Assembly: GCF_001544355.1 (NCBI RefSeq)
Contig: NZ_BCQI01000011.1
Location: 1-64,000, forward strand
Length of the DNA: 64,000 bases
Source of the DNA: Alicyclobacillus acidiphilus NBRC 100859
GTDB taxonomy: Bacteria; Bacillota; Bacilli; Alicyclobacillales; Alicyclobacillaceae
Direction of reading: 5' to 3'
Shown piece after piece: positions 1 through 64,000 of this stretch (positions are counted from its first letter, which is position 1; the number at the start of each line of letters is the position of its first letter). The notes below the pieces were generated by a model, which did not search any database, was not told where the DNA came from, and saw only the letters and a program-made list of their open reading frames with translations. The translations under genes were made by a program, and so were the position numbers.

Positions 1-2
1 TA

Positions 3-860
3 TATCATAAATTTCATTGGACGGAATCGTATCTCGTCCATACGTTTGTCAAAGGCATCTTGACGGCGGATATGTTCTTTTTGTATTTTTTGCTGGTTTC
101 CATGCAGTTGTACGTGGTATTTCCTTTGATGCTGAAATTTATGCGCAAGTTTCAAAACGCGCACATGGCGATCTTCATCATCAGCTTTGCCGTAGAAATC
201 GGACTTATGGCATTCAATCAATCGTTTGTGCAATTTGTGAACATTCACCATGTGCCAGGTTGGGTCGGCGACTTGGTGAAATATCGGGATCGAATCATTA
301 TCACGTACGAATTCTGGTTCGTTGCTGGCGCTTTGCTCGCGATCCATTACCAGACGGTCAAAGCTTGGGCGTTGGCTCACGTTCGTATGATTGTTTCCAT
401 CCTTGTGGCAGGGCTGTTCGTGCTGTGGGGTGTGTACTTCCTGAATCGATTCGGATTTGGATTGAACGATTCGAGAGCGCTCGACGTGCTCCAGCCAGTC
501 ATGATTCCGTACAGCCTCGTCGTGGCGGCTGTACTGTGGATTGTTGGCATGAAGTGGCAGCGCGTCAGTTCCGAATTGCCAGTTTTAAGCCGCATCATTC
601 GGTTTTTTGGCAGTGTTTCCTTTGGAATCTTCTTGATTCACCCGGTCACATTGCATTATGTGGACAAGATAAATTCATTGGTTCACGCTTCGCTTGGCGT
701 TCATTTCGCGTTGTTGCCGCTCTGGATCGCCTTGACCTATGTGGTGTCCGGATGCGTGGCGTATTTGATTGGCCGCGTTCCGTATCTAAGCTACATCGTC
801 GGCGAAAAGACGCAACCGAAGCGCCGGGCGCCTGCCGCGCCTTTGTCGAAGGCAGTCTGA
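3..860 (+). CDS. Acyltransferase 3 family membrane protein, C-terminal part
   Basis: The reading frame is already open at the left edge, so the start lies outside the window. About 285 residues are visible and form a series of hydrophobic segments with short polar loops, ending in a basic Pro/Ala-rich tail. The hydrophobicity pattern and phrases such as SFGIFLIHP near the C-terminus are those of the OafA/YrhL acyltransferase-3 family. These integral membrane enzymes move acyl groups onto sugars or other envelope molecules. The substrate cannot be read from the sequence. The catalytic N-terminal His/Arg motifs would lie upstream. An acyl-CoA ligase follows 63 bp downstream on the same strand, which hints at a linked acyl-donor supply (inference). 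Confidence 0.7.
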   Translation, partial: YHKFHWTESYLVHTFVKGILTADMFFLYFLLVSMQLYVVFPLMLKFMRKFQNAHMAIFIISFAVEIGLMAFNQSFVQFVNIHHVPGWVGDLVKYRDRIIITYEFWFVAGALLAIHYQTVKAWALAHVRMIVSILVAGLFVLWGVYFLNRFGFGLNDSRALDVLQPVMIPYSLVVAAVLWIVGMKWQRVSSELPVLSRIIRFFGSVSFGIFLIHPVTLHYVDKINSLVHASLGVHFALLPLWIALTYVVSGCVAYLIGRVPYLSYIVGEKTQPKRRAPAAPLSKAV

Positions 861-923
861 GGCGTTCGGCTCCGCTTTTACTTTGCACCCGCCATGGGTC
901 GTGAATAACGAGGTGTATTACTT

Positions 924-2459
924 ATGTCCAAACTTCTTCAAGCACTCCATCAGGCACTGACGAACGCGGAGGAGCCCAAAGTTTTCGATTACGGGCGCTG
1001 GTTTGACGCTGGCACGTTGATGTCGGACGTTCGGGCAACCATGGAGATGCTCACTGAATTGAAGATCGTTCCTGAGGCTCAAGTCATGATTGCAATGCCG
1101 AATTCGTACGACTTCCTGGTGGCCTATCTGGCGGTGCTATCCCATGGCGGCATCGTGGTTCCAATCAATCCGGAAACGCCCACCGCTGAATTGGCTCGCG
1201 TCATGGAGCGGTTCGAGGCAAAAGCCGCGATCATATGTGCAAATGCCGCGGATGCGTGGCAGGGCGAGTTGGTCGACTCGGGCTTGCGGCGTGTGGATGT
1301 GGATAGGCGGGGCAGCGGATTCACCAACTTCGTATATTGGTCGAACGGCGCGCGCGCGTCCGCCGATTCTCAGACATCGGCTTCGCCTTCCGAGGATTCT
1401 CCGGCCGTGTTGATGTTCACTTCAGGAACGACAGGCAAGCCGAAAGGTGTGATGCTTCGGCATCGACACCTTTACGCTGCGGCGCAAAACGTCATTCAGA
1501 GTCACGCATTGTCGGAGCGCGACGTCACATACTGCATTCTGCCGTTGTTCCACATCAATGCTCAAGTGATCGCGCTGCTCGCGACCTTGAGTTCAGGCGG
1601 CAGGGTCGTCATGAGCGACAAGTTCCACGCGTCGCGTTTCTGGGACGACATCGAGAAGCACGGTGTCACTTGGGTTTCGTGTGTTCCCACCATTTTGTCG
1701 ATCCTGACCAAGCTCGACGCGCCGAAGGACTGTGCCCGATCGCTGCGCTTCTTCCGTTCCGCCTCCGCGCCGTTAACCCCGGCGATTGGAGCTCGGATTG
1801 AATCGATGTACGGCGTCCCGGTCATTGAATCGTACGGCATGACGGAAGCGGCGGGGCAGATTTGCGTGAATCCGCTGCCTCCAGGCGTGCGTAAGGCGGG
1901 ATCGGTGGGCAAGCCGTTCGGGCTCAGTCTGCAGATTGTCAACGACGATCGACAACCGGTTGGTCCTTACCAGGTGGGGGAAATCGCGATCCGAGGCAAT
2001 AACGTGATCGACGCGTATGTAGGCATGGAGCCGTCGCAGGATTACGGATACGGACCAGGATGGATTTACACGGGCGACTTGGGCTACCAGGATGACGATG
2101 GATATGTCTTCATTACAGGCCGCGCCAAGGAAATCATCAATCGTGCCGGAGAGAAATTGAGTCCTCGGGAAATTGAGGACGTGCTGAACACGCACGAGGA
2201 AATCGCGAGATCGGCAGTGATCGGCCTGCCTGATCCAATGTACGGCGAACGCGTCGTGGCTTGGGTCGTCCCTGCAAATCCCGACGGAATTGTGCCTGAT
2301 GAACTTCGCTCGGATCTGATGAGCCTGTGCTCAACACATTTGGCCAAGCACAAATGTCCTTCGCAAATCCTGATTGCGCGCGAGTTGCCAGTCAATGCGA
2401 CGGGGAAAGTACAGAAGCATCTGCTGCGGGAGATCGAACCGAAAGATATGTTGGCATAG
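924..2459 (+). CDS. AMP-forming acyl-CoA synthetase
   Basis: A 511-residue member of the ANL (acyl/aryl-CoA ligase) superfamily that activates a carboxylic acid with ATP and loads it on CoA. All core motifs are visible: the P-loop FTSGTTGKPKGV near residue 165, the A5-type ESYGMTEAAG near 305, YTGDLG near 380, the hinge region GRAKEIINRAGEKLSPREIE, and the catalytic lysine in NATGKVQK near the C-terminus. Length is normal for the family. The overall style is that of medium/long-chain fatty acid or oxalyl-CoA-type ligases, and the exact substrate is not readable. It follows the acyltransferase gene on the same strand. Confidence 0.85.
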   Translation: MSKLLQALHQALTNAEEPKVFDYGRWFDAGTLMSDVRATMEMLTELKIVPEAQVMIAMPNSYDFLVAYLAVLSHGGIVVPINPETPTAELARVMERFEAKAAIICANAADAWQGELVDSGLRRVDVDRRGSGFTNFVYWSNGARASADSQTSASPSEDSPAVLMFTSGTTGKPKGVMLRHRHLYAAAQNVIQSHALSERDVTYCILPLFHINAQVIALLATLSSGGRVVMSDKFHASRFWDDIEKHGVTWVSCVPTILSILTKLDAPKDCARSLRFFRSASAPLTPAIGARIESMYGVPVIESYGMTEAAGQICVNPLPPGVRKAGSVGKPFGLSLQIVNDDRQPVGPYQVGEIAIRGNNVIDAYVGMEPSQDYGYGPGWIYTGDLGYQDDDGYVFITGRAKEIINRAGEKLSPREIEDVLNTHEEIARSAVIGLPDPMYGERVVAWVVPANPDGIVPDELRSDLMSLCSTHLAKHKCPSQILIARELPVNATGKVQKHLLREIEPKDMLA

Positions 2460-2505
2460 TCGGATTTGTCCTCGCTGAGCCGTGATTCGTCCGCTGCCTC
2501 TGGTG

Positions 2506-3030
2506 CTACAGTGTCCCCGGTGGCAGCGGCGGCATGGTGAAGGGAGGATTCTCATCTTGTCCCGCGTGTGGCTTTGATTCCGTTTTGGATCGCAACGATT
2601 CAATTTGTCGATGGACATCATTCATCGCTTCGTTGATACTCTCAAGCTGTTTCTGCATGGATGCGAGTTCCTCAAGTCTGCGGTTTGCTTCCCGAAGTTC
2701 CCGGTATAACTGCTGGGTCGTTTGATTGGTTTGAATTCTCCGGCGCTGCAGTGATCGAGCCGCCGCCGTTTGTCTTTGGCGGCCTGCCGCCGAAGGGTGC
2801 TGGCGGATTCTGGCGTTTGTTTCTTCGATTTGTTCTACCGATTTCTTCGATCTCGAGTTGTTTCCGCCGCTTTTCCCCTTATAGGTTGTTGCGTTTACGA
2901 CATGCGGAGTGTCCTTTGGGGATCGCTCTGCTGTCTGGCTAGAACCGTCCGTGGACTCCATTTGCCGCTGTGCGTCGTAATACGCGCGAAGCAGCATGGG
3001 TACCCAACGGAATCTTTCGAGTCTCCTCAT
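2506..3030 (-). CDS. Hypothetical Gln/Arg-rich coiled-coil protein
   Basis: A 174-residue protein that I do not recognise. The start MRRLERF was chosen because GGAGG sits 8 nt upstream; the longer frame has no such site. The first half is polar and of low complexity. The second half (about residues 95-150) has heptad-like Leu/Gln/Glu spacing and should form a coiled coil. The tail is Pro-rich (PPFTMPPLPPG). There is no signal peptide or membrane segment. It is transcribed towards the acyl-CoA ligase gene and away from prsA. Similar short coiled-coil proteins in spore-formers are sometimes sporulation or coat proteins, but nothing here proves that. Confidence 0.5.
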   Translation of the reverse strand: MRRLERFRWVPMLLRAYYDAQRQMESTDGSSQTAERSPKDTPHVVNATTYKGKSGGNNSRSKKSVEQIEETNARIRQHPSAAGRQRQTAAARSLQRRRIQTNQTTQQLYRELREANRRLEELASMQKQLESINEAMNDVHRQIESLRSKTESKPHAGQDENPPFTMPPLPPGTL

Positions 3031-3238
3031 GTCGCCGCCTCCTTTTCCGTACAGGATATGCACGGCCCTATTTTGTGGACTGGGCGTGTATCTGCCGTAT
3101 TCCTATAACCACTTGCCAAATGTGGTACACTTTGAGAAAGCTTGTTCAAAATTTTCAATGCGATTTCTAATCATGTGTGTTACATTCGCCTTCAGCGAGT
3201 AAACGCGCAAATCGAACACGAAGTTTAGGAGGCAGTTC

Positions 3239-4210
3239 ATGAAGTCTTTGAAGAGGTATCTACCACCTGTCGCGGGGGCGGCTGTTGGCGCCGTCATTGT
3301 CGGGGGGGTGTGGTTTGGAACATACATGGTTCACGGTAAGGATTCCGTGGTCGCGATGGTCGGCAATACACCCATCACCAGAAGCCAGCTGCTGGCGGAG
3401 ACGGAAGCGTATGCTGGGCAATCGATGCTTTCGGAATTGATCTCCAACCAACTGGTTGAAGACGCTGCCGCGAAGCAGCACATCACTGCGTCGCAGGCCG
3501 AGATCAATCAGGAATTGCAAAGCATCGAAGCGCAGAACGGTATCACGTCTCAGGCGCAATTGCAGCAAGCTTTGCAACAGAGCCACATGTCGATGGACGA
3601 GTTTATGAACCAAATCAAGGTTTCCGTGCTCGTTCAAAAGGTGGCGGAAGCGAAGGTCAAGGTGACCCCTGAGGAGATTCAAACGTATTACAATCAGAAC
3701 AAGAGTTCATTGGGGACGCCTGAGCAGCGGACGCTCTCGCACATCGTCGTCAAGACGAAGTCCTTAGCGGATCAAATTCAAAGCGACTTGGCCAAGGGTA
3801 AGTCGTTTGCAACGTTGGCCAAGACGTATTCCACGGACACCACCACCAAATCATCCGGCGGATCGCTTGGTACGGTTTCCCAAGAGTCTTTGGCGCAGAC
3901 CGATCCCAGCATCGCGACGGTCGCTTTTCAGTTGAAGAAAGGCGAAGTGAGCCAGCCCATCAAGACCAGCAGCGGTTATGAGTTGGTACTCTGCAGCGCC
4001 ATCACACCGGCCAAAATTCCTACGCTGGAGCAGGCGAAGAAGACCATCACTCAAGACATCAAGGAGCAGAATGCCGAGTCCGAGGCCGAATTGGTCGCAG
4101 ATCTCATCAAATCGGAGAAAGTCGACATTTTGGACCCTTCCTATTCGAGCGTGAAGACGTCGCTCGAGAATCCACAGACGTCCAGTTCCAGTTCGTCGAG
4201 CGGCTATTGA
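3239..4210 (+). CDS. prsA: PrsA/SurA-type peptidyl-prolyl isomerase (parvulin foldase)
   Basis: A 323-residue secreted or membrane-anchored foldase. It has a basic N-terminus and one hydrophobic helix (about residues 9-30) but no clear lipobox cysteine, so it is probably anchored by an uncleaved helix rather than by lipid. A SurA-N-like helical region follows, then a parvulin domain at about 155-260 with the typical HIVVK strand, the FATLAKTYS helix, the GGSLGTV loop and the SGYELV strand. The C-terminus is Ser-rich. PrsA proteins help exported proteins fold outside the membrane. A TTTAGGAGG ribosome site precedes the ATG, and a terminator follows. Confidence 0.85.
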   Translation: MKSLKRYLPPVAGAAVGAVIVGGVWFGTYMVHGKDSVVAMVGNTPITRSQLLAETEAYAGQSMLSELISNQLVEDAAAKQHITASQAEINQELQSIEAQNGITSQAQLQQALQQSHMSMDEFMNQIKVSVLVQKVAEAKVKVTPEEIQTYYNQNKSSLGTPEQRTLSHIVVKTKSLADQIQSDLAKGKSFATLAKTYSTDTTTKSSGGSLGTVSQESLAQTDPSIATVAFQLKKGEVSQPIKTSSGYELVLCSAITPAKIPTLEQAKKTITQDIKEQNAESEAELVADLIKSEKVDILDPSYSSVKTSLENPQTSSSSSSSGY

Positions 4211-4238
4211 TGATGTTGGCGGCTTGAAACATGCACAT

Positions 4239-4292
4239 GGGGCTGTCCCGAGAGTCATGGACAACGTGACTGGGGGACAGCCCTCTTGTCTT
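4239..4292 (+). terminator. Rho-independent terminator after prsA
   Basis: GGGCTGTCCC pairs with GGGACAGCCC (4274-4283), giving a 10-bp GC-rich stem followed by TCTTGTCTTGT. It separates prsA from lysA. Confidence 0.7.
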
Positions 4293-4403
4293 GTGTGGGA
4301 CCGTGGATTCACTGGATAGGGTGGTGCAGATTGGGGATCGGGGTTTCACGGCAGATATGATACAGTAGAGTGTATTGAGACATTGCGGAGTGGAGTGGCT
4401 GCG

Positions 4404-5723
4404 GTGACAGCGATAGAGACAGGTGTAACGGCACACGTTTCGATTGACGAATCCCACCATTTGCGGATTGGCGGCTGCGACGCGGTACAGCTTGCCCAAC
4501 AGTTTGGAACGCCGCTCATCGTCTATGATGAACAACTGATGCGCGAAACGATCCGCGCATTTCACGAAGTGTTTCGGCGCGAGGGCGTGTCGTATCAGAT
4601 TTCTTACGCGAGCAAGGCATTTTGCACGATCGCGATGTGCCAACTCGTGTATGAAGAGGGATGCGGCATCGACGTCGTGTCTGGCGGTGAGCTTTACACG
4701 GCTATCGCGAGCGGTGTGCCCGCGGAGGCCATTCACATGCACGGAAACAACAAGACGCCGGAGGAACTGGCGTACGCGCTGGAGGTCGGGATCGGCGCAA
4801 TCATCGTGGACAATTTCTACGAGTTGTCGCTGCTTGCAAAAATGGCTCAGGACGCGGGAAAAGTGGTCGACGTCCTGATTCGGATCGCGCCGGGTGTCGA
4901 GGCGCACACGCACGACTTCATCTCCACCGGCCGTCAGGACAGCAAATTCGGGTTCGATCTCGCCAGCGGCCAGGCCGACGCGGCGCTTCGGCAGTTGATC
5001 GACCTAGATAGTTTGCGGTGCATAGGGATTCATGCCCATATCGGATCGCAGATTTTCGATGTCGATGGATTCCGGCTGATGGTGGAGCGATTGGCGGATC
5101 TGTACGTGGCCGCCAAACGCGAATATGGGTTGCCTGTGCGGATCCTCAACGTCGGTGGAGGTTTCGGGATCCAGTATACCGACGAAGTTGCACCGCCGGT
5201 GTCAGATACCTTGGCCGCCATCATCGAATCCGCGAGACTGGCTTTCGATGCGCGGAAGGAAGCGCTGCCGACATTGTGGATCGAACCGGGCCGAAGCATC
5301 GCGGGACCGGCGGGTATCACGCTGTATCGAGTCGGATCGCAAAAACGGATCCCTGGTATACGCAATTATCTCGCCATCGACGGGGGCATGACGGACAATC
5401 CCAGGCTCGCCTTGTATGGCGCCAAGTATCACGCTGTATTGGCGAACCGGGCCGACGAACCCGCGCAAACAGAATGGTCTGTGGCCGGAAAGTGCTGCGA
5501 AAGCGGCGATATGCTAATTTGGGACGCACATTTGCCTGAGCCGGCGAGCGGCGACATCCTCGCCGTGTTCGCAACCGGCGCCTACACGTACTCGATGGCA
5601 AGCCACTACAACCGGATTCCAAAGCCTGCTGTCGTCTTCGTTCGAGACGGTCGGGCGAAACTTGTGGTTAAACGCGAGACATGGGCGGATTTGGCCACTC
5701 GGGATCTGCCGTTGTCCTTGTAA
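4404..5723 (+). CDS. lysA: Diaminopimelate decarboxylase
   Basis: Catalyses the last step of lysine synthesis, meso-diaminopimelate to L-lysine plus CO2, with PLP. It is a fold-type III enzyme. The PLP lysine is in YASKAF, HIGSQ and GGGFGIQY bind the cofactor, EPGRSIAGPAG contacts the phosphate, and CCESGD near the C-terminus supplies the active-site Cys/Glu. The length of about 439 residues is typical. The start is uncertain: a TTG at 4383 lies in the same frame, but GTG 4404 is placed behind GGAGTGG. Transcription is probably separate from prsA because of the terminator between them. Confidence 0.92.
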   Translation: MTAIETGVTAHVSIDESHHLRIGGCDAVQLAQQFGTPLIVYDEQLMRETIRAFHEVFRREGVSYQISYASKAFCTIAMCQLVYEEGCGIDVVSGGELYTAIASGVPAEAIHMHGNNKTPEELAYALEVGIGAIIVDNFYELSLLAKMAQDAGKVVDVLIRIAPGVEAHTHDFISTGRQDSKFGFDLASGQADAALRQLIDLDSLRCIGIHAHIGSQIFDVDGFRLMVERLADLYVAAKREYGLPVRILNVGGGFGIQYTDEVAPPVSDTLAAIIESARLAFDARKEALPTLWIEPGRSIAGPAGITLYRVGSQKRIPGIRNYLAIDGGMTDNPRLALYGAKYHAVLANRADEPAQTEWSVAGKCCESGDMLIWDAHLPEPASGDILAVFATGAYTYSMASHYNRIPKPAVVFVRDGRAKLVVKRETWADLATRDLPLSL

Positions 5724-5773
5724 GATCGCTATACTGAAAGTTGAGGGCTTTGCCGAAAAGGAGGAGGAACAAC

Positions 5774-7297
5774 ATGTCGACGAAGACAGCCGACTCTTTG
5801 CTTGAACTGATCACAGAAACATCGACGAATCTTCCGCCGGATGTTCGCCGGGCGATTAAGAAGGCGCAATTGGAGGAGGAGTTTGGAAGTCGCGCGGCCA
5901 TCGCGCTGAACACGATCGTCGATAACATCGTGTCGGCCGAAGAGGACGTCCAACCGATTTGTCAGGATACTGGTATGCCTACCTTCATTGTGCACTGTCC
6001 GGTAGGCTTCAATCAGATACAGTTTGCGAAGGAGATTGAGACGGCCGTCCGTGAAGCGACCAAGCTTGGCAAGCTGCGTCCCAATTCGGTCGATCCGCTC
6101 ACGGGTAAGAACACAGGCGACAACTTGGGCGAAGGCACGCCTGTCATCCACTTTCACCAGTGGGAACGCGACGAGGTTGAGGTGAAGCTCATTCTCAAGG
6201 GCGGGGGCTGTGAAAACAAAAATATTCAATACGCCTTGCCCACGGAGCTGCCTGGTCTGGGCCGGGCTGGAAGAGACTTGGATGGTATCCGGAAATGTAT
6301 CCTTCACGCGGTTTACCAGGCCCAGGGCCAAGGATGCAGCGCCGGATTCATCGGCGTGGGCATCGGCGGAGATCGGACCACGGGATACGAATTGGCCAAG
6401 GAGCAGCTGTTCCGGCCGCTTGACGACGTCAACCCAAACGAAGACCTAGCGAAGTTGGAATCGTACATTCTGGAGACGGCCAACCAGCTGGACATCGGCA
6501 CGATGGGTTTCGGAGGCAAGGTTACGCTGCTCGGTTGCAAAATCGGCGTGCGCAATCGCATCCCTGCGAGTTTTTATGTCTCTGTCGCCTACAACTGTTG
6601 GGCGTTTCGTCGGCTGGGCGTTGTGCTCGACCCTGAAACAGGCGCCATCAAGCGGTGGCTGTACCGCGACACAGAAGAAAAGCTGGAACGTCCGACGAAC
6701 GCGTTCTCGACGGAGTCAGCGATTGTGCTCGAGGCTCCCATCTCGGAAGAACAGATTCGATCGCTCAAAGTTGGCGATGTCGTGTTGATCCGCGGTCTTA
6801 TGCACACGGGGCGCGACGAGTTGCACAAATATCTGATGAAGCACGACTCTCCGGTCGATTTGAAGGGCGGCGTCCTGTATCACTGCGGACCCGTCATGTT
6901 GAAAGACGACGACGGATGGCATGTCAAGGCAGCCGGGCCGACAACGTCGTCCCGAGAAGAGCCGTATCAAGCGGATATCATTGAAAAGTTCGGGATTCGT
7001 GCCGTGATCGGCAAAGGCGGCATGGGCGACAAGACGCTGGCGGGGCTGCAAAAGTCTGGCGCTGTGTACTTGAACGCCATCGGCGGTGCCGCGCAATTCT
7101 ACGCGAACTGTGTGACCCGCGTGACCGGTGTGGATTTCCTTGAGGAATTCGGGGTTCCTGAAGCCATGTGGCACCTGGAAGTCGAAGGATTTCCGGCGAT
7201 TGTCACGATGGATGCGCACGGCAATTCGCTGCACAAAGAGGTCGCGGAGGAATCCATGGTGAAGTTGGAAGACTTGCGCGATCCCGTTTTCGCCTAA
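5774..7297 (+). CDS. fumA: Fumarate hydratase, class I (iron-sulfur, alpha and beta domains fused)
   Basis: Interconverts fumarate and malate in the TCA cycle using a [4Fe-4S] cluster. The protein is 507 residues from the ATG behind GAGGAGGAAC. The N-terminal alpha domain carries the cluster cysteines, with candidates in PICQDTG (about residue 65), GQGCSAGF (about 190) and TLLGCKIG (about 265). The C-terminal beta domain (about 325-500) has RGLMHTGRDE and GKGGMG. The single-chain form of class I is the usual one where alpha and beta are not separate genes. This oxygen-sensitive class is different from FumC. Confidence 0.88.
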   Translation: MSTKTADSLLELITETSTNLPPDVRRAIKKAQLEEEFGSRAAIALNTIVDNIVSAEEDVQPICQDTGMPTFIVHCPVGFNQIQFAKEIETAVREATKLGKLRPNSVDPLTGKNTGDNLGEGTPVIHFHQWERDEVEVKLILKGGGCENKNIQYALPTELPGLGRAGRDLDGIRKCILHAVYQAQGQGCSAGFIGVGIGGDRTTGYELAKEQLFRPLDDVNPNEDLAKLESYILETANQLDIGTMGFGGKVTLLGCKIGVRNRIPASFYVSVAYNCWAFRRLGVVLDPETGAIKRWLYRDTEEKLERPTNAFSTESAIVLEAPISEEQIRSLKVGDVVLIRGLMHTGRDELHKYLMKHDSPVDLKGGVLYHCGPVMLKDDDGWHVKAAGPTTSSREEPYQADIIEKFGIRAVIGKGGMGDKTLAGLQKSGAVYLNAIGGAAQFYANCVTRVTGVDFLEEFGVPEAMWHLEVEGFPAIVTMDAHGNSLHKEVAEESMVKLEDLRDPVFA

Positions 7298-7412
7298 GCC
7301 AAATCTGTCATCAGAGGGCCAAGGCGGTGGGCTGCATGGCCCGGTCGAGGCCGCGAAGGCGCTATTGGCCTGATTGTGAAGCGAGATCGAAGGCGATCCG
7401 AAGCGCGATTGA

Positions 7413-7462
7413 AGAGGCTGTCCTTGAAAGCAGTGAATCCTGCCCAGGGCAGCCTCTTTGTG
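7413..7462. terminator. Hairpin terminator between convergent fumarase and flippase genes
   Basis: AGAGGCTGTCC pairs with GGGCAGCCTCT (7447-7457) and is followed by TTGTG on the plus strand. The position between two converging genes suggests use in one or both directions. Confidence 0.5.
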
Positions 7463-7524
7463 TCCACCGTCAGGAACGCGAGGGAAGGCGCAGCTTTGGA
7501 ACCTTGCCGCTCGCTTCACTCGCA

Positions 7525-8862
7525 TCATCTGGTTTCGCGCTGCCCCTTTGCCAGCCTGCGCTGCAGGCCTCCCAGCAGATCGGTGTAAGTTGCCCAGTCG
7601 CTGCGACGCAGCCGCCACAGATCCTTGCCCTTTCGATTGGACACGCGGTTATACCAGTATACATACACCCACAGCTCAAACACGTAGGACAACGTGGACG
7701 AAATCGACGCGCCATACATCCCCATGAGCGGAATCAGGAACAGGCACACCAACGCGTTGACCGCGATGACCATCAGGTTGACCCACATCAGTGTCAGCGG
7801 CTTTCCTTTGGCGTTGGTGAAGTATTGCGCGATCACGTTGGCCGTCGCCTTCAGCACGAGTCCCGGCAGCAGTACATAGAAGGGGCCGACGCTGCCGCCG
7901 TACTTGGACCAACCGTACATCAACACGAGGAGCGGCAGGACGAGCGCCAGGAGGATGCCGCCGAACGTCGACGTGATCAGCGTCTGCCGCGACGCGACTT
8001 CCGTGATCTGGCCTGCATCGTCGCTGGTCGCCGCGGTGACCCGATGGAAGACCATGGTCGAGATGGTCTGCGTGAGCGTGTTCAGGATTTCGGCTGCGGC
8101 CACGGCGACGCCGTAGGTCGAGATGACATTCGGATCCCGCGTGATCAAGAGCATCCAGTAGTCCGTTCGGTAGTTGACATACCCGGTCACGATGGCAAGC
8201 GAGGAAGCGGTGCCGTACGAGCGCAGGCCGCGCCATTCCGCCGCGGACCACCGCCACTTCAAGACGCGCGCTGTGCCGAGCGCCCGATACGCGACAATCA
8301 GCGTCATCACGACGCAAATGGCCCACGACAAGATCCAAATCCGAAACGTCCAAAGCAGCCTTTCTGTGTTCGGCGCATGCGGCTGAGCGACGATGAACGC
8401 CGCGTAAAGAATCAGAAAGACGCTGGCCTGCGCCATGTTCGCGCGGTTGAGCCAGGAAATTTGGCCAAGCGAATTGAGCAGTTTGGAGCCGTAGCCAAAC
8501 AGGAATGTCAAGGGCATGCCAATCAACGCGTACATGACCACGATGGAGGGATGCAGCCAGTACGCCACCGCAAAGCTCGCCAGCCAAACGAGAATGCTGA
8601 AGATGTACATCACGAAGTTGCCCATTTGGACGATGAGTTCGCGATCTTCGGGGCGCCGCGGCAGCGCGTACGAGAAATAGTTCGTATAGCCGCCGCTGAA
8701 CGACTGTCCCAAGGTGGCGATGGTGGTAGACAGCTGAAAATCGCCTCGATCCGCCTTTGGCAGATACCGTGCGGCCATGACGCTGTTGATGAACGCCAAT
8801 CCCGAGGACAAACCGCGGTAGACAAATGAATATAGAGTAAGGCGACGATTGTTCAAGGTCAT
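7525..8862 (-). CDS. Polysaccharide flippase family membrane protein (Wzx/MurJ-like)
   Basis: A 445-residue integral membrane protein with about 12 predicted hydrophobic helices and a basic cytoplasmic tail (RRLAKGQRETR). The N-terminal stretch with VMAARYLPKADRGDFQLS is characteristic of the MOP-exporter flippases (RfbX/Wzx), which move lipid-linked sugars across the membrane. The actual glycan is unknown because no glycosyltransferase genes sit next to it. It is divergent from the pdp-cdd gene, with about 195 bp between the starts holding room for promoters of both. Confidence 0.75.
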   Translation of the reverse strand: MTLNNRRLTLYSFVYRGLSSGLAFINSVMAARYLPKADRGDFQLSTTIATLGQSFSGGYTNYFSYALPRRPEDRELIVQMGNFVMYIFSILVWLASFAVAYWLHPSIVVMYALIGMPLTFLFGYGSKLLNSLGQISWLNRANMAQASVFLILYAAFIVAQPHAPNTERLLWTFRIWILSWAICVVMTLIVAYRALGTARVLKWRWSAAEWRGLRSYGTASSLAIVTGYVNYRTDYWMLLITRDPNVISTYGVAVAAAEILNTLTQTISTMVFHRVTAATSDDAGQITEVASRQTLITSTFGGILLALVLPLLVLMYGWSKYGGSVGPFYVLLPGLVLKATANVIAQYFTNAKGKPLTLMWVNLMVIAVNALVCLFLIPLMGMYGASISSTLSYVFELWVYVYWYNRVSNRKGKDLWRLRRSDWATYTDLLGGLQRRLAKGQRETR

Positions 8863-9057
8863 AGCACTCCGTAGGATCGAATGATTGCTCGTGCGTCTAG
8901 GTGCCGCATAGCTAATGTACCATGCAGGCGTCTGCCCGACGAGATCGCGAATGGGCGGGCGTGTCGGAATCGCAATCGCCTACGTGTTATGGTACCATTC
9001 GTGTACAAGTTTGGAGCGTTGAGTTCAAACAGAGATAGACTACTGCAGGAGGGGCTC

Positions 9058-10818
9058 ATGGTGCGAGCAGTCGATCTTATTGCGAAAAAGCGAAACGGCT
9101 TGGCCTTGTCGGCGGAAGAGCTGCGCGCTCTGATGGATGGTTACATGAATGGTGCCATTCCGGACTATCAAATGAGCGCGTTCTTAATGGCTGTCGTCTG
9201 GAACGGGATGACGATCGAGGAATTGACAGAATTCACGCAATTGATGGCCCATTCCGGGGACACGCTCAGTCTGGACGAGATTCCCGGCGTGAAGGTCGAC
9301 AAGCACAGCACGGGCGGCGTCGGCGACAAGACGACCCTTGTGTTGGGACCGCTGTTGGCCGCCATCGGTGTGCCTGTGGCGAAAATGTCTGGTCGAGGGC
9401 TCGGTCACACAGGCGGGACCATCGACAAGTTGGAATCGATACCTGGCATGCAGACCGCGCTTTCGACGAGCCAGTTTATCGAACAGGTCAAGCGCATCGG
9501 CATCGCCATTGCAGGTCAGACCGGTGATTTGGCTCCGGCCGACAAGCGGATCTACGGACTGCGGGACGTGACGGCGACCGTCGAATCGTTGCCGCTCATC
9601 GCGTCGTCCATCATGAGCAAGAAACTGGCGAGCGGAGCGAACGCGATTGTCCTCGACGTCAAGGTGGGCAGCGGCGCATTTATGAAAACGCTCGCCGATG
9701 CGAAGCGTTTGGCGGCTACCATGGTTCGCATTGGGCGCGAAGCGGGCCGAAGTACGGTCGCGGTGTTGTCCAACATGAACGAACCGCTCGGCCGTGCCAT
9801 CGGCAACGCCCTGGAGGTGAAGGAAGCGATTGCGACCCTGCGTGGGCAAGGGCCTGCCGATCTCGCCGAGATCTGCCTGACGCTTGCCGCCGAAATGGCC
9901 ATCCTTGCGGGGCGTGCCGCCGATCCGGACGAAGCGCGCCGCTTGTTGCAACAAGCTATCGACGACGGCCGTGCGCTTGCGAAGTTCCGCGAACTGATTG
10001 AGGCGCAGGGCGGGGACGCCAGCGTGATCGACCATCCAGAGCGCCTTCCCGCAGCGCCGCACGTCCAGACGTTGCGCGCCGAGCGGGCGGGGTATCTCGG
10101 GGCGCTGCCAGCCTTGGCGTTTGGCGAGGCCGCGATGCGGCTTGGGGCGGGGCGGGCCTTGAAGGAGGACGTGATCGATCCGGCGGTTGGCTTGGTTCTC
10201 GAAGCGAAGACGGGGGATTACGTGGAAGCGGGGCAGCCGCTGCTCACAGTTCACGCCGCTTCCGAAGCCGATGCCCTGCGGTGTGTGGCCGAACTGCAGC
10301 CGCTGTTTGTCGTCGGCAGCGATCCGGTCGAGGCTCCCGCCTTGGTCCTGGGACGGATTCGCGCTGAAGACATCGATGTGGACCAAGACGAACTGCTGGC
10401 AGCCGCACACGAGGCGAGAGAGGCGGCGTATGTCCCGTATTCTCATTTTGCGGTCGGAGCCGCGCTGCGGCTTCGGGACGGCCGCATCGTCACCGGAGCG
10501 AACATCGAGAACGCTTCCTACGGATTGACCAACTGCGCGGAGCGCAACGCGATCTTCGCCGCAGTCCTGGGGCGCAAGGACAAACAGCAGGCACGGAAGG
10601 CCGACATCGTCGAGATCGCCGTCGTGGCCGGATCGCCCGATCCGGTTCCGCCATGCGGCGCCTGCCGCCAAGTCATGGCCGAATTTTGCGCGCCGGACAC
10701 GCCGGTCATTTTAGCCAATCTGGAGGGGCATATCCGCCGTACGACCGTGGGGGAACTGCTGCCAGGGGCGTTCACGCCTGAACAGCTTGCGTCGTCACCC
10801 GGATTGCAGCATGTGTGA
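9058..10818 (+). CDS. pdp-cdd: Pyrimidine-nucleoside phosphorylase fused to cytidine deaminase
   Basis: A 586-residue two-enzyme fusion in the pyrimidine salvage pathway. Residues 1 to about 435 are a full pyrimidine-nucleoside phosphorylase: DKHSTGGVGDK phosphate loop, KMSGRGLGHTGGT, LDVKVGSGAF, and a C-terminal lipoyl-like beta domain. Residues about 445-575 are a full cytidine deaminase with SHFAVGAAL, the zinc/catalytic motif TNCAERNAIF and PCGACRQ. Cytidine would be deaminated to uridine and then cleaved to uracil and ribose-1-phosphate by one polypeptide. The start ATG follows AGGAGGGGCTC. No stop or restart is seen between the two parts, so this is a real gene fusion, not an overlap. 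Confidence 0.9.
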   Translation: MVRAVDLIAKKRNGLALSAEELRALMDGYMNGAIPDYQMSAFLMAVVWNGMTIEELTEFTQLMAHSGDTLSLDEIPGVKVDKHSTGGVGDKTTLVLGPLLAAIGVPVAKMSGRGLGHTGGTIDKLESIPGMQTALSTSQFIEQVKRIGIAIAGQTGDLAPADKRIYGLRDVTATVESLPLIASSIMSKKLASGANAIVLDVKVGSGAFMKTLADAKRLAATMVRIGREAGRSTVAVLSNMNEPLGRAIGNALEVKEAIATLRGQGPADLAEICLTLAAEMAILAGRAADPDEARRLLQQAIDDGRALAKFRELIEAQGGDASVIDHPERLPAAPHVQTLRAERAGYLGALPALAFGEAAMRLGAGRALKEDVIDPAVGLVLEAKTGDYVEAGQPLLTVHAASEADALRCVAELQPLFVVGSDPVEAPALVLGRIRAEDIDVDQDELLAAAHEAREAAYVPYSHFAVGAALRLRDGRIVTGANIENASYGLTNCAERNAIFAAVLGRKDKQQARKADIVEIAVVAGSPDPVPPCGACRQVMAEFCAPDTPVILANLEGHIRRTTVGELLPGAFTPEQLASSPGLQHV

Positions 10819-10859
10819 GATGGACAGAGAGGCCAACGAGGATAGGGAGGAACCGTTGT

Positions 10860-12719
10860 ATGTGGAACATTGGATCGGACGCGTGGATGCGTCAAAGTGT
10901 GGAACTGCTCGCTTCTGCCGTGAAAGGCAAGGCGCGCGATGAGATAGATGACAAGTACAAGTGGAATCTCGCGGACATCTACGCGACCGTCGACCTGTGG
11001 AACGAAGACGCGGCGAAGTTGGAGGACTTGCTCGAGTCGTTCGCGAAACGGGAAGGCACGCTCGCCGAAAGCAGCTCCAGTCTGCTCGACGCGCTCAGAG
11101 AGCACGATGAGATCGGCGTGATCGCCGGCAAGCTGTACGTCTATGCGAAGATGCTGCTCGACGAAGATACGGCCAAGGGCTCGTCGCAGGATCTGCATCA
11201 TCGCGCCGTCTCGCTGATGGTTCGCACGAATGCCGCGACGTCGTTCTTTATCCCGGAAATCTTGACGATCGACGAAGCTCGCCTGCAATCGTTTGTCGAC
11301 GAGAACGAAGGGTTGACGATGTACCGGTTTGCCCTCGAGGAAATTACCCGTCAACGGGCGCATGTGCTTTCGCCAGAGAGCGAGCAACTGCTTGCGACGT
11401 TCGGAGAGGTCCTGGGCGCGCCTGGAGAGATCTTCGAGATGTTCAACGATGCGGACATGGAGTTTCCGACCATCGAGGACGAACACGGCCAGCCGGTTCA
11501 GGTTACGCACGGTTCCTATCTCGAGTTGTTGGAGCGGCGTGATCGGGGAGTTCGGCAACGGGCTTACGACGCCGTCTTACATACGTACAAACGCAGCCGC
11601 AACACGCTCGCCGCGCTGTATGCGACAAATGTCAAGCGCAATGTGGTCAACGCCCGCATCCGCAAGTATCCGTCGGCGCGCGCGGCTTCATTGTTCGACG
11701 ACAATGTCCCGGTCAGTGTGTACGACAATTTGATTGCGGCAGTTCACGAATCGCTTCCTGCATTGACCAAGTACCTGCGGCTGCGGGCGAACGTGTTGAA
11801 AGTTGACGATTTGCGGCTGTCCGATCTGTTCGTGCCGCTCGTGCCTGACCTCGATTGGAAGATTCCCTACGACGAGGCCAAAGAGCACGTCCTCAAAGCC
11901 GTACAGGTCCTTGGCAGCGACTACGTGAGGATGGCTGAGCAAGGGCTCGGTGGCCGCTGGGTCGATGTCTATGAGACCCGCGGCAAGCGTTCCGGCGGTT
12001 ACTCCTGGGGGACATTCGGCACGCACCCGTACATTCTCCTCAACCACAACGACACCGTGAACGACATGTTCACCTTGGCTCACGAGCTTGGACACTCCAT
12101 GCACAGTTACTTTTCGAGAAAGACACAGCCGTATGTGTACTCGCACTATACGATCTTTGTGGCTGAAGTCGCGTCGACCTGCAATGAGGCATTGCTGTAC
12201 GACCATCTCGGCAAGACGGTGACGGACGACGCGAAGCGGGCGTATTTGATCAACCAGCAGATTGAGACGATCCGATCCACGCTCATCTCGCAAACGATGT
12301 TCGCGGAGTTCGAGAAGCTCACGCACGAATGCGTTGAGCAAGGCGGATCGCTCACGTCCGATTGGCTGAACGAAACGTACTACAACTTGAATGTGAAATA
12401 TTACGGAGAGGTCATCGACGTTCCGGAAGAAGCGGGCTGCGGCTGGATGCGGATACCGCATTTCTACAACTCGTTTTACGTGTACAAATACGCTACCGGA
12501 ATTTCGGCCGCCATCGCCTTGTCGCGCCGCATCCTCGCTGGTGGACAGTCGGCGGTGGACGATTATCTGCGCTTCTTGTCGGCGGGATCGTCCAATTATT
12601 CCATCGAGCTGCTGCGCGGCGCCGGGGTCGACATGACGTCGCCGGAACCGGTGCGAGCGGCTTTGCAGCAGTTTGACACGCTCGTCGACGAGCTTTCCGG
12701 TGTGCTAGGCATCGAGTAA
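10860..12719 (+). CDS. pepF: Oligoendopeptidase F (M3 family metallopeptidase)
   Basis: A cytoplasmic zinc peptidase of 619 residues that cuts oligopeptides. The zinc motif is HELGH in LAHELGHSMHS at about residue 405, with the third ligand glutamate expected in the following EVASTCNE region. The FNFD/pepF helical N-terminus starts with KYKWNLADIY. The start ATG was taken because GGGAGG lies 10 nt upstream; the longer frame overlaps the previous gene and has no good ribosome site. It lies 41 bp after pdp-cdd and could share its transcript. Confidence 0.9.
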   Translation: MWNIGSDAWMRQSVELLASAVKGKARDEIDDKYKWNLADIYATVDLWNEDAAKLEDLLESFAKREGTLAESSSSLLDALREHDEIGVIAGKLYVYAKMLLDEDTAKGSSQDLHHRAVSLMVRTNAATSFFIPEILTIDEARLQSFVDENEGLTMYRFALEEITRQRAHVLSPESEQLLATFGEVLGAPGEIFEMFNDADMEFPTIEDEHGQPVQVTHGSYLELLERRDRGVRQRAYDAVLHTYKRSRNTLAALYATNVKRNVVNARIRKYPSARAASLFDDNVPVSVYDNLIAAVHESLPALTKYLRLRANVLKVDDLRLSDLFVPLVPDLDWKIPYDEAKEHVLKAVQVLGSDYVRMAEQGLGGRWVDVYETRGKRSGGYSWGTFGTHPYILLNHNDTVNDMFTLAHELGHSMHSYFSRKTQPYVYSHYTIFVAEVASTCNEALLYDHLGKTVTDDAKRAYLINQQIETIRSTLISQTMFAEFEKLTHECVEQGGSLTSDWLNETYYNLNVKYYGEVIDVPEEAGCGWMRIPHFYNSFYVYKYATGISAAIALSRRILAGGQSAVDDYLRFLSAGSSNYSIELLRGAGVDMTSPEPVRAALQQFDTLVDELSGVLGIE

Positions 12720-12850
12720 AGGAAGCGGCGGCTGGATGTGGATGGAGGCGGTCGATCCCGACGGTCAACGTGCCGCGGCTGACAAACGGGCGTGGGGATG
12801 GTCGGGATCGACACGCGGTGTGAATGGTGCTTTTGCGGGCCTTTTCACGC

Positions 12851-13672
12851 CTAGACCTGTCGTGAAGCGAGCGGGCTTGGCACGGAATTGCGCTTATGGC
12901 CGTTCGCGTAGCGGGCTGTCTCTGCGTGAAGCCGCGTAAACAACTGCAAAGGCCCGTCGCCGAGCGCCTCTAGGCCAAGTTCGGTGACGCCGCCGGGAAC
13001 CCGAATCTGGTCAATCACCTGCTCGAACGTCATGCCAGCCTCCAACAGGGCTGCGAGGCCAGTGATCATCGACGCAAGCAGCGATTCGGCTTCCGCTCTG
13101 TCGATATTGCCGGTCTGCGCGGCCGCTTGCGCCCAAGACTGGCAGATGCTCGTCAGAAAGGCCGGCCCGCAGCTGGTCAGGTCCGAACATACGCGTACTT
13201 GCGCTTCGTCGATCACGTAGGGACGCCCGATGGCAGACAGCTTCTGTTCAAGCCGCAATTTGTCCTCGGGCGAAATGGTGCGGGGGTACGACACCAGAAG
13301 CGCCCCCTTGTGCACGGTTTGCGTCAGGCTGGGAATCAGCTTGACCGGCGTGGCCGGGGTGAATTCTTGCCATTGGTCGAGATCGATGGAGCTGATGGTG
13401 GTGAGCAGCAGTTGATTGCGGCTCAGCGCCGGCCCGAGCTGCTGCATCATGTGAAAGCCGTCGGCCGCCTTCGTGCACAAAATGACCGCGTCCACGCAGG
13501 ATACCAATGATCTCCATGTGTTACAGACTGCCATATTGGTAAAATCGGCGGCGACGGCCTCAGCTTTCTCTGCGGTCCGATTGTATACGTAGACGCATTC
13601 TGAGGAGGTCTCCGCGAAGGCCCGAGCAAGCATTCCGCCCATGTGCCCCGTGCCGATAATTCCGATTTTCAT
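12851..13672 (-). CDS. comER: ComER-like protein (pyrroline-5-carboxylate reductase family)
   Basis: A 273-residue NAD(P)-dependent reductase-like protein with an N-terminal Rossmann motif GIIGTGHMGG, a helical dimerisation domain, and the PxFLTSICQSWA-like helix of the ProC family. In Bacilli this subfamily is usually named ComER; its enzymatic role is unclear and it is linked to competence and sporulation timing in B. subtilis. Start ATG is preceded by GGAGGTGGCGACTG. It is divergent from pgk. Confidence 0.75.
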   Translation of the reverse strand: MKIGIIGTGHMGGMLARAFAETSSECVYVYNRTAEKAEAVAADFTNMAVCNTWRSLVSCVDAVILCTKAADGFHMMQQLGPALSRNQLLLTTISSIDLDQWQEFTPATPVKLIPSLTQTVHKGALLVSYPRTISPEDKLRLEQKLSAIGRPYVIDEAQVRVCSDLTSCGPAFLTSICQSWAQAAAQTGNIDRAEAESLLASMITGLAALLEAGMTFEQVIDQIRVPGGVTELGLEALGDGPLQLFTRLHAETARYANGHKRNSVPSPLASRQV

Positions 13673-13851
13673 CAGTCGCCACCTCCGAGAAAATGTTCGC
13701 AACGCGCTTCTGTCATCTATATTCTGTGAAGTCCTTCGATAGTCTGGTTGGCTTGGTCTTTTTGAACCTTGATTGTGTTTGGTACAATACAGATGCGTAG
13801 ACTAGAAATCGCTGTGACGAGACAGAAGCTAGGAGAATGGAGGTCAGCCGC

Positions 13852-15039
13852 GTGGCGAAGAAGACCATTGAAGATGTGAGTTGGTCGGGCAAGCGGGCGC
13901 TGGTTCGTGTAGACTTCAACGTTCCGATGAACGATGAGGGGAAAATCACAGACGACACCCGCATTCGGGCAGCACTGCCGACGATTACATACTTAGCCGA
14001 TCACGGTGCACGGGTCATCTTGATGAGCCACTTGGGACGTCCGAAAGGCCAACGGAACGATACATATTCGTTGCGTCGGGTCGCGGATCATCTCAGGGGG
14101 CTCTTGTCAGGACGACGCGTGTTTTTTGTTGACGATACAGTAGGTGAAACGGCCTTGGCAGCGGTGAACGAGTTGCAGGACGGCGACGTCTTGGTGCTCG
14201 AAAATGTCCGTTTTTACCCAGGAGAAGAGAAGAACGACAAGGATTTTGCGAAGGCTCTGGCTGGGCTTGGCGACGTCTTTGTCAATGATGCCTTCGGAAC
14301 CGCCCACCGGGCGCACGCGTCGACAGCGGGTATCGCCGATTACTTGCCTTGCGTCGCCGGTTACTTGATGGAGAAAGAAGTCGGCATCATGGGACAAGCG
14401 TTGGCCAACCCTGAACGTCCGTTCGTCGCCATCATTGGCGGAGCAAAGGTCTCGGACAAGATCAACGTGATCGAAAACCTCCTGCCGAAGGTGGACGCGC
14501 TCTTGATTGGTGGCGGTATGGCGAACACGTTTCTCGCGGTGCAGGGCTACGACATGGGGAAATCGCTCGTGGAAGCCGACGCCAAGGAAACGGCTGCGCG
14601 ACTGCTGAAGCTCGCTGAACAACATGGTTCGCGGCTGCTCCTGCCGGAGGACGTCATCGCTGCGAAAGCGTTCGCGGCGGACGCCGAGCACACCGTGCGT
14701 CTGGTCGACGAAGTAGAGCCGGACGAAATGGCACTCGATATCGGGCCGAAGGCTATCGAGGTGTACCAGCGGGAGATTCGCGGGGCCAAGACGGTGATTT
14801 GGAACGGACCCATGGGCGTCTTTGAAATGCCGGCGTTTGCGAAAGGGACGTTTGCCATCGCCGAGGCGATGGCCCATGCGGACGCAACGACCATCGTCGG
14901 CGGGGGAGACTCCGTGGCGGCCGTTGAACAAGCCGGGGTGGCGGATCGGATGTCGCACGTCTCGACGGGCGGTGGGGCTTCGCTGGAGTTCTTGGAAGGC
15001 AAGTTGCTGCCTGGCGTGGCCGTGATCGCCGACAAGTGA
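13852..15039 (+). CDS. pgk: Phosphoglycerate kinase
   Basis: Transfers phosphate between 1,3-bisphosphoglycerate and ADP in glycolysis. Typical motifs are [15 protein letters not shown], the hinge region, [12 protein letters not shown], and the nucleotide loop [14 protein letters not shown] chose GTG 13852 because GGAGGTCAGCC precedes it and it gives 395 residues, the family norm; an in-frame ATG at 13837 would overlap that ribosome site. It is the first gene of the pgk-tpiA-gpmI-eno cluster. The usual gap gene and its CggR regulator are not next to it. A candidate -10 box TACAAT lies just before 13795. Confidence 0.93.
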
Positions 15040-15120
15040 TGCGAGTGAGAGCGGACGTGCGCGTGCCCTGCAAGCCGCGACGGCTGTGTAGTATCACACG
15101 ATGAGAAAGGTGGGATAGCG

Positions 15121-15891
15121 ATGGCCAGGATTCCTTTGCTGATGGGAAATTGGAAAATGTATAAGACGGTGGCGGAGGCGAGAGCGTTCGCCGAAGCGCT
15201 CGGGCAACAGTCGGCTGCGCTTGGCGACGACGTCGAATACGCCATCTGCGGGCCGTTCACGACCTTGCACGTGTTGCGCGTGATGCTGCCGACGCAGGTG
15301 AAACTTGGTGCGCAAAACGTGCATCCGGAAAAGGAGGGCGCGTACACGGGCGAGATAGCCCCGGGTATGCTTGCCGAGTTCGGGACGAAATATGTCCTGG
15401 CTGGACATTCTGAGCGGCGCATGTTGTTTGGCGAATCGGATCAATTGGTCAACCAGAAAGTGCGCGCGATTCTCGAAGCAGGCATGACGGCGGTGCTATG
15501 TGTGGGCGAGAACTCTTCCCAGAAACAGGACGGCATCACCAAGGAAGTCGTGACGGGCCAAGTGCGGCACGGCCTGGAAGGATTGACGGCAGAGCAGGTC
15601 GCGGGCGTCGTGATCGCGTACGAGCCAGTCTGGGCCATCGGTTCTGGGAAGACAGCAACCCCGGACGACGCCCAGTACGTGGCGAAGGAAATTCGCGCGA
15701 TCATCGCCGAGAAACACGGGGCAGACACAGCTTCTCAGGTTCGCATTTTGTACGGCGGCTCCGTGAAGCCGGATAACATCGCTTCGTTCGTCGCCGAGGA
15801 TGATATCGACGGCGCGCTGGTCGGCGGCGCGAGTCTTGATCCAACGTCCTTCGTGGCGATGGCTGAGGCGGTAAGGGGTGTGGTTCGATGA
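15121..15891 (+). CDS. tpiA: Triosephosphate isomerase
   Basis: Interconverts dihydroxyacetone phosphate and glyceraldehyde-3-phosphate. It has 256 residues. Visible features are the substrate lysine in MGNWKMYK, catalytic His in AGHSERR, catalytic Glu in VIAYEPVWAIGSGKTATP (which includes the flexible loop), and the phosphate-binding ILYGGSVKP and GALVGGASL. Its stop overlaps the start of gpmI by 4 nt, so translation is probably coupled. Confidence 0.95.
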   Translation: MARIPLLMGNWKMYKTVAEARAFAEALGQQSAALGDDVEYAICGPFTTLHVLRVMLPTQVKLGAQNVHPEKEGAYTGEIAPGMLAEFGTKYVLAGHSERRMLFGESDQLVNQKVRAILEAGMTAVLCVGENSSQKQDGITKEVVTGQVRHGLEGLTAEQVAGVVIAYEPVWAIGSGKTATPDDAQYVAKEIRAIIAEKHGADTASQVRILYGGSVKPDNIASFVAEDDIDGALVGGASLDPTSFVAMAEAVRGVVR

Positions 15892-17456
15892 GCGGATTTC
15901 AACGCAAACCGCGGCCAAGCGGCAAGGGACCGGTCGCACTCATCATTCTCGACGGATTCGGGTTGAACGAGACGCACGAGGGGAACGCGGTCTATCTGGC
16001 CAATACGCCGAACTTCGACAAACTGTGGGAGACCTATCCGCACACGCAATTGACCGCGAGCGGCGAGGCGGTTGGACTTCCTGAAGGGCAATTCGGGAAC
16101 TCCGAGGTCGGTCACTCCAATCTTGGCGCCGGGCGTGTCCTGTATCAGGATTTGACGAAGATCACGAAGGCGATTCGTGATGGGGATTTCTACCAGAACG
16201 ATGTCTTGAAGCGGGCGATGAACGCCGCCATCCGGAACGGCAAAACCCTGCATCTGTGCGGATTGGTATCCGACGGCGGGGTGCACAGCCACATCGATCA
16301 CCTGCTTGCGCTCCTCCGCATGGCGGCCGGCCTCAACGTGCCCAACGTGGTCGTCCACGCGTTTCTCGACGGCCGCGATACCTCGCCCAAAACTGGCGCA
16401 GGTTTTGTGCAGCGCGTGCAGTCGCTCATGGCCGATCTCGGCGTCGGCGTGATCGGCAGCGTGATCGGGCGTTACTACGCGATGGACCGCGACAAGCGCT
16501 GGGAGCGCGTCTCTCAGGCGTACAATCTGATGGTTCACGGCGAAGGCGAGAAATCGTCGGATCTCGTCGCCTCCATCGAAGCTTCGTACGAGGCGGACGT
16601 CACAGACGAATTCGTGAAGCCGATTGTGCACGTCGACGCGTCGGGCAATCCGGTCGGCAAGGTGGAAGACGGCGATTCGCTCATCTTCTTCAATTTCCGG
16701 CCGGACCGGGCAATCCAACTGTCGCAGGCGTTTACCAATGACGGATTTGACGGGTTTGATCGCGGCCCTCGCCCGCCGCACGTACATTTCGTGTCGATGA
16801 CGAAGTACAGCGACACGGTCGGCGGCGAAATCGCGTACCCGCCGGACAGCCCGCACAACACGTACGGCGAGGTCGTCGCCAACGCCGGATTGACGCAACT
16901 GCGCATTGCGGAAACCGAGAAATTCCCGCACGTCACGTTCTTCTTCTCCGGCGGACGAGAGGCCGAGTTTCCAGGCGAAGAGCGGATCCTGATCCCTTCG
17001 CCGAAAGTCGCGACGTACGATTTGAAACCAGAAATGAGCGCGTTCGAGGTGGCGGACGCGGCCGCGAAGCGGATGCGCAGCGGCGAGATCGACACCATGA
17101 TCTTGAACTTCGCCAACCCAGACATGGTCGGCCACACGGGTTCGTTGGAAGCGGCCATCAAGGCGTGTGAGGCGGTCGACACGTGCCTGAAGACCGTTCT
17201 CGACGCGATTTCCGAAGTCGACGGCGTGGCGATTGTGACGGCCGATCACGGCAACGCCGACGTCATGTACTTCCCGGATACGCACGAAGTGTGCACGACG
17301 CATACGACGAATCCCGTGCCTTGCATCGTCACCTCCAAGGACGTCAAGCTTCGCAGCGGCGGCGTCTTGGCCGATTTGGCTCCGACCATGCTCGATTTGC
17401 TGGGCGTCGAGCAGCCGACCGAGATGACGGGGACGTCCATCATCGTTCACGAGTGA
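15888..17456 (+). CDS. gpmI: 2,3-bisphosphoglycerate-independent phosphoglycerate mutase
   Basis: Converts 3- to 2-phosphoglycerate with two manganese ions and a phosphoserine intermediate. It is 522 residues, of the alkaline phosphatase superfamily. Motifs are LIILDGFGLNE (metal site), FGNSEVGHSNLGAGR with the nucleophile serine, HAFLDGRDTSPKTG, and the second metal site in TADHGNADVM and HTTNPVP. ATG overlaps the tpiA stop. In spore-formers this enzyme is pH sensitive through its manganese ions (family knowledge). Confidence 0.95.
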   Translation: MSGFQRKPRPSGKGPVALIILDGFGLNETHEGNAVYLANTPNFDKLWETYPHTQLTASGEAVGLPEGQFGNSEVGHSNLGAGRVLYQDLTKITKAIRDGDFYQNDVLKRAMNAAIRNGKTLHLCGLVSDGGVHSHIDHLLALLRMAAGLNVPNVVVHAFLDGRDTSPKTGAGFVQRVQSLMADLGVGVIGSVIGRYYAMDRDKRWERVSQAYNLMVHGEGEKSSDLVASIEASYEADVTDEFVKPIVHVDASGNPVGKVEDGDSLIFFNFRPDRAIQLSQAFTNDGFDGFDRGPRPPHVHFVSMTKYSDTVGGEIAYPPDSPHNTYGEVVANAGLTQLRIAETEKFPHVTFFFSGGREAEFPGEERILIPSPKVATYDLKPEMSAFEVADAAAKRMRSGEIDTMILNFANPDMVGHTGSLEAAIKACEAVDTCLKTVLDAISEVDGVAIVTADHGNADVMYFPDTHEVCTTHTTNPVPCIVTSKDVKLRSGGVLADLAPTMLDLLGVEQPTEMTGTSIIVHE

Positions 17457-17474
17457 AGACAGGAATCACATTGA

Positions 17475-18767
<1,293 letters not shown>

Positions 18768-18820
18768 TTTTCATGGTAGACTAATCGTCGGAAATCGCGT
18801 GGAGCGGAGGTGACAGGCAG

Positions 18821-19063
18821 ATGATGTTGGCGGCAAAGGTCGTTCTCGTCGCATTGTGCGCGTTACTCGTCCTCGTCATCCTGCTCCAGTCGGGTCGCAG
18901 TGCTGGATTGTCGGGAGTGATTACGGGTGGTTCCAACCAGTCGTCCAACCGGCGGGCCAAAGGAATGGACTCGCTGTTGGGCAAGGTGACTGTGGTGTTG
19001 GCCATCCTGTTGTTTCTCATCACGATGCTGATTGCGGCGTTTTATCATTACAATATTAAGTAA
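18821..19063 (+). CDS. secG: Preprotein translocase subunit SecG
   Basis: An 80-residue membrane protein with two hydrophobic helices (about 3-22 and 55-75) joined by a Ser/Gly/Asn-rich cytoplasmic loop containing GVITGGSNQSSN. That layout is the SecG signature. It assists the SecYEG protein export channel. In many Bacillota secG lies between the eno cluster and rnr-smpB, exactly as here. A terminator follows. Confidence 0.88.
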   Translation: MMLAAKVVLVALCALLVLVILLQSGRSAGLSGVITGGSNQSSNRRAKGMDSLLGKVTVVLAILLFLITMLIAAFYHYNIK

Positions 19064-19106
19064 TGTGAACAGCTTGGTATCGTGGTGTCCACAAGAGGTG
19101 TACCGA

Positions 19107-19156
19107 AGGGCCGGACGTCCGTCATCGAAGATGGCAGGGGCGTCGGCCCTGTTTTT
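19107..19156 (+). terminator. Terminator after secG
   Basis: AGGGCCG (19107-19113) pairs with CGGCCCT (19144-19150), with further imperfect pairing inside, and is followed by GTTTTTG. Confidence 0.55.
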
Positions 19157-19206
19157 GTGCGGTGTGAAGAACTTGGTTGCGGGCACGATCACGTACATAT
19201 GGGGTG

Positions 19207-20403
19207 ATGTTGTTGAGGCAGAAATCGTGGTACTTGGTGTTGGTGTTGTTTGTCGTTTCGACCAGTCTGCGGCCAGCCATCACGTCGATTGGCCCGTTGA
19301 TGACGCAGATACAGCAACATTTGCAGATGAACGCCCTCACGGCGAGCTTGCTGACTTCGATCCCGGTCTTTTGCATGGGAGTCTTCGCGCCTTTGACAAG
19401 TTCCGTCGGACTGCGTTTCGGGATCAATCGCGCCATCCTGTACTGTGTGATTTTGATTGGCTTGGCCACGGGTGCTCGCGTCTTCACGGACGCGTCCGTC
19501 GCGCTGCTTGTGACCGCGTTTGCCGCCGGCGTCGGCATCGCTGTGATCGGGCCCTTGCTGTCCGGGTTTATCAAAGAGCACTTCCCTGACCAAGCGCCCA
19601 CGATGATCGGAATCTACTCTCTTGGTATCGGCGTTGGCGCGACCATCAGCGCCGGCTTGTCGATCCCGATTTCGACCGCCCTCTCTTCCTGGAATGGGGC
19701 TTTGGCGGTCTGGGCCATCCTCTCGCTCATCGGCCTCTTCATGTGGCTGCCTGTGTTGACGCCTCGACCGGATCGACCGGACGTTCTTCGCAATGGAGTC
19801 AGGCGACGCGGCCTCCCGTGGGGAGAAGGCCGGGCATGGCTCTTGCTGGTGGCATTCGGGTTGCAGTCTGGCGTTTATTACTCTGTAACGACGTGGCTGG
19901 CTCCGCAAGCGGAGGAACTTGGCTACACGGCTGCGACAGCCGGGATGGTCTTGACGACCTTTTCGTTGATTCAAATGGTGTCGAGTCTCATCATCCCGAT
20001 TTTCATCAATCGTTCTCGCTCACGTACACCGTGGCTGGTCCTCTCCTGTGTCGCCACCGTGATTGGCCTGTCGGTGTGCGGCTTTTGGAATGGACCGGCT
20101 GGTCCCTGGGTCGCCGACGTATTTTTGGGCGTTGGCCTTGGCGGACTGTTCCCGATTTTGCTCATTCTGCCGCTTGACGAAACTTCAAACGGCGAGGATG
20201 CAAGTCGGTGGACCGCGATGATGCAGTGCGGCGGATACATTATATCTGGCGTCGTGCCGATGCTCGCTGGCGCCATCAAAGACGTGTACGGCCAGTATCG
20301 ATTCTCATTCGAAGCGCTGGACATCCTTGCTCTCGCTTTGCTCGTCACGTCGTTCTTTTTGGCACCGGGCCGCGCTCGGGGAACTCGTTCAGGTTCGCGC
20401 TGA
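19207..20403 (+). CDS. MFS transporter, CynX/NimT-like
   Basis: A 12-helix major facilitator of about 398 residues. The early segment with TSLRPAITSIGPLM and the SGLRFG-like loop between helices 2 and 3 match the CynX/NimT branch (cyanate or 2-nitroimidazole transport and related anions). The substrate here is unknown. It inserts between secG and rnr, which in many Bacilli are closer together. The start could be ATG 19207 or TTG 19213; neither has a strong ribosome site at ideal spacing. Confidence 0.75.
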   Translation: MLLRQKSWYLVLVLFVVSTSLRPAITSIGPLMTQIQQHLQMNALTASLLTSIPVFCMGVFAPLTSSVGLRFGINRAILYCVILIGLATGARVFTDASVALLVTAFAAGVGIAVIGPLLSGFIKEHFPDQAPTMIGIYSLGIGVGATISAGLSIPISTALSSWNGALAVWAILSLIGLFMWLPVLTPRPDRPDVLRNGVRRRGLPWGEGRAWLLLVAFGLQSGVYYSVTTWLAPQAEELGYTAATAGMVLTTFSLIQMVSSLIIPIFINRSRSRTPWLVLSCVATVIGLSVCGFWNGPAGPWVADVFLGVGLGGLFPILLILPLDETSNGEDASRWTAMMQCGGYIISGVVPMLAGAIKDVYGQYRFSFEALDILALALLVTSFFLAPGRARGTRSGSR

Positions 20404-20489
20404 AAAAGTTTCCACCACAAAGAGTGGCGATCTCACCCAATTGTGTCCATACTAGTACGAGACAAGATGGGGCATGGAGTGATACCACA

Positions 20490-23400
20490 TTGGATAGACA
20501 AGAACTGCTCGAGTATATGAAGAGCGATATTTACAAGCCGTTGACCGCACAAGAGTTGTGCGACGTCTTCGACATCGCGAAAGCCGCGGATTTCCGGGAC
20601 TTTATCAAGATGTTGAACGAGCTGGAAGACCAAGGCGACATCATGCGGACAAAGAACAACCGGTATGCCTTGCCGGAGCAAATGAATCTCGTCCTCGGCA
20701 AGCTTCAGATGAAAGCCCGCGGCTTTGGCTTCGTGCTGCCTGAAAAGAGCGGCGAACCCGACGTCTACATCCCAGCAACCGAAATGAACGGGGCGATGAG
20801 CGGAGACAAGGTGCTGGCGAAGGTCGTTGAGACGAAGACGAAGGGCGGCCAGCATCGCGAAGGCGTGATCGTGAAAGTGGTCGAGCGGGCCAACGAGCGC
20901 CTGGTCGGCAAGATCACCATCTATCCGCAACACGCGTTCGTGCACCCGATGGACAAACGGCTGTCGGAGGACATCTTCATTCCGAAAGAGGCAATTGGCG
21001 ACGCGCATGACGGCTATGTGGTCGTGGTCGAACTGACTTCATTCCCATCCGCAACGCACGGACCCGTCGGGAAAGTGGTGGAGGTGCTCGGGCACCCGGA
21101 CGAACCCGGCGTCGATATCCTCGCCGTCATTCGCAAGCACGGTCTGCCTGAGTCCTTCCCCGAGGCCGTGCTGCGCGCCGCGGAGGCGATTCCGCTTGAG
21201 ATCGATCCCGACGAGATCCAACATCGCCGCGATCTGCGCTCCGAGACCATCGTGACCATCGACGGCGACGACGCCAAGGACCTCGACGACGCGGTACACG
21301 TGAAGGAACTGCAGAACGGCAACTATGAACTCGGCGTGCATATCGCGGATGTTGGCTACTACGTGAAGGAAAACAGCGTGATCGACAAGGAGGCGTTCCG
21401 GCGCGGGACCAGCGTGTACTTGGTGGATCGCGTCATTCCCATGCTGCCGCAACGCCTGTCCAACAACATTTGTTCACTCAATCCACAGGTGGATCGGCTG
21501 ACGATGTCGTGTGTGATGGAGATCGACGCGAACGGGGGCATCGTCAGTCACGACATCTTCCCGAGCATCATCAAAACGGCGGCTCGCATGACGTACAACA
21601 ACGTCCGCAAGATTCTCGTCGAACGCGACGAAGCGCTCATCGAGGAGTATGCCCCGCTGGTGCCAATGTTTCAGCGGATGGAGACGTTGGCGCTGATCCT
21701 GCGCGAAAAGCGGATGCGGCGCGGCGCAGTCGACTTCGACTTCGACGAAATCTACGTCAAGGTGAACGATCTCGGCGAGCCGGTGGAAATCATCCCGCGC
21801 CAGCGGTCGATCGCCGAACGGTTGATTGAGGAGTTCATGCTCGCCGCAAACGAAACGGTGGCCGAACACTTCCATTGGCTCGGCGTTCCGTTTGTGTATC
21901 GTATCCACGAAGAGCCGGACGCGGACAAGATGATCGATCTCAACGCGTTTCTCCACAACTTCGGCTTCCATCTGAAAGGCGCAGGCGGCAGCAAGGTCCA
22001 TCCGCGCGCACTCCAGGAAGTGCTGGCGAAAGTGCAAGGAACGCGCGAAGCGCGAATGATTTCCACGGTCATGCTCCGATCCATGCAACAAGCGAAATAC
22101 CGACCGGAATGCACGGGCCACTTTGGGCTGGCCGCGGAATACTACACGCACTTCACGTCGCCCATTCGGCGCTATCCAGACCTGACGATCCACCGCATCA
22201 TGCGGGAGGTGCTACTCGGGGGACTGACGCCGGAACGCGAAGCGAAGCTGCGGGAATTCGTCGAAGAAGCGAGCCGCCAATCGAGCGAGCGGGAACGCGT
22301 TGCCCAGGACGCCGAACGGGAAGTGGATCAACTGAAAATGGTGGAATATATGCAATCCCACATCGACGAAGAGTTCGACGGCATCATCACGAGCGCGACC
22401 CAATTCGGCCTCTTCGTGCAGCTCGACAACGGTGTGGAGGGACTCATCCACATCAGCGCGCTGGATGACGATTATTACGTGTTGAATGAACGCCAGATGG
22501 CGCTTATCGGCGAACGCAACCGACGGGTGTTCCGCATCGGCGATCCCGTCCGAATTTACGTCGCCCGCGCCAGCAAGGAAGATTTGCGGATCGATTTTGG
22601 ACTCGTCGAACATCGTCGCGAAGCGACTTTCGTCGGCGGTGAGGGGAGTGAGGCCATCGTGTATGATGAAGATTTGTCGCCCAAGGAGCGCACGCAAAGC
22701 ATCCGTCGACGGGAAGCGTCCTCGTCCGATGCGCCGCGCCGAGGCGCGGGTCAAAGTGGCAGCGGGCACACTGGGCGCGTGCGCCGGGATCGAGCGGCCG
22801 GACGCAGCGTCGAAGGTGGATTCAGCCGCGATGGACGCCGACGAGACGCTTTGGTCCTGCACGATCACGAAGATCCGGCCGTCGACGCCCGCCACCCCGA
22901 GTTTGCGGCGGGGCAGGGATTGGCAGAAGACATGCCGTACGACGAGTGGGATGCGGAGTTCCCTGATCCGCGCGAATTGCGCGAATCCCGCGAAGCCGAG
23001 CAAGGCTCCGGCCGCCGCGGTCGCAGCGATTCAGAGAGTGATCGATTTGAGCGGCGGGATCGCGAATCCAAAGGCGGCAGCCGTCGCAACGCTGGCCGCG
23101 GCAGCAGCGCGGGTCGCGGGGGTAACGCTGGCCGCGGCAGTGCAGGTCGCGGGAGCGGTGCGGATCGCGGAGGACGTGCAGGTCGTGGTGGCAGCGCCGA
23201 TCGCGGCAGTAGGGCAGGCGCCGGCGGCAATCCGCGTCGGACCTCGGATGAACGTCCGGCGTCAGGCGATCGCTCACGCAGCGAAGGCCGCACAGGCGGC
23301 TATCGCACCTGGGGAGGTCGAGAGGACGCACGCGGCGAGGGGGGAGGCGGTCGCCGCCGCGATCGCTCAGCGCCCACACGGGGTCGCGGCGATGACTACG

Positions 23401-23540
23401 TGTATGCCGACGGACGGAGATCGTCTGCCAAGAAGCACAAAGGCGGCGCTAAGGCCGGCGCAAAGTTTGCCGCGAAACACGGGGGAAGCAAATCCGTGGC
23501 CGGGTCCAAAGGCGCCAGCAGCCGCAAGCGCGGCAGATAA
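20490..23540 (+). CDS. rnr: Ribonuclease R with a long Arg/Gly-rich tail
   Basis: A 3'-to-5' exoribonuclease of about 1016 residues that degrades structured RNA and works with SmpB-tmRNA on stalled mRNAs. Domains in order: winged-helix N-terminus, two cold-shock domains (about 70-220), the RNB catalytic domain (about 240-570) with DGDDAKDLDDAV carrying the metal aspartates, and an S1 domain (about 625-705). About 290 further residues follow, with a basic, RG/GRG-repeat tail from about residue 840, ending KGASSRKRGR. TTG start is preceded by GGAGTG. It sits upstream of smpB and ssrA, forming a complete trans-translation module. Confidence 0.92.
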   Translation: MDRQELLEYMKSDIYKPLTAQELCDVFDIAKAADFRDFIKMLNELEDQGDIMRTKNNRYALPEQMNLVLGKLQMKARGFGFVLPEKSGEPDVYIPATEMNGAMSGDKVLAKVVETKTKGGQHREGVIVKVVERANERLVGKITIYPQHAFVHPMDKRLSEDIFIPKEAIGDAHDGYVVVVELTSFPSATHGPVGKVVEVLGHPDEPGVDILAVIRKHGLPESFPEAVLRAAEAIPLEIDPDEIQHRRDLRSETIVTIDGDDAKDLDDAVHVKELQNGNYELGVHIADVGYYVKENSVIDKEAFRRGTSVYLVDRVIPMLPQRLSNNICSLNPQVDRLTMSCVMEIDANGGIVSHDIFPSIIKTAARMTYNNVRKILVERDEALIEEYAPLVPMFQRMETLALILREKRMRRGAVDFDFDEIYVKVNDLGEPVEIIPRQRSIAERLIEEFMLAANETVAEHFHWLGVPFVYRIHEEPDADKMIDLNAFLHNFGFHLKGAGGSKVHPRALQEVLAKVQGTREARMISTVMLRSMQQAKYRPECTGHFGLAAEYYTHFTSPIRRYPDLTIHRIMREVLLGGLTPEREAKLREFVEEASRQSSERERVAQDAEREVDQLKMVEYMQSHIDEEFDGIITSATQFGLFVQLDNGVEGLIHISALDDDYYVLNERQMALIGERNRRVFRIGDPVRIYVARASKEDLRIDFGLVEHRREATFVGGEGSEAIVYDEDLSPKERTQSIRRREASSSDAPRRGAGQSGSGHTGRVRRDRAAGRSVEGGFSRDGRRRDALVLHDHEDPAVDARHPEFAAGQGLAEDMPYDEWDAEFPDPRELRESREAEQGSGRRGRSDSESDRFERRDRESKGGSRRNAGRGSSAGRGGNAGRGSAGRGSGADRGGRAGRGGSADRGSRAGAGGNPRRTSDERPASGDRSRSEGRTGGYRTWGGREDARGEGGGGRRRDRSAPTRGRGDDYVYADGRRSSAKKHKGGAKAGAKFAAKHGGSKSVAGSKGASSRKRGR

Positions 23541-23635
23541 GCACACCTTGTTGAGTACACTTGTTCGGACGGCCATAACGTGGTAAGATCATTTGCACGC
23601 TGCAATCAATCTTGATGCATGTTGGAGTGACACGT

Positions 23636-24106
23636 ATGGCCAAGTCTGGCGAGGGGAAAATTCTCGCGCAAAACCGAAAGGCGTACCACGATTATTTTAT
23701 CGAGGAGACGTTTGAGGCTGGTCTCGTGCTCACGGGAACAGAAATCAAGTCGATGCGCAAGGGTTCGGTCAGCCTTCGCGACGCATATGCCCGCGTCGAG
23801 AAAGGCGAAGTGTTTTTGCACAATATGCATGTGGCCCCGTATGAACAGGGCAACCGTTTCAATCACGATCCGCTCCGGACCCGCAAATGTCTCCTGCACC
23901 GCAAAGAGATCAATTACCTGTTTGGTGCGGTTCGCGAGCAAGGGTATACGCTGGTACCGACGAAAGTGTACTTGAAGCACGGCTTTGCAAAGGTCGAGCT
24001 GAGTCTCGCGAAGGGCAAGAAGCTGCACGACAAGCGCGAGTCGTTGAAGAAGCGCGATGCCAATCGGGAGATAGAGCGCGCGCTCCGAGATCGACAGAGA
24101 GCGTAA
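23636..24106 (+). CDS. smpB: SsrA-binding protein SmpB
   Basis: A 156-residue RNA-binding protein that brings tmRNA to stalled ribosomes. Typical motifs are [29 protein letters not shown], the [14 protein letters not shown] loop, and the basic C-terminal tail ([17 protein letters not shown]) that enters the mRNA channel. ATG follows TTGGAGTG. The start was set at 23636, not at the longer frame, because of this ribosome site and normal SmpB length. The tmRNA gene follows on the same strand. Confidence 0.94.
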
Positions 24107-24159
24107 CGAACGGCTGGCAAATTTGGCAACGCCGAGTGAAAGTCACCACGATGTGACCA

Positions 24160-24188
24160 TTGTAGGGGCCACCAGCGCGTGGTATAGT
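24160..24188 (+). promoter_or_regulatory. Candidate promoter for ssrA
   Basis: TTGTAG, a 17-bp spacer, then TATAGT resembles a sigma-A promoter. It would start transcription near 24195, about 180 nt before the mature tmRNA 5' end, implying a long processed leader. The leader (24195-24374) has no ORF; I see a small hairpin around GATGGCGG/TTCCATC (24207-24231) and nothing else I can name. Confidence 0.45.
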
Positions 24189-24374
24189 AACAGTGTCGCT
24201 GAAGCGATGGCGGTGATTCGCCTTCCATCGTGATCGACACATGAGATGAGTACCTTGAAGCAAACCATAGACTGAGAGATTGCTGTGTAGTACCTTCATG
24301 TCGCACCAAGTGGAGTCCATCCATTGGTTGGTGTGTCCGTCCATGCAATCACGCCAGGCTTGGACCCAAAACGC

Positions 24375-24746
24375 GGGGGCGTTTTGGATTCGACGGGGGT
24401 TGTTCGAGCATGTACGGCGGGCCGTGGGGCTGCGCACACGTTAATCACGCGGACTTTCTTTAACTGGCAAAGCTAAGAGCTTTACCTCAAACAGCAATCT
24501 CGCTCTCGCTGCCTAATTAGCAACGAGACCGTTACATCGTGTGTTGTCTGTGCACACCCTGTAACGTCAACTTAGCAGACTAGCCGATGACCTTGTTCGC
24601 GGGCCACCGACGAAACTTTAGCGAACTCGCCTGTGCACCAGCGTGATCGTCCGCGGGTGGCAGGGACTTCAGTAGACGGTCTACGCCCGTAGATGTGCAT
24701 GTAGCGAGATCTTCGGACGCGGGTTCGATTCCCGTCGCCTCCACCA
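24375..24746 (+). ncRNA. ssrA: Transfer-messenger RNA (tmRNA)
   Basis: The 5' end GGGGGCG pairs over 7 bp with CGCCTCC (24736-24742), followed by ACCA, forming the tRNA-like acceptor stem of a one-piece tmRNA of 372 nt. TTCGATTCC near the 3' end is the T-loop. Near the 5' end TGGATTCGACGGGGG is the standard tmRNA sequence. The tag reading frame lies in the middle. tmRNA releases stalled ribosomes and marks the product for proteolysis with SmpB. The end of the gene lies 27 bp from the presumed transposon border, so it is the likely attachment site. Confidence 0.95.
24466..24516 (+). other. tmRNA proteolysis-tag reading frame
   Basis: The resume codon GGC starts the open frame, which reads (A)GKAKSFTSNSNLALAA and stops at TAA, with the first alanine supplied by the charged tmRNA itself. 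The GK...SF...ALAA layout matches the Bacilli type of tag (B. subtilis begins AGKTNSF and ends ALAA). Confidence 0.88.
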
Positions 24747-24750
24747 TGTA

Positions 24751-24774
24751 AAACCACGACCAAAACTGTGGTTT
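24751..24774 (+). terminator. Hairpin just after tmRNA
   Basis: AAACCAC pairs with GTGGTTT (24768-24774) around a 10-nt loop. No T-run follows directly, so it is either a weak tmRNA terminator or one whose T-run was displaced by the inserted element, whose first base may be T 24774. Confidence 0.4.
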
Positions 24775-24776
24775 GT

Positions 24777-24850
24777 GATTTAAAGCATAAGTTGTCCAAG
24801 ATGGACAGCTTATGCTTTAAATTAGTATGGGACAATTTATGGTTTAAATT
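24777..24850. repeat. Three 21-bp repeats, candidate TnsB-binding sites at the element end
   Basis: Copies are at 24803-24823 (GGACAGCTTATGCTTTAAATT), 24830-24850 (same but AAT at 6-8 and G at 13), and 24777-24797 in inverted orientation. The consensus is GGACARYTTATGSTTTAAAT. The two direct copies start 27 bp apart. Repeats of about 20 bp near a terminus are the hallmark of TnsB-bound Tn7-type ends. The first copy being inverted, so that copies 1 and 2 form a palindrome, is unlike textbook Tn7 where sites in an end run the same way. Confidence 0.6.
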
Positions 24851-24929
24851 GAGTCGTGGATGATAAACAGCGACCCGGGACAGTGGCTGTCTGCGGCAAG
24901 GGACGTTTTTGTTCTTTATAATAATGAAA

Positions 24930-26363
24930 TCAATTTCTTTCTCTAAAGTCTTTTATTGCTTTCTCTACAGCTTTTCGATACAGATGTTGTCGCACATTAA
25001 CCTGAGAAGAAATTAGGTTCTGTAATCTCACTTGGCTCGGATACATCCCTCTTTCCAGTAAATAAATAGAAATGTCATAGACTTCTTTGTACATCTTCAG
25101 TTGGAACTCTTGTTCGTATTCTTGCCTTCTTTGTTTTATAAGTTCTACTAAATCAGGATAGTGTCGTTTAAACGAAGACCAACTGTAATTGCCTAACTCT
25201 TGAGCAACTCGTTTAACCGAAAGTTCTTCCGGCCTCAACTCCACTATCAACGATAGTGCGCGTTTTCTTATTTGTGCCAACGTATTTGCTTTCTTTTGCG
25301 CCCTCATTCGTGATAACTCATTGTACTCTTTCGGAAAGTGAGCTTTTAGGACATTACAGCTCGTATTCAATTCCCTTGCTAATTCCACCACTGATGGTGG
25401 ATTAGGGTTTTTAAGAACAATGGAAAGTGCTTCTTTATATCTTTCAAGCGTATGACTGTCCAGATGATTTCTTGGTGGTCGAATCCCTTTTATAGGGAGT
25501 TCCCGTCTATTCATCTCAAATATACGGATAGACTGTATAAACGGCAAACGTGTTTCATAGGTCATTTGAATTAACGTGTCTAATTCAATGCGCCTTGCAA
25601 CGCACATTCGTGTAGAAATTGTACGATATAAACTGGACTCTGTTGAAAGTTTGCTACGAACATATGTAAAGAATCTCATGAAAGTTTCGGGTTTCAACTC
25701 AGTAATCCATGTTTCCGTCAATGCGGTTATCATACTGCATATCGTTTCTTCGGTCCAAGCTGCATATGGATCGCTAAGTTCCTTTTCTAAGTTCATCGTT
25801 TCCTGACCCAGCCATGCACCGCATTTGGCACAATGTCCAACTCGATAAGAGGTGCTGTTCATGAAGTCAGTCTGTGTATAAGAACAATTGGGACACGAAT
25901 TCACGAGGTTTGTGTGATGAACTGGGCAAGTTTGCAAAGCAGCAACGAACCATAAAAGAGGCTCATAGATTGTTTGTCCGGTATTCGCCCATTCCTGTAG
26001 ACAGTACGGGCACCATTTTCGAACACTCCCAAGTTTGTAAGAGGACACGAGATGCTTCCATGGGAGAAATGTCATGAAACGAAGGTTTGTGTGATATGTT
26101 GCTTTTTCTAACAATTCGACGTAACGTTCTGTCTTATTACTACACGCATTGAATTGTGAAAAAGTCACGGGTCGACCTTGATCAAATAGTGTCCGGTATA
26201 GCAAAGGTAGAGTTAAGCCGTGTTCCTCAGCCAACCGACAAAGGTAACTACAAAGACTTTCTACGTATATTGTCCCAATACCAATCGGTTCAAGCCTAAA
26301 TAACAAGCTTCGTTTCGGGGATTTCAGTTCCGGCTTTGGTTCCTCTATCCATGTGAAGTCCAT
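24930..26363 (-). CDS. TniQ/TnsD family target-selector protein A
   Basis: A 477-residue protein (ATG 26363, GGAG 9 nt upstream). The N-terminal TniQ region shows SLCSYLCRLAEEHGL, FLPWKHL, then zinc-finger pairs CPYC...CPVH at about 120-160 and CPNC...CAKC at about 165-195. The C-terminal half is basic and helical with two helix-turn-helix-like units (PPSVVELARELNTS and SVKRVAQELGNYS), as in TnsD proteins that bind a chromosomal attachment site. It is the last gene of the minus-strand transposition operon and nearest to tmRNA. It is a good candidate for the tmRNA-recognising factor (inference). Confidence 0.85.
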   Translation of the reverse strand: MDFTWIEEPKPELKSPKRSLLFRLEPIGIGTIYVESLCSYLCRLAEEHGLTLPLLYRTLFDQGRPVTFSQFNACSNKTERYVELLEKATYHTNLRFMTFLPWKHLVSSYKLGSVRKWCPYCLQEWANTGQTIYEPLLWFVAALQTCPVHHTNLVNSCPNCSYTQTDFMNSTSYRVGHCAKCGAWLGQETMNLEKELSDPYAAWTEETICSMITALTETWITELKPETFMRFFTYVRSKLSTESSLYRTISTRMCVARRIELDTLIQMTYETRLPFIQSIRIFEMNRRELPIKGIRPPRNHLDSHTLERYKEALSIVLKNPNPPSVVELARELNTSCNVLKAHFPKEYNELSRMRAQKKANTLAQIRKRALSLIVELRPEELSVKRVAQELGNYSWSSFKRHYPDLVELIKQRRQEYEQEFQLKMYKEVYDISIYLLERGMYPSQVRLQNLISSQVNVRQHLYRKAVEKAIKDFRERN

Positions 26364-26392
26364 TAAATTCAACTCCGATCATCTCGGCATAT

Positions 26393-27529
26393 TCAGACTT
26401 CTGTTCCCGTCTTGTCGCGTGTCGGCCTACGCTGTCCGGGTCTGTGTCTCTTATGTTCCTTGGTTTCTGTGAAAACACTTTCTCGAGTTGACTCAAGCCC
26501 AACAGAGAACGAACACGCTTGGCGTAACAGTTCTTCGGATTCTTTTCTTCTGTAAAATGATGCCTCACCCGCCTGTGCTTCGGCCAACAACCGCATACAT
26601 GTGTCTGCATCGTGAGCCGTTGCCTGGAGGTGCTCCAATCGCATCGTATCATCACCTTGGTGAAGTGCCAGTGAAAGTGCGCGTTCCAGCCAATTTTTGA
26701 GAATGCCGACACAGCCAATGGAGTGTGCATAGAGCTCCTCCACGTGACTGAGAAGGTCCGGCATTTCCTGGAAAGGAAGACGACGTTGGAACTCAAGAAC
26801 CACATTTGTAAATATCTCAATATCACGACGATTCGTGTTCATGTAGCGAAAGAAATCATACCTGAACGAACGTCGTCCAAGTTGTCCACTTAACTCGTTT
26901 ACGGGCAAAAGCTCGTAGGTGCCGACCAAGATAATCGTTACACCAGTAAGGTTGAATATGGTTTTTAAATTGTTCATCTGGTCATTCATGCTCTTCCCGC
27001 TCGCGACTTTACCAAGGTGTTGTGCTTCGTCGATGATCATCACGCGTGTTTTTCGATGGTGAAGTGCCTTCAACATATCACGCCTCAGTTCGTCTAATTT
27101 CAGACGCTGAACCCACGAACGATTCCGATCATCCATCAGGACGGGATTCAGGATTCGAAGGACTTCAGTGTACAAATCACTCCAGCTAAAGTTTCCTTTT
27201 CCATGAGGAGCTTTGGCCTCAATCCGAACAATAGGAATAAAGCCTGCATCGTTCTCCATCTCGGCATAGAAATGTTGAACAAGCTTCTTTTCAAAGTCTT
27301 CGATGAGCGTCGTTTTGCCAACTCCACTTGGACCCATGACAAATAACAGTTCCGCGGAACCAGGGTCGATCGTTACGCGGAAGAGCGTTTCTTCAAGATG
27401 ATGTAAATTGGGATGCCGTAACTTCTGTTCATGAAAAAACCTGAGCCTTTGGTGAACCGACTCTTGTAGGAGTTCTTTCGGGAACTTGGCCGTTAACCGA
27501 TCAGCGGGAATATTCAATTTCATGATCAT
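26393..27529 (-). CDS. tnsC: TnsC-like AAA+ transposition regulator
   Basis: A 378-residue ATPase that links the target selector to the transposase and gives target immunity in Tn7 systems. The Walker A motif is GPSGVGKT at about residue 67 and Walker B is VMIIDEAQHL at about 162; sensor-like IILVGTYELL follows. The length and the N-terminal region fit the TnsC/TniB group. Its ATG overlaps the tnsAB stop (ATGA), so translation is coupled. The C-terminal tail is Lys/Arg-rich (KEHKRHRPGQRR), possibly the contact to TnsAB or DNA. Confidence 0.9.
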   Translation of the reverse strand: MIMKLNIPADRLTAKFPKELLQESVHQRLRFFHEQKLRHPNLHHLEETLFRVTIDPGSAELLFVMGPSGVGKTTLIEDFEKKLVQHFYAEMENDAGFIPIVRIEAKAPHGKGNFSWSDLYTEVLRILNPVLMDDRNRSWVQRLKLDELRRDMLKALHHRKTRVMIIDEAQHLGKVASGKSMNDQMNNLKTIFNLTGVTIILVGTYELLPVNELSGQLGRRSFRYDFFRYMNTNRRDIEIFTNVVLEFQRRLPFQEMPDLLSHVEELYAHSIGCVGILKNWLERALSLALHQGDDTMRLEHLQATAHDADTCMRLLAEAQAGEASFYRRKESEELLRQACSFSVGLESTRESVFTETKEHKRHRPGQRRPTRDKTGTEV

Positions 27530-30174
27530 AAATCCTCCATCTCATCAAAATTTTCAATCACAAATTCATGCTGACTCTGGTCTTCTGGGTGTAAGGTATC
27601 TGGAAAACCTGCAACCAACGGCGAATCAGATATACGGTTATCAAAGGTTGGCTGTCCCTTTCTAAGTCTCTCTTCATCTCTCGCCCGTTGAAGCTCCAAC
27701 TCTGTATCCTTAGCTTGAAGGATGGCGTCAACCAACTGTCGTTGGGTCGGGGAGCCCCGATGTGAAAGTCGTTTGTGTAGTCGGGCCGCTAGGCGTACCT
27801 CCTTCTCGGTACGATTACGGAACACCGAATACCGGTAAGAACAGCACTCCAACCAACGTCCGTCCAGATATGCGAAGGCGATTCCCATGTTGTCCGGATC
27901 GTACCGAACCGGAACCCGTTCGTTTTCCCATCGGGCGCTTCGGAATTCTTCATTCCAGTAATAAATTCCGTTAACTTTGATGCCTCTGCCCGGTTCAATT
28001 TTGGATGTGCCTTTGGGCGTTGAAGGACACGTCATGATGACAAAGTCTCGATTGTACGGCACAATCCTGGCAGGTCGTTCTCCGGTGATCGCAATGCCCA
28101 CTTCGTACGCTTCACGCGGGCTTTGTCCGAGAGCGGGATGACGCTTCTGGTCATATGCAGTGAAAAAGTAACTCTCAAGAGCATCGTTCAGTGCTTCCAA
28201 GGTCCAGACTGCCAAACGCTCGGGATTTACTTCATCCGTGATTTGACGAACATTTTTTAGTAGTTGGGTATTGCCCTGCAGTTGATAAATGAACTCAGCA
28301 TGGGTACTTCCAAAGAGACGTTCGATGACGTTGCCATTCCGCGGTTTGCCCTTACGGCTAGTCTTCTCACACTGAAACCGCGCCAAAAGCTGTTCAAAAT
28401 ATACACTTTGAAATTCCTTTCCGCCGTCCACCACGACTTGATCCGGCATACGGTGATACCTGCGTACAATGTCCCGGACCACACGCATCAGAGACCGATA
28501 GCTCGGTTCGTCAAAATCTACGTCAAAACCCAGGATGCGCCTGGAGTACGCATCGATCGCCAACGTTAACCATGGTCTACCGAGAACCTGTCCCCGGCGT
28601 GAAACAAGGAGAATGTCAAGCTGGGTGTGATCAATATGGCAAATTTGAAAGGGCCTATCCCCATGCCTTGGCGTGTCGCGGGCAAGATGCTCTTCGAATA
28701 CCTCATACCGCATAGCAATTTTCTCCCCTTTGCGTTTTCGCTCCTGTTGATGCTTGGGTCGACGTTTCAGAAAGCGCACGAAAGTGACGTAACTTGGAGC
28801 AGGAATTCCTGCCTCCGTACACCGCGCTTGAAGCATTCGGTAACTCGCGAACATCGAGGGGTTGGTGCTTACTTCGTATGTTTCTTCCACCGTGGATTGC
28901 ATGAGTGATAGCAGTTCCTCGGGAATTTTCCTCGTTCGGTTGCCTTTCCGGGCATGTCCGGGGATCAGTCCGTCAAAACCGTACCCGGTTACCTCTTCCG
29001 CTAACCGAAAGGCCCTTTCCCAACGTCGAATGGTCCGGAGAGAAACGTTAGGATCCGGATTGTTATGCGTTTTCCAGTATTGCTTAAGGATTTCGTAACG
29101 CCTCAATGCTTCTCGAAGCGCGTCCGGATGTGTTCCTGAGAGTATGGAAGAGTAGTGATTCACGGGTGCATCTTGTAGAGGCACCCCGGTAATCGATCCC
29201 CTCGCGACCAGTTTCTCGAAGACGTCGATTTTCAGGATGCGAAAGTCGTCACTCGCCTCTCGCTGTAACGTGACTTCCGTCTGTCCAACATGGAATATGG
29301 TCCAAACGATACCATCCCAGGATATGGCCGAACCCGCTGTCAGAGAAATTTGCAGGGGGACACGCGGTGGTGTCGACTCCGAGGTGAGAATGGTCAATGC
29401 TTCGGCCACGTCTCTCGAGGGGTAGAGGTGCACATATTCCGCATCAGCCAAGCATTCTGCGTACCAATCCATGTAAATGTCATTTTGCGCAATCAGAGTA
29501 TAAACGGCATCGGAAGGGATGTCCGATGATGTCGCAAGAAGCTCATACAGCGTCGTTCCGGGATTCTGATACAAATGAGATAGAACCCGATCTTTCACGG
29601 ATCCGGGAACGGTATAAGGGTATTGTAGATAATGGGACAGAAATTCCAGGTTTCGCAAGTATATCGGGTGGAGCTCGGATTTCACGCGTAATCGATAATA
29701 AAGCCCATAGGATTCAGCATAAGCTTGGCCCGGCGGGCATAGCCACTTCCGACCCTGTCGGCAGTAACGGTTTGGCTCTTTCTCCGCTAACTTTTCAAGC
29801 CGTTCGTCCGGCTTCCATTCTTCCCAGCCAGCCTCGTGTTTACGAATCACGAAGAAATCCGGGGTATGCCATATCCCAGCTTTAGTGCCATTGGCTCGAA
29901 CATAGTTCAGTTTGATTTGGCATGGCTGGTCGTAATACTCCAGTACGTCAGGATCATGTTCGTAAATCAAGATTGCACTGCGTTCGACGGAATGGCTCTC
30001 GGCCTGGATGGTAAGCCCCATCTTTTTGCTGCTATACCGGCCAGGAGTATTATAGGGACCGTCATGAATGATACGAACTGGATTTGATGTGCGAATTTGT
30101 TCGATCAGCCGAATAGCTTGTGGTGTCAAGTTGAGCGACGTTGCCCAGTTACGAAATTCCGTTTCCGACAACAC
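27526..30174 (-). CDS. tnsAB: TnsA-TnsB fusion transposase
   Basis: An 882-residue protein. Residues about 60-180 look like TnsA endonuclease: an early Glu (ESHSVE), HDPDVLEYYDQP, TPDFFV with Asp106, and EWKP with Lys121, which fit the E...D...ExK nuclease core. From about residue 195 on comes a TnsB/integrase: helix-turn-helix regions, then an rve core with Asp515 (HIDHT), Asp583 (VVDGGKEF) and Glu618 (GNVIERLFG), giving D-35-E spacing, and a C-terminal beta/Mu-type part with an acidic tail. One polypeptide could cut both 5' and 3' ends for clean cut-and-paste. GTG 30174 was chosen because GGAGG lies 8 nt upstream; GTG 30183 overlaps it. Confidence 0.88.
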   Translation of the reverse strand: MLSETEFRNWATSLNLTPQAIRLIEQIRTSNPVRIIHDGPYNTPGRYSSKKMGLTIQAESHSVERSAILIYEHDPDVLEYYDQPCQIKLNYVRANGTKAGIWHTPDFFVIRKHEAGWEEWKPDERLEKLAEKEPNRYCRQGRKWLCPPGQAYAESYGLYYRLRVKSELHPIYLRNLEFLSHYLQYPYTVPGSVKDRVLSHLYQNPGTTLYELLATSSDIPSDAVYTLIAQNDIYMDWYAECLADAEYVHLYPSRDVAEALTILTSESTPPRVPLQISLTAGSAISWDGIVWTIFHVGQTEVTLQREASDDFRILKIDVFEKLVARGSITGVPLQDAPVNHYSSILSGTHPDALREALRRYEILKQYWKTHNNPDPNVSLRTIRRWERAFRLAEEVTGYGFDGLIPGHARKGNRTRKIPEELLSLMQSTVEETYEVSTNPSMFASYRMLQARCTEAGIPAPSYVTFVRFLKRRPKHQQERKRKGEKIAMRYEVFEEHLARDTPRHGDRPFQICHIDHTQLDILLVSRRGQVLGRPWLTLAIDAYSRRILGFDVDFDEPSYRSLMRVVRDIVRRYHRMPDQVVVDGGKEFQSVYFEQLLARFQCEKTSRKGKPRNGNVIERLFGSTHAEFIYQLQGNTQLLKNVRQITDEVNPERLAVWTLEALNDALESYFFTAYDQKRHPALGQSPREAYEVGIAITGERPARIVPYNRDFVIMTCPSTPKGTSKIEPGRGIKVNGIYYWNEEFRSARWENERVPVRYDPDNMGIAFAYLDGRWLECCSYRYSVFRNRTEKEVRLAARLHKRLSHRGSPTQRQLVDAILQAKDTELELQRARDEERLRKGQPTFDNRISDSPLVAGFPDTLHPEDQSQHEFVIENFDEMEDL

Positions 30175-30221
30175 GTTGGACACCTCCGGGCATGTCCGAC
30201 GACGCCATTCATGGCGTCAGG

Positions 30222-31646
30222 TTATCTTGTGAACGAGGATACCAGTACGCGCGTAATGTCGCCGTTTTGATCTGCACTTGGACCTATTGCGTTGTCGTTA
30301 CGAAGACAAGTTTCTTTTGCTTGTCTCCATATGTCTCGAACAGAAGTCTCTCGTAACAGACCAGGCTTCCCCAGAGTCCGCTCAACTGCCCGCGCGCTTG
30401 GGTATATGCCTGTGGCATAAAGGTCGGCCACACAGTCAGTGATGACCTCCTTCAAGTGCTTCAGTCGGTGATCACACGCCTTGCGACGCGCTTCTTCATA
30501 CCGGGCGCTTAGAGCCCGCGACAGTTCCGGATGCCACACTCGCAATTGTCGTCGGTTCACGCCCAGTTCCCGAGCGACCTGCGCCAGAGAAGGTGGGGGG
30601 ATTCGTGTCAAAGCTTCTTCCAAAGCTCGTGCTGTTTCGTTCTGATTGGTGTGATTGGTGTTACTTCGCTTTCTGAATGGGCGGATAAGCCTAATATTTT
30701 TCTTCACAGATAAATCGGATCGCACATGCGGTATTTCATCGGTTAGAATCTCCGCAATCGATTTGCCGAGCCGAAGGCTGATTTGCACTAACGTTGGGAG
30801 TGGGATGCGCGATTTCCCCCAATACCAACCCCACAGCGTGTTTTTTGGTACGCCAATTTCTCGTGCGAGCTTAGCGCAATTGCCGTCGGTCAACACCAAG
30901 AGTCGGCGTAAAATATCCGAAGTGGATTGTGCACCCGTAACATTTGGATTGTTTACTGCAAATCGAATCATCTCATCAACGCACGTCGCAATGTCTGGTT
31001 GAATGTTTTCATAAAAGTTTGGTGACGACATCGCATTCGTCTTGGAGACTTCCGTCGATCCCAGCCATTGGCCACACCTGCAAAATCCCGGTTGTACATA
31101 ACGCTCCCAGTGGTAAAGTTGTCTGCCACAACACACACACGTATCGCGTAGTTGTATGCGGTGACGAGGACATATTGTAACGACTTGAACAGACCACAAC
31201 AGTGGTTCATGCGTAATCTGTCCGGTTGCTCGCCATGCGTCATAGCACATCGGGCACCATGCGCGTTTCGTTCGTAACAAGTTTCGAACCGACAAAACGT
31301 GGCGCCACGGATAGAAGGTCAGTTGTTCCAGACCGACGACGTGAGTGAGCCTCGACAATACTTGAATTGCCTCGCGGGTGCTCTGGCCGACTCCATTCAT
31401 GGCTACGCTATGTGCCAAGTAGCGCGTTCCGCCGTTGGCCGTGATGCGATTCAAGTATTTCTTGTCTACAGCAGGTGCCCATACAGAAGCAAGAAATATG
31501 GCCATGTTCATGCCGTGCTCGTATACGAGCCGGTTGACATAGCTGGTAAGGCTCTCCGGTCGTGGGCTTGTTATGGGCTTCAGAGCGTACAGCATCGATC
31601 GTGTTGGGATCGGTAGTGATTCCCAAGTATCGGAATCAAATTGCAT
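30222..31646 (-). CDS. TniQ/TnsD family target-selector protein B with XRE-like helix-turn-helix
   Basis: A 474-residue protein (from the ATG at 31646, with a perfect TATAAT 55 nt upstream). The N-terminal TniQ region has ESLTSYVNRLVYEHGM, FYPWRHVL, then zinc motifs CPMC...CPRH and CVCC...CRCG. Unlike protein A it carries a clear XRE-type helix-turn-helix at about 250-305 (NCAKLAREIGVPKNTLWGW), then a second HTH-like unit PPSLAQVARELGVNRRQL. It is the first gene of the operon and lies 47 bp upstream of tnsAB. Two different selectors in one element suggest two targeting routes. Confidence 0.82.
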   Translation of the reverse strand: MQFDSDTWESLPIPTRSMLYALKPITSPRPESLTSYVNRLVYEHGMNMAIFLASVWAPAVDKKYLNRITANGGTRYLAHSVAMNGVGQSTREAIQVLSRLTHVVGLEQLTFYPWRHVLSVRNLLRTKRAWCPMCYDAWRATGQITHEPLLWSVQVVTICPRHRIQLRDTCVCCGRQLYHWERYVQPGFCRCGQWLGSTEVSKTNAMSSPNFYENIQPDIATCVDEMIRFAVNNPNVTGAQSTSDILRRLLVLTDGNCAKLAREIGVPKNTLWGWYWGKSRIPLPTLVQISLRLGKSIAEILTDEIPHVRSDLSVKKNIRLIRPFRKRSNTNHTNQNETARALEEALTRIPPPSLAQVARELGVNRRQLRVWHPELSRALSARYEEARRKACDHRLKHLKEVITDCVADLYATGIYPSARAVERTLGKPGLLRETSVRDIWRQAKETCLRNDNAIGPSADQNGDITRVLVSSFTR

Positions 31647-31700
31647 TGTTCCAACACCTGTCCTTTCCACTCCATCTATCGGGCATGACTCTTTGAGGCA

Positions 31701-31706
31701 ATTATA
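31701..31706 (-). promoter_or_regulatory. -10 box upstream of the transposition operon
   Basis: A perfect TATAAT reads on the minus strand 55 nt before the proposed start of TniQ protein B. No good -35 box stands 16-18 bp upstream, so the promoter may need an activator or be weak. Confidence 0.4.
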
Positions 31707-31814
31707 GAACCTCATGCTTTTCTGTACCGGAGGAATGGAAGAGTAAAAAATACGTTGTTTTGCAACTTGTAAAATCAATAGGATGTGGTAAAATATTCAG
31801 ACAACATTAAACAG

Positions 31815-31969
31815 TGATATCCACCTAAAGTTAGTACTTTAGGAGCTTTTTCTCACGGGGCTTTATGCCCAGTCTGAAGACGAACTTCGAGGTGGTTGCT
31901 CTGAGAACCGTCGGCGTCCGGCTCACGTGAATTTATCTTGTCATCCGAGCCTGACTGTGGGTACGATAT
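31815..31969 (-). mobile_element. IS200/IS605-type remnant: TnpB tail and right-end RNA-like sequence
   Basis: Reading the minus strand, an open stretch from 31969 ends with GSQSNHLEVRLQTGHKAP and a stop at 31853-31855. This resembles the C-terminal tail of IS605 OrfB/TnpB proteins. It is followed by GCCCCGTGAGAAAAAGCTCC, then the hairpin CCTAAAG/CTTTAGG (31824-31843) and GGATATCACTG, which is the layout of the element's right end where TnpB guide (omega) RNAs are made. No other part of TnpB or TnpA is present nearby. Confidence 0.5.
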
Positions 31970-32144
31970 TCACCAGTTTTTGAACGAGGATGTGCGGAGT
32001 ACGGAGGCACATTGTGTTCAAGCTAAGCATTAAGTTGGTGAATCACGCCTGGATGTCGAGTTCGTCTTTAGTTCAAGTTCCGGCGGGATGGTTTTTCCAT
32101 AAAATGTATTTCTTCTTGTTATTCAATACTTCAATACGCGATGT

Positions 32145-32633
32145 TCATTTTTGCTGCCAAGAATCCGGCCTCCAGTCTGAATCCTCCGGGATGGGACTGA
32201 GTCCCAAACGAGTCATTGCCTTGTTGACTCGTTCCAAAATCTTTAGCTCCCGCTCCTCGGTACTCAACGTCTCGTCCTGCAATGTGAGGTCCCCAATCTC
32301 AATCCCGGTAACCTCGGACGCCTGCTCGGGTGACATACCGTACGAGGCGATAAGTTTCTGTCCAATCCGCCGAGCTTCCTCAATGCGACCTAATTCGTGT
32401 CCAATTTTCACGCCCTGTTTAATTAAATTGCCACAATGCTCCTCCCATCGCCTCAATTGATCACGCGTGAAGACAAACTTCTTATCCGGCTCCTGATCCA
32501 CCCATTCACCCATCACTTTTAGGACGCGCGTGACCTCTATTTCATCTCCATCCGGGACGCCGAGCTGTTTCAACCCGCCTGCATTTACAAATGCCGTCAT
32601 GAACTCAGCAATCAAGGACCGTAACTTGTCCAT
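32145..32633 (-). CDS. Hypothetical helical protein, possible Rpn/PD-(D/E)XK transposase fragment
   Basis: A 162-residue mostly helical, charged protein whose ATG has AAAGGAGATCCCG upstream. The C-terminal half contains KIGHELGRIEEARRIGQKLIASYGMSPEQASEVTGI (positions about 85-120). Such a run of Glu/Lys helices followed by a small HTH-like end is typical of the C-terminus of Rpn-type (PD-(D/E)XK nuclease) transposase relatives. The nuclease core itself is not visible, so the gene is either a shortened relative or something else. It lies inside the presumed cargo next to the IS605 remnant. Confidence 0.45.
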   Translation of the reverse strand: MDKLRSLIAEFMTAFVNAGGLKQLGVPDGDEIEVTRVLKVMGEWVDQEPDKKFVFTRDQLRRWEEHCGNLIKQGVKIGHELGRIEEARRIGQKLIASYGMSPEQASEVTGIEIGDLTLQDETLSTEERELKILERVNKAMTRLGLSPIPEDSDWRPDSWQQK

Positions 32634-32903
32634 AGTCGGGATCTCCTTTCGTAACAGGGTTAAGGAGGCCATTCCCGGTTGTCAAGCTTCCAACTCAATA
32701 TCACACGACATCACACGACTGGAATGTTTCCAGGTTCATTTTACCACTGTGCACGGTGACCCGTGTCAATGCTCTCGTCGTGCAAATAGTCATCCAGAGC
32801 TAGGAGTTGCAGACAAGGCCGGCCCACGGTGGGATCAATGGTCAAAGGAAATCGAGAATCCCGACACTTTTTATGTCGTTAATACCGATAGTTTTATATC
32901 CAT

Positions 32904-33122
32904 GGACTGGTACGCCGGTATGCAAACGTCATTGGCTGCGATTTGGGACCCAAGATTACACCTATTGGATCACTTGCTACCCTGCTATGGTTGCACGTAC
33001 TGAGCAAGAAGGGAGTTACTATCACCTGAGGAAGATACGTCAGGACTGGGGTTGTGCTCACGATTCCCACGTTGTTCGTGACCCTGACCGGGCTGTATGT
33101 CTGGTTGGTACTCGTGGGGTGA
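32904..33122 (+). pseudogene. arsB: arsB C-terminal remnant with an in-frame stop
   Basis: From 32904 the plus strand encodes a piece that matches the end of ArsB arsenite pumps: [20 protein letters not shown], then [15 protein letters not shown], a TGA at 33027-33029 where tryptophan is expected, then TGVVLTIPTLFVTLTGLYVW and a natural stop at 33120-33122. The N-terminal 80% of the pump is missing; the sequence from 32640 to 32900 has no similarity I can see. The intact arsC starts 22 bp downstream, so this was an arsB-arsC operon. Arsenite export by this copy should be lost. Confidence 0.8.
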
Positions 33123-33144
33123 CACTTGAGGAGGTGGTTGTGGA

Positions 33145-33567
33145 ATGAAAAGGCCAATTGTGTATTTTCTTTGCACCGGAAACTCGTGCCGGAGCCAAAT
33201 GGCGGAAGGATGGGCGAGACTCCTTGGCGGGGACAGAATTGAAGCCCACAGTGTCGGCGTGGAGGCGCACGGATTGAACCCTCGAGCTGTGTCCGTCATG
33301 AAGGAAGCCGGCGTGGACATTTCGCACCACACATCCAAGTTGATTGATCTTGAGATTTTGAACCTGGCTGACTATGCTATCACGTTGTGCGGTGATGCCA
33401 ACGATCGCTGCCCGATGACTCCTCCCTATGTGAAGCGTCTGCACTGGGGATTCGAAGATCCAGCCGAGGCCACGGGAACGGAAGACCAGTTCCAAGCAAA
33501 GATTCGGGAGGTCCGGGATGCCATCCGGGATCGGATTCAAACGTTTCTCGACGAACTGTCAGAATGA
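33145..33567 (+). CDS. arsC: Thioredoxin-coupled arsenate reductase
   Basis: Reduces arsenate to arsenite in the cytoplasm. It is 140 residues, of the low-molecular-weight phosphatase fold. The P-loop is [13 protein letters not shown] with nucleophile Cys11 and Arg17; the redox pair is in [12 protein letters not shown] (Cys83 and Cys90), so the full three-cysteine relay of the thioredoxin-dependent class is there. ATG is preceded by GAGGAGG. Its normal partner ArsB is broken just upstream, and no other arsenite pump is seen in the window, so alone it would make arsenate more toxic unless an exporter exists elsewhere. Confidence 0.93.
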
Positions 33568-33655
33568 AATCGAATTGAATGACCGGGTGCGCACTCAGCA
33601 CTGGACTGCCGGGAAGCGATCTGGTTGATGGGTAGGAAAGATTTGTTCACAGCGG

Positions 33656-33692
33656 GAGTCCGTATCCTGACTTGAGGGATGCGGACTCTTAT
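33656..33692 (+). terminator. Terminator after arsC
   Basis: GAGTCCGTATCC pairs with GGATGCGGACTC (33677-33688), a 12-bp stem with one G-T pair, followed by TTATTG. Confidence 0.7.
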
Positions 33693-33712
33693 TGCTGAAC
33701 GGGGGTGGTTAG

Positions 33713-34038
33713 ATGCACAAAGCTTACCTACTGTTTGTGCTTGCTGGACTAGCAGAAATCGGTGGCGGATACCTGGTGTGGCTGTGGCTGCGCAGCGGAA
33801 AACCCTTGTGGGTCGGTCTTGCGGGCGGGGCCGTCCTCTTTTTTATACGGCGTGATCGCCACCCGGCAGGAGTTCTCGTCGTTCGGCCGGGTGTATGCAG
33901 CATACGGAGGTGTGTTCATCGTGATGTCTCTGCTGTGGGGTTGGTGGGTTGCGAGAGGAGGCACCTCACGTGAGGGATTGGATTGGGGCGGCAATCTGTC
34001 TCGTCGGAGTCGGCGTGATGCTGTGGGGATCGAAGTGA
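33713..34038 (+). pseudogene. YnfA/UPF0060 family small membrane protein, two frameshifts
   Basis: The start [20 protein letters not shown] and the later pieces [20 protein letters not shown] and [16 protein letters not shown] (ending WGSK and stop at 34036) together make a complete UPF0060/YnfA protein of about 107 residues with four membrane helices. They lie in three frames. The first shift is at the T-run of 33838-33844 (one T too many); the second lies between about 33950 and 33975, in a purine-rich stretch. These small proteins belong to the wider drug/metabolite transporter group. It lies between arsC and the mercury genes. Confidence 0.78.
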
Positions 34039-34098
34039 GCCTCGGCAGTCAATGAACGACGGAATCGGGGACTGACCGCAAACACGGTAACGTTCGTA

Positions 34099-34126
34099 TT
34101 GACGATGTAAAATATTTGGTTATCAT
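34099..34126 (+). promoter_or_regulatory. Promoter of the mercury operon with AT-rich dyad
   Basis: TTGACG, a 16-bp spacer and TATCAT form a good sigma-A promoter. The downstream part TATCATAATATATA is an AT-rich imperfect dyad overlapping the -10 region, where an ArsR-family repressor such as the one encoded in this operon could bind. Confidence 0.5.
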
Positions 34127-34159
34127 AATATATAAACGATGTGTGGGGGAGGTTATACG

Positions 34160-34456
34160 ATGGAACAACCGCATGACCATTCGCACAAGCCGGCGTGCTC
34201 CTCTGGTTCGTCTTGGGCACTGTTCGGAATACCGATTGCGGCCATCCTCTGCTGTGGGCTGCCGGTGCTGCTCACGGCGTTCGGTCTGACGGCGGCTGGG
34301 GCGTTCTTGACGGCGAATCGGTACATCATCCTGGGCGGGATGGTGCTGTTGATGGGGCTCGGTATGTTCGTCGGATCGAGAAAAGGGAGAATGTGTAGCC
34401 ACGGGTCCTGTGGGGCCTGCCGAACACAAACCGAACCCGCAGACACCGCAGAATGA
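34160..34456 (+). CDS. MerF/MerT-like mercuric ion membrane protein
   Basis: A 98-residue membrane protein with a His-rich N-terminus (PHDHSHK), two hydrophobic helices, and a vicinal cysteine pair inside helix 1 (IAAILCCGLPVLLTAFG). Three further Cys, including CGAC, lie in the C-terminal tail. This arrangement is that of MerF/MerT uptake proteins that pass Hg(II) from outside to MerA by thiol exchange. ATG follows GGGGGAGGTTATACG. It is the first gene of a run ending in merA. Direct evidence of the substrate is lacking, but the context is strong. Confidence 0.72.
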   Translation: MEQPHDHSHKPACSSGSSWALFGIPIAAILCCGLPVLLTAFGLTAAGAFLTANRYIILGGMVLLMGLGMFVGSRKGRMCSHGSCGACRTQTEPADTAE

Positions 34457-34477
34457 GCGCTGAGGAGGAACCCACAC

Positions 34478-34816
34478 ATGGCACAGCTCAAGCTTCAGCC
34501 GGAAGAGGTAGTTCAGACGGAAATCTATGCGAAGTTTTTTCACGGGCTGTCCAATCCAACACGGCTTCGCATCGTGGAGATTTTGCTGGACGGCGAGAAG
34601 AATGTCAGCCAGTTGGTGGAGGCCACCGGCGCCACGCAGAGCCAGGTATCCAACCAGTTGGCTTGCCTCAAGTGGTGCGGGTACGTCACCTCTCGCCAGG
34701 AGGGCAAGTACGTGCTGTACCGGATCTCGGACGAGCGTGTGCGGACCATCCTTCAATTGGCCAAGTCCATTGTGGCGGACAATGCCGAACACATCCGTTG
34801 CTGTACCCGGATGTGA
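34478..34816 (+). CDS. ArsR/SmtB family metal-sensing repressor, CmtR-like
   Basis: A 112-residue winged-helix repressor. The recognition region is NVSQLVEATGATQSQVSNQL and is followed by LACLKWCGYV. The Cys-x3-Cys in this helix matches the metal site of CmtR (Cys57/Cys61 in M. tuberculosis), and the C-terminus HIRCCTRM offers further thiols, as CmtR uses a C-terminal Cys. Cd, Pb or Hg are therefore likely inducers. It takes the place of a MerR-type activator, which is not seen anywhere near merA. Confidence 0.8.
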   Translation: MAQLKLQPEEVVQTEIYAKFFHGLSNPTRLRIVEILLDGEKNVSQLVEATGATQSQVSNQLACLKWCGYVTSRQEGKYVLYRISDERVRTILQLAKSIVADNAEHIRCCTRM

Positions 34817-34849
34817 CAGTGCCAGGCGTTCAGTGGGAGGTGGATAAGA

Positions 34850-35379
34850 ATGAGCAGGCTTTGGTTAGGTGGCGCTTTGGTGGTGTTGCTCGGAGCAGGC
34901 GCCTATGGGTTCACTCACTTTGGACATGCCTTATCGGGTTCTGCACCACAGCCGTCTGCGCAAGCGGTGGCGACAAACGGTCAGTCCACAACCGGGACAA
35001 CCGTTAGCGACTTGACTCTCGTGGACACGGGGGAAAGCGGATTCTGATCGATCCGAACGAGAAGACGGTCCTCCATTTTCTCACCACGTCGTGTGCGGTC
35101 TGCCTGCCAACGGAAACCACCCTGGCGAAGTTTCAGAACACGCCGGGTGTGCAACCGATCTCTATCGATGTGGAGCCGCAGGCCGATAATCAGGTCACCA
35201 TACAGCAGTTTTCAAAGGCAGCGAACACCCACTGGCAGTACGTCTTGGCGACGGATGCGAATCTGCTCGAGCGCTTTCACGTAACGGAGCTGGACACGGT
35301 GGTGGTCTTGTACCACAACCACGTCATCTTTGACGGAGTCGCACCGACAGCGGTACAGTTGCAGAAGGTGTTGGCATGA
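34850..35379 (+). pseudogene. Thioredoxin-like membrane/secreted protein of the mercury operon, one frameshift
   Basis: The first part (MSRLWLGGALVVLLGAGAYG, then a Ser/Thr-rich linker) gives a signal anchor. The second part, in another frame, has the thioredoxin-like fold TVLHFLTTSCAVCLPTETTL with the redox pair CAVC. Adding one G to the G-run at 35029-35033 joins them as ...LVDTG-GKRILIDP..., a complete protein of about 176 residues. Its stop overlaps the ccdA start, which suggests a CcdA-fed redox protein for keeping Hg-binding or envelope thiols reduced. Confidence 0.78.
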
Positions 35380-36047
35380 ACGGGGATCTCGCCGTCGTTC
35401 TCGGTGCTGGCATGATGGCTGCTTTCAACCCGTGCGGTGTGGCCATGCTCCCATCTTACATCGTTCACTTGATTGCGGGGCGTGAGCGCCGTGCGTGGGA
35501 TGGGCTGTGGGCCGGGCTGGTGATGACCGCTGGGTTTTTCACCGTGTTCCTACTGGCAGGAATGGTGTCGGTGATGTTCTCCGAGGTTTTGGGGAAAGCG
35601 GTGGCGTGGATTGCGGAGAGCATTGGTGCCCTCTTCGTCGTATTGGGCACACTCATGATGTTTGGCAAGGGCGGACTGGCGTTCCACATTGGCGGTGATT
35701 GGAACCACAAGCCAGGCACGTCATGGTCTGTGTTTCTGTATGGGATTGCGTATGCGCTCGGGTCGCTTGGTTGTACGTCGCCGCTCTTCTCCGTACTGGT
35801 CCTCTCCTCGTTTCACAGCGAGGGACTGGCCGGAGGCCTAACCGATTTCATTTTGTACGGTTTGAGCATGGACTTTGTGGTGACGGTCATTTCCCTGGCG
35901 TCCACCATCTTGCAGCAGTTGGTCGGCAAGTGGGTGCGGGCCGGGGCTCGCTGGATGGGACGTTTGAGCGGATTGATCACCTTGGCCACGGGCGTTTACC
36001 TGGTGATCTACTGGTGGCCCTACGTCCATCTGGGACAAGGCGTGTGA
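35376..36047 (+). CDS. ccdA: CcdA/DsbD-type thiol-electron membrane protein
   Basis: A 223-residue protein with six predicted helices and the two conserved cysteines in [14 protein letters not shown] (helix 1) and [12 protein letters not shown] (helix 4). CcdA carries electrons from cytoplasmic thioredoxin to extracytoplasmic thioredoxin-like proteins. The ATGA overlap with the upstream thioredoxin-like gene shows they worked as a pair, and the next gene is merA. A different, broken ccdA lies at 46.6-47.3 kb. Confidence 0.85.
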
Positions 36048-36069
36048 CAGAAAACGAGGTGCTGTCAAG

Positions 36070-37734
36070 ATGCAACATGAAAAGCAAAAGGTTCGACTGG
36101 CCATGCAGGGCATGACCTGTACCGGTTGCGAGGAGCATGTGACACGTGCCCTGCAGCGTGTTGGTGCGGAGAATATCTCGGCAAACTTTCGCAGGGCAGA
36201 GGCGACGTTTGAGATCGATCCCGCTCGCCTCGAGGAGGCTAAACGTGCCGTGGCCGACTCGGGGTATCAGCCTGGAGAGGCCGAAATCCTCGATGGATCA
36301 CCGAGCCTGAGAGGGCCTGTCCAGGGCGGTGGCGGCGACCACGAATACGACCTATGCATCATCGGCTCGGGCGGGGCCGCCTTTTCCGCCGCCATCCAAG
36401 CCGTCTCTCTTGGGGCCAAGGTGGCCATGTTCGAGCGGGGCACCATCGGCGGCACCTGCGTCAACATCGGTTGCGTACCGTCGAAGACCATGCTTCGGGC
36501 CAGCGAAATCCACCACCTGGCCGCCCACAACCCGTTCCCAGGCCTCCAGACATCGGCCGGGCCGGTGAATATGCACCAGCTGGTCGGCGCCAAAAACGAA
36601 CTGGTGGCGGAACTGCGGCAGAACAAGTATGTCGACCTCATCGGCGAATACGGTTTCGATCTCGTTCGGGGTGAGGCCCGCTTCGTCGACCCGTCGACCA
36701 TCGAGGTCGCCGGCCGCAAGATTCGGGCCCGCCGGTATCTCATCGCCACGGGCGCATCACCCGCCGTGCCGGACATTCCAGGGCTTGCGGATGTGGACTA
36801 CCTCGTGAGCACCACGGCACTGGAGCTGACGGAGGTCCCACGGCGTCTGGCCGTGATGGGCTCCGGCTATATTGCCATGGAACTCGGGCAGATGTTTCAC
36901 CGCCTGGGTTCAGAGGTCACGTTGATGCAGCGAAGCGACAGGCTGCTCAAAGCGTACGATCCGGAGGTCTCCGAGGCCGTCGCTCTAACGTTGAGCCTGG
37001 ACGGTATCCGCATCCTGACGGGCGTCACGTATCGACGGGTGGAACAACACGGGGACGTGAAACGGGTTCATCTCACGGTGAATGGGCAGGAGCAGGTTGT
37101 GGAAGCCGAGGCCCTGCTGGTGGCCACGGGGCGAACACCGAACACGGCAGCGTTGAACCTGGAGGCAGCTCAGGTGCGAGTCGGCAGCCGGGGCGAGGTG
37201 CTGGTCGACGAGTATCTGCGGACGAGCAATCCGAACGTATACGCCGCCGGGGACGTGACGCTGGGGCCCCAGTTCGTGTACGTGGCGGCGTATGAGGGAG
37301 CGCTTGCGGCTGAAAACGCCCTGGGAGGCGAACAGCGTAAGGTGGATCTCACGGTGGTGCCGGCGGTGACGTTCACCATGCCTGCCATTGCCACGGTGGG
37401 AATGACCGAGGCGCAGGCGAGATCGAAAGGGTATGAAGTCCTCACCTCGGTGTTGCCGCTTGAGGCAGTGCCACGGGCGCTGGTGAATCGGGACACGGCG
37501 GGGGTGATCAAACTGGTGGCGGATGCCCGCACCCGTAAGCTGCTCGGCGTCCACGTGGTGGCGGAGAACGCCGGGGACGTGATTTACGCCGGAGTGCTGG
37601 CTGTGAAGTTCGGTCTGACGATTGAGGATCTGAAGTCGACCCTGGCGCCGTACTTGACGATGGCGGAAGGATTGAAACTGGCGGCCCTGACATTTGACAA
37701 GGATGTGGCGAAGCTGTCGTGTTGTGCGGGGTAA
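36070..37734 (+). CDS. merA: Mercuric reductase with N-terminal heavy-metal-binding domain
   Basis: Reduces Hg(II) to volatile Hg(0) with NADPH and FAD in the cytoplasm. It is 554 residues. Residues about 8-70 are an HMA domain with [10 protein letters not shown]. The flavin disulfide reductase part follows: FAD loop [10 protein letters not shown], redox pair [18 protein letters not shown] loop [17 protein letters not shown] contact YAAGDVT, and the C-terminal vicinal pair LSCCAG that receives Hg(II). All four thiol sites are intact. GAGGTG precedes the ATG. Ends the mercury operon. Confidence 0.96.
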
Positions 37735-37817
37735 AGATTCCCTGAAAAGAAACGATGACGCAATGTCTGCCCATAACTGTAAGGCGAAAGTGACTGGAAC
37801 GAAGGGGGGTGAAGTCG

Positions 37818-38507
37818 ATGAAGGAGGAAGCCTTATTTGACGAGACAGCGAGCACGTACGATGATTTTTGCAGCACTCCGCTCGGTCACTTCGTGGATGT
37901 GGTCGAACATGAAATTATCGCTGCGACGGCGAGGCCGAAGCAAGGGGAAAAGGCCATTGACCTTGGTTGCGGGACAGGTTCCTACACGTATTGGTTGAGC
38001 GACTTGGGGCTTTCGGTCGTGGGTGTAGATGTTTCACGAAAGATGTTGGGGGTTGCACGCAGGAAACAGTGTAATGTCGTCACCTTTGTGCAAGCCGACC
38101 TGCTTGGCCTTCCATTCGACAACAACACGTTTGACTTGGCGATCTGTAACATCGTACTGGAGTTCATTCAAGATCCTGCCGCTGCACTGCGTGAGGGGTT
38201 CCGTGTCTTAAAACCTGGCGGCCGCTTGGTTGTCGGTTGCATCAATCGATTTGGGGCCTGGGCAAAAAAGTACACGGAGCGTGGTCAACAAGATCCTGCA
38301 AGTGTCTATCGGTACGCCCGATTCTTTTCGGTTGAAGAGTTGTCAGGTACGTTGCCCTTTCATCCTTCCGAGGTTCGTTTCGGATTGTATGTTGGACCGG
38401 ATGAGTTTCAGGTATTTGACACCGCCATGCGATTGGAACGGGAGCGTGATGCCCAACACCAGGGCGCAGGTTATTTTGTTGTTCGATGGGATAAAACCCA
38501 ACCGTGA
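37818..38507 (+). CDS. Class I SAM-dependent methyltransferase
   Basis: A 229-residue methyltransferase: SAM loop AIDLGCGTGSYTY, acidic end of strand 2 VVGVDVS, post-I LPFDNNTFDLAICNIVLEFI, and VLKPGGRLVVG. The C-terminal part (PASVYRYARFFSVEEL) would form a substrate cap. It looks like the UbiE/Coq5 type or a small-molecule enzyme. Its place after merA may be chance; a role in methylating a metalloid or detoxified product is conceivable but not shown. ATG 37818 has GGGGGG 9 nt upstream. Confidence 0.8.
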   Translation: MKEEALFDETASTYDDFCSTPLGHFVDVVEHEIIAATARPKQGEKAIDLGCGTGSYTYWLSDLGLSVVGVDVSRKMLGVARRKQCNVVTFVQADLLGLPFDNNTFDLAICNIVLEFIQDPAAALREGFRVLKPGGRLVVGCINRFGAWAKKYTERGQQDPASVYRYARFFSVEELSGTLPFHPSEVRFGLYVGPDEFQVFDTAMRLERERDAQHQGAGYFVVRWDKTQP

Positions 38508-38509
38508 TG

Positions 38510-39882
38510 AGTGTCCCTTTCCGATATGATTGGCCATCATACTCCTTATCGTTCCGGACGTTTTACATCCATCTTTCACCAGTGGTCGTGCCAAGACCCT
38601 GCCATTGAAGCTCGTGATTTCAAACGAATGCCCATGCAGATGAATGGGATGCTCCATTATGCTCATGTTCTGCATTTCTATGCGCACCCGGTCGCCTTTG
38701 CCTACACGCAGAGGGGCAGTGTTTGGATAAGGCACCGTTTATGGTCCAGCTTGGCCCCATCATCATCCCGTCGCTGAGCGTCAAAACAAAGTGTTGATCG
38801 ACCTTTGCCAAAGAACCGGTTTCGGTGGAGGAACTGGTGTAGGACCATGAGGGTGCCGACGAAGGCATTGCACTCACTTGTCCGTCCGTATAAAAGGGAA
38901 TTCGCATGACTTCCTGGCCGCCGATTTTGGAGCGCAGATACCACTTTCCTGTCTGTGGTGGCGTGCCCACAATGTCGTATCGCTCCGCCGGGGCTATGTA
39001 CAAGTCACTCACGGGTATGGGGGTGTCCAGCGGATTTCCGTCCGTATGGGTCACCAGGAAGCTGCCCTTGTCCATGGTCAACCAGTAAGACTCGGAGGCG
39101 CTGGCGTTGACGAGCCGAAGGCGAAGTTTTTCACCTGCGTGTACGGCGACGGAGGCCAAGGCCGCCGGGATGTCCCCGTTCATCAAATGGATCAATCCCA
39201 GGCTGGAGGAGGTCATGGTCCCGCCCCCCATCATCATTTGAACCCATGCCACCGCTCGCTTGCATGCCGTAATCGAATCCGGGGTTGGATTGGTATCCCC
39301 ACGTGGACAGGATGAGCGTCATGTCACGGTCTGCAGGGTAAGGCTCCGTACCGTTCACAGGTTCAATGATCAAGGCGCCAAACAAGCCGTTCGGGATTTG
39401 ATCCATTTCAAACACATGCGAGTGATACCAGCGAGTGCCGGAGGGACCGGCGACAAACTCGAACGTAAACGACTGTCCGGGCATGATGGGGTCCTGGGAG
39501 ATACCCGGTACGCCATCCATCGGAGAAGGGACATTCACCCCATGCCAGTGCAGCGTGGTGGGTTGGTCGAGATGATGGTTCACCATTACCCGACTTTGTC
39601 GCCTACTCGGACACGGATCTCGGGGCCGGGGAACTGGCCGTTGATGAGATATCCGCTGAACCAGCGGCTATCCCGAAGCGTCACATCTCCCCGTGACAGG
39701 TTGAGGACAAAGGATTTGACGGTCCCGTTCCACGGGATCGTGGGTCTTTGCGGCAGCACCAGAGGGGTAGGACTGCCAGGCACAAGAGAGCGAATGAACG
39801 GATAGCTGCCAAGGCCAATCAACTCCAGGCCGCCCAAGGCCATCAGAAATTCACGCCGGGTGATTCGCTTGTCGTTCACCAC
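38510..39882 (-). pseudogene. Multicopper oxidase, broken by at least three frameshifts and truncated
   Basis: Minus-strand pieces in sequence: a Tat-like signal (ITRREFLMALGGLE) to RVRVGDKVG; NHHLDQPTTLHWHG and GTRWYHSHV; then GGGTMTSSSLGLIHL through KVDQHFVLTLSDGMMM; then NTAPLRVGKGDRVRI and HPIHLHGHSF. Joining requires single-base changes near 39588, in the G6 tract near 39225 and near 38733. The final HCHxxxH copper-binding strand is missing after LVKDG. Three of four copper motifs remain. The gene should be inactive. It is convergent with the methyltransferase. Confidence 0.85.
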
Positions 39883-39960
39883 ATTGCCACCTCATGGGTT
39901 ATTATGCCACATGTGCGTTACACTATGGGCAGGTCGAAACTGTTAGGGGGAAACGCAATC

Positions 39961-40212
39961 ATGATGATGAACGGGATGGGCATGATGGGGTTCGGGGTCA
40001 TGAGCCTGTACTGGATATTCTCCGTCTTGATTTTGATTGCCGGGATCCTGCTCGTCATCTGGGCCATCGTTCGAGTGATCAGAAGAGGAGCTACTGGCCA
40101 AAATGATAAAGAGCATGACTACGCTGTTCGACTGCTCAAAGAACGCTACGCCCGTGGTGAAATTGACCGGGACGAATACTTGCAGCGCCTCAAAGACCTG
40201 CAGGAGCGATGA
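39961..40212 (+). CDS. Small SHOCT-domain membrane protein
   Basis: An 83-residue protein with a Met-rich start (MMMNGMGMMGFG), one membrane helix (about 15-40) and a C-terminal SHOCT motif LLKERYARGEIDRDEYLQRL. SHOCT modules are short helical pieces that often sit at termini of small membrane proteins in metal islands and are thought to aid oligomerisation. Divergent from the broken multicopper oxidase and near copZA. Paralogues of the same layout are at 54005-54238 and 57752-57949. Confidence 0.75.
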   Translation: MMMNGMGMMGFGVMSLYWIFSVLILIAGILLVIWAIVRVIRRGATGQNDKEHDYAVRLLKERYARGEIDRDEYLQRLKDLQER

Positions 40213-40309
40213 GACGGATGGGTCCCTTCACTTGCCGTACATGACCATACGGCGGGAGGGAGGCGGGCAAACCCTCCAAACCTTCCCTGTCCGCCGCACG
40301 AATCGATCG

Positions 40310-40516
40310 TCACTCTGTATCGTATCCGGCTTCCTCGATGGCCTCTTTCAGCTTGGCCACGTTGGTCTTCGCCTCGTCGAACGTGACCGTGGCCTTTTGC
40401 CCTTGCAGATCCACGTTCGCCTCCTGCACACCCTCCACGCCTTTGAGCGCTTTGGTGACGGAGTTTACACAGCCGCTGCAGGTCATACCCTTGACAGTGA
40501 TGGTCGCCGTCGCCAT
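40310..40516 (-). CDS. copZ: Copper chaperone CopZ
   Basis: A 68-residue HMA-fold metallochaperone starting at ATG 40516 (AGGAG upstream). The Cu(I) site is VKGMTCSGCVNSV. The GYDTE end is usual. It carries Cu(I) to CopA. It is the last gene of csoR-copA-copZ, 73 bp after copA. Confidence 0.92.
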   Translation of the reverse strand: MATATITVKGMTCSGCVNSVTKALKGVEGVQEANVDLQGQKATVTFDEAKTNVAKLKEAIEEAGYDTE

Positions 40517-40589
40517 ATGACATCCTCTCCTCTCGTGATTCCTTGTATGTTCAGGTCGTCCGTCTGTGTTGGAGTCGATACGTCGTCCT

Positions 40590-42977
40590 CTACGCCGCAT
40601 GCACCTCCTTTCCGAGCTTCAAGCGGCGCAACAGCAGGCTGTTCGATACGACGCTCACAGAACTGAGCGCCATGGCCGCCCCGGCGATGACGGGGCTGAG
40701 GACACCCAGCGCCGCCAGCGGGATGCCGAGTACGTTGTAAAAGAACGCCCAGAACAGGTTCTGACGAATCTTCCGCATCGTCGCCTTCGACAACCGAATG
40801 GCATCCACGACACCATAGGTACCTCCGTGCATGAGCGCAATATCTGCGGCTTCGAGTGCCACATCTGCGCCTGTACCCATGGCGATCCCGATGTCGGCTG
40901 CCGCCAGGGCAGGGGCATCATTGATGCCGTCTCCAACCATCGCAACGATTCGTCCGTCCCTCCGCAACTCATTGACCTTCGCCGATTTATCGGCAGGGAG
41001 GACGCCAGCGATCACGTTTTGAATACCCACTTGTGCAGCGACAGCGTTCGCTGTTCGTTCGTTGTCACCAGTAATCATCCAGACTTCAATGCCCATATCC
41101 TTGAGCTGTCGTACGGTATCCTTTGCATCCGGCTTGATGGTGTCGGCGATCGCAATCACACCGAGCAACTTTTCATCGCTTGCCACCATGATCGCCGTTT
41201 TTCCGGCGTTCTCGAATTCCACCAAGGTCTCCTCAGGGAATGAGGTGACACCAGTCTCGCTCAGCCATCTGCGGTTTCCAATGCGAATCGTTCGTCCTTC
41301 AACCACGCCTTCGATTCCTTTGCCGGGAATCGCCTGAACGCTGGAAGCTGACGGGATCGCCACGTTTTGCTCTTTACTGTATTTCACGACCGCTGTACCC
41401 AGCGGGTGTTCACTCAGCGACTCGAGTGCTGATGCTATCTTGATGAGGTATTGCTCTGAGACGCTTTCCACGGTCCAAACGTCGGTCACCTGCGGTTTAC
41501 CTGATGTGATGGTTCCCGTCTTGTCGAAAACCACTGTGTTCACTTTGTGAGCGAGTTCGAGGTGCTCTCCGCCTTTAATCAGAATCCCGGACTCTGCACC
41601 CAGGCCAGTGCCGACCATGATGGCTGTCGGTGTAGCAAGCCCGAGAGAGCAGGGACATGCAATCACCAGAACCGCTACAGCAGCGATTAGCCCATGAGAC
41701 CAGCCGCCGAAGATGCCCCAAAGAATCAAAGTCACCAAGGCAATGGCAAGCACAATCGGGACGAAGATGCCAGAGATTTTGTCAGCCAATCGCTGCACCG
41801 GTGCTTTGGAACCTTGCGCTTGATCCACAAGCCGAATCACCTGAGCCAGCGCAGTATCTGAGCCTACTTTTGTAACCTCCATGGTGAATGCACTGGTCTG
41901 ATTAACGGAGGCGCCAACTACTGGATCCCCAGGAGATTTGGCGACCGGAAGAGATTCACCCGTAAGGAAAGACTCGTCAATGGTTGTGTTGCCTTCTTTG
42001 ATGATGCCGTCACTCGGAACTTTTTCGCCTGGGCGCACTCGTACGATATCGCCGACACGCAATTCCTCGACTGGAACATCGATCTCTTGGCCGTCACGCA
42101 GGACGTGCGCCACTTTGGCGCCGAGTTTGGCGAGTGCCTCGATGGCAGAGCTGGATTTCGCTTTGGCTCTCGTTTCAAGAAGCTTGCCCATAAAGATCAG
42201 TGTCACGACTGTAGCGGAACTGTCGAAGTAAACGTCTGGCCGACCCTGGATGGTCAGGATAGCGCTGTACACATAGGCCACGGTTGTGCCGAGGGCAACC
42301 AACACGTCCATGTTGGCGGCGCCACCACGAAGCGAATGGTAAGCCCCTTTATAAAATCGCCAGCCGATGTAAAACTGAACGGGGGTGGCCAGAAGCCAAC
42401 TTACCCAGTTCGGTATAAAGGCCATACCGCCAAAAAGCATGACAAACATCTGAATCACGAGAGGAGCCGTTATGACGGCCGACACCCAGAACTTGATGAC
42501 CTCCCGTTTATATTCCTGTCGCTTTCTGCGTTTTTCTTCCTCAGCGCCGGTCTCGGACGCCAGTTTTGCACCATATCCGGCTTTCTCAATCGCCCGAATT
42601 AAATCCGACTCCTGAATCACGCCGGGAACAAAGGAAATGTGCGCCTTCTCTGACGCCAGATTGACGTTGACTGATTTCACGGCATCCAGCCGGCTGACCA
42701 CTTTCTCGATCCGGGCGGCGCAAGCGGCACAGGTCATTCCTTCGATGTTGAACTCCACTTCTCTCGTCGGAACGCTGTAACCGGTTTTTTCGATTTTCTC
42801 CACAACGTCTTTCCACGTCGTATTGCCATCAAGGACAACACGTGCTCGCTCAGATGCGAGGTTGACGTTGACCTCTTTGACACCAGGGAGTTTAGAGACG
42901 TTTTTCTCTATACGAGCGGCACAGGCTGCACATGTCATGCCTTCCACAGGCAATGTGATTTCACAGACTTCAGGCAC
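40590..42977 (-). CDS. copA: Cu(I)-exporting P1B-type ATPase
   Basis: Pumps Cu(I) out of the cell. About 795 residues, with two N-terminal HMA domains, each with [13 protein letters not shown] (about residues 13-25 and 80-92), eight membrane helices, phosphatase TGES, the transport motif [11 protein letters not shown], phosphorylation site FDKTGTIT, nucleotide-binding SEHPLG, and hinge [13 protein letters not shown]. Start GTG 42977 lies 8 nt after GGGG; GTG 42986 is an alternative. It follows csoR by 25 bp. A decayed copy of its first HMA is at 58237. Confidence 0.95.
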
Positions 42978-43002
42978 TCTGTACACCCCTTTACATGCGA
43001 GT

Positions 43003-43299
43003 TCATGACTTCGTAAATTGCCGAATGACCTCCATCAGCTCATCAATTTTTTCATCGCCGTCTGCGTGATTCGATATGGCATCTGCCACGCAGCCTCTTG
43101 TATGGGATTCCAGGATCGACAAACCGACCTGATGGACAGCACTTTTGATTGCAGCTATCTGGACGAGAATGTCGACACAGTACCTGTCTTCCTCGATCAT
43201 TTTTTGGATCCCCCGGACTTGCCCTTCTATGCGTTTCAGCCGTCGCTGTAGGTCTTGCTTCTTGGGGGCGTAACTGTGGCTGTGATGGTCGTTGCCCAT
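43003..43299 (-). CDS. csoR: Copper-sensing repressor CsoR
   Basis: A 98-residue all-helical repressor, start taken at [10 protein letters not shown]. The Cu(I) ligands are the Cys-His-Cys set in [16 protein letters not shown]. Without copper it should bind the operator at 43340 and shut off csoR-copA-copZ. The His-rich N-terminus is common in CsoR. A longer start upstream would overlap the promoter and is unlikely. Confidence 0.92.
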
Positions 43300-43336
43300 C
43301 GTCAACGCCTCGCTTTCATTTACAGCTTTCACGAAC

Positions 43337-43365
43337 ACGATACCCCTGTATGGTATTATTGTCAA
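43337..43365 (-). promoter_or_regulatory. csoR-copA-copZ promoter with CsoR operator
   Basis: On the minus strand TTGACA (43365-43360), a 17-bp spacer and TATCGT (43342-43337) form a strong promoter. Within it lies the dyad ATACCCCTGTATGGTAT (43340-43356, plus strand), close to the known CsoR box with ATACC/GGTAT arms. It would also be near the promoter of the divergent multicopper oxidase at 43451, so CsoR may control both. Confidence 0.8.
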
Positions 43366-43450
43366 CACAAACGTTTACGGACATCTTTCATTGGGCGGGC
43401 ACATGTCTACCCCGTCGCATATCCTGAGCTGGTGAAAGGGGGTATCCATC

Positions 43451-44446
43451 ATGCGGTCCATACGGATTGGCAGGACCAAGTTGGTCGCACCCAATCTGGC
43501 CTTTCTTCCGTATCGTCTGCATCACGGTGTAAAGCGATTCCGTCTGGTGGCTGAACCTGTTGAACAGACGTTAATGAGTGGTGTGACGATCCGAGCGTGG
43601 GGCTATAACGGTTCCACCCCTGGACCCGTAATACTCGTCAATCAGGGCGACCGAGTTCAGATCGTTTTCACAAATCGTCTTCCGGAAGAAACATCCGTCC
43701 ATTGGCATGGTTTGATCGTGCCAAGCGAAGTCGATGGTGTGCCGGGAATCGGAGCTGGGCCTGTCGTAAAGCCTGGGGAGACATACGTCTACGACTTTGT
43801 CATCCATCAGTGCGGAACTTTTATGTACCACTCCCATAAGATGGACGCCAAGCAAGAGATGATGGGACTGGCCGGTATGATTGTCTCACTTCCGTCACAC
43901 CTGACCACGGATCGGGAGTACATCATTCTGCTTCAGGAGTGGGCCGTTCAGACAGGGACGGACATGAATATGGGCGGTATGAAAATGGACACTGCTCAAT
44001 CTTCGATGAAGATGGGTTCAACGGAAGTACCAATGGTTCACCAGATGACGGGAGACAGCCACGGGAGCCCGCAAGTGTTTGACATCAATCCAATGAGCAT
44101 GGACTTCAATTACTTCACGATGAACGGGAAGGTTTTCCCCGAAACGGAACCTCTTCGGGTTCGTTATGGAGAAAATGTACGGATCCGGCTTGGGAATCTG
44201 AGCATGGACTCACATCCAATGCATCTCCACGGACATGAATATCGAGTGGTGGCCAGTGACGGAAGCAACATTCCGGTGCCGTGGTTCAAAAACACGATTA
44301 ATGTGGCACCGGGGGAGACGTGGGATATCGAATTCAAAGCGAACAATCCGGGTACATGGGCGTTTCATTGTCATAAGCCTCACCATACGACGAATGAGCA
44401 TAAAACGGAAATGGGAGGAATGTTCACAGTCGTGAGGTATGTTTAA
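43451..44446 (+). CDS. Two-domain multicopper oxidase
   Basis: A 331-residue oxidase, smaller than three-domain laccases (about 500). Copper ligands: HWHG (about residue 80), YHSH (about 125), HPMHLHG (about 260) and HCHKPHH (about 305), so both the type 1 and the trinuclear sites look complete. A Met-rich insert MNMGGMKMD (about 175-200) may bind Cu(I). There is no obvious signal peptide at the N-terminus (MRSIRIGRTKLVAPN), which is unusual for a Cu(I) oxidase. Divergent from csoR across the shared operator. Confidence 0.87.
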   Translation: MRSIRIGRTKLVAPNLAFLPYRLHHGVKRFRLVAEPVEQTLMSGVTIRAWGYNGSTPGPVILVNQGDRVQIVFTNRLPEETSVHWHGLIVPSEVDGVPGIGAGPVVKPGETYVYDFVIHQCGTFMYHSHKMDAKQEMMGLAGMIVSLPSHLTTDREYIILLQEWAVQTGTDMNMGGMKMDTAQSSMKMGSTEVPMVHQMTGDSHGSPQVFDINPMSMDFNYFTMNGKVFPETEPLRVRYGENVRIRLGNLSMDSHPMHLHGHEYRVVASDGSNIPVPWFKNTINVAPGETWDIEFKANNPGTWAFHCHKPHHTTNEHKTEMGGMFTVVRYV

Positions 44447-44472
44447 CGGTGATTTGTCTAGGGGCACCAGAC

Positions 44473-45246
44473 TTAATACGGGTCAATGATGATGGGTGTC
44501 CCTACAATTACGTTCGTCTGGTGATTATATCCGTCCCAGTGTAATGCCACTTGGAGATTCATCTTCTTACCGTTTGATAGAATATATGTTGGGCCTTCCG
44601 AGGAGTATCCGGAAATGCTCGTCACAAGAGTGGACGATAGGCCCTCCGTCCTCTCGGCCTTCACTGCGACAAAGGCTTTGCTAATGACATGATCGGTTTG
44701 CTCCTGCGAAAGTTTGGGTTTGACGTGCCCGGTGATATAAGCATCAAGTTGTGGCGATATGTGTAGACGCCGCAATTCAGTCGATACTGCAGACATCTGA
44801 GGCGCCAGTTCAGCTACATTGCCTGTTTCGTTTCTTGCCCGAAGGACAAGTATCGTTGAGTCTGGCATGCCATCCGTCATGTGAAAGCTGCTCAGGACAA
44901 TCGACAGGCTCGTCTTTGTAGACCATGTGCTGCTAAGTTCGATGATGTGTTTGTCTTGCCCCACACGCTTCCCAGCCTTAACGTTCGTAAGTCCAAACTC
45001 GGATGCGATCGTCTCGGAAAGGTTCTGTAAATCGGAGACTGACATGAACTGTTGGTTTACGGTACTGTAGTCGTGGATCACAAAGCTCGTTGCCTTCGCA
45101 CCAGTCGCATTAAAACTCTGCGTAAGATACTCCGCTTCTTTTCGGGGTACAGGCGCTTCAGAGTTACTCGCCATGGCCGGTAACACGTGGCCGAAGATTG
45201 TGAATGCCAAGACGCCACCGACTACCCATACGATCATTCGTTTCAT
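44473..45246 (-). CDS. YwmB-like secreted protein
   Basis: A 257-residue protein with a signal peptide (FGHVLPAMA-S), start ATG after CGGAGTGAGATGAC. The body, with the final VNVIVGTPIIIDPY-like end, resembles the YwmB family of Bacilli, whose function is unknown. YwmB is normally a core-genome gene near the cell-wall enzymes, so its presence inside a metal island is odd and may reflect recruitment as an envelope-stress factor. Confidence in the family is moderate. Confidence 0.6.
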   Translation of the reverse strand: MKRMIVWVVGGVLAFTIFGHVLPAMASNSEAPVPRKEAEYLTQSFNATGAKATSFVIHDYSTVNQQFMSVSDLQNLSETIASEFGLTNVKAGKRVGQDKHIIELSSTWSTKTSLSIVLSSFHMTDGMPDSTILVLRARNETGNVAELAPQMSAVSTELRRLHISPQLDAYITGHVKPKLSQEQTDHVISKAFVAVKAERTEGLSSTLVTSISGYSSEGPTYILSNGKKMNLQVALHWDGYNHQTNVIVGTPIIIDPY

Positions 45247-45430
45247 GTCATCTCACTCCGGTGCAAGCCTCTTAAATCTATCTTTTACAAAGAGAGGCCA
45301 GAGTATACCGGGATCGCCTTTCTCAGGGGACACAGTGGCCGCCATTTTTCACTTCAAATGACGGCATGAATGGTATGGTGACATCGTGGCGGCAGTGGCT
45401 TTTGTAAACTGTCTTCGTGAGCAAAGTATC

Positions 45431-45475
45431 AAAAGACAAAAGGGGTGAGGTGGCTATGCGACCGCCGCCTCACCC
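45431..45475 (-). terminator. Terminator of the Met-rich lipoprotein gene
   Basis: On the minus strand GGGTGAGGCGGC pairs with GCCACCTCACCC (12 bp with one G-T pair), followed by CCTTTTGTCTTTT. The region 45247-45430 between it and the YwmB-like gene holds no gene I can see. Confidence 0.75.
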
Positions 45476-45514
45476 TACTACATACAAGTCGTTCGGGCCT
45501 TCGCATTTCTCTGG

Positions 45515-45745
45515 TCACTTTGTTGAATTTGTCTGATTGCCCATGTCCATAGTTCCGTTGGACATATTCATCGTCCCGTTGCCCATATCCATAGTTCCGT
45601 TGGTAATGTTCATCGTTCCGTTAGACATATCCATGTTGCCCATACCGCCGCTGGAATTGCTGGAGGCTCCTCCGCTTGCTCCGCATCCTGCGAGCGCAAA
45701 AACCACAACTACACCGGATATCGCCACGAGCTTCTTCAATTTCAT
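45515..45745 (-). CDS. Small Met-rich repeat lipoprotein
   Basis: A 76-residue exported lipoprotein. The signal peptide ends in the lipobox FALAGC, so Cys21 would be lipidated. After a Ser/Gly linker the chain is built of a repeat close to NGTMDM/NGTMNM, five copies, ending NQTNSTK. Met-x-Met sets of this kind bind Cu(I) or Ag(I) in copper-resistance proteins. It is flanked by two copies of the TGAAG-N6-TGAAG motif upstream. The window also has its own lgt gene, which could lipidate it. Confidence 0.8.
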   Translation of the reverse strand: MKLKKLVAISGVVVVFALAGCGASGGASSNSSGGMGNMDMSNGTMNITNGTMDMGNGTMNMSNGTMDMGNQTNSTK

Positions 45746-45867
45746 CGAAATCCCTCCTAAAAACGGAGTCGTCTAGTCCGAGGTTTGATCTTTTCTTGCT
45801 AAAACACATGTGCCTCTAGCACAGTAGGCGGGGCAAGGCGTGTCACCAAAACTATAGTTGAGCACTA

Positions 45868-45883
45868 TGAAGAAAATATGAAT
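45868..45883 (+). promoter_or_regulatory. Candidate response-regulator box, copy a
   Basis: TGAAGAAAATATGAAT, a direct repeat with a period of 11 bp, between the lipoprotein and the tlpA-like gene, which are divergent. One of six similar boxes. Confidence 0.6.
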
Positions 45884-45922
45884 TTCGAGACACCCTGGGA
45901 AGATTCGACGGTTGTCGTTGCA

Positions 45923-45938
45923 CTTCATACTTTCTTCA
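45923..45938 (-). promoter_or_regulatory. Candidate response-regulator box, copy b
   Basis: TGAAGAAAGTATGAAG on the minus strand, the most perfect copy of the direct repeat. Two boxes in opposite orientation lie between divergent genes. Confidence 0.65.
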
Positions 45939-46010
45939 AAATCGAGGTGTAACCTAAAAGTCAAGGTCATCACTGGAGATCATCAACAGTTTAAATAGCA
46001 GGGTGTTTCC

Positions 46011-46586
46011 ATGCAGAAAGACATTCGGCGTGGCGCTACCATCTTTACGGTCGCCGGTGTAATCCTTCTCGGATTTATTTACTTGGTTGTGCAATACAGT
46101 CGGTTCAACACCCCGGTTGGGATAGGGGACACGGCGCCCAACATTCAAGAAAGGACGGTTTCAGGTCAATCCTTTTCTCTTGAGGCGTTACGTGGGAAAC
46201 CAGTTCTGCTCAATTTTTTCACAACATGGTGTCAACCCTGTATTGAAGAGACTCCGGACTTAATTTCGTTTGCGAAGCAGTATGGCAATGACATTCACGT
46301 CGTGATGATCGACCGGGGAGATGGGCCAGTTATGGTCCAACAGTATGTATCCAAATACCACATACCGAGTAACATCACGGTCGTGCTAAGTCCGGATGAC
46401 AAATGGTCCTCCCGCTACGGAGTAACAGGACAGCCGGAAACGTTCTTTATCACAGCGGACGGAGCTGTGATGAGCCACTTGATCGGACCGCTGGCAGAAT
46501 CGCAGATGCTTTCCTATGCCAAGGCGGCGGGTTGCAGATGTCATCCTACGCAGAGACAGCGGGGCTTCGTAGAGGAGGGTGGATGA
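46011..46586 (+). CDS. TlpA/ResA-like membrane-anchored thioredoxin
   Basis: A 191-residue protein with an N-terminal signal anchor (about 9-28) and an extracytoplasmic AhpC/TSA-type thioredoxin fold with the redox site TTWCQPCIEETP. The cis-Pro-like loop is GQPETFF. Such proteins reduce or isomerise thiols outside the membrane and receive electrons from CcdA, whose gene follows at once. The C-terminal tail AGCRCHP is unusual. TGA lies 4 bp before the TTG of ccdA. Confidence 0.82.
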   Translation: MQKDIRRGATIFTVAGVILLGFIYLVVQYSRFNTPVGIGDTAPNIQERTVSGQSFSLEALRGKPVLLNFFTTWCQPCIEETPDLISFAKQYGNDIHVVMIDRGDGPVMVQQYVSKYHIPSNITVVLSPDDKWSSRYGVTGQPETFFITADGAVMSHLIGPLAESQMLSYAKAAGCRCHPTQRQRGFVEEGG

Positions 46587-46590
46587 AGAG

Positions 46591-47305
46591 TTGACGTTAG
46601 GTACGCATCCAACGCTTTGGTTAGCCTTCCTTGCAGGGGTACTTTCCTTTTTGTCCCCTTGCTGTCTGCCACTGTACCCGAGCTACATCTCGTACATCTC
46701 AGGCGTTACGTTCAATCAATCCGGTGAGCAAACGATCAATCATCGCTTGCGGGCACTGACACACGGTGTTTTTCATCATCGGATTTTCAATCATTTTCCT
46801 GGCCTTAGGATTATCGGCCACCCTGATTGGTCAGCTATTTGTTGGTTATCGAAATGTCATCCGAATCGTCGGTGGCATTATCGTGATCGTGATGGGGCTG
46901 GCGCTCAGCGGCCTTTTGAGACCTAAGTGGCTTATGGTGGAGAAAAAGTGGGAATTCCGAGGGGAGGGGACCAGTTACCTCGGCTCGGTACTGGTTGGCA
47001 TTAGTTTTGCGGCGGGTTGGTCTCCGTGTATTGGGCCGATTCTTTCCGCTGTATTGGTGATGAGCGCAACGGAGAGTGCCATGGGTATCTCACTCATTAC
47101 CGCATACATCGTGGGATTCGCCATTCCGTTCTTCATTCTGGGATTGACGCTAGGGTCTGTACGGAAGTTGGCAAAGTACGGCGCCATACTTTCGAAAATT
47201 GGCGGCTACATCATGGTTCTGCTTGGGGTACTGCTTCTCACGAACAGTATGTCTCGGATCACGGTGTGGCTTATCAAGCTGTACGGGGGATTTACCGGAT
47301 TCTAA
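46591..47305 (+). pseudogene. ccdA: Second CcdA-type protein, one frameshift
   Basis: The first piece holds LTLGTHPTLWLAFLAGVLSF and SPCCLPLYPSY, the second FFIIGFSIIFLALGLSATL and AAGWSPCIGPILSAVL with the second conserved Cys, to the natural end. Together they make a six-helix CcdA. The two frames meet at GGTGTTTTTC near 46767, where one base is extra. Function needs a correct frame. It sits between two thioredoxin-like genes, so this was a TlpA-CcdA-ResA set. A GTG at 46579 is an alternative start. Confidence 0.82.
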
Positions 47306-47323
47306 TCCTTGGGAGGTATGAGG

Positions 47324-47869
47324 ATGAAAAAACCACTCAAGTGGACGTTGCTCTCCGTTGTGATTGGGGCCTTGATCGTCGGTGTCGGAATGGTTGGCTT
47401 CAAGAAGCAGAGCCCAGAGGCTGCTGCAAATGTTCCCGTTGCCCCACAACAAGGGTATCGCATGCCGCCTTTTACTTTGACGGAGTACCCGGATAATAAA
47501 ACAATCGACACAAAGGACCTCATCGGCAAGCCTATTTTCATCAATATTTGGGCTTCGTGGTGTCCGCCTTGCCAGGAGGAAACACCGGACATTGTGAAGG
47601 CATACAAACAATACGGTAGCAAGGTTGTGTTCCTCAGCGTGAATGCCACTTCCCAGGACAATATGCCGGATGTGGAACAGTTCATAAAACACTATGGTAT
47701 AACCTGGCCCGTGGCTCTCGATAAAAACGGCGAGGTATTGCAGGAGTACAACATTGTAGGGTTCCCCACCTCATTCTTTGTCAACCGGCAAGGTATTATT
47801 ACCGATGTCAATGTTGGTCTCATCACAGCCCAAAACCTGAATGACCAACTTCAGAGGATAACAGAGTAA
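47324..47869 (+). CDS. ResA/TlpA-like thiol-disulfide oxidoreductase
   Basis: An extracytoplasmic thioredoxin-like protein of about 181 residues with a signal anchor and the redox site WASWCPPCQEETPD, plus cis-Pro loop GFPTSFF. The start at MKKPLKW (ATG 47324) was chosen since GGGAGG is 7 nt upstream; two earlier in-frame starts are too close to it. ResA in B. subtilis reduces apocytochrome c; here a role in reducing metal-stressed or metal-binding proteins is more likely by context. Stop overlaps the next start. Confidence 0.83.
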   Translation: MKKPLKWTLLSVVIGALIVGVGMVGFKKQSPEAAANVPVAPQQGYRMPPFTLTEYPDNKTIDTKDLIGKPIFINIWASWCPPCQEETPDIVKAYKQYGSKVVFLSVNATSQDNMPDVEQFIKHYGITWPVALDKNGEVLQEYNIVGFPTSFFVNRQGIITDVNVGLITAQNLNDQLQRITE

Positions 47870-48654
47870 TGTTGTATTCATTGCTTCAGAGAATCCCGTC
47901 CGTTTGGATTGCCCTCGTCGTCGGTGGGCTTGGTGCTTGGGTGTACTTGAGAACCGTAGGGAACAATGATCCCGTTACGGACGCCATCAAAGACCGGGTG
48001 TCCGGTGTTGTGCTGGTGTACATTTTTTTCAGCAAATTTGTCGCCGGGTTGATCTTTCATCCAAGCCCCAATTTGAGGGACGACATTTTTTCAATGCTCG
48101 GAGGGTCTGGGACGAATGGATGGCTCGTTGGGATCTTAGCCGCCATGCTGTACCTGCTGTATGGACTCCATACAGCGAGGGTGTTGGGACGAAGAGCGTT
48201 TGCCGTAGCAGCAGAGGGTACCATGATTGGCAGTATCTTTTTCTTTGCCTATCTTGCTGTCGTGAACATAAATCCGTTCCGCTTGGAATTCAGTCTTCGA
48301 TCCATTGGGGCAATTTTATTGTTGCTGTGGGCGGTGCGAAAACGTGCTCAGTTGGTAGCTCATCCTCAGCGTTTATGGGCCGCCTTTGAGGCCTTGCTGT
48401 TCGTAACCTCTGTTCTTGCTTTACGTACCACGGTGCTTTTCGTCTTCAGTCCAGCGCAATGGCTATTCATCGGAGTCATTGCGGGATCCCTCGTCATCGA
48501 GGGCATTGCGGATCTAAAGGGATTGCCCGATTCACCGCAAACGCATCTTACGGAGAAGGGCCAAATACAGCATGATTTCAATGAGGACCAGAATGCATTG
48601 AATGGCCCAAATAACACTGTGATCGACCATACCAACGAGCATGACGCTCATTGA
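47869..48654 (+). CDS. Multi-pass membrane protein of unknown function
   Basis: 261 residues with about seven hydrophobic helices and a polar, acidic His/Asn tail of some 40 residues (ending TNEHDAH). I do not recognise the family. ATG overlaps the stop of the ResA-like gene by one base, so it is the last gene of that operon. The length and topology resemble membrane electron-transfer proteins or a diacylglyceryl-transferase-like core, but no diagnostic motif is there. The last 123 bp overlap the convergent gene 48532-49116. Confidence 0.65.
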   Translation: MLYSLLQRIPSVWIALVVGGLGAWVYLRTVGNNDPVTDAIKDRVSGVVLVYIFFSKFVAGLIFHPSPNLRDDIFSMLGGSGTNGWLVGILAAMLYLLYGLHTARVLGRRAFAVAAEGTMIGSIFFFAYLAVVNINPFRLEFSLRSIGAILLLLWAVRKRAQLVAHPQRLWAAFEALLFVTSVLALRTTVLFVFSPAQWLFIGVIAGSLVIEGIADLKGLPDSPQTHLTEKGQIQHDFNEDQNALNGPNNTVIDHTNEHDAH

Positions 48655-49116
48655 GACGCTCATGAGGTTTGCTATGCAGGCCTCAACCATATCCAGCACA
48701 TTAAAGGGTTTCATCATGAACACGATAGGCAGGCAGACCGTGACCACAGGGATAACGACGGCTAAACTCTTGCTACCGGTTGTCAATTCGATAAGCATGG
48801 CGAAGATGAAAGCCAGGGACATACTGTTGAGCATACACACTCGCATCCGGATGAGATTACTCACGTAATGCATCTTGACTACGGTTTGATAGCATACGTA
48901 AAAGCCGATGATTGAACCGACAAAGCTCGTGATGAGCAACAATGCCAGCACTCCAGACACTTGAATATGTGTACCTTTTAGAGATATATGCAGTGTCAGC
49001 GACACGCTTGACCGAGGAAGCTGCGAAGATGAGGAGTTGTGTTGATGAATAAGTTCGTCAACTTCATGCTGTTTGTGTAGGTGTTGAACCGCCGTACCCG
49101 GCGTATGGCCACCCAC
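48532..49116 (-). CDS. Membrane protein of unknown function, His-rich N-terminus
   Basis: A 194-residue protein with a polar N-terminus rich in His (LHKQHEVDELIHQHN) and then about five hydrophobic segments (about 50-185). I cannot name it. Its 3' end overlaps 123 bp of the opposite gene's tail, which is long for a real pair; either one tail is wrong or the overlap is real. Codon use and the smooth membrane pattern support it as coding. Confidence 0.5.
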   Translation of the reverse strand: MGGHTPGTAVQHLHKQHEVDELIHQHNSSSSQLPRSSVSLTLHISLKGTHIQVSGVLALLLITSFVGSIIGFYVCYQTVVKMHYVSNLIRMRVCMLNSMSLAFIFAMLIELTTGSKSLAVVIPVVTVCLPIVFMMKPFNVLDMVEACIANLMSVSMSVMLVGMVDHSVIWAIQCILVLIEIMLYLALLRKMRLR

Positions 49117-49206
49117 CGACTTCAGTCATCTCTCCCATGGAATGAGACGCTGTACAGCGAACTATCACATGAAAGATCATGAAGTCGGAGTTGGTGGGTG
49201 ATTTTA

Positions 49207-50853
49207 TCATTCGGACAAGGCCTTTATGTTATACGGATCCGAAACACCTGCATATTGCAGAACAACATCCATGCCCGCCGATGCGTGATGCAAGTCATGG
49301 CAATGGAACATCCACAGGCCTGGATTATCCGCCTTAAAGGCGATGTCGTAGGTTTCCCCAGGCAGAACTTCCAGTGTGTCGAGATACACAGTGCTGCCTG
49401 TCAAGGCCTTGCCATCACGGGTAAGAACTTGAAAGTCGTGTCCATGGAGGTGCATTGGGTGAATGTACCCGCTCTTGTTTTCAATGTGGACCTTCACGGT
49501 ATCCCCCGTCTTGACGACGAACGGTGGTACGTCCGGAAATGCCTTGCCATTGATTGTGTAGACCATGCCGCTGTTGTTCATGGCGACGCCAAGGTCCATG
49601 TTGAATGTCTTGTCAAACTTCTGGTCTAATGTGAACGCCTGAACCCCTTTGGGCGATCCGTTGCCGTAGTGGGTGAAGTCAAACCACGGTTCAGCTTGGA
49701 CGTTGGGCATATCAGACATGGAACTCACGCCGGAGGCCGTGATATCGCCGATGGTTGCCCGAAGCTGCATGCGCTCCGTCATGTTGGGGTCCCCACTAAC
49801 CAAATGGACCATCCCGCTCTTTGGCATCGTGAACTCCACGTCGTATCGCTGGGCTGCCCCAATCGGCAGAAGTTCGTTCTCAATCAGCGTGGGATTTGCA
49901 ATGTCGTGTCCATCCATAGCGACCACCTTGAACGGGGTGCCAACCAGCGTCATAAGGTGTGTCATGTTGCCTGCATTCACGAGTCGCAGGCGTACAGTCT
50001 GTCCCGGCTTAGCTTCGAGCATGGTTTGCCCGCTGGCGGTCTGGTTGATGGTATACGCATCGTACATGTTCGCCATTTCAGCGACGGCGCTCTTATCCAT
50101 GTCTGTCACTTGGAAGCCATTTGTACGCAGCTTCGGCGAACCCATATTCATGTTACCCATGTCACCCATGTTTCCCATACTCATCCCGCTCATGGAATTC
50201 ATGTTCCCCATGGACTCATTATCAGACGATGACGGGGACGTGGACCATTCATGTAAGAGCAGCGTGTAGTCTCTGTCCGGTACAGGGGTCGCCTGGTTTT
50301 TCGGCAGGACCACGATACCGCCAAACAGCCCAAGGCCTATCTCTTGAACACTGTTGATGTGGGAGTGATACCAGTACGTCCCCGCTTGACTTGCGACGAA
50401 TCGGTAAACATAGCTGCCGCCAGGTGCGATGGGGTCTTGGGTCAATCCGGGTACACCGTCTTGGGAGCCGGGAACGGAAATCCCGTGCCAATGGATTGTG
50501 ATGGGGACACTGAGCTCGTTGTGGACCGTGACCTCGACGAGATCGCCCTGGTGGACCGTCAGGAGTGGACCTGGGGCCGTTCCGTTGAAGGTCATGGTCT
50601 TGACGGTTTTTCCGTTAAGGGTGATGGTCTTTTCCTGGGCAGTCAACGTGAAGGACTGTACGGGCGCCCCGGATGGCGGGTTTGCGACGTAGGCGGATAC
50701 AGGGATGAGCTTTTCATTCGCACTCGTCGCTTGGGCCAGCGGCGACATGGATGCATTCGACACCTTGTGCGTCGACCAGGCATAATAGCCACTGCCGCCG
50801 GCGATGGCAAGCACGGCTGCTGCACTGTAAAGGACAACGTGTTGCTTTTTCAC
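49207..50853 (-). CDS. Three-domain multicopper oxidase (Cu(I) oxidase/laccase type) with Met-rich loop
   Basis: A 548-residue secreted oxidase from GTG 50853 (TTAGGAG upstream). It has a signal peptide followed by cupredoxin domains. Copper ligands: HWHG (about residue 120), YHSH (about 165), HPMHLHGHDF (about 465) and HCHDLHH (about 525) are complete. A methionine-rich segment with MNSMSGMSMGNMGDMG (about 205-230) resembles the Cu(I)-binding loop of CueO-type enzymes. Oxidising Cu(I) to less toxic Cu(II) outside the cell is the likely role. Divergent from the two-component genes across box f. Confidence 0.9.
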   Translation of the reverse strand: MKKQHVVLYSAAAVLAIAGGSGYYAWSTHKVSNASMSPLAQATSANEKLIPVSAYVANPPSGAPVQSFTLTAQEKTITLNGKTVKTMTFNGTAPGPLLTVHQGDLVEVTVHNELSVPITIHWHGISVPGSQDGVPGLTQDPIAPGGSYVYRFVASQAGTYWYHSHINSVQEIGLGLFGGIVVLPKNQATPVPDRDYTLLLHEWSTSPSSSDNESMGNMNSMSGMSMGNMGDMGNMNMGSPKLRTNGFQVTDMDKSAVAEMANMYDAYTINQTASGQTMLEAKPGQTVRLRLVNAGNMTHLMTLVGTPFKVVAMDGHDIANPTLIENELLPIGAAQRYDVEFTMPKSGMVHLVSGDPNMTERMQLRATIGDITASGVSSMSDMPNVQAEPWFDFTHYGNGSPKGVQAFTLDQKFDKTFNMDLGVAMNNSGMVYTINGKAFPDVPPFVVKTGDTVKVHIENKSGYIHPMHLHGHDFQVLTRDGKALTGSTVYLDTLEVLPGETYDIAFKADNPGLWMFHCHDLHHASAGMDVVLQYAGVSDPYNIKALSE

Positions 50854-50928
50854 GTTACACACTCCTAACTCTGAATGGTGTCCCGCAAACGGTTGTGAGT
50901 GAACCATTGCCAGTGTAACGATCGATTG

Positions 50929-50944
50929 TGAAGATGGTATGAAG
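50929..50944 (+). promoter_or_regulatory. Candidate response-regulator box, copy f
   Basis: TGAAGATGGTATGAAG, a perfect TGAAG direct repeat with N6, between the multicopper oxidase and the first response regulator, which are divergent. It could serve both. Confidence 0.65.
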
Positions 50945-50990
50945 ACCGGGGAGCGTAAAGAAATCGTTACGTTTGCGGGGGATAACGAAG

Positions 50991-51692
50991 ATGAAGCGGC
51001 AACACACCATCATGGTTGCTGATGACGAAAAGAAGATTGCTGATGTGTTATCGCTGTATTTGGAGCAGGCCGGCTATGATGTCGTTTGTGTCTATACGGG
51101 CACGGAGGTTTTACAGCGCCTTGACGAGATAAATCCGTCACTCATCATTCTTGACCTCATGCTGCCGGATCTGCCGGGGGAACAGGTATGCACCATGGTA
51201 CGTGCTCGTTCGGCCGTACCCATTCTGATGCTGACGGCTAAGCATAGAGATGAGGATCGATTGAAGGGGCTTCAAATTGGCGCCGACGACTATGTGACGA
51301 AGCCGTTTAATCCGAACGAGGTGGTGGCCCGAGTTCATGCCATTTTACGCCGTACACAATTCGACCACCCACTGGCGGATCGGATGGAATATCGGGATGG
51401 CGATTTGGTCATCGATGCACTGCAGCAAGTGGTGTACAAAGGCGGGGTGAACGCTGATTTGACCGCTACGGAGTATAAACTGCTCACGACCTTGAGTCGC
51501 CATCCAAAGCGGATATTCAGCCGGGAAGAATTGATTGAACGGGTGTTCGGACTGGACTTTCGGGGGGATGTACGGACCATAGACGCCCATGTGAAAAATC
51601 TGCGGGCGAAAATTGAAGATGACCCCAAAAACCCGGTGTACATCCACACTGTCTATGGAATGGGATATCGGTTTGGAGGGGACAACGATTGA
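50991..51692 (+). CDS. OmpR-family response regulator 1
   Basis: A two-domain regulator of 233 residues. The receiver has the acidic pair ADDE, phosphate-accepting Asp in LIILDLMLPDL, Thr in MLTAKHRDED, and Lys in VTKPFNP. The DNA-binding winged helix (about 135-230) has LTATEYKLLTTLSRHP and RTIDAHVKNLRAKI. ATG 50991 follows GCGGGGGATAACG. It is translationally coupled to the kinase gene. The TGAAG-N6-TGAAG box is 46 bp upstream, which suggests self-control. Confidence 0.92.
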   Translation: MKRQHTIMVADDEKKIADVLSLYLEQAGYDVVCVYTGTEVLQRLDEINPSLIILDLMLPDLPGEQVCTMVRARSAVPILMLTAKHRDEDRLKGLQIGADDYVTKPFNPNEVVARVHAILRRTQFDHPLADRMEYRDGDLVIDALQQVVYKGGVNADLTATEYKLLTTLSRHPKRIFSREELIERVFGLDFRGDVRTIDAHVKNLRAKIEDDPKNPVYIHTVYGMGYRFGGDND

Positions 51693-52771
51693 GTCTGCGA
51701 AAGAAGATCATTCTGGCATTCTTCATAACCGTGTCAGCGATGTTGGTAGCCTTGGCTTTCATCCTTCAAGCTGAGGTTCACCGCCACTTTCTGTCGGTGG
51801 TCTGTCCGGAAATCAATTCGGTGTCGCCGTCGTTGACCCAACAAATTCAAGCCCATTTCGAGCAGGCACTCACACAGAGTTTACTGTGGACGGTTTTGGT
51901 ATTCGTGGTGGCGACAGCAGGTGTGGCGGTATTGGTCTCCCGAGCCATCACTCAACGAATCTCCGTGATGCAGACACAGGCAATGGAAATTGCGCACGGA
52001 AAGTGGGGGACGACCATCCCTGTCGAGGGCCATGATGAACTGTCTTCGCTTGCCAACACCCTGAATTACCTCTCGCAGGAGTTGGACAAGCAAGAGCAGC
52101 TCCGGAAGGATCTCATGCAAGACATTGCGCACGAACTGCGCACGCCGCTGACCACCCTGCGTTCGCATATCCAAGCGTTTTACGACGGACTGTGGGAGCC
52201 GAACCGGGAACGGCTCCAGAGTTGCTTGGAGGAGATCGAGCGGTTTCAAGCTCTCGTGTCATCTGCAGAGACGCTTTATGAGGCGGATACCGCACCTGCG
52301 ACACCGACCTCGGATGTTCCGCAGACGGAGTTGTCCGAGATTGCCAAGTCTACGGTACAGCTTTTCGAGCCAAGGTGTACAGAAGCGGGTATCACATTGG
52401 AATTGCGTTGGTCCGGGGCTCCTGTATGGGCCTCGGTTGAAGAGCAGCATGTATCACAAATTTTACGGAACCTGCTCGACAATGCCGTGAAATATACGGC
52501 CCATGGGGGAAACATCATAGTCACGGTTGGCATCCAGGAAGGTAAACCCTATTTATCGGTTGAAGACACCGGCATCGGGATACCAGAAACGGAAATCGAC
52601 AATATTTTTGAGCGCTTCTATCGGGTAGACAAATCTCGGGATCGAAGGACGGGCGGCAGCGGTCTCGGGCTTGCTATTGTAAAACGGCTTACTCAACTGT
52701 CCCAAGGCTCGATCCATGTCGAAAGTCGCGTTGGAGAAGGATCGACGTTCACTGTGACCTGGCCAAAATGA
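51689..52771 (+). CDS. Sensor histidine kinase 1
   Basis: A 360-residue membrane kinase with two helices (about 7-27 and 68-90) around a small external loop of about 40 residues that has a single Cys and a His (VHRHFLSVVCPEIN). A HAMP region follows, the phospho-His is in DIAHELRTPLT, and the ATP-binding boxes are NLLDNAVKYT, DTGIGIP, and GGSGLGLAIVKR. TTG start overlaps the regulator stop. The small loop suggests sensing of an ion or membrane state; a metal is likely from context. Confidence 0.9.
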   Translation: MSLRKKIILAFFITVSAMLVALAFILQAEVHRHFLSVVCPEINSVSPSLTQQIQAHFEQALTQSLLWTVLVFVVATAGVAVLVSRAITQRISVMQTQAMEIAHGKWGTTIPVEGHDELSSLANTLNYLSQELDKQEQLRKDLMQDIAHELRTPLTTLRSHIQAFYDGLWEPNRERLQSCLEEIERFQALVSSAETLYEADTAPATPTSDVPQTELSEIAKSTVQLFEPRCTEAGITLELRWSGAPVWASVEEQHVSQILRNLLDNAVKYTAHGGNIIVTVGIQEGKPYLSVEDTGIGIPETEIDNIFERFYRVDKSRDRRTGGSGLGLAIVKRLTQLSQGSIHVESRVGEGSTFTVTWPK

Positions 52772-52812
52772 ACGCCACGTTGGTGGCAAGCCAACATGAC
52801 TATCCTCCAGCG

Positions 52813-53430
52813 CTATGGGGATCTGTTGGGGGCGGCCACAATGAGGCGAAACACATCGACGAAGCCAATGAAGCGCATATCCTGAATCGAAAATCCCGCC
52901 ATCCGGAGGTTGTCCATTGTTCTGCGGTTGACATTCGCCCCTGTTATCCGGACGATGAGGGGATTGAGCAGATGAAGGGCGATAGCAATGGGGAAGTGGT
53001 CGCTCAGCATGTGTTCAATCATGAGAAGGCGTCCCTCAGGCTTCAGAACCCGACGGATTTCCAGAAGCCCGGCAACGGGATCGGGGACAGAGCAGAACAC
53101 GCAGGTTGACACTACGAAATCAAATGTGTTGTCGTCGAACTGTAGGTGTTGCACATCCATTTGCACTAGCCGTACCTTCGCACGGCATTCTTTGGCACGC
53201 TTTTGTGCGTACGACAACATGCGGGGACTGAAGTCAATGGCGGTGACGTTCACATTCTCAGGGTAGAATTTGAGGTTGGCGCCAGTTCCAACTCCCACTT
53301 CAAGGACTTCACCGTGCACACGGCCGATCAATTCCGCCCGGTACTTGTCATCCACCATTCGATCCATCTTGTCGAACAAGGGGGCAATTCGATCATATCG
53401 GCGTCTGATTTTCTCCGTAATGCTGGTCAA
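52813..53430 (-). CDS. SAM-dependent methyltransferase (UbiE-like)
   Basis: 205 residues. SAM loop VLEVGVGTGANLKFYP, FSPRMLSYA, MDVQHLQFDDNTFDFVV, and VLKPEGRLLMIEHML are typical of the UbiE/phosphatidylethanolamine N-methyltransferase-like group. Substrate unknown. A small hydrophobic helix (IAIALHLLNPLIV) near the end suggests membrane or lipid association. Convergent with the kinase 1 gene. Confidence 0.8.
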   Translation of the reverse strand: MTSITEKIRRRYDRIAPLFDKMDRMVDDKYRAELIGRVHGEVLEVGVGTGANLKFYPENVNVTAIDFSPRMLSYAQKRAKECRAKVRLVQMDVQHLQFDDNTFDFVVSTCVFCSVPDPVAGLLEIRRVLKPEGRLLMIEHMLSDHFPIAIALHLLNPLIVRITGANVNRRTMDNLRMAGFSIQDMRFIGFVDVFRLIVAAPNRSP

Positions 53431-53595
53431 CTTTGGTCACCCGCCCTTAACCTTGACTTCAGCATTCGCCACCGTGCTCCTCTTGGAGCGTAACATAAAA
53501 ATGACCCACTGTTTCCATTGTCTTGCGGTCGACGTTTGTCCCAATAGGCGACATAACGGGTCAAGGGAGGCACCAACGGCCCCCCCTTGAGCCAT

Positions 53596-53865
53596 TCAGT
53601 TGCTGTGTGCCTGTCTGTAATGATCAGAATTATGATGAGATGCGGAGTCTGCTTGTATTTCCTTGGCGAGGCGGTCGTACTGCATCTGTAACTCCTCGAG
53701 CCGAACTCGTAAATCCGCCATCTCTTCCTCTTTGGAGTTGAATTTCCGTTTCGGTGCACCCTGCATGGAATTTCCGTCGTGTCCCCCGTGCATGCCTTTC
53801 ATCATGAAAGCCATCATTAGGGGACATGCCAGTAACGCAACGACGGTTCCAATGGTTTGCAACAT
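53596..53865 (-). CDS. Small DUF2933-like membrane protein with coiled coil
   Basis: An 89-residue protein: one membrane helix with the signature ACPLMMAFMMKGMHGGH, then a basic linker and a coiled coil (EEEMADLRVRLEELQMQYD) and a His/Ser-rich tail. The helix followed by MMxGMHG is characteristic of the small DUF2933-like proteins found in copper and silver islands. A shorter paralogue lies at 61780. ATG 53865 has GAGGAG 9 nt upstream. Box c lies just upstream. Confidence 0.68.
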   Translation of the reverse strand: MLQTIGTVVALLACPLMMAFMMKGMHGGHDGNSMQGAPKRKFNSKEEEMADLRVRLEELQMQYDRLAKEIQADSASHHNSDHYRQAHSN

Positions 53866-53916
53866 CGACATCTCTCCTCGTCACATGTCTTCACAACCTT
53901 CAATACCAGCAAATTG

Positions 53917-53932
53917 TGAAGAAAGTATGGAA
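53917..53932 (+). promoter_or_regulatory. Candidate response-regulator box, copy c
   Basis: TGAAGAAAGTATGGAA, 46 bp upstream of the DUF2933-like gene start. Confidence 0.6.
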
Positions 53933-54004
53933 CCAGATAGTCTCAAAACACCATTTTCAGGCTCGTAACGTGTGCTACCTTGAAAAAGGGGAACTGAGGA
54001 ACGT

Positions 54005-54238
54005 TCACTGCCGTTTCAGGTGCTCCTTCATTTCTTCAAAAGTTTCGGTATCGATCTCGCCTCGAGCATACCGCTCCCGCAATATTTGCTCAGCGTCCAA
54101 CCTTGAGGAGTCGGATTTTTTCGTGATCCTGTCAAGAAGGAAAATTACCAAATAGATAACAGCTACGAGGATGACAATCCATACCAGCATGGTCAGCCAT
54201 CCTCCGAACATGCCAATTCCAGAAAGGCCATACATCAT
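54005..54238 (-). CDS. Small SHOCT-domain membrane protein
   Basis: A 77-residue protein with one membrane helix (about 18-37) and the C-terminal SHOCT motif ILRERYARGEIDTETFEEM. Same layout as 39961-40212. It lies between the DUF2933-like gene and the small secreted protein, all on the minus strand, forming a mini-operon of membrane peptides. Confidence 0.75.
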   Translation of the reverse strand: MMYGLSGIGMFGGWLTMLVWIVILVAVIYLVIFLLDRITKKSDSSRLDAEQILRERYARGEIDTETFEEMKEHLKRQ

Positions 54239-54288
54239 GACTGCTCACTCCTGATTGAGAGAGGCTGATCTGTGGGTAATGATGAGAA

Positions 54289-54314
54289 CGGGGTCGAGGA
54301 AATCCTCAACCCCG
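54289..54314 (-). terminator. Terminator between small minus-strand genes
   Basis: On the minus strand CGGGGTTGAGG pairs with CCTCGACCCCG around ATTT, then TTCTCATCATT. It lies after the small secreted protein gene. Confidence 0.55.
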
Positions 54315-54330
54315 CCGAAACCAAATTTAC

Positions 54331-54552
54331 TCATTTCTGAGCCTGCCCGAATTGGCTCATGAAGTTGCTACACGCTTGGATCATCGCTTGACCTTGGGGT
54401 GTGTTCAGTGCCTGTTGCATCATCTGTTGAGCCTGTGCAGGCGGGGTGTTCGTCGGTGTTGTAGTGGAGGCGAAGACATTCGGTAATGTGACACCTCCAA
54501 TTACCATGCCGACTGCGAGCACGGGTAACGTCCAGAGAACTTTCTTCAACAT
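54331..54552 (-). CDS. Small secreted Gln/Met-rich protein
   Basis: A 73-residue exported protein from ATG 54552. The signal peptide ends at NVFAS, followed by a Thr/Pro linker and a short helical part QQMMQQALNTPQGQAMIQAC with Met, Gln and one Cys. No family recognised. Divergent from response regulator 2 with box d between, which suggests shared control. Confidence 0.6.
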   Translation of the reverse strand: MLKKVLWTLPVLAVGMVIGGVTLPNVFASTTTPTNTPPAQAQQMMQQALNTPQGQAMIQACSNFMSQFGQAQK

Positions 54553-54614
54553 GTGACACACCAACCTTTCTGTAATGAGATTTCTTTCTTCGACTTTGTT
54601 ATAGGTCGTAAGTG

Positions 54615-54630
54615 TGGAGAAAGTATGCAG
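54615..54630 (+). promoter_or_regulatory. Candidate response-regulator box, copy d
   Basis: TGGAGAAAGTATGCAG, a weaker copy of the direct repeat, between divergent genes (small secreted protein and response regulator 2). Confidence 0.5.
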
Positions 54631-54693
54631 ATGATGTGACGAATTTGCTAACGAGATACGGAGCTGCACATTTCAAGACAAGGGGGTATCTAT

Positions 54694-55380
54694 GTGAAAA
54701 AGGTCCTAATCGTGGACGACGAAGCCCAAATGCGGAACCTCATTCGGATATATCTCCAAAGTGCGGGGTATTCCGTGGAGGAGGCTGTGGATGGGATGGA
54801 TGCACTCCACGCTATCGACCGATCCCGACCGCATGTGGTCATTTTGGACATCATGATGCCGGGGATGGACGGCTTTGAGACATGCGCTCGGATTCGAGAT
54901 AAGGATCCGGAGATCCCCGTCCTCATGCTCACGGCAAGAACCTCCATAGAGGACAAGGTGTCTGGGTTGTCTCAGGGGGCTGACGATTACCTGACGAAAC
55001 CGTTTGACGGAAGAGAGCTGGTGGCAAGAGTGCAAGCCTTGATTCGCCGGGCTCATTTGGACGAGACAAGTGAATTGAGATTTGACAACATCGGTTTGGT
55101 GATTGATATGACGAGGCGAACCGTGGTGGCAGGCACTAAGCATATCTCACTCACGCCGAAAGAATTTGAGTTGATGCTGCTTCTTGCTCGTCACCCTGGA
55201 AGAACGTTCTCAAGAGAAGAGATACTCGAACGAATTTGGTCCAACGATTACGAAGGGGAAACACGGACCGTGGACAGTCATGTGAAAAACATTCGGGAAA
55301 AACTCCGGGATGCGGGACTTGAGCCCAGCCCCGTGAAAACGGTCTGGGGTATTGGGTATAAATTCGAGGTGGAATCGTGA
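54694..55380 (+). CDS. OmpR-family response regulator 2
   Basis: 228 residues from GTG 54694 with GGGGG upstream. Receiver: VDDE, Asp in VVILDIMMPGMDG, TART, YLTKPFDG. Winged helix: LTPKEFELMLLLARHP and RTVDSHVKNIREKL. It is a separate copy from regulator 1, clearly different in sequence. Coupled to kinase 2 by a 4-nt overlap. Confidence 0.92.
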   Translation: MKKVLIVDDEAQMRNLIRIYLQSAGYSVEEAVDGMDALHAIDRSRPHVVILDIMMPGMDGFETCARIRDKDPEIPVLMLTARTSIEDKVSGLSQGADDYLTKPFDGRELVARVQALIRRAHLDETSELRFDNIGLVIDMTRRTVVAGTKHISLTPKEFELMLLLARHPGRTFSREEILERIWSNDYEGETRTVDSHVKNIREKLRDAGLEPSPVKTVWGIGYKFEVES

Positions 55381-56777
55381 TAAGGAAGAACCTCGCCGTC
55401 AGAATCGGGTTAGCCATCATGGGTCTCATGCTTGTGGTATCCATTGTCCAATACATTGCACTTGGACAGTTGTTGCGAAATGCTTTTTATCAGCAGTCGG
55501 GATTGGAACTCATTGTCCAGGGACAGCAGTATGCCAACATGTCGTCCATGGGTGGCACCATGATGATGCAGATGTTGTGTACGACATCCGACACATCTCT
55601 TGTGATGGTGGGTACAGATGGGAACATCATCACAGCCTCCCCATCGCTTCATCTCGGAAAGCCAGATGCATCAGACAGCTCAACGATTCGAACGGCACTC
55701 AGCGGTCAGAGTGAACTGCACGGAGGTTACAGCAGCTTATTTGGAAACAGTGGCATCATGGCGGCGGTTCCGATAGGTAGTACGGGCAAGATTACGGGAG
55801 CCGTGGTCCTTTTCCGGCCTGAGGGGATCGTCGAGACTGCATTTCACCATGTGGAGTGGCTCCTACTGCTGGTTGGTGTTGGAGGCATCCTTGTTGCTCT
55901 GGGGCTTACCGTGATTTTGTCGAACCGAATTGCGGGGCCGCTTCGGCAATTGGCGGCGGTAGCAAGGGAGATGAGCCGAGGCGATTACAGCTCAAAAGTT
56001 GAGATCACTGGCGACGATGAAGTCGGAAAGCTTGGTGAAGCCATTAACGAGCTTGCAGCAAACCTCCAGCATTTAGAGACATCTCGAAAGCAATTTCTCG
56101 CTGATGTTTCGCATGAACTTCGAACCCCGATGAGCTACATTCGTGGTTACAGTCAAGTTCTCGCAGAAGGGCTGGTTCAGTCGCCGAAAGAGAAGGAGGA
56201 TTATCTTCGGATTATTCATGACGAATCCATACGCCTTGAAGGTCTGATAAATGACCTCTTCACCTTGGCACAATCAGACGCAGGAATGTTGAAGATTGTA
56301 AAACAGCCCATACAACTTGAGGATGTGGTTTACTCCGTTGTAGATCGAATGCGCAAGAAAGCGGAAGATAAGGAGATTGAAATTCAAGTATCCGTTTCTC
56401 CATTGCCACGAATTGATGCGGACTCGGCTCGCCTGGAACAGGTTCTCGTGAATCTCATCGATAACGCTATCCGTTATACCCCACCCCGTGGGCGAATTGA
56501 AGTAAGCCTGATAAGGCTCGCTGACTGGGCCGAAGTGAAGGTTTCCGATACTGGTGTTGGCATCCCTGCGAAGGACTTACCACACATCTGGGATCGACTT
56601 TATCGAGTGGAGAAATCTCGTTCCAGGGTAGGTGGTGGTACGGGACTCGGACTGTCCATCGTGAAACAAATTGTGGAGGCCCACGGTGGCACTGTGCAGG
56701 CCGAAAGTGCAGAAAACGTGGGTACGACAATCACTGTTCGGATTCCACTGCATGGGTCGGACGCACCACAGGGCTAG
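55377..56777 (+). CDS. Sensor histidine kinase 2 with Met-rich sensor loop
   Basis: A 466-residue kinase. Two membrane helices (about 8-28 and 160-185) enclose an extracytoplasmic domain of about 130 residues with a Met/Cys-rich stretch (NMSSMGGTMMMQMLC, about 54-68) that looks like a Cu(I)/Ag(I) ligand set. Then HAMP, phospho-His in DVSHELRTPMSYIRG, N-box VNLIDNAIRYTP, DTGVGIP, and GGGTGLGLSIVK. The Met-rich loop makes it the best copper-sensor candidate in the window. Confidence 0.92.
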   Translation: MIRKNLAVRIGLAIMGLMLVVSIVQYIALGQLLRNAFYQQSGLELIVQGQQYANMSSMGGTMMMQMLCTTSDTSLVMVGTDGNIITASPSLHLGKPDASDSSTIRTALSGQSELHGGYSSLFGNSGIMAAVPIGSTGKITGAVVLFRPEGIVETAFHHVEWLLLLVGVGGILVALGLTVILSNRIAGPLRQLAAVAREMSRGDYSSKVEITGDDEVGKLGEAINELAANLQHLETSRKQFLADVSHELRTPMSYIRGYSQVLAEGLVQSPKEKEDYLRIIHDESIRLEGLINDLFTLAQSDAGMLKIVKQPIQLEDVVYSVVDRMRKKAEDKEIEIQVSVSPLPRIDADSARLEQVLVNLIDNAIRYTPPRGRIEVSLIRLADWAEVKVSDTGVGIPAKDLPHIWDRLYRVEKSRSRVGGGTGLGLSIVKQIVEAHGGTVQAESAENVGTTITVRIPLHGSDAPQG

Positions 56778-56806
56778 TCGGCTGTGTCACATTTTGTTCT
56801 CAAGTT

Positions 56807-56822
56807 CCCCACACTTTCTTCA
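56807..56822 (-). promoter_or_regulatory. Candidate response-regulator box, copy e
   Basis: TGAAGAAAGTGTGGGG on the minus strand, 41 bp before the zinc-ribbon membrane protein gene. Confidence 0.5.
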
Positions 56823-56863
56823 CACACTTCTTTTACCGTAAGGGGTGAAGACGGTGAGGGGAG

Positions 56864-57196
56864 ATGGACCAGTTGAAACACAAAGATTGGTTCGTCGCTG
56901 GGACACTGGTCACCATCGGTCTCCTCCTTCTTTTCGCCGCCAGTACCGGCATGGGACCGGTATGGTGGAACATGGGTTGGATGATGGCTTGGGCGATGCT
57001 CGTTCCATGGGCGGTCTTTATCATTTTGTTCGTGTTGGTGATGTCTCTTAGCAGTTGGGGTGTTTCAACGGTTGCCCGCACCTTCATGAGACATCAGTGT
57101 CCAGTATGTCGCCATCATGTAAAGGCGGATTGGAAGATCTGCCCGAACTGCGGTGCTCAACTCGTAAGTGTCGGAGAGAAAGTGAACCATTCCTAG
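56864..57196 (+). CDS. Membrane protein with C-terminal zinc ribbon
   Basis: A 110-residue protein with two hydrophobic helices (about 13-27 and 42-66) and a C-terminal zinc ribbon CPVCRHHV...CPNCGAQL at about residues 80-100. No known family beyond the zinc-ribbon pattern. First gene of a plus-strand run of small proteins (56864-58167), probably one operon under box e. Confidence 0.7.
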   Translation: MDQLKHKDWFVAGTLVTIGLLLLFAASTGMGPVWWNMGWMMAWAMLVPWAVFIILFVLVMSLSSWGVSTVARTFMRHQCPVCRHHVKADWKICPNCGAQLVSVGEKVNHS

Positions 57197-57236
57197 CTTC
57201 TAACCTGCAAAGATATCCGGGGATTAGGGTGGTGTC

Positions 57237-57662
57237 ATGCAGAGAACTATGTACGTGATCGGCGGCGGACTGCTAGTGACCTTATCGGTAGCGCTGTTGG
57301 TCTTTCAACAAACAAGGACCAGATCCGCTCAAAGTTTGGCAACGTTCAATAGCCAAGTGCAAGCTCAAGTCGGAGAAGTGGATTGGCAAAACAATGGTGC
57401 GAATCGGCAGCGTTTAGTTCAAGTGATTCAAGGCCAGGTACCACAAGTTTCAACTGGGATCGTGAAAACAGACACCGATTGCACACCCGATTCGCAGGGA
57501 CTGAGCCATTGCCACGATGTAGTTACACTGTCGGATCACACGCAAATCACGGTGATTGATACGCACAACATGAGCCGACATCGGTGCCTACGACCGAATG
57601 AGTCAGTGACCGTCGAAAAGATTGCACCTTCCTGGGCTAAAATCATCGTGAAAAGCGACTGA
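57237..57662 (+). CDS. Signal-anchored hypothetical protein
   Basis: 141 residues, one N-terminal helix (about 6-23), then a soluble domain with two extracytoplasmic Cys/His spots (DTDCTPDS and LSHCHDVV) and a beta-rich end (HTQITVIDTHNMSRHRC). The Cys and His residues could bind metal. The family is not recognised. Lies 40 bp after the zinc-ribbon gene. Confidence 0.6.
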   Translation: MQRTMYVIGGGLLVTLSVALLVFQQTRTRSAQSLATFNSQVQAQVGEVDWQNNGANRQRLVQVIQGQVPQVSTGIVKTDTDCTPDSQGLSHCHDVVTLSDHTQITVIDTHNMSRHRCLRPNESVTVEKIAPSWAKIIVKSD

Positions 57663-57751
57663 AGTCCTCGAAGTAGTCCTTTTGGACCAGATGCAGACTA
57701 GAAGTTCATACAAATGTTATTTAAATTGGAATATGAAGGGAGGTGAGGCAC

Positions 57752-57949
57752 ATGGGGTGCTGTGGAGGAGGACGCTCTTGGTACGGATACGGCAATCCGT
57801 ATCCATACGGCCAACAGCCGCAACAACCGCAGGAGCCGGTGACCAAGACCTCGCAGGACACACCGCTGGAACTCTTAAAACAGCGGTTGGCGAAGGGTGA
57901 GATCACCCTGGAGGAGTACGAGAAGCTCGCCAAGGTACTGTCTTCGTAA
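57752..57949 (+). CDS. Small SHOCT protein with vicinal cysteines
   Basis: A 65-residue protein from ATG 57752 (GGGAGGTGAG upstream). The N-terminus MGCCGGGRSWYG has a Cys pair, then a Tyr/Pro/Gln-rich linker (GQQPQQPQEP), and the C-terminal SHOCT motif LLKQRLAKGEITLEEYEKL. No membrane helix. The next gene downstream also opens with a Cys pair and the same kind of ribosome site. Confidence 0.72.
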   Translation: MGCCGGGRSWYGYGNPYPYGQQPQQPQEPVTKTSQDTPLELLKQRLAKGEITLEEYEKLAKVLSS

Positions 57950-57990
57950 CAAGGCCCGGCCCCGAGAAGTTGTGAAGGAGGTGAGCCCAA

Positions 57991-58167
57991 ATGGCGTGCT
58001 GCGGATCAAAACACAAGCATGCTTATAAACAGAATCAGGAACGCCATCAGCAGCACGAATGCTGCCACGACCATACACAGGGGCAGCCGAACGAGTCCTC
58101 TCAGTTGAAGCAAGCAGTCCATGAAAAAGAGTGCTGCCACGAACATCAGCATCCTCACGGTCACTGA
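57991..58167 (+). CDS. 58-residue Cys-Cys/His-rich peptide, metallothionein-like
   Basis: Too short for most gene callers but well supported: GGAGGTGAG lies 8 nt before ATG and the frame ends naturally. It contains three vicinal cysteine pairs (MACCGSKHKH, QHECCHDHTQ, KECCHEHQHPHGH), six Cys in all, and about 13 His, with Gln/Glu/Lys between. There is no membrane helix or signal. The pattern looks like a soft-metal buffer (Cu, Hg, Cd, Zn). I know no named family with exactly this arrangement. It may form a gene set with the neighbouring SHOCT peptide. Confidence 0.75.
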   Translation: MACCGSKHKHAYKQNQERHQQHECCHDHTQGQPNESSQLKQAVHEKECCHEHQHPHGH

Positions 58168-58236
58168 ATTTAGTGGCACGGGCCGACTGGTGAAGCAGAC
58201 TAGCCGGCTCGTGCACCCCACTCAGGAGGTGGCAAT

Positions 58237-58530
58237 ATGGCTGGGTTTACGGAATTGATGCTACCCGTAGAAGCGATGACTTGTGCTTCCTGTGCAGCTC
58301 GGATTGAGAAAAATGTCGCCAAGTTACCCGGTGTCCGAGAGGTGAACGTGAATCTTGCTTCGGAACGGGCACGTGTTGTACTGAATGGCACTACGGCCCT
58401 TCGATCAACCACATCGTACCACATGCCGGTTCTATGTCGTATTTCTACGACTCTATCTCTCTTTAGCAACAATCTTTGCGAAAAGAGCCTTCGTAAATTG
58501 GGACGCATTCAGGGAGGGCTTGCTGAATGA
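58237..58530 (+). pseudogene. Truncated copA: first HMA domain only
   Basis: [20 protein letters not shown] and the following [20 protein letters not shown] match the first HMA of the intact CopA at 40.6-43.0 kb, up to about residue 50. From there (about 58395) the similarity stops and the frame runs into unrelated sequence ([16 protein letters not shown]). A CAGGAGGTGGC ribosome site remains, so a short HMA peptide could still be made. It looks like the relic of a second copper ATPase deleted by recombination. Confidence 0.7.
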
Positions 58531-58875
58531 ACGGCGAGGGAAGTTTGTCTCGTTCAAGTCATTATCATCATGGTGCGAGTAGGTCAAGAGCGTCAGAAAA
58601 GGCGATAGGCAGTTCAATCGGTTCTATTCTGATTGCGATCGTCGCTTCGTCCCACCACTGGGTACATATGTTGCTGATTGCTCTGGGGCTTGGTGCGGTC
58701 GGAGCGGGGCTATTCACGATGCCGATACCCATTCGAATCGGGCTCTTGGTTGTGTCGGTCGTCGTATCGATAGGAATGCTCTTTGTCGCTTGGCGGAAGA
58801 GGACGAACAACAAAGCTGTGGCTTGGGTGTATTTTATCTCGTCCGTCGTTTCTCTGGTGATTATCGCGACATCCG

Positions 58876-58881
58876 TTCCAA
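58876..58881. repeat. Target-site duplication TTCCAA, left copy
   Basis: TTCCAA flanks the IS on its left; the right copy is 61693-61698. A 6-bp duplication is within the IS21 range (4-8 bp). Confidence 0.85.
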
Positions 58882-59028
58882 TGTGTTTGTCAATCGAAAA
58901 GTTGACCAGGTTGCTAATCGAAAAGTTGACCACCTCAGGTAAAGAAATCTGGCTGTGGGGCTCATCAGTTGGAAGGAACCCTCTTGCACAGCCAGCATTG
59001 AGACAATGAAGTTATCTCCAAAGTATCT

Positions 59029-59334
59029 TCAGAGCAGGTCTAGTAAGCGAAGCTCGTCCAAAATCCGTTCCACCGTCTCCTCTGCCATCTTGGCGGAATA
59101 GCGCCGGTGTGGCTCCAGCACATAGCTCCACTGTCTGTCCTTTCTACTGCCAACCAAGCGTACAATCATCCCACCGTTTACTGTTTCAAGAAGTCTCCCA
59201 CTCAGAAACCGGCCGTCAACGAGGATTTGGACTGCCATGCCTGTATTGGTGGGAATGGATTGGTAGCCCATATCGAAGCACCAGCTCTCTGTATCAAGCG
59301 GATCGTATCGCAGGATTCCTTCAATGGTCTTCAT
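59029..59334 (-). CDS. IS21 accessory ORF, DUF5348-like
   Basis: A 101-residue protein near the left end of the IS21 element, downstream of istB. It has an RYDPLDTESWCFDMG-like start and a beta-rich middle, as in the small DUF5348-type proteins sometimes carried by IS21 members. Function unknown; may be a passenger regulator. Confidence 0.55.
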   Translation of the reverse strand: MKTIEGILRYDPLDTESWCFDMGYQSIPTNTGMAVQILVDGRFLSGRLLETVNGGMIVRLVGSRKDRQWSYVLEPHRRYSAKMAEETVERILDELRLLDLL

Positions 59335-59348
59335 AAGGTCTCCTCCAT

Positions 59349-60110
59349 TCAGGTATGTTGCAAACGTTTCTGGCTTTCACGGAATCGGTAGGATTCACCC
59401 TCAAAGAGAAGAATGTGTGAGTGGTGGGTGAGTCGGTCAAGCAGCGCTGTCGTCAATGTGGCGTCATGAAAAACCTCTGTCCACTGTGCAAACTCCAAAT
59501 TCGTCGTCACCAGGAGACTGCCTTTTTCGTATCGGTCGGCGCAGAACTGGAACAGAAGCGGTCCGCCCTGGGCAAGGGATACGTATCCGAGTTCATCCAG
59601 ACATACAAGGTCGTACTTGTCCCATGACCGCAAGTATCGAGGCAGGCGGTACTCGGATTCGGCCTGCAGCAGTTCCTGTACGAGTTGCATCACAGTGACG
59701 AAGCGAACCCTGTATCCAGCGGCAATGGCGGACAGCCCAATTGCAATCATCACATGGGTCTTACCGGTCCCGCTGGCGCCCATGCAAATCACGTTCTCTT
59801 TGCTGCGAATGAACTCGCCTTCTGCTAGATGCAGAACCCGTTGCTTTGGTAATGTAGGGATGGCGGTGAAGTCGAACTCCTCGAGTGTCTTGTATGCCGG
59901 GAACCGGGCCTGGCTTGTATACGTTTGTAGACGACTCTGTTTGCGGGACTCCATTTCCTCCGCCAAACATGCGGCCAAATACTGTACCATGGACTGCCCA
60001 TTTGTTGCAGCATCCCGAGCCAACGACTCATACGCCCTGCGTAGCCCAGGCATCTTGAGTTCCTTGCAGTAGATGTCAACCATAGCGGCATGCACGTCGG
60101 CTGTCATCAA
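59349..60110 (-). CDS. istB: IS21 helper ATPase IstB
   Basis: 253 residues. Walker A GASGTGKTHVMIAIG, Walker B LVCLDELGYVSL, DnaA/DnaC-like AAA+ fold. It helps IstA place the element in target DNA. Its start overlaps the istA stop by 4 nt. Confidence 0.95.
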   Translation of the reverse strand: MMTADVHAAMVDIYCKELKMPGLRRAYESLARDAATNGQSMVQYLAACLAEEMESRKQSRLQTYTSQARFPAYKTLEEFDFTAIPTLPKQRVLHLAEGEFIRSKENVICMGASGTGKTHVMIAIGLSAIAAGYRVRFVTVMQLVQELLQAESEYRLPRYLRSWDKYDLVCLDELGYVSLAQGGPLLFQFCADRYEKGSLLVTTNLEFAQWTEVFHDATLTTALLDRLTHHSHILLFEGESYRFRESQKRLQHT

Positions 60111-61558
60111 TGAATCACCCCCTTCACCAAGGAGTCGTAGCGAGCAGGGTTCTGTCTTGCCAACCGGTACATCTTGAGTTCATCAGGAACCTGCATTGCC
60201 GGCGAAGCTTCGGATTGAAACAGGTGCTTGCGAATCTGTTCGGCGGTTACTACGTCTGGGCCAATCTCACTGATCGCATTCAGAATGTCTTTGGCTGCAA
60301 AGGTTTGGTGCAGCAGGAGAATGGCCACAAAGTCCTTGTAACCATCTGGCCGGCTGTTTGTCATCCGCACCCGGATCCGTTGGTATACCTCCGGCAACTG
60401 CCGGACAACGGCCGCATGCGTTGCAGCATGAGGTTTGTAAGCAAGGACAGGGAGGTAATGCTCGAGTTGTAAAAATGTCTGCTTTCGCTCATGGCAGCGA
60501 ATGTGTGTGGCGACGACTCGCCCCCGGTCCAGCAATTCAATCTCCTCGGCGTGTGATCGCAGTGTAAGCGTCTTGCCCACATAGATGCTGGGTACGGAGT
60601 AGCGGTTATGATCGAAGCTCACCAGGCACAGTTTGTTTACGACCACCGGGCGAGTGGTGACGCAAAGATGGGGATGAACCGGAAGTGGCCGCAGTGCAGA
60701 GCGTTCCTGTTCCCACTTTGTCCAACGCTTGTTGCGTTCCTTTTCGCACCAGGCAAGCAGCATGGCGTTGAATGTCGCCAAATCCGGGACATCCGGCACC
60801 GGAACGCAGACGTGACGGCGAACAAAACCGACACCATGTTCTACACCACCTTTCTCGTGCGGTTCACCAGGTCGACAGAAGTCACTATCAAACAGGTAGT
60901 GCGCACGAAGGCTGGAAAGCAGGCTATGCTCGTCCCGCATTGGACCGGCGAGAATCTTCGTGACGGCGGTTTTGGGGTTATCGTACCGAACATCGTGAGG
61001 AACTCCGCCGAACCATTCAAATGCCAAGCGATGGCCTTCCAGAAAAGCTTCGATCTTTTCGGTGGAGAAGGCGTGCGCAAAAATCACGCCGGAGTTGCGT
61101 AGCCGAATCACAAACATGTGCACATCGGTTTCTTTGCCCTTGATCCTAACAACGACTCGGCCAAAGTCTGCTTCAGCCAGCTCGCCGGCATCTGCTGCTA
61201 AGGGGACGAAAGCTTCCTTTGGGCGGTTTCGGATACGGCGAACCCAATAGCGAACCGTAGACTCGGCGGCGGTGAACTCCTCACCATACTCTTCCTGAAG
61301 ACGTTCGTAGATTCGGGAGGATACATAGTGTTGCTTTTTAGGGAAGTGCTCCTCCTCCTGAATCCACGCCTCAATCACCGGAATCCATCGTTCCATGGCT
61401 CGACGAGGACGAGGTTTCGTCAGTCGGTACTTCGGTACTTCCACATCCTCCAGCATCTTTCTCACCGACTGCCGGGATATCTTGCATTTCTTACTCAGTT
61501 CGTGGATCGACCAACCGTCCACAAAGTGCCGCTTTCTGATAAACTCTTTATCGACCAT
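60107..61558 (-). CDS. istA: IS21 transposase IstA
   Basis: About 483 residues from the ATG at 61558. N-terminal helix-turn-helix (SIHELSKKCKISRQSVRKML), then DDE integrase core: EADFGRV, RYDNPKTAV, and Glu in the PHEKGGVEHGVGF region. C-terminal beta-barrel part starts RPVVVNKLCLVSFD. Complete; should be active. Confidence 0.95.
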   Translation of the reverse strand: MVDKEFIRKRHFVDGWSIHELSKKCKISRQSVRKMLEDVEVPKYRLTKPRPRRAMERWIPVIEAWIQEEEHFPKKQHYVSSRIYERLQEEYGEEFTAAESTVRYWVRRIRNRPKEAFVPLAADAGELAEADFGRVVVRIKGKETDVHMFVIRLRNSGVIFAHAFSTEKIEAFLEGHRLAFEWFGGVPHDVRYDNPKTAVTKILAGPMRDEHSLLSSLRAHYLFDSDFCRPGEPHEKGGVEHGVGFVRRHVCVPVPDVPDLATFNAMLLAWCEKERNKRWTKWEQERSALRPLPVHPHLCVTTRPVVVNKLCLVSFDHNRYSVPSIYVGKTLTLRSHAEEIELLDRGRVVATHIRCHERKQTFLQLEHYLPVLAYKPHAATHAAVVRQLPEVYQRIRVRMTNSRPDGYKDFVAILLLHQTFAAKDILNAISEIGPDVVTAEQIRKHLFQSEASPAMQVPDELKMYRLARQNPARYDSLVKGVIH

Positions 61559-61692
61559 CCCGTACACATTCCTTCCCCCCTGTACCCAGAGTCTTCGGAC
61601 AACTCTAGCGTACAGGATATGGATGACGGGGTGGTCAACTTTTCAGTTATCAAGGAACCTCCACGTGGTCAACTTTTACGTTATCAAACACA

Positions 61693-61698
61693 TTCCAA
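61693..61698. repeat. Target-site duplication TTCCAA, right copy
   Basis: Identical to 58876-58881 on the other side of the IS. Confidence 0.85.
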
Positions 61699-61779
61699 CC
61701 CTGGTGCAATCCGCTGCGCCGTCCGTGCATCAGGAGCACCATCACAATGGAATGTAAACAGAAAGGAGGCTCCTTTGCC

Positions 61780-61908
61780 ATGTGGCAAACGATCTTGCTG
61801 ATCGGAGCGGTTCTTCTCTGCCCTTTGATGCACCTGTTCATGATGCGGGGCATGCATGGAAAGCAACATGAACCCATTACGGGTCATCTCACGAAATGGG
61901 GCCGGTGA
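61780..61908 (+). CDS. DUF2933-like 42-residue membrane peptide
   Basis: Too short for gene callers. ATG after AAAGGAGG; encodes ILLIGAVLLCPLMHLFMMRG then MHGKQHEPITGH, the same helix-MMxGMHG layout as 53596-53865. A stop at 61906 ends it at KWGR; if one A is removed from the AAA at 61892-61894, the frame goes on to 61987 with a His-rich tail (PAHHHH), so this may be a frameshifted longer protein. Confidence 0.65.
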   Translation: MWQTILLIGAVLLCPLMHLFMMRGMHGKQHEPITGHLTKWGR

Positions 61909-62021
61909 AGATCAAACGCATCACCCGGCGTTTCAGCTCATGAAGCCATCAACGGATACAAATCAACCTGCACACCATCATCATTGACGAGTAAACGAGT
62001 CGTCCACGGAGGGTGGTCCAT

Positions 62022-62669
62022 ATGGTACATGGCGTGGGTCAGGATGAGTATGGGTTGTGGACTGCGGTCATTTTCGATGTCGTTGTTTTCGCCTTATTCA
62101 CCTACTCGGCATTCAAGCCGCAGACGAAAAGGGATTGGCGCACTCTGGGAGTGTTTTGGGCGTTTCTTGTCGCCTTATTTAGCGAGATGTTTGGGTTTCC
62201 GCTCACCATATACATTCTGACTTCTGTTTTAGGCAAGAGGTATCCGGTGCTCGACCCATTCTCTCACTACAACAGTCATCTGTTGGTCGCTTTGCTAGGC
62301 GGTTCACCGATTCTATTCACTATCTTGCACCTTTTGAGTAACCTTTTGATTTTCGCAGGATTACTCCTTATCGCAGTCGGGTGGCGTCGCATACATGCGG
62401 GAGGCGGCCGGTTAGTGACAGGCGGCATATACCGTCTTGTACGACACCCTCAGTATAGCGGTTTTATGCTGATGATCGTCGGGTTCCTCATTCAATGGCC
62501 GACGCTCATTACGCTCATCATGGCTCCGATGTTGCTGGTGATGTATACAAAGCTGGCGAAAAAAGAAGAGCAGGTCATGATTGAGACCTTTAGTGATGAG
62601 TACCTTTTGTACATGAACCGGGTTCCTCGATTCGTACCAAGATTGATTCGGGTGAACGAGGTGTTTTAA
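62022..62669 (+). CDS. Isoprenylcysteine carboxyl methyltransferase-family membrane protein
   Basis: 215 residues with about five helices. The signature GIYRLVRHPQYSGFMLMIVG and IQWPTLITLIMAPMLL, with EE and RVPRF near the end, are those of ICMT/PEMT-type membrane methyltransferases. In bacteria their substrates are mostly unknown; phospholipids or thiol compounds are possible. ATG 62022 has GGAGGG 8 nt upstream. A 35-residue ORF follows at once and then lgt, so the three form an operon concerned with membrane lipids. Confidence 0.75.
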   Translation: MVHGVGQDEYGLWTAVIFDVVVFALFTYSAFKPQTKRDWRTLGVFWAFLVALFSEMFGFPLTIYILTSVLGKRYPVLDPFSHYNSHLLVALLGGSPILFTILHLLSNLLIFAGLLLIAVGWRRIHAGGGRLVTGGIYRLVRHPQYSGFMLMIVGFLIQWPTLITLIMAPMLLVMYTKLAKKEEQVMIETFSDEYLLYMNRVPRFVPRLIRVNEVF

Positions 62670-62777
62670 TTGGATACAGCACGTGTGGTCGAAGCGTTGT
62701 CGTGGCTCGTGATTATTGTTGGCACAGCATACTTCTTGTTTGTCATGTTCGGAGAGAGAGCTCATCCCAATAGGTAA
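62670..62777 (+). CDS. 35-residue single-helix membrane peptide
   Basis: TTG starts at the base after the stop of the ICMT-like gene (TAATTG), with GAGGTG upstream. Encodes MDTARVVEALSWLVIIVGTA then YFLFVMFGERAHPNR: one membrane helix with a basic end. It has no known family. Tight coupling makes it a likely small partner of the ICMT-like enzyme. Confidence 0.5.
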   Translation: MDTARVVEALSWLVIIVGTAYFLFVMFGERAHPNR

Positions 62778-62805
62778 GGTTCATGAGTGACGGGAGGGGA
62801 ATTCA

Positions 62806-63588
62806 TTGCATCCGATTTTGTTTCAGTTCGGTCATTTCATGGTGAGAGCTTATGGTCTGGTAGTCCTGCTGGCCATTTTCCTTGGGGCACAAGTTGCGAT
62901 CACGTTGGCACGGTTTACGGCAAAGAAATTCGAAGAGCACATCGTGCCACTCGTGTACACGGTGGTCATTGCGGCGATCATTGGGGCACGGTTCTGGCAG
63001 GTATTCTTTTTTGAACCAAGCTACTACTTAGCACACCCGGTGGAAATCATCGCCATTTGGCAAGGTGGTCTGTCGATACAAGGTGGGATCATCGGAGGGA
63101 TCCTGGCTGGGATTTGGTACAGCCGTCGTCACCATCTGCCGTTTTGGGAGTTGGCGGACACGTTGGCACCTGCGATCATCTTAGGTCAGGGAATCGGTCG
63201 AATCGCCTGTTTACTCAATGGCGATGCGTTTGGATCGCCGACCGGAGCAAGTTTTGGTCTGGTGTACCCTCCTGGAACGCTGGCGTATCAGACGTACGGT
63301 AACCAGCCACTTTGGCCGGCGGAGGTTTGGGAAAGCCAAGCGGATATGGTTATTTTCGCTGTACTGTTTGCCTTGTCTCGCAGACGCATGCCGAAAGGGA
63401 CATTGTTCCTGACGTATAACGTCCTCTATGCGGCGGTAAGATTTGGCTTGGAATTCTTGCGTGGTGATAGTCCGAGATATCTATTCGACTGGACAGCAGC
63501 TCAGTGGACGAGTGTAGCTGTCATTATAATGTGCGGCCTGTTGATGTTCTGGCTCGTAAGCGGACAGCGAACCATTGAAATGGGGTAA
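62806..63588 (+). CDS. lgt: Phosphatidylglycerol-prolipoprotein diacylglyceryl transferase
   Basis: Adds diacylglycerol to the lipobox Cys of prolipoproteins at the membrane. 260 residues, seven helices; HPILFQFGHFMVRAYGLVVL, the GGLSIQGGIIGG motif, IGRIACLLNGDAFGSPT (Lgt signature GRxGNFxNxE replaced by GRIACLLNGDAFG) and RFGLEFLRGDS with the essential Arg region are seen. TTG start behind GGGAGGGG. A second lgt on a mobile island is unusual since it is an essential core gene; the local Met-rich lipoprotein is a likely client. Confidence 0.9.
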   Translation: MHPILFQFGHFMVRAYGLVVLLAIFLGAQVAITLARFTAKKFEEHIVPLVYTVVIAAIIGARFWQVFFFEPSYYLAHPVEIIAIWQGGLSIQGGIIGGILAGIWYSRRHHLPFWELADTLAPAIILGQGIGRIACLLNGDAFGSPTGASFGLVYPPGTLAYQTYGNQPLWPAEVWESQADMVIFAVLFALSRRRMPKGTLFLTYNVLYAAVRFGLEFLRGDSPRYLFDWTAAQWTSVAVIIMCGLLMFWLVSGQRTIEMG

Positions 63589-64000
63589 CTGCATAGACGA
63601 TCAGTCTTGCAGTGTACCCCGTTTCGTACAGGTGCTTGCCTATTCGACCGAAATATCATCAAATGGCCTTGGCTATTTTGTCCAGGACGGACATGTTTAC
63701 TACCGTATTTGCACATAGCGTCGCAATCGCACCTTAAGTCAGGAAACAGGATGTACGAAATTTGTAACGACTTATTTTGCCGGATCGAGGGCCTGAGGAG
63801 TTGAGCTTGGATTTCCTTCTCCCTTTTCTTCGGGGCCACAAGAAACAGTTTACAGAAGTGAGGAGCAAGTGACAGTGATAGATCATGCAACCGAAGAATA
63901 CCCGAATATATCGAAGTGCTTTTTTCCACTTCGAAGGCACAGACGACCTGCCCGTCCTCATTGAGCCACATCACGTCAATCAGAGAAATCGTATTGAGGA
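63501..64000 (-). CDS. Partial restriction-endonuclease-like protein (N-terminus beyond the window)
   Basis: The frame is open at the right edge and reads NTISLIDVMWLNEDGQVVCA, then FEVEKSTSIYSGILRLHDL and KLFLVAPKKREKEIQAQL. The pattern of a D...ExEK core (DVMWLN, FEVEKS) resembles a PD-(D/E)XK-type nuclease domain found in uncharacterised restriction-like proteins. The last part overlaps the 3' end of lgt by 88 bp and looks unlike the family end after CKYGSK, so the true stop may have been lost. As cargo it may be a defence gene. Confidence 0.42.
   Translation of the reverse strand, partial: LNTISLIDVMWLNEDGQVVCAFEVEKSTSIYSGILRLHDLSLSLAPHFCKLFLVAPKKREKEIQAQLLRPSIRQNKSLQISYILFPDLRCDCDAMCKYGSKHVRPGQNSQGHLMIFRSNRQAPVRNGVHCKTDRLCSYPISMVRCPLTSQNINRPHIIMTATLVH

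Follow-up and report, generated by a model that had tools for sequence, protein, structure and literature searches.

We identified a large Tn7-like transposon with metal-resistance cargo directly behind ssrA, the tmRNA gene, in Alicyclobacillus acidiphilus NBRC 100859. The window, the whole stretch of DNA that was analysed (64,000 nucleotides), contains an intact ssrA and the left end of the element; both ends, a target-site duplication and an empty site were recovered, and the arrangement recurs in other genomes at constant spacing. We therefore hold with high confidence that a Tn7-like transposon with fused TnsA and TnsB inserts, palindromic left end first, 27–32 bp past the tmRNA gene's 3′ end, with a TnsD-like TniQ directing it. 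Homing to this gene had been suggested by a first-pass annotation of the window, and the duplication, the empty site and the recurrence elsewhere all support it.

The attachment gene ssrA (24375–24746, plus strand; tag GKAKSFTSNSNLALAA) was identified by ARAGORN and Rfam (RF00023, 186.8 bits). Its 32-nt 3′ end has a single match in this genome when up to three mismatches are allowed. Upstream on the plus strand lie rnr, encoding RNase R (20208–23540), and smpB, the ssrA partner gene (23612–24106), both named by eye from their ORF translations; this gene order is conserved in congener G012, in G007 and in Bacillus sp. ISL-37. The first hairpin of the ssrA terminator region (24751–24774, plus strand) stays on the ssrA side, its last base doubling as the element's first T. 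The second terminator hairpin and the T-run lie past the right end, on another contig of the same genome (C88).

Pfam domains confirmed the complete transposition set previously proposed behind ssrA, which consists of four minus-strand genes in the order tniQ-tnsAB-tnsC-tniQ and belongs to the Tn7-like TnsAB-fusion branch. Nearest to ssrA is tniQ-b (24930–26372; 480 aa; Pfam TniQ, E 7.3e-17), followed by tnsC (26393–27529; 378 aa), a TnsC/TniB-like AAA+ regulator with AAA_22/TniB matches. The tnsAB gene (27526–30183; 885 aa) encodes an endonuclease fused to a DDE transposase, with Tn7_TnsA-like_N, rve and Mu-transpos_C domains, and tniQ-a (30222–31778; 518 aa) matches TniQ (E 1e-17) and HTH models. 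Both TniQ proteins are TnsD-like. Residues D518, D586 and E621 of the transposase part and D109, E122 and K124 of the TnsA part, which we take to be catalytic, are invariant in seven sequences. The presence of the TnsA domain suggests that the element would move by cut-and-paste. Cargo occupies 31779–64000 and continues past the window (L066/L067). It includes an LMW-phosphatase family protein (arsenate-reductase-like by eye), a MerA-like oxidoreductase with an HMA domain, a P-type metal ATPase with HMA domains, multicopper oxidases, a response regulator and an IS21-type insertion at ~58.9–61.7 kb.

The left end (24774–24850, plus strand) begins with TGT at 24774, exactly 27 nt past the ssrA CCA, as the first-pass annotation had stated. 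Within it, a 19-nt repeat occurs three times in forward, reverse, reverse orientation (24779, plus; 24803, minus; 24830, minus; up to two mismatches; none in 100 shuffles), and these copies are putative transposase sites. Together, the first two make a palindrome whose 21-nt arms are 95% complementary, and relatives share this design. Exact patterns revealed no right end on the window's own contig (C11). After the repeat pattern was loosened, a right end with two repeats, which the earlier annotation did not contain, was detected at C88:4248, giving an element bounded by TGT...ACA. The two-repeat pattern (up to three mismatches) occurred once in this genome and in 3 of 41 family genomes, and its reversed control matched in none of the 41. 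The element spans at least 67.7 kb on C11 (24774–92460) and 6.2 kb on C88 (4248–10398); with its two ends on different contigs, a single continuous element is unproven. Its middle may be missing.

TGGTT is present on both sides of the element (24769–24773, plus strand, and C88:4243–4247). When the flanks were joined at TGGTT, they matched the element-free congener G012 at 101 of 108 nt without gaps, and a downstream gene lies in the same order there (729 nt, 78.7%). The comparison with an empty site proposed earlier thus yielded both the site and the 5-bp duplication. The right flank reads TGGTTCGGAACCCAG... and has no ssrA repeat at the boundary; a degenerate ssrA-3′-like copy is found on C88, 2.7 kb outward of the right end.

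Searching other genomes for tnsAB next to ssrA, also proposed with the first annotation, revealed further cases. In Alicyclobacillus mengziensis, a 110.9-kb element behind ssrA has both ends and the duplication GATGG, and its joined site matched G021 (97.7% over 174 nt) and G006 (88.8% over 170 nt) without gaps. In G115, a genome of another class, a 20.3-kb element has both ends and the duplication GCTAC, which falls in the hairpin loop of the ssrA terminator. The arrangement is also present in Mesobacillus selenatarsenatis SF-1 and in Bacillus sp. ISL-37, where two elements follow one another in tandem behind an ssrA with a group I-like intron interrupting its T-loop. The operon points away from ssrA in the Bacillaceae, G553 and G115 cases. 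Other sites are less complete. G025 and G716 have a left end, with no tns genes in the stretch read, and the A. fastidiosus ssrA end is a relic with one TniQ gene. No second end was found in G553, so the operon there may be part of a different element. In G007, no right end was paired with the ssrA end (flank GAGGA) or with the fragment end (TGGCA); the right end at 4977495 is flanked by CCATA.

The gap from CCA to TGT was 27–32 nt in all 13 tabulated left ends, which had been selected for lying within 60 nt of an ssrA- or tRNA-type 3′ end. Ends of this design lie 27–32 nt behind ssrA in nine genomes (eight intact genes and one intron-split) and behind ssrA or tRNA 3′ fragments at four further places. 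Four full tnsAB operons were found among 41 Alicyclobacillaceae genomes, two at ssrA, one at an ssrA 3′ fragment and the fourth, from A. fastidiosus, at a 3′ fragment of tRNA-Ser. A class-wide pattern search matched 32 of 398 genomes, mostly by chance; three of the five loci read, out of 20 listed, were ssrA-type (G038, a fragment; G553; G716). A phylum-wide search matched 9 of 398 genomes, and all nine were read, four being ssrA-type (the window, G456, G115 and a fragment in G324). TnsAB was present in seven genomes of one search, including G545, G618, G639 and G784, and the ssrA-type counts take in no sites from these four. GTDB relatives were the best 80 of 297. In the G447 relative, a left end was sought by eye and not found. 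A single-protein search of genome contigs and an alignment-based search of viral contigs each gave no relative, and 45 plasmid records contained relatives (39.6–43.4% in the 20 matches listed, mostly cyanobacterial).

Cyanobacterial and acidobacterial relatives lie behind tRNA genes with equal spacing, and no RNA gene was found at the sites of several more distant relatives. Related operons at unrelated loci, named in the first-pass annotation as evidence that would count against homing, are found in part, among more distant relatives, but the ssrA insertions stand. These sites show that target switching occurs within the branch.

The solved chain nearest to TnsAB is 9bw1_M (E 1.3e-217; the next solved chain, E 7.9e-22), and the solved relatives are TnsABCD and TnsD–TnsC–att complexes. 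Faure 2023 describes homing ~30–33 nt behind tRNA-Leu via TnsAB, TnsC and TnsD. Like CAST I-B2 (PmcCAST, Tn7744) and CAST I-D (CyCAST, McCAST), TnsAB-fusion systems whose TnsD homes to tRNA genes, the window element combines a TnsAB fusion with a TniQ matching TnsD along its whole length and is inserted ~30 nt past the 3′ terminus of a tRNA-like gene. Its left-end design also occurs in cyanobacterial relatives. It differs from them in its tmRNA target at 27 nt, its occurrence in Bacillota and its two large TniQ proteins (480 and 518 aa) in place of a TnsD and a small TniQ. Tn7 (TnsABCDE; attTn7 behind glmS) makes a 5-bp duplication; like it, the window element has TnsA, TnsB, TnsC and TnsD functions and is inserted behind a conserved gene in one orientation with such a duplication. 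Unlike Tn7, it has TnsA and TnsB fused, an RNA-gene target and the operon order given above, and no TnsE was noticed among the ORFs read. The element thus carries a TnsA endonuclease, DDE TnsB, AAA+ TnsC and TniQ/TnsD in one operon, together with TGT...ACA ends, a 5-bp duplication and an empty site. As its target is tmRNA and not a tRNA gene, it is best read as a tmRNA-homing variant of the known tRNA-homing TnsAB-fusion branch. The open literature searched yielded no description of tmRNA as a site for Tn7-like elements, one key paper lying outside that scope.

In the mechanism that we propose, a TnsD-like TniQ would read ssrA directly, binding the DNA of its tRNA-like 3′ end. The ssrA-bound TniQ would recruit TnsC, which would bring TnsAB, itself bound to both ends, and the element would be joined into the ssrA terminator region with production of the 5-bp duplication. 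Insertion leaves the RNA-coding part of ssrA intact, making the site safe for the host.

Sequence comparisons suggest that TniQ-a is probably the ssrA selector. TniQ-a matches the solved TnsD 8v32_J, a tRNA-Val TnsD, over its full length (54–488; 212.8 bits, E 7.6e-62), whereas the match of TniQ-b (E 1.5e-38) comes mostly from the TniQ domain (112.2 bits, against 21.7 for the C-terminal part). In the complete G115 element, the only TniQ gene is TniQ-a-like and interrupted by an insertion; no TniQ-b was found in the stretch read (L113/L310). TniQ-b is also divergent among the ssrA cases: between the window element and its two nearest relatives, all three with ends behind ssrA sequence, TniQ-b shares 27.0–27.8% identity (27.8% with A. 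mengziensis) and TniQ-a 36.9–39.0%. In the TniQ tree, TniQ-a clusters with TniQ-a of other Alicyclobacillus elements (support 98/99), and one ssrA clade of TniQ-b was not recovered (57/81; the tRNA-Ser case falls inside). That TniQ-b, which adjoins the left end, recognises ssrA instead, with homing otherwise the same, is possible but distinctly less probable. It was our first choice by position, and its own match to TnsD agrees with such a role. The tRNA-homing cyanobacterial relatives have a large TnsD-like gene behind tnsC, the position of TniQ-b, which speaks for it, and the A. fastidiosus ssrA relic keeps its one TniQ gene at this place, although that protein is not clearly of either type. 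A structure model of TniQ-b matches the fold of 8v32_J, but the model is weak (mean pLDDT 63.6) and the match is supportive only. The presence of TniQ-a alone in G115 and its full-length TnsD match moved the odds to TniQ-a. With TniQ-a as selector, TniQ-b may serve a second pathway, for example to plasmids.

Selection of the site through a guide RNA, the mode of type V-K and I-F3 CRISPR-associated transposons, is very unlikely. Branch relatives include CAST I-B2 and I-D; however, and as a further difference from those systems, no CRISPR-like array (at least three exact 23-nt repeats, 45–100 nt apart) was found in C11, C88, L109 or L117. When 16 ORFs (110 aa or longer) of the complete G115 element were compared with PADLOC models, no Cas effector was detected; the matches were to CAST-type TniQ, TnsC and TnsB and to a type I restriction system, whose restriction enzyme contained one marginal Cas3 match (E 9.6e-4). 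Ten chosen proteins of the window genome gave no Cas match among the matches listed (for one protein, the best 25 of 74).

Still less credible is an island brought by a tyrosine integrase using ssrA, with the Tn7-like genes as passengers. Islands that integrate at ssrA reportedly feature in 'Traffic at the tmRNA gene' (Williams, 2003), and like them the window element exploits the 3′ end of ssrA for safe insertion. According to Islander, integrase elements recombine inside the gene 3′ end, restoring it and leaving 3′ fragments; ssrA 3′ fragments do occur elsewhere in these genomes. Here, in contrast, a transposase inserts 27–32 nt behind the gene. TGT...ACA boundaries and 5-bp duplications mark the elements, and the 60–80 nt read beyond the right end contained no ssrA 3′ repeat for the window element, that of A. 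mengziensis or that of G115. Chance landing of an untargeted transposon at a locus commonly used by other integrating elements, an integration hotspot in E. coli according to PMC10121019, is least plausible of all, being contradicted by repeated, precisely spaced insertions that keep the same distance and orientation in several families while their duplications differ.

More tentatively, tmRNA may be a recurrent site of the TnsAB branch across Bacillota, with TnsD proteins whose recognition is confined to the terminator region and the final ~20 bp of the tRNA-like domain, a generalization that we consider conceivable rather than probable. If the intron in the ISL-37 ssrA came first, the T-arm would not be needed as a single DNA block. 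If true, a shared acceptor-end reader would explain easy switching between tRNA and tmRNA targets.

With this element, tmRNA, a conserved bacterial gene, joins the places where Tn7-like elements can insert safely. Several families now offer paired ends, duplications and empty sites with which homing can be tested directly, and the comparison of tRNA and tmRNA sites offers a natural series for mapping what TnsD reads. An ssrA-targeting TnsD could also serve as a landing device in Gram-positive laboratory strains.

The only RNA gene that ARAGORN detected in the window is the tmRNA gene ssrA (24375-24746, + strand; tag GKAKSFTSNSNLALAA; Rfam score 186.8 bits), with rnr and smpB as its upstream neighbours. 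All transcribed towards it from the - strand are tniQ-a (30222-31778), tnsAB (27526-30183; TnsA N-terminal, rve and Mu C-terminal domains), tnsC (26393-27529) and tniQ-b (24930-26372). The element terminus, TGT, lies at 24774, 27 nt after the CCA of ssrA. ARAGORN, Rfam, the domain matches and the terminus position thus confirmed the first-pass annotation of a tns set directly behind ssrA. Inside the terminus, a 19-nt repeat occurs three times in the order forward, reverse, reverse (0 in 100 shuffles), and the first two repeats form a palindrome with 21-nt arms. Read as RNA, 24747-24850 folds much more strongly than shuffled sequences (z -7.6).

Exact patterns identified no second end on the window's contig, C11 (92,460 bp in total). 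When 15 genomes of the genus were searched with the repeat pattern, the right end was located on another contig of the same genome, C88, at the junction CCGAACCA/TGTGACTTATTGCATAAATTGACC. The two-repeat right-end pattern (at most 3 mismatches) has one site in the window genome and is present in 3 of 41 family genomes; its reversed control gave 0 matches. The 5 bp outside the left and right ends are alike, TGGTT, and the joined flanks align ungapped over 108 nt, 101 of them identical, with the ssrA 3' region of an element-free congener (G012), so that both the empty site and the 5-bp duplication suggested earlier as a check were found. This congener also has, downstream of its ssrA, a gene that is found farther out on C88 (729 nt, 78.7%). 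Judged by its two ends and their shared duplication, the stretches on C11 and C88 (at least 67.7 kb and 6.2 kb) probably form one continuous element, which spans a contig gap in the assembly. The ssrA 3' end and terminator recur in degenerate form 2.7 kb past the right end (L094, i.e. C88, 1522-1594), a second such copy and possibly a leftover of another integrating element.

Full-length TnsAB of the window kind was found in 3 of 41 Alicyclobacillaceae genomes (4 operons); in 3 further genomes the match was confined to the transposase core. In A. mengziensis S30H14, the operon lies behind ssrA with its end at 29 nt, the right end is 110,946 bp off on the chromosome, and GATGG is present at both flanks. 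The joined site aligns ungapped with two compared genomes, G021 (97.7% over 174 nt) and G006 (88.8% over 170 nt). At this locus, a partial duplication of the TnsA part adjoins tnsAB (L109:11826-12401). A. fastidiosus DSM 17978 has two operons, the first following a degenerate fragment of the ssrA 3' end and the second a tRNA-Ser 3' half (end to end 55,296 bp, TSD TTTTG), and its true ssrA has an end of the same design as the window's together with one lone TniQ gene. The tRNA-Ser element encodes a TnsC-long TniQ fusion of 1299 aa with a repetitive C-terminal part (L065:4372-8271). Among the 30 of 39 family ssrA 3' flanks examined, one of them (G008) interrupted by a contig end, such an end occurs at 4: in the window, these two species and G025, where no tns gene was present within the 18.6 kb examined. 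Same-type right ends with no paired left end were seen at L095 (near G007:C1:4977495, in A. fastidiosus), adjoining a hairpin that resembles the ssrA terminator of G001, and at L097 (near G004:C1:4264201).

A wider survey covered 398 genomes of the class, 398 of the phylum and the best 80 of 297 GTDB loci. G115, from another class, has an intact ssrA, an end at 29 nt and a right end 20,260 bp away, and its TSD, GCTAC, lies inside the loop of the ssrA terminator hairpin. In Mesobacillus selenatarsenatis SF-1, ssrA is intact, the end is at 28 nt and the tns operon lies within. In Bacillus sp. ISL-37, the end is at 32 nt, and the 5 bases found on the ssrA side, ATGTG, recur just past the element's far end; the last 2 of them are already the start of another left end, indicating two elements in tandem. 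The ISL-37 ssrA (L311:10011-10608, - strand; Rfam tmRNA 158.7 bits) has its 3' part split by ~250 nt, an insert matching a group I intron at 37 bits, under the gathering score of 50. In G553, the end is at 28 nt with the operon 18.7 kb farther in, and a search for a second end found none; in G716, an ssrA end at 29 nt is accompanied by no tns genes in ~57 kb; and in G038 and G324 the end sits behind ssrA fragments. Overall, the end lies behind intact ssrA in 8 genomes and behind the intron-split gene in ISL-37. The CCA-to-TGT spacing is 27-32 nt in the 13 tabulated cases, which were selected for an end at most 60 nt from such a 3' end. The operon points away from ssrA in the Bacillaceae, G553 and G115 cases. 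The search for tnsAB beside ssrA in other genomes, also suggested earlier as a check, thus gave A. mengziensis, G115, M. selenatarsenatis SF-1 and Bacillus sp. ISL-37.

Among the best 80 of 297 loci, ARAGORN showed tnsAB to be followed by an RNA gene in convergent orientation at 10, and a T-arm scan identified 12 loci, with at least 2.4 kb of room at 62 of the 80. The TGT end lies 37-40 nt past the T-arm at 10 of these 12, which comprise tRNA-Ala, tRNA-Val, tRNA-Gln (Acidobacteriota), one tRNA-like 3' end and the A. mengziensis tmRNA; at L116 and L147 a T-arm was found and this spacing was not matched. The left ends of the cyanobacterial elements are built alike, as TGTGACTTnnnCATAACTTTGCCG..CGGCAAGCTTATG. 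A second scan revealed palindromic ends at 15 loci, several of which have no RNA gene at the end (e.g. L127, L129, L151, L161, L181, L191 and L192), so the branch uses other sites too. Related tnsAB operons at unrelated loci, the observation named beforehand as counting against ssrA homing, therefore do occur in part, among more distant relatives; this points to target switching in the branch and leaves the ssrA insertions standing.

The solved TnsAB closest to the window's is 9bw1_M (E 1.3e-217; next E 7.9e-22). Structural work, in the part available of PMC12585508, describes att recognition by TnsD, which then recruits TnsABC, and the available account of Faure et al. (2023) places CyCAST insertion by TnsAB, TnsC and TnsD ~30-33 nt behind a tRNA-Leu gene. 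In the window element, TniQ-a (518 aa) and TniQ-b (480 aa) could each take the TnsD role. TniQ-a matches the solved TnsD 8v32_J over residues 54-488 (212.8 bits, E 7.6e-62). That TniQ-b is the ssrA selector instead seems less likely: it is placed behind tnsC beside the left end, like in tRNA-homing relatives, and the lone TniQ at the A. fastidiosus ssrA, of ambiguous type, occupies its place, but its match to TnsD is chiefly the TniQ domain (112.2 bits; C-terminal part weak, 21.7 bits). TniQ-b was also not found in the complete G115 element at ssrA, whose sole TniQ gene is TniQ-a-like and interrupted by an insertion (first piece versus TnsD, E 5.4e-47), and it is less conserved than TniQ-a between the window and the A. 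mengziensis and ssrA-fragment elements (27.0-27.8% versus 36.9-39.0% identity). We therefore favour TniQ-a as the selector, and for either TniQ we infer the reading of ssrA.

The cargo in the window includes a MerA-like protein with an HMA domain, a P-type metal ATPase, multicopper oxidases and an LMW-phosphatase family protein. It also contains an IS21-type element (istA, istB; 58875-61699) flanked by inverted repeats. Judged by eye, a multicopper-oxidase-like gene looks fragmented at 38343-39586, and a similar long ORF lies on C11 beyond the window (L066:2111-3586). The C88 portion of the element, within its right end, encodes a large ATPase-like protein (L094:4974-7427, - strand), a possible defence gene that matches the PADLOC models LmuB, mad3 and PtuA. 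No Cas match was among those listed for 10 chosen window-genome proteins. In the complete G115 element, which encodes a type I restriction system, the 16 ORFs of 110 aa or longer included no Cas effector (for 3 restriction-system proteins, among the matches listed), and one marginal Cas3 match (E 9.6e-4) falls within the restriction enzyme.

Neither tmRNA nor ssrA is mentioned anywhere in the main text of PMC10293859, PMC8649781 or PMC11406308, and the literature matches listed gave no report of tmRNA as a Tn7-like site; key work on the branch lies beyond this search, and a prior mention is possible. In the accessible portions of other sources, one paper in which Tn7 and tmRNA terms meet uses ssrA as a qPCR reference, Tn7-like genes in Bacillus cereus lie behind glmS, not ssrA (PMC2359905), and the E. 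coli tmRNA hotspot receives diverse elements including transposons (PMC10121019). According to the available part of PMC11406308, I-D and I-B2 CASTs derive from the TnsAB-fusion subfamily, whose TnsD uses various tRNA genes, and the branch also includes other, unstudied targeting systems. Whereas TnsD directs these CASTs to tRNA genes, the window element lies behind tmRNA, with no CRISPR-like array found in C11 or C88. The tmRNA-homing described here is a variant of the known tRNA-homing TnsAB-fusion branch.
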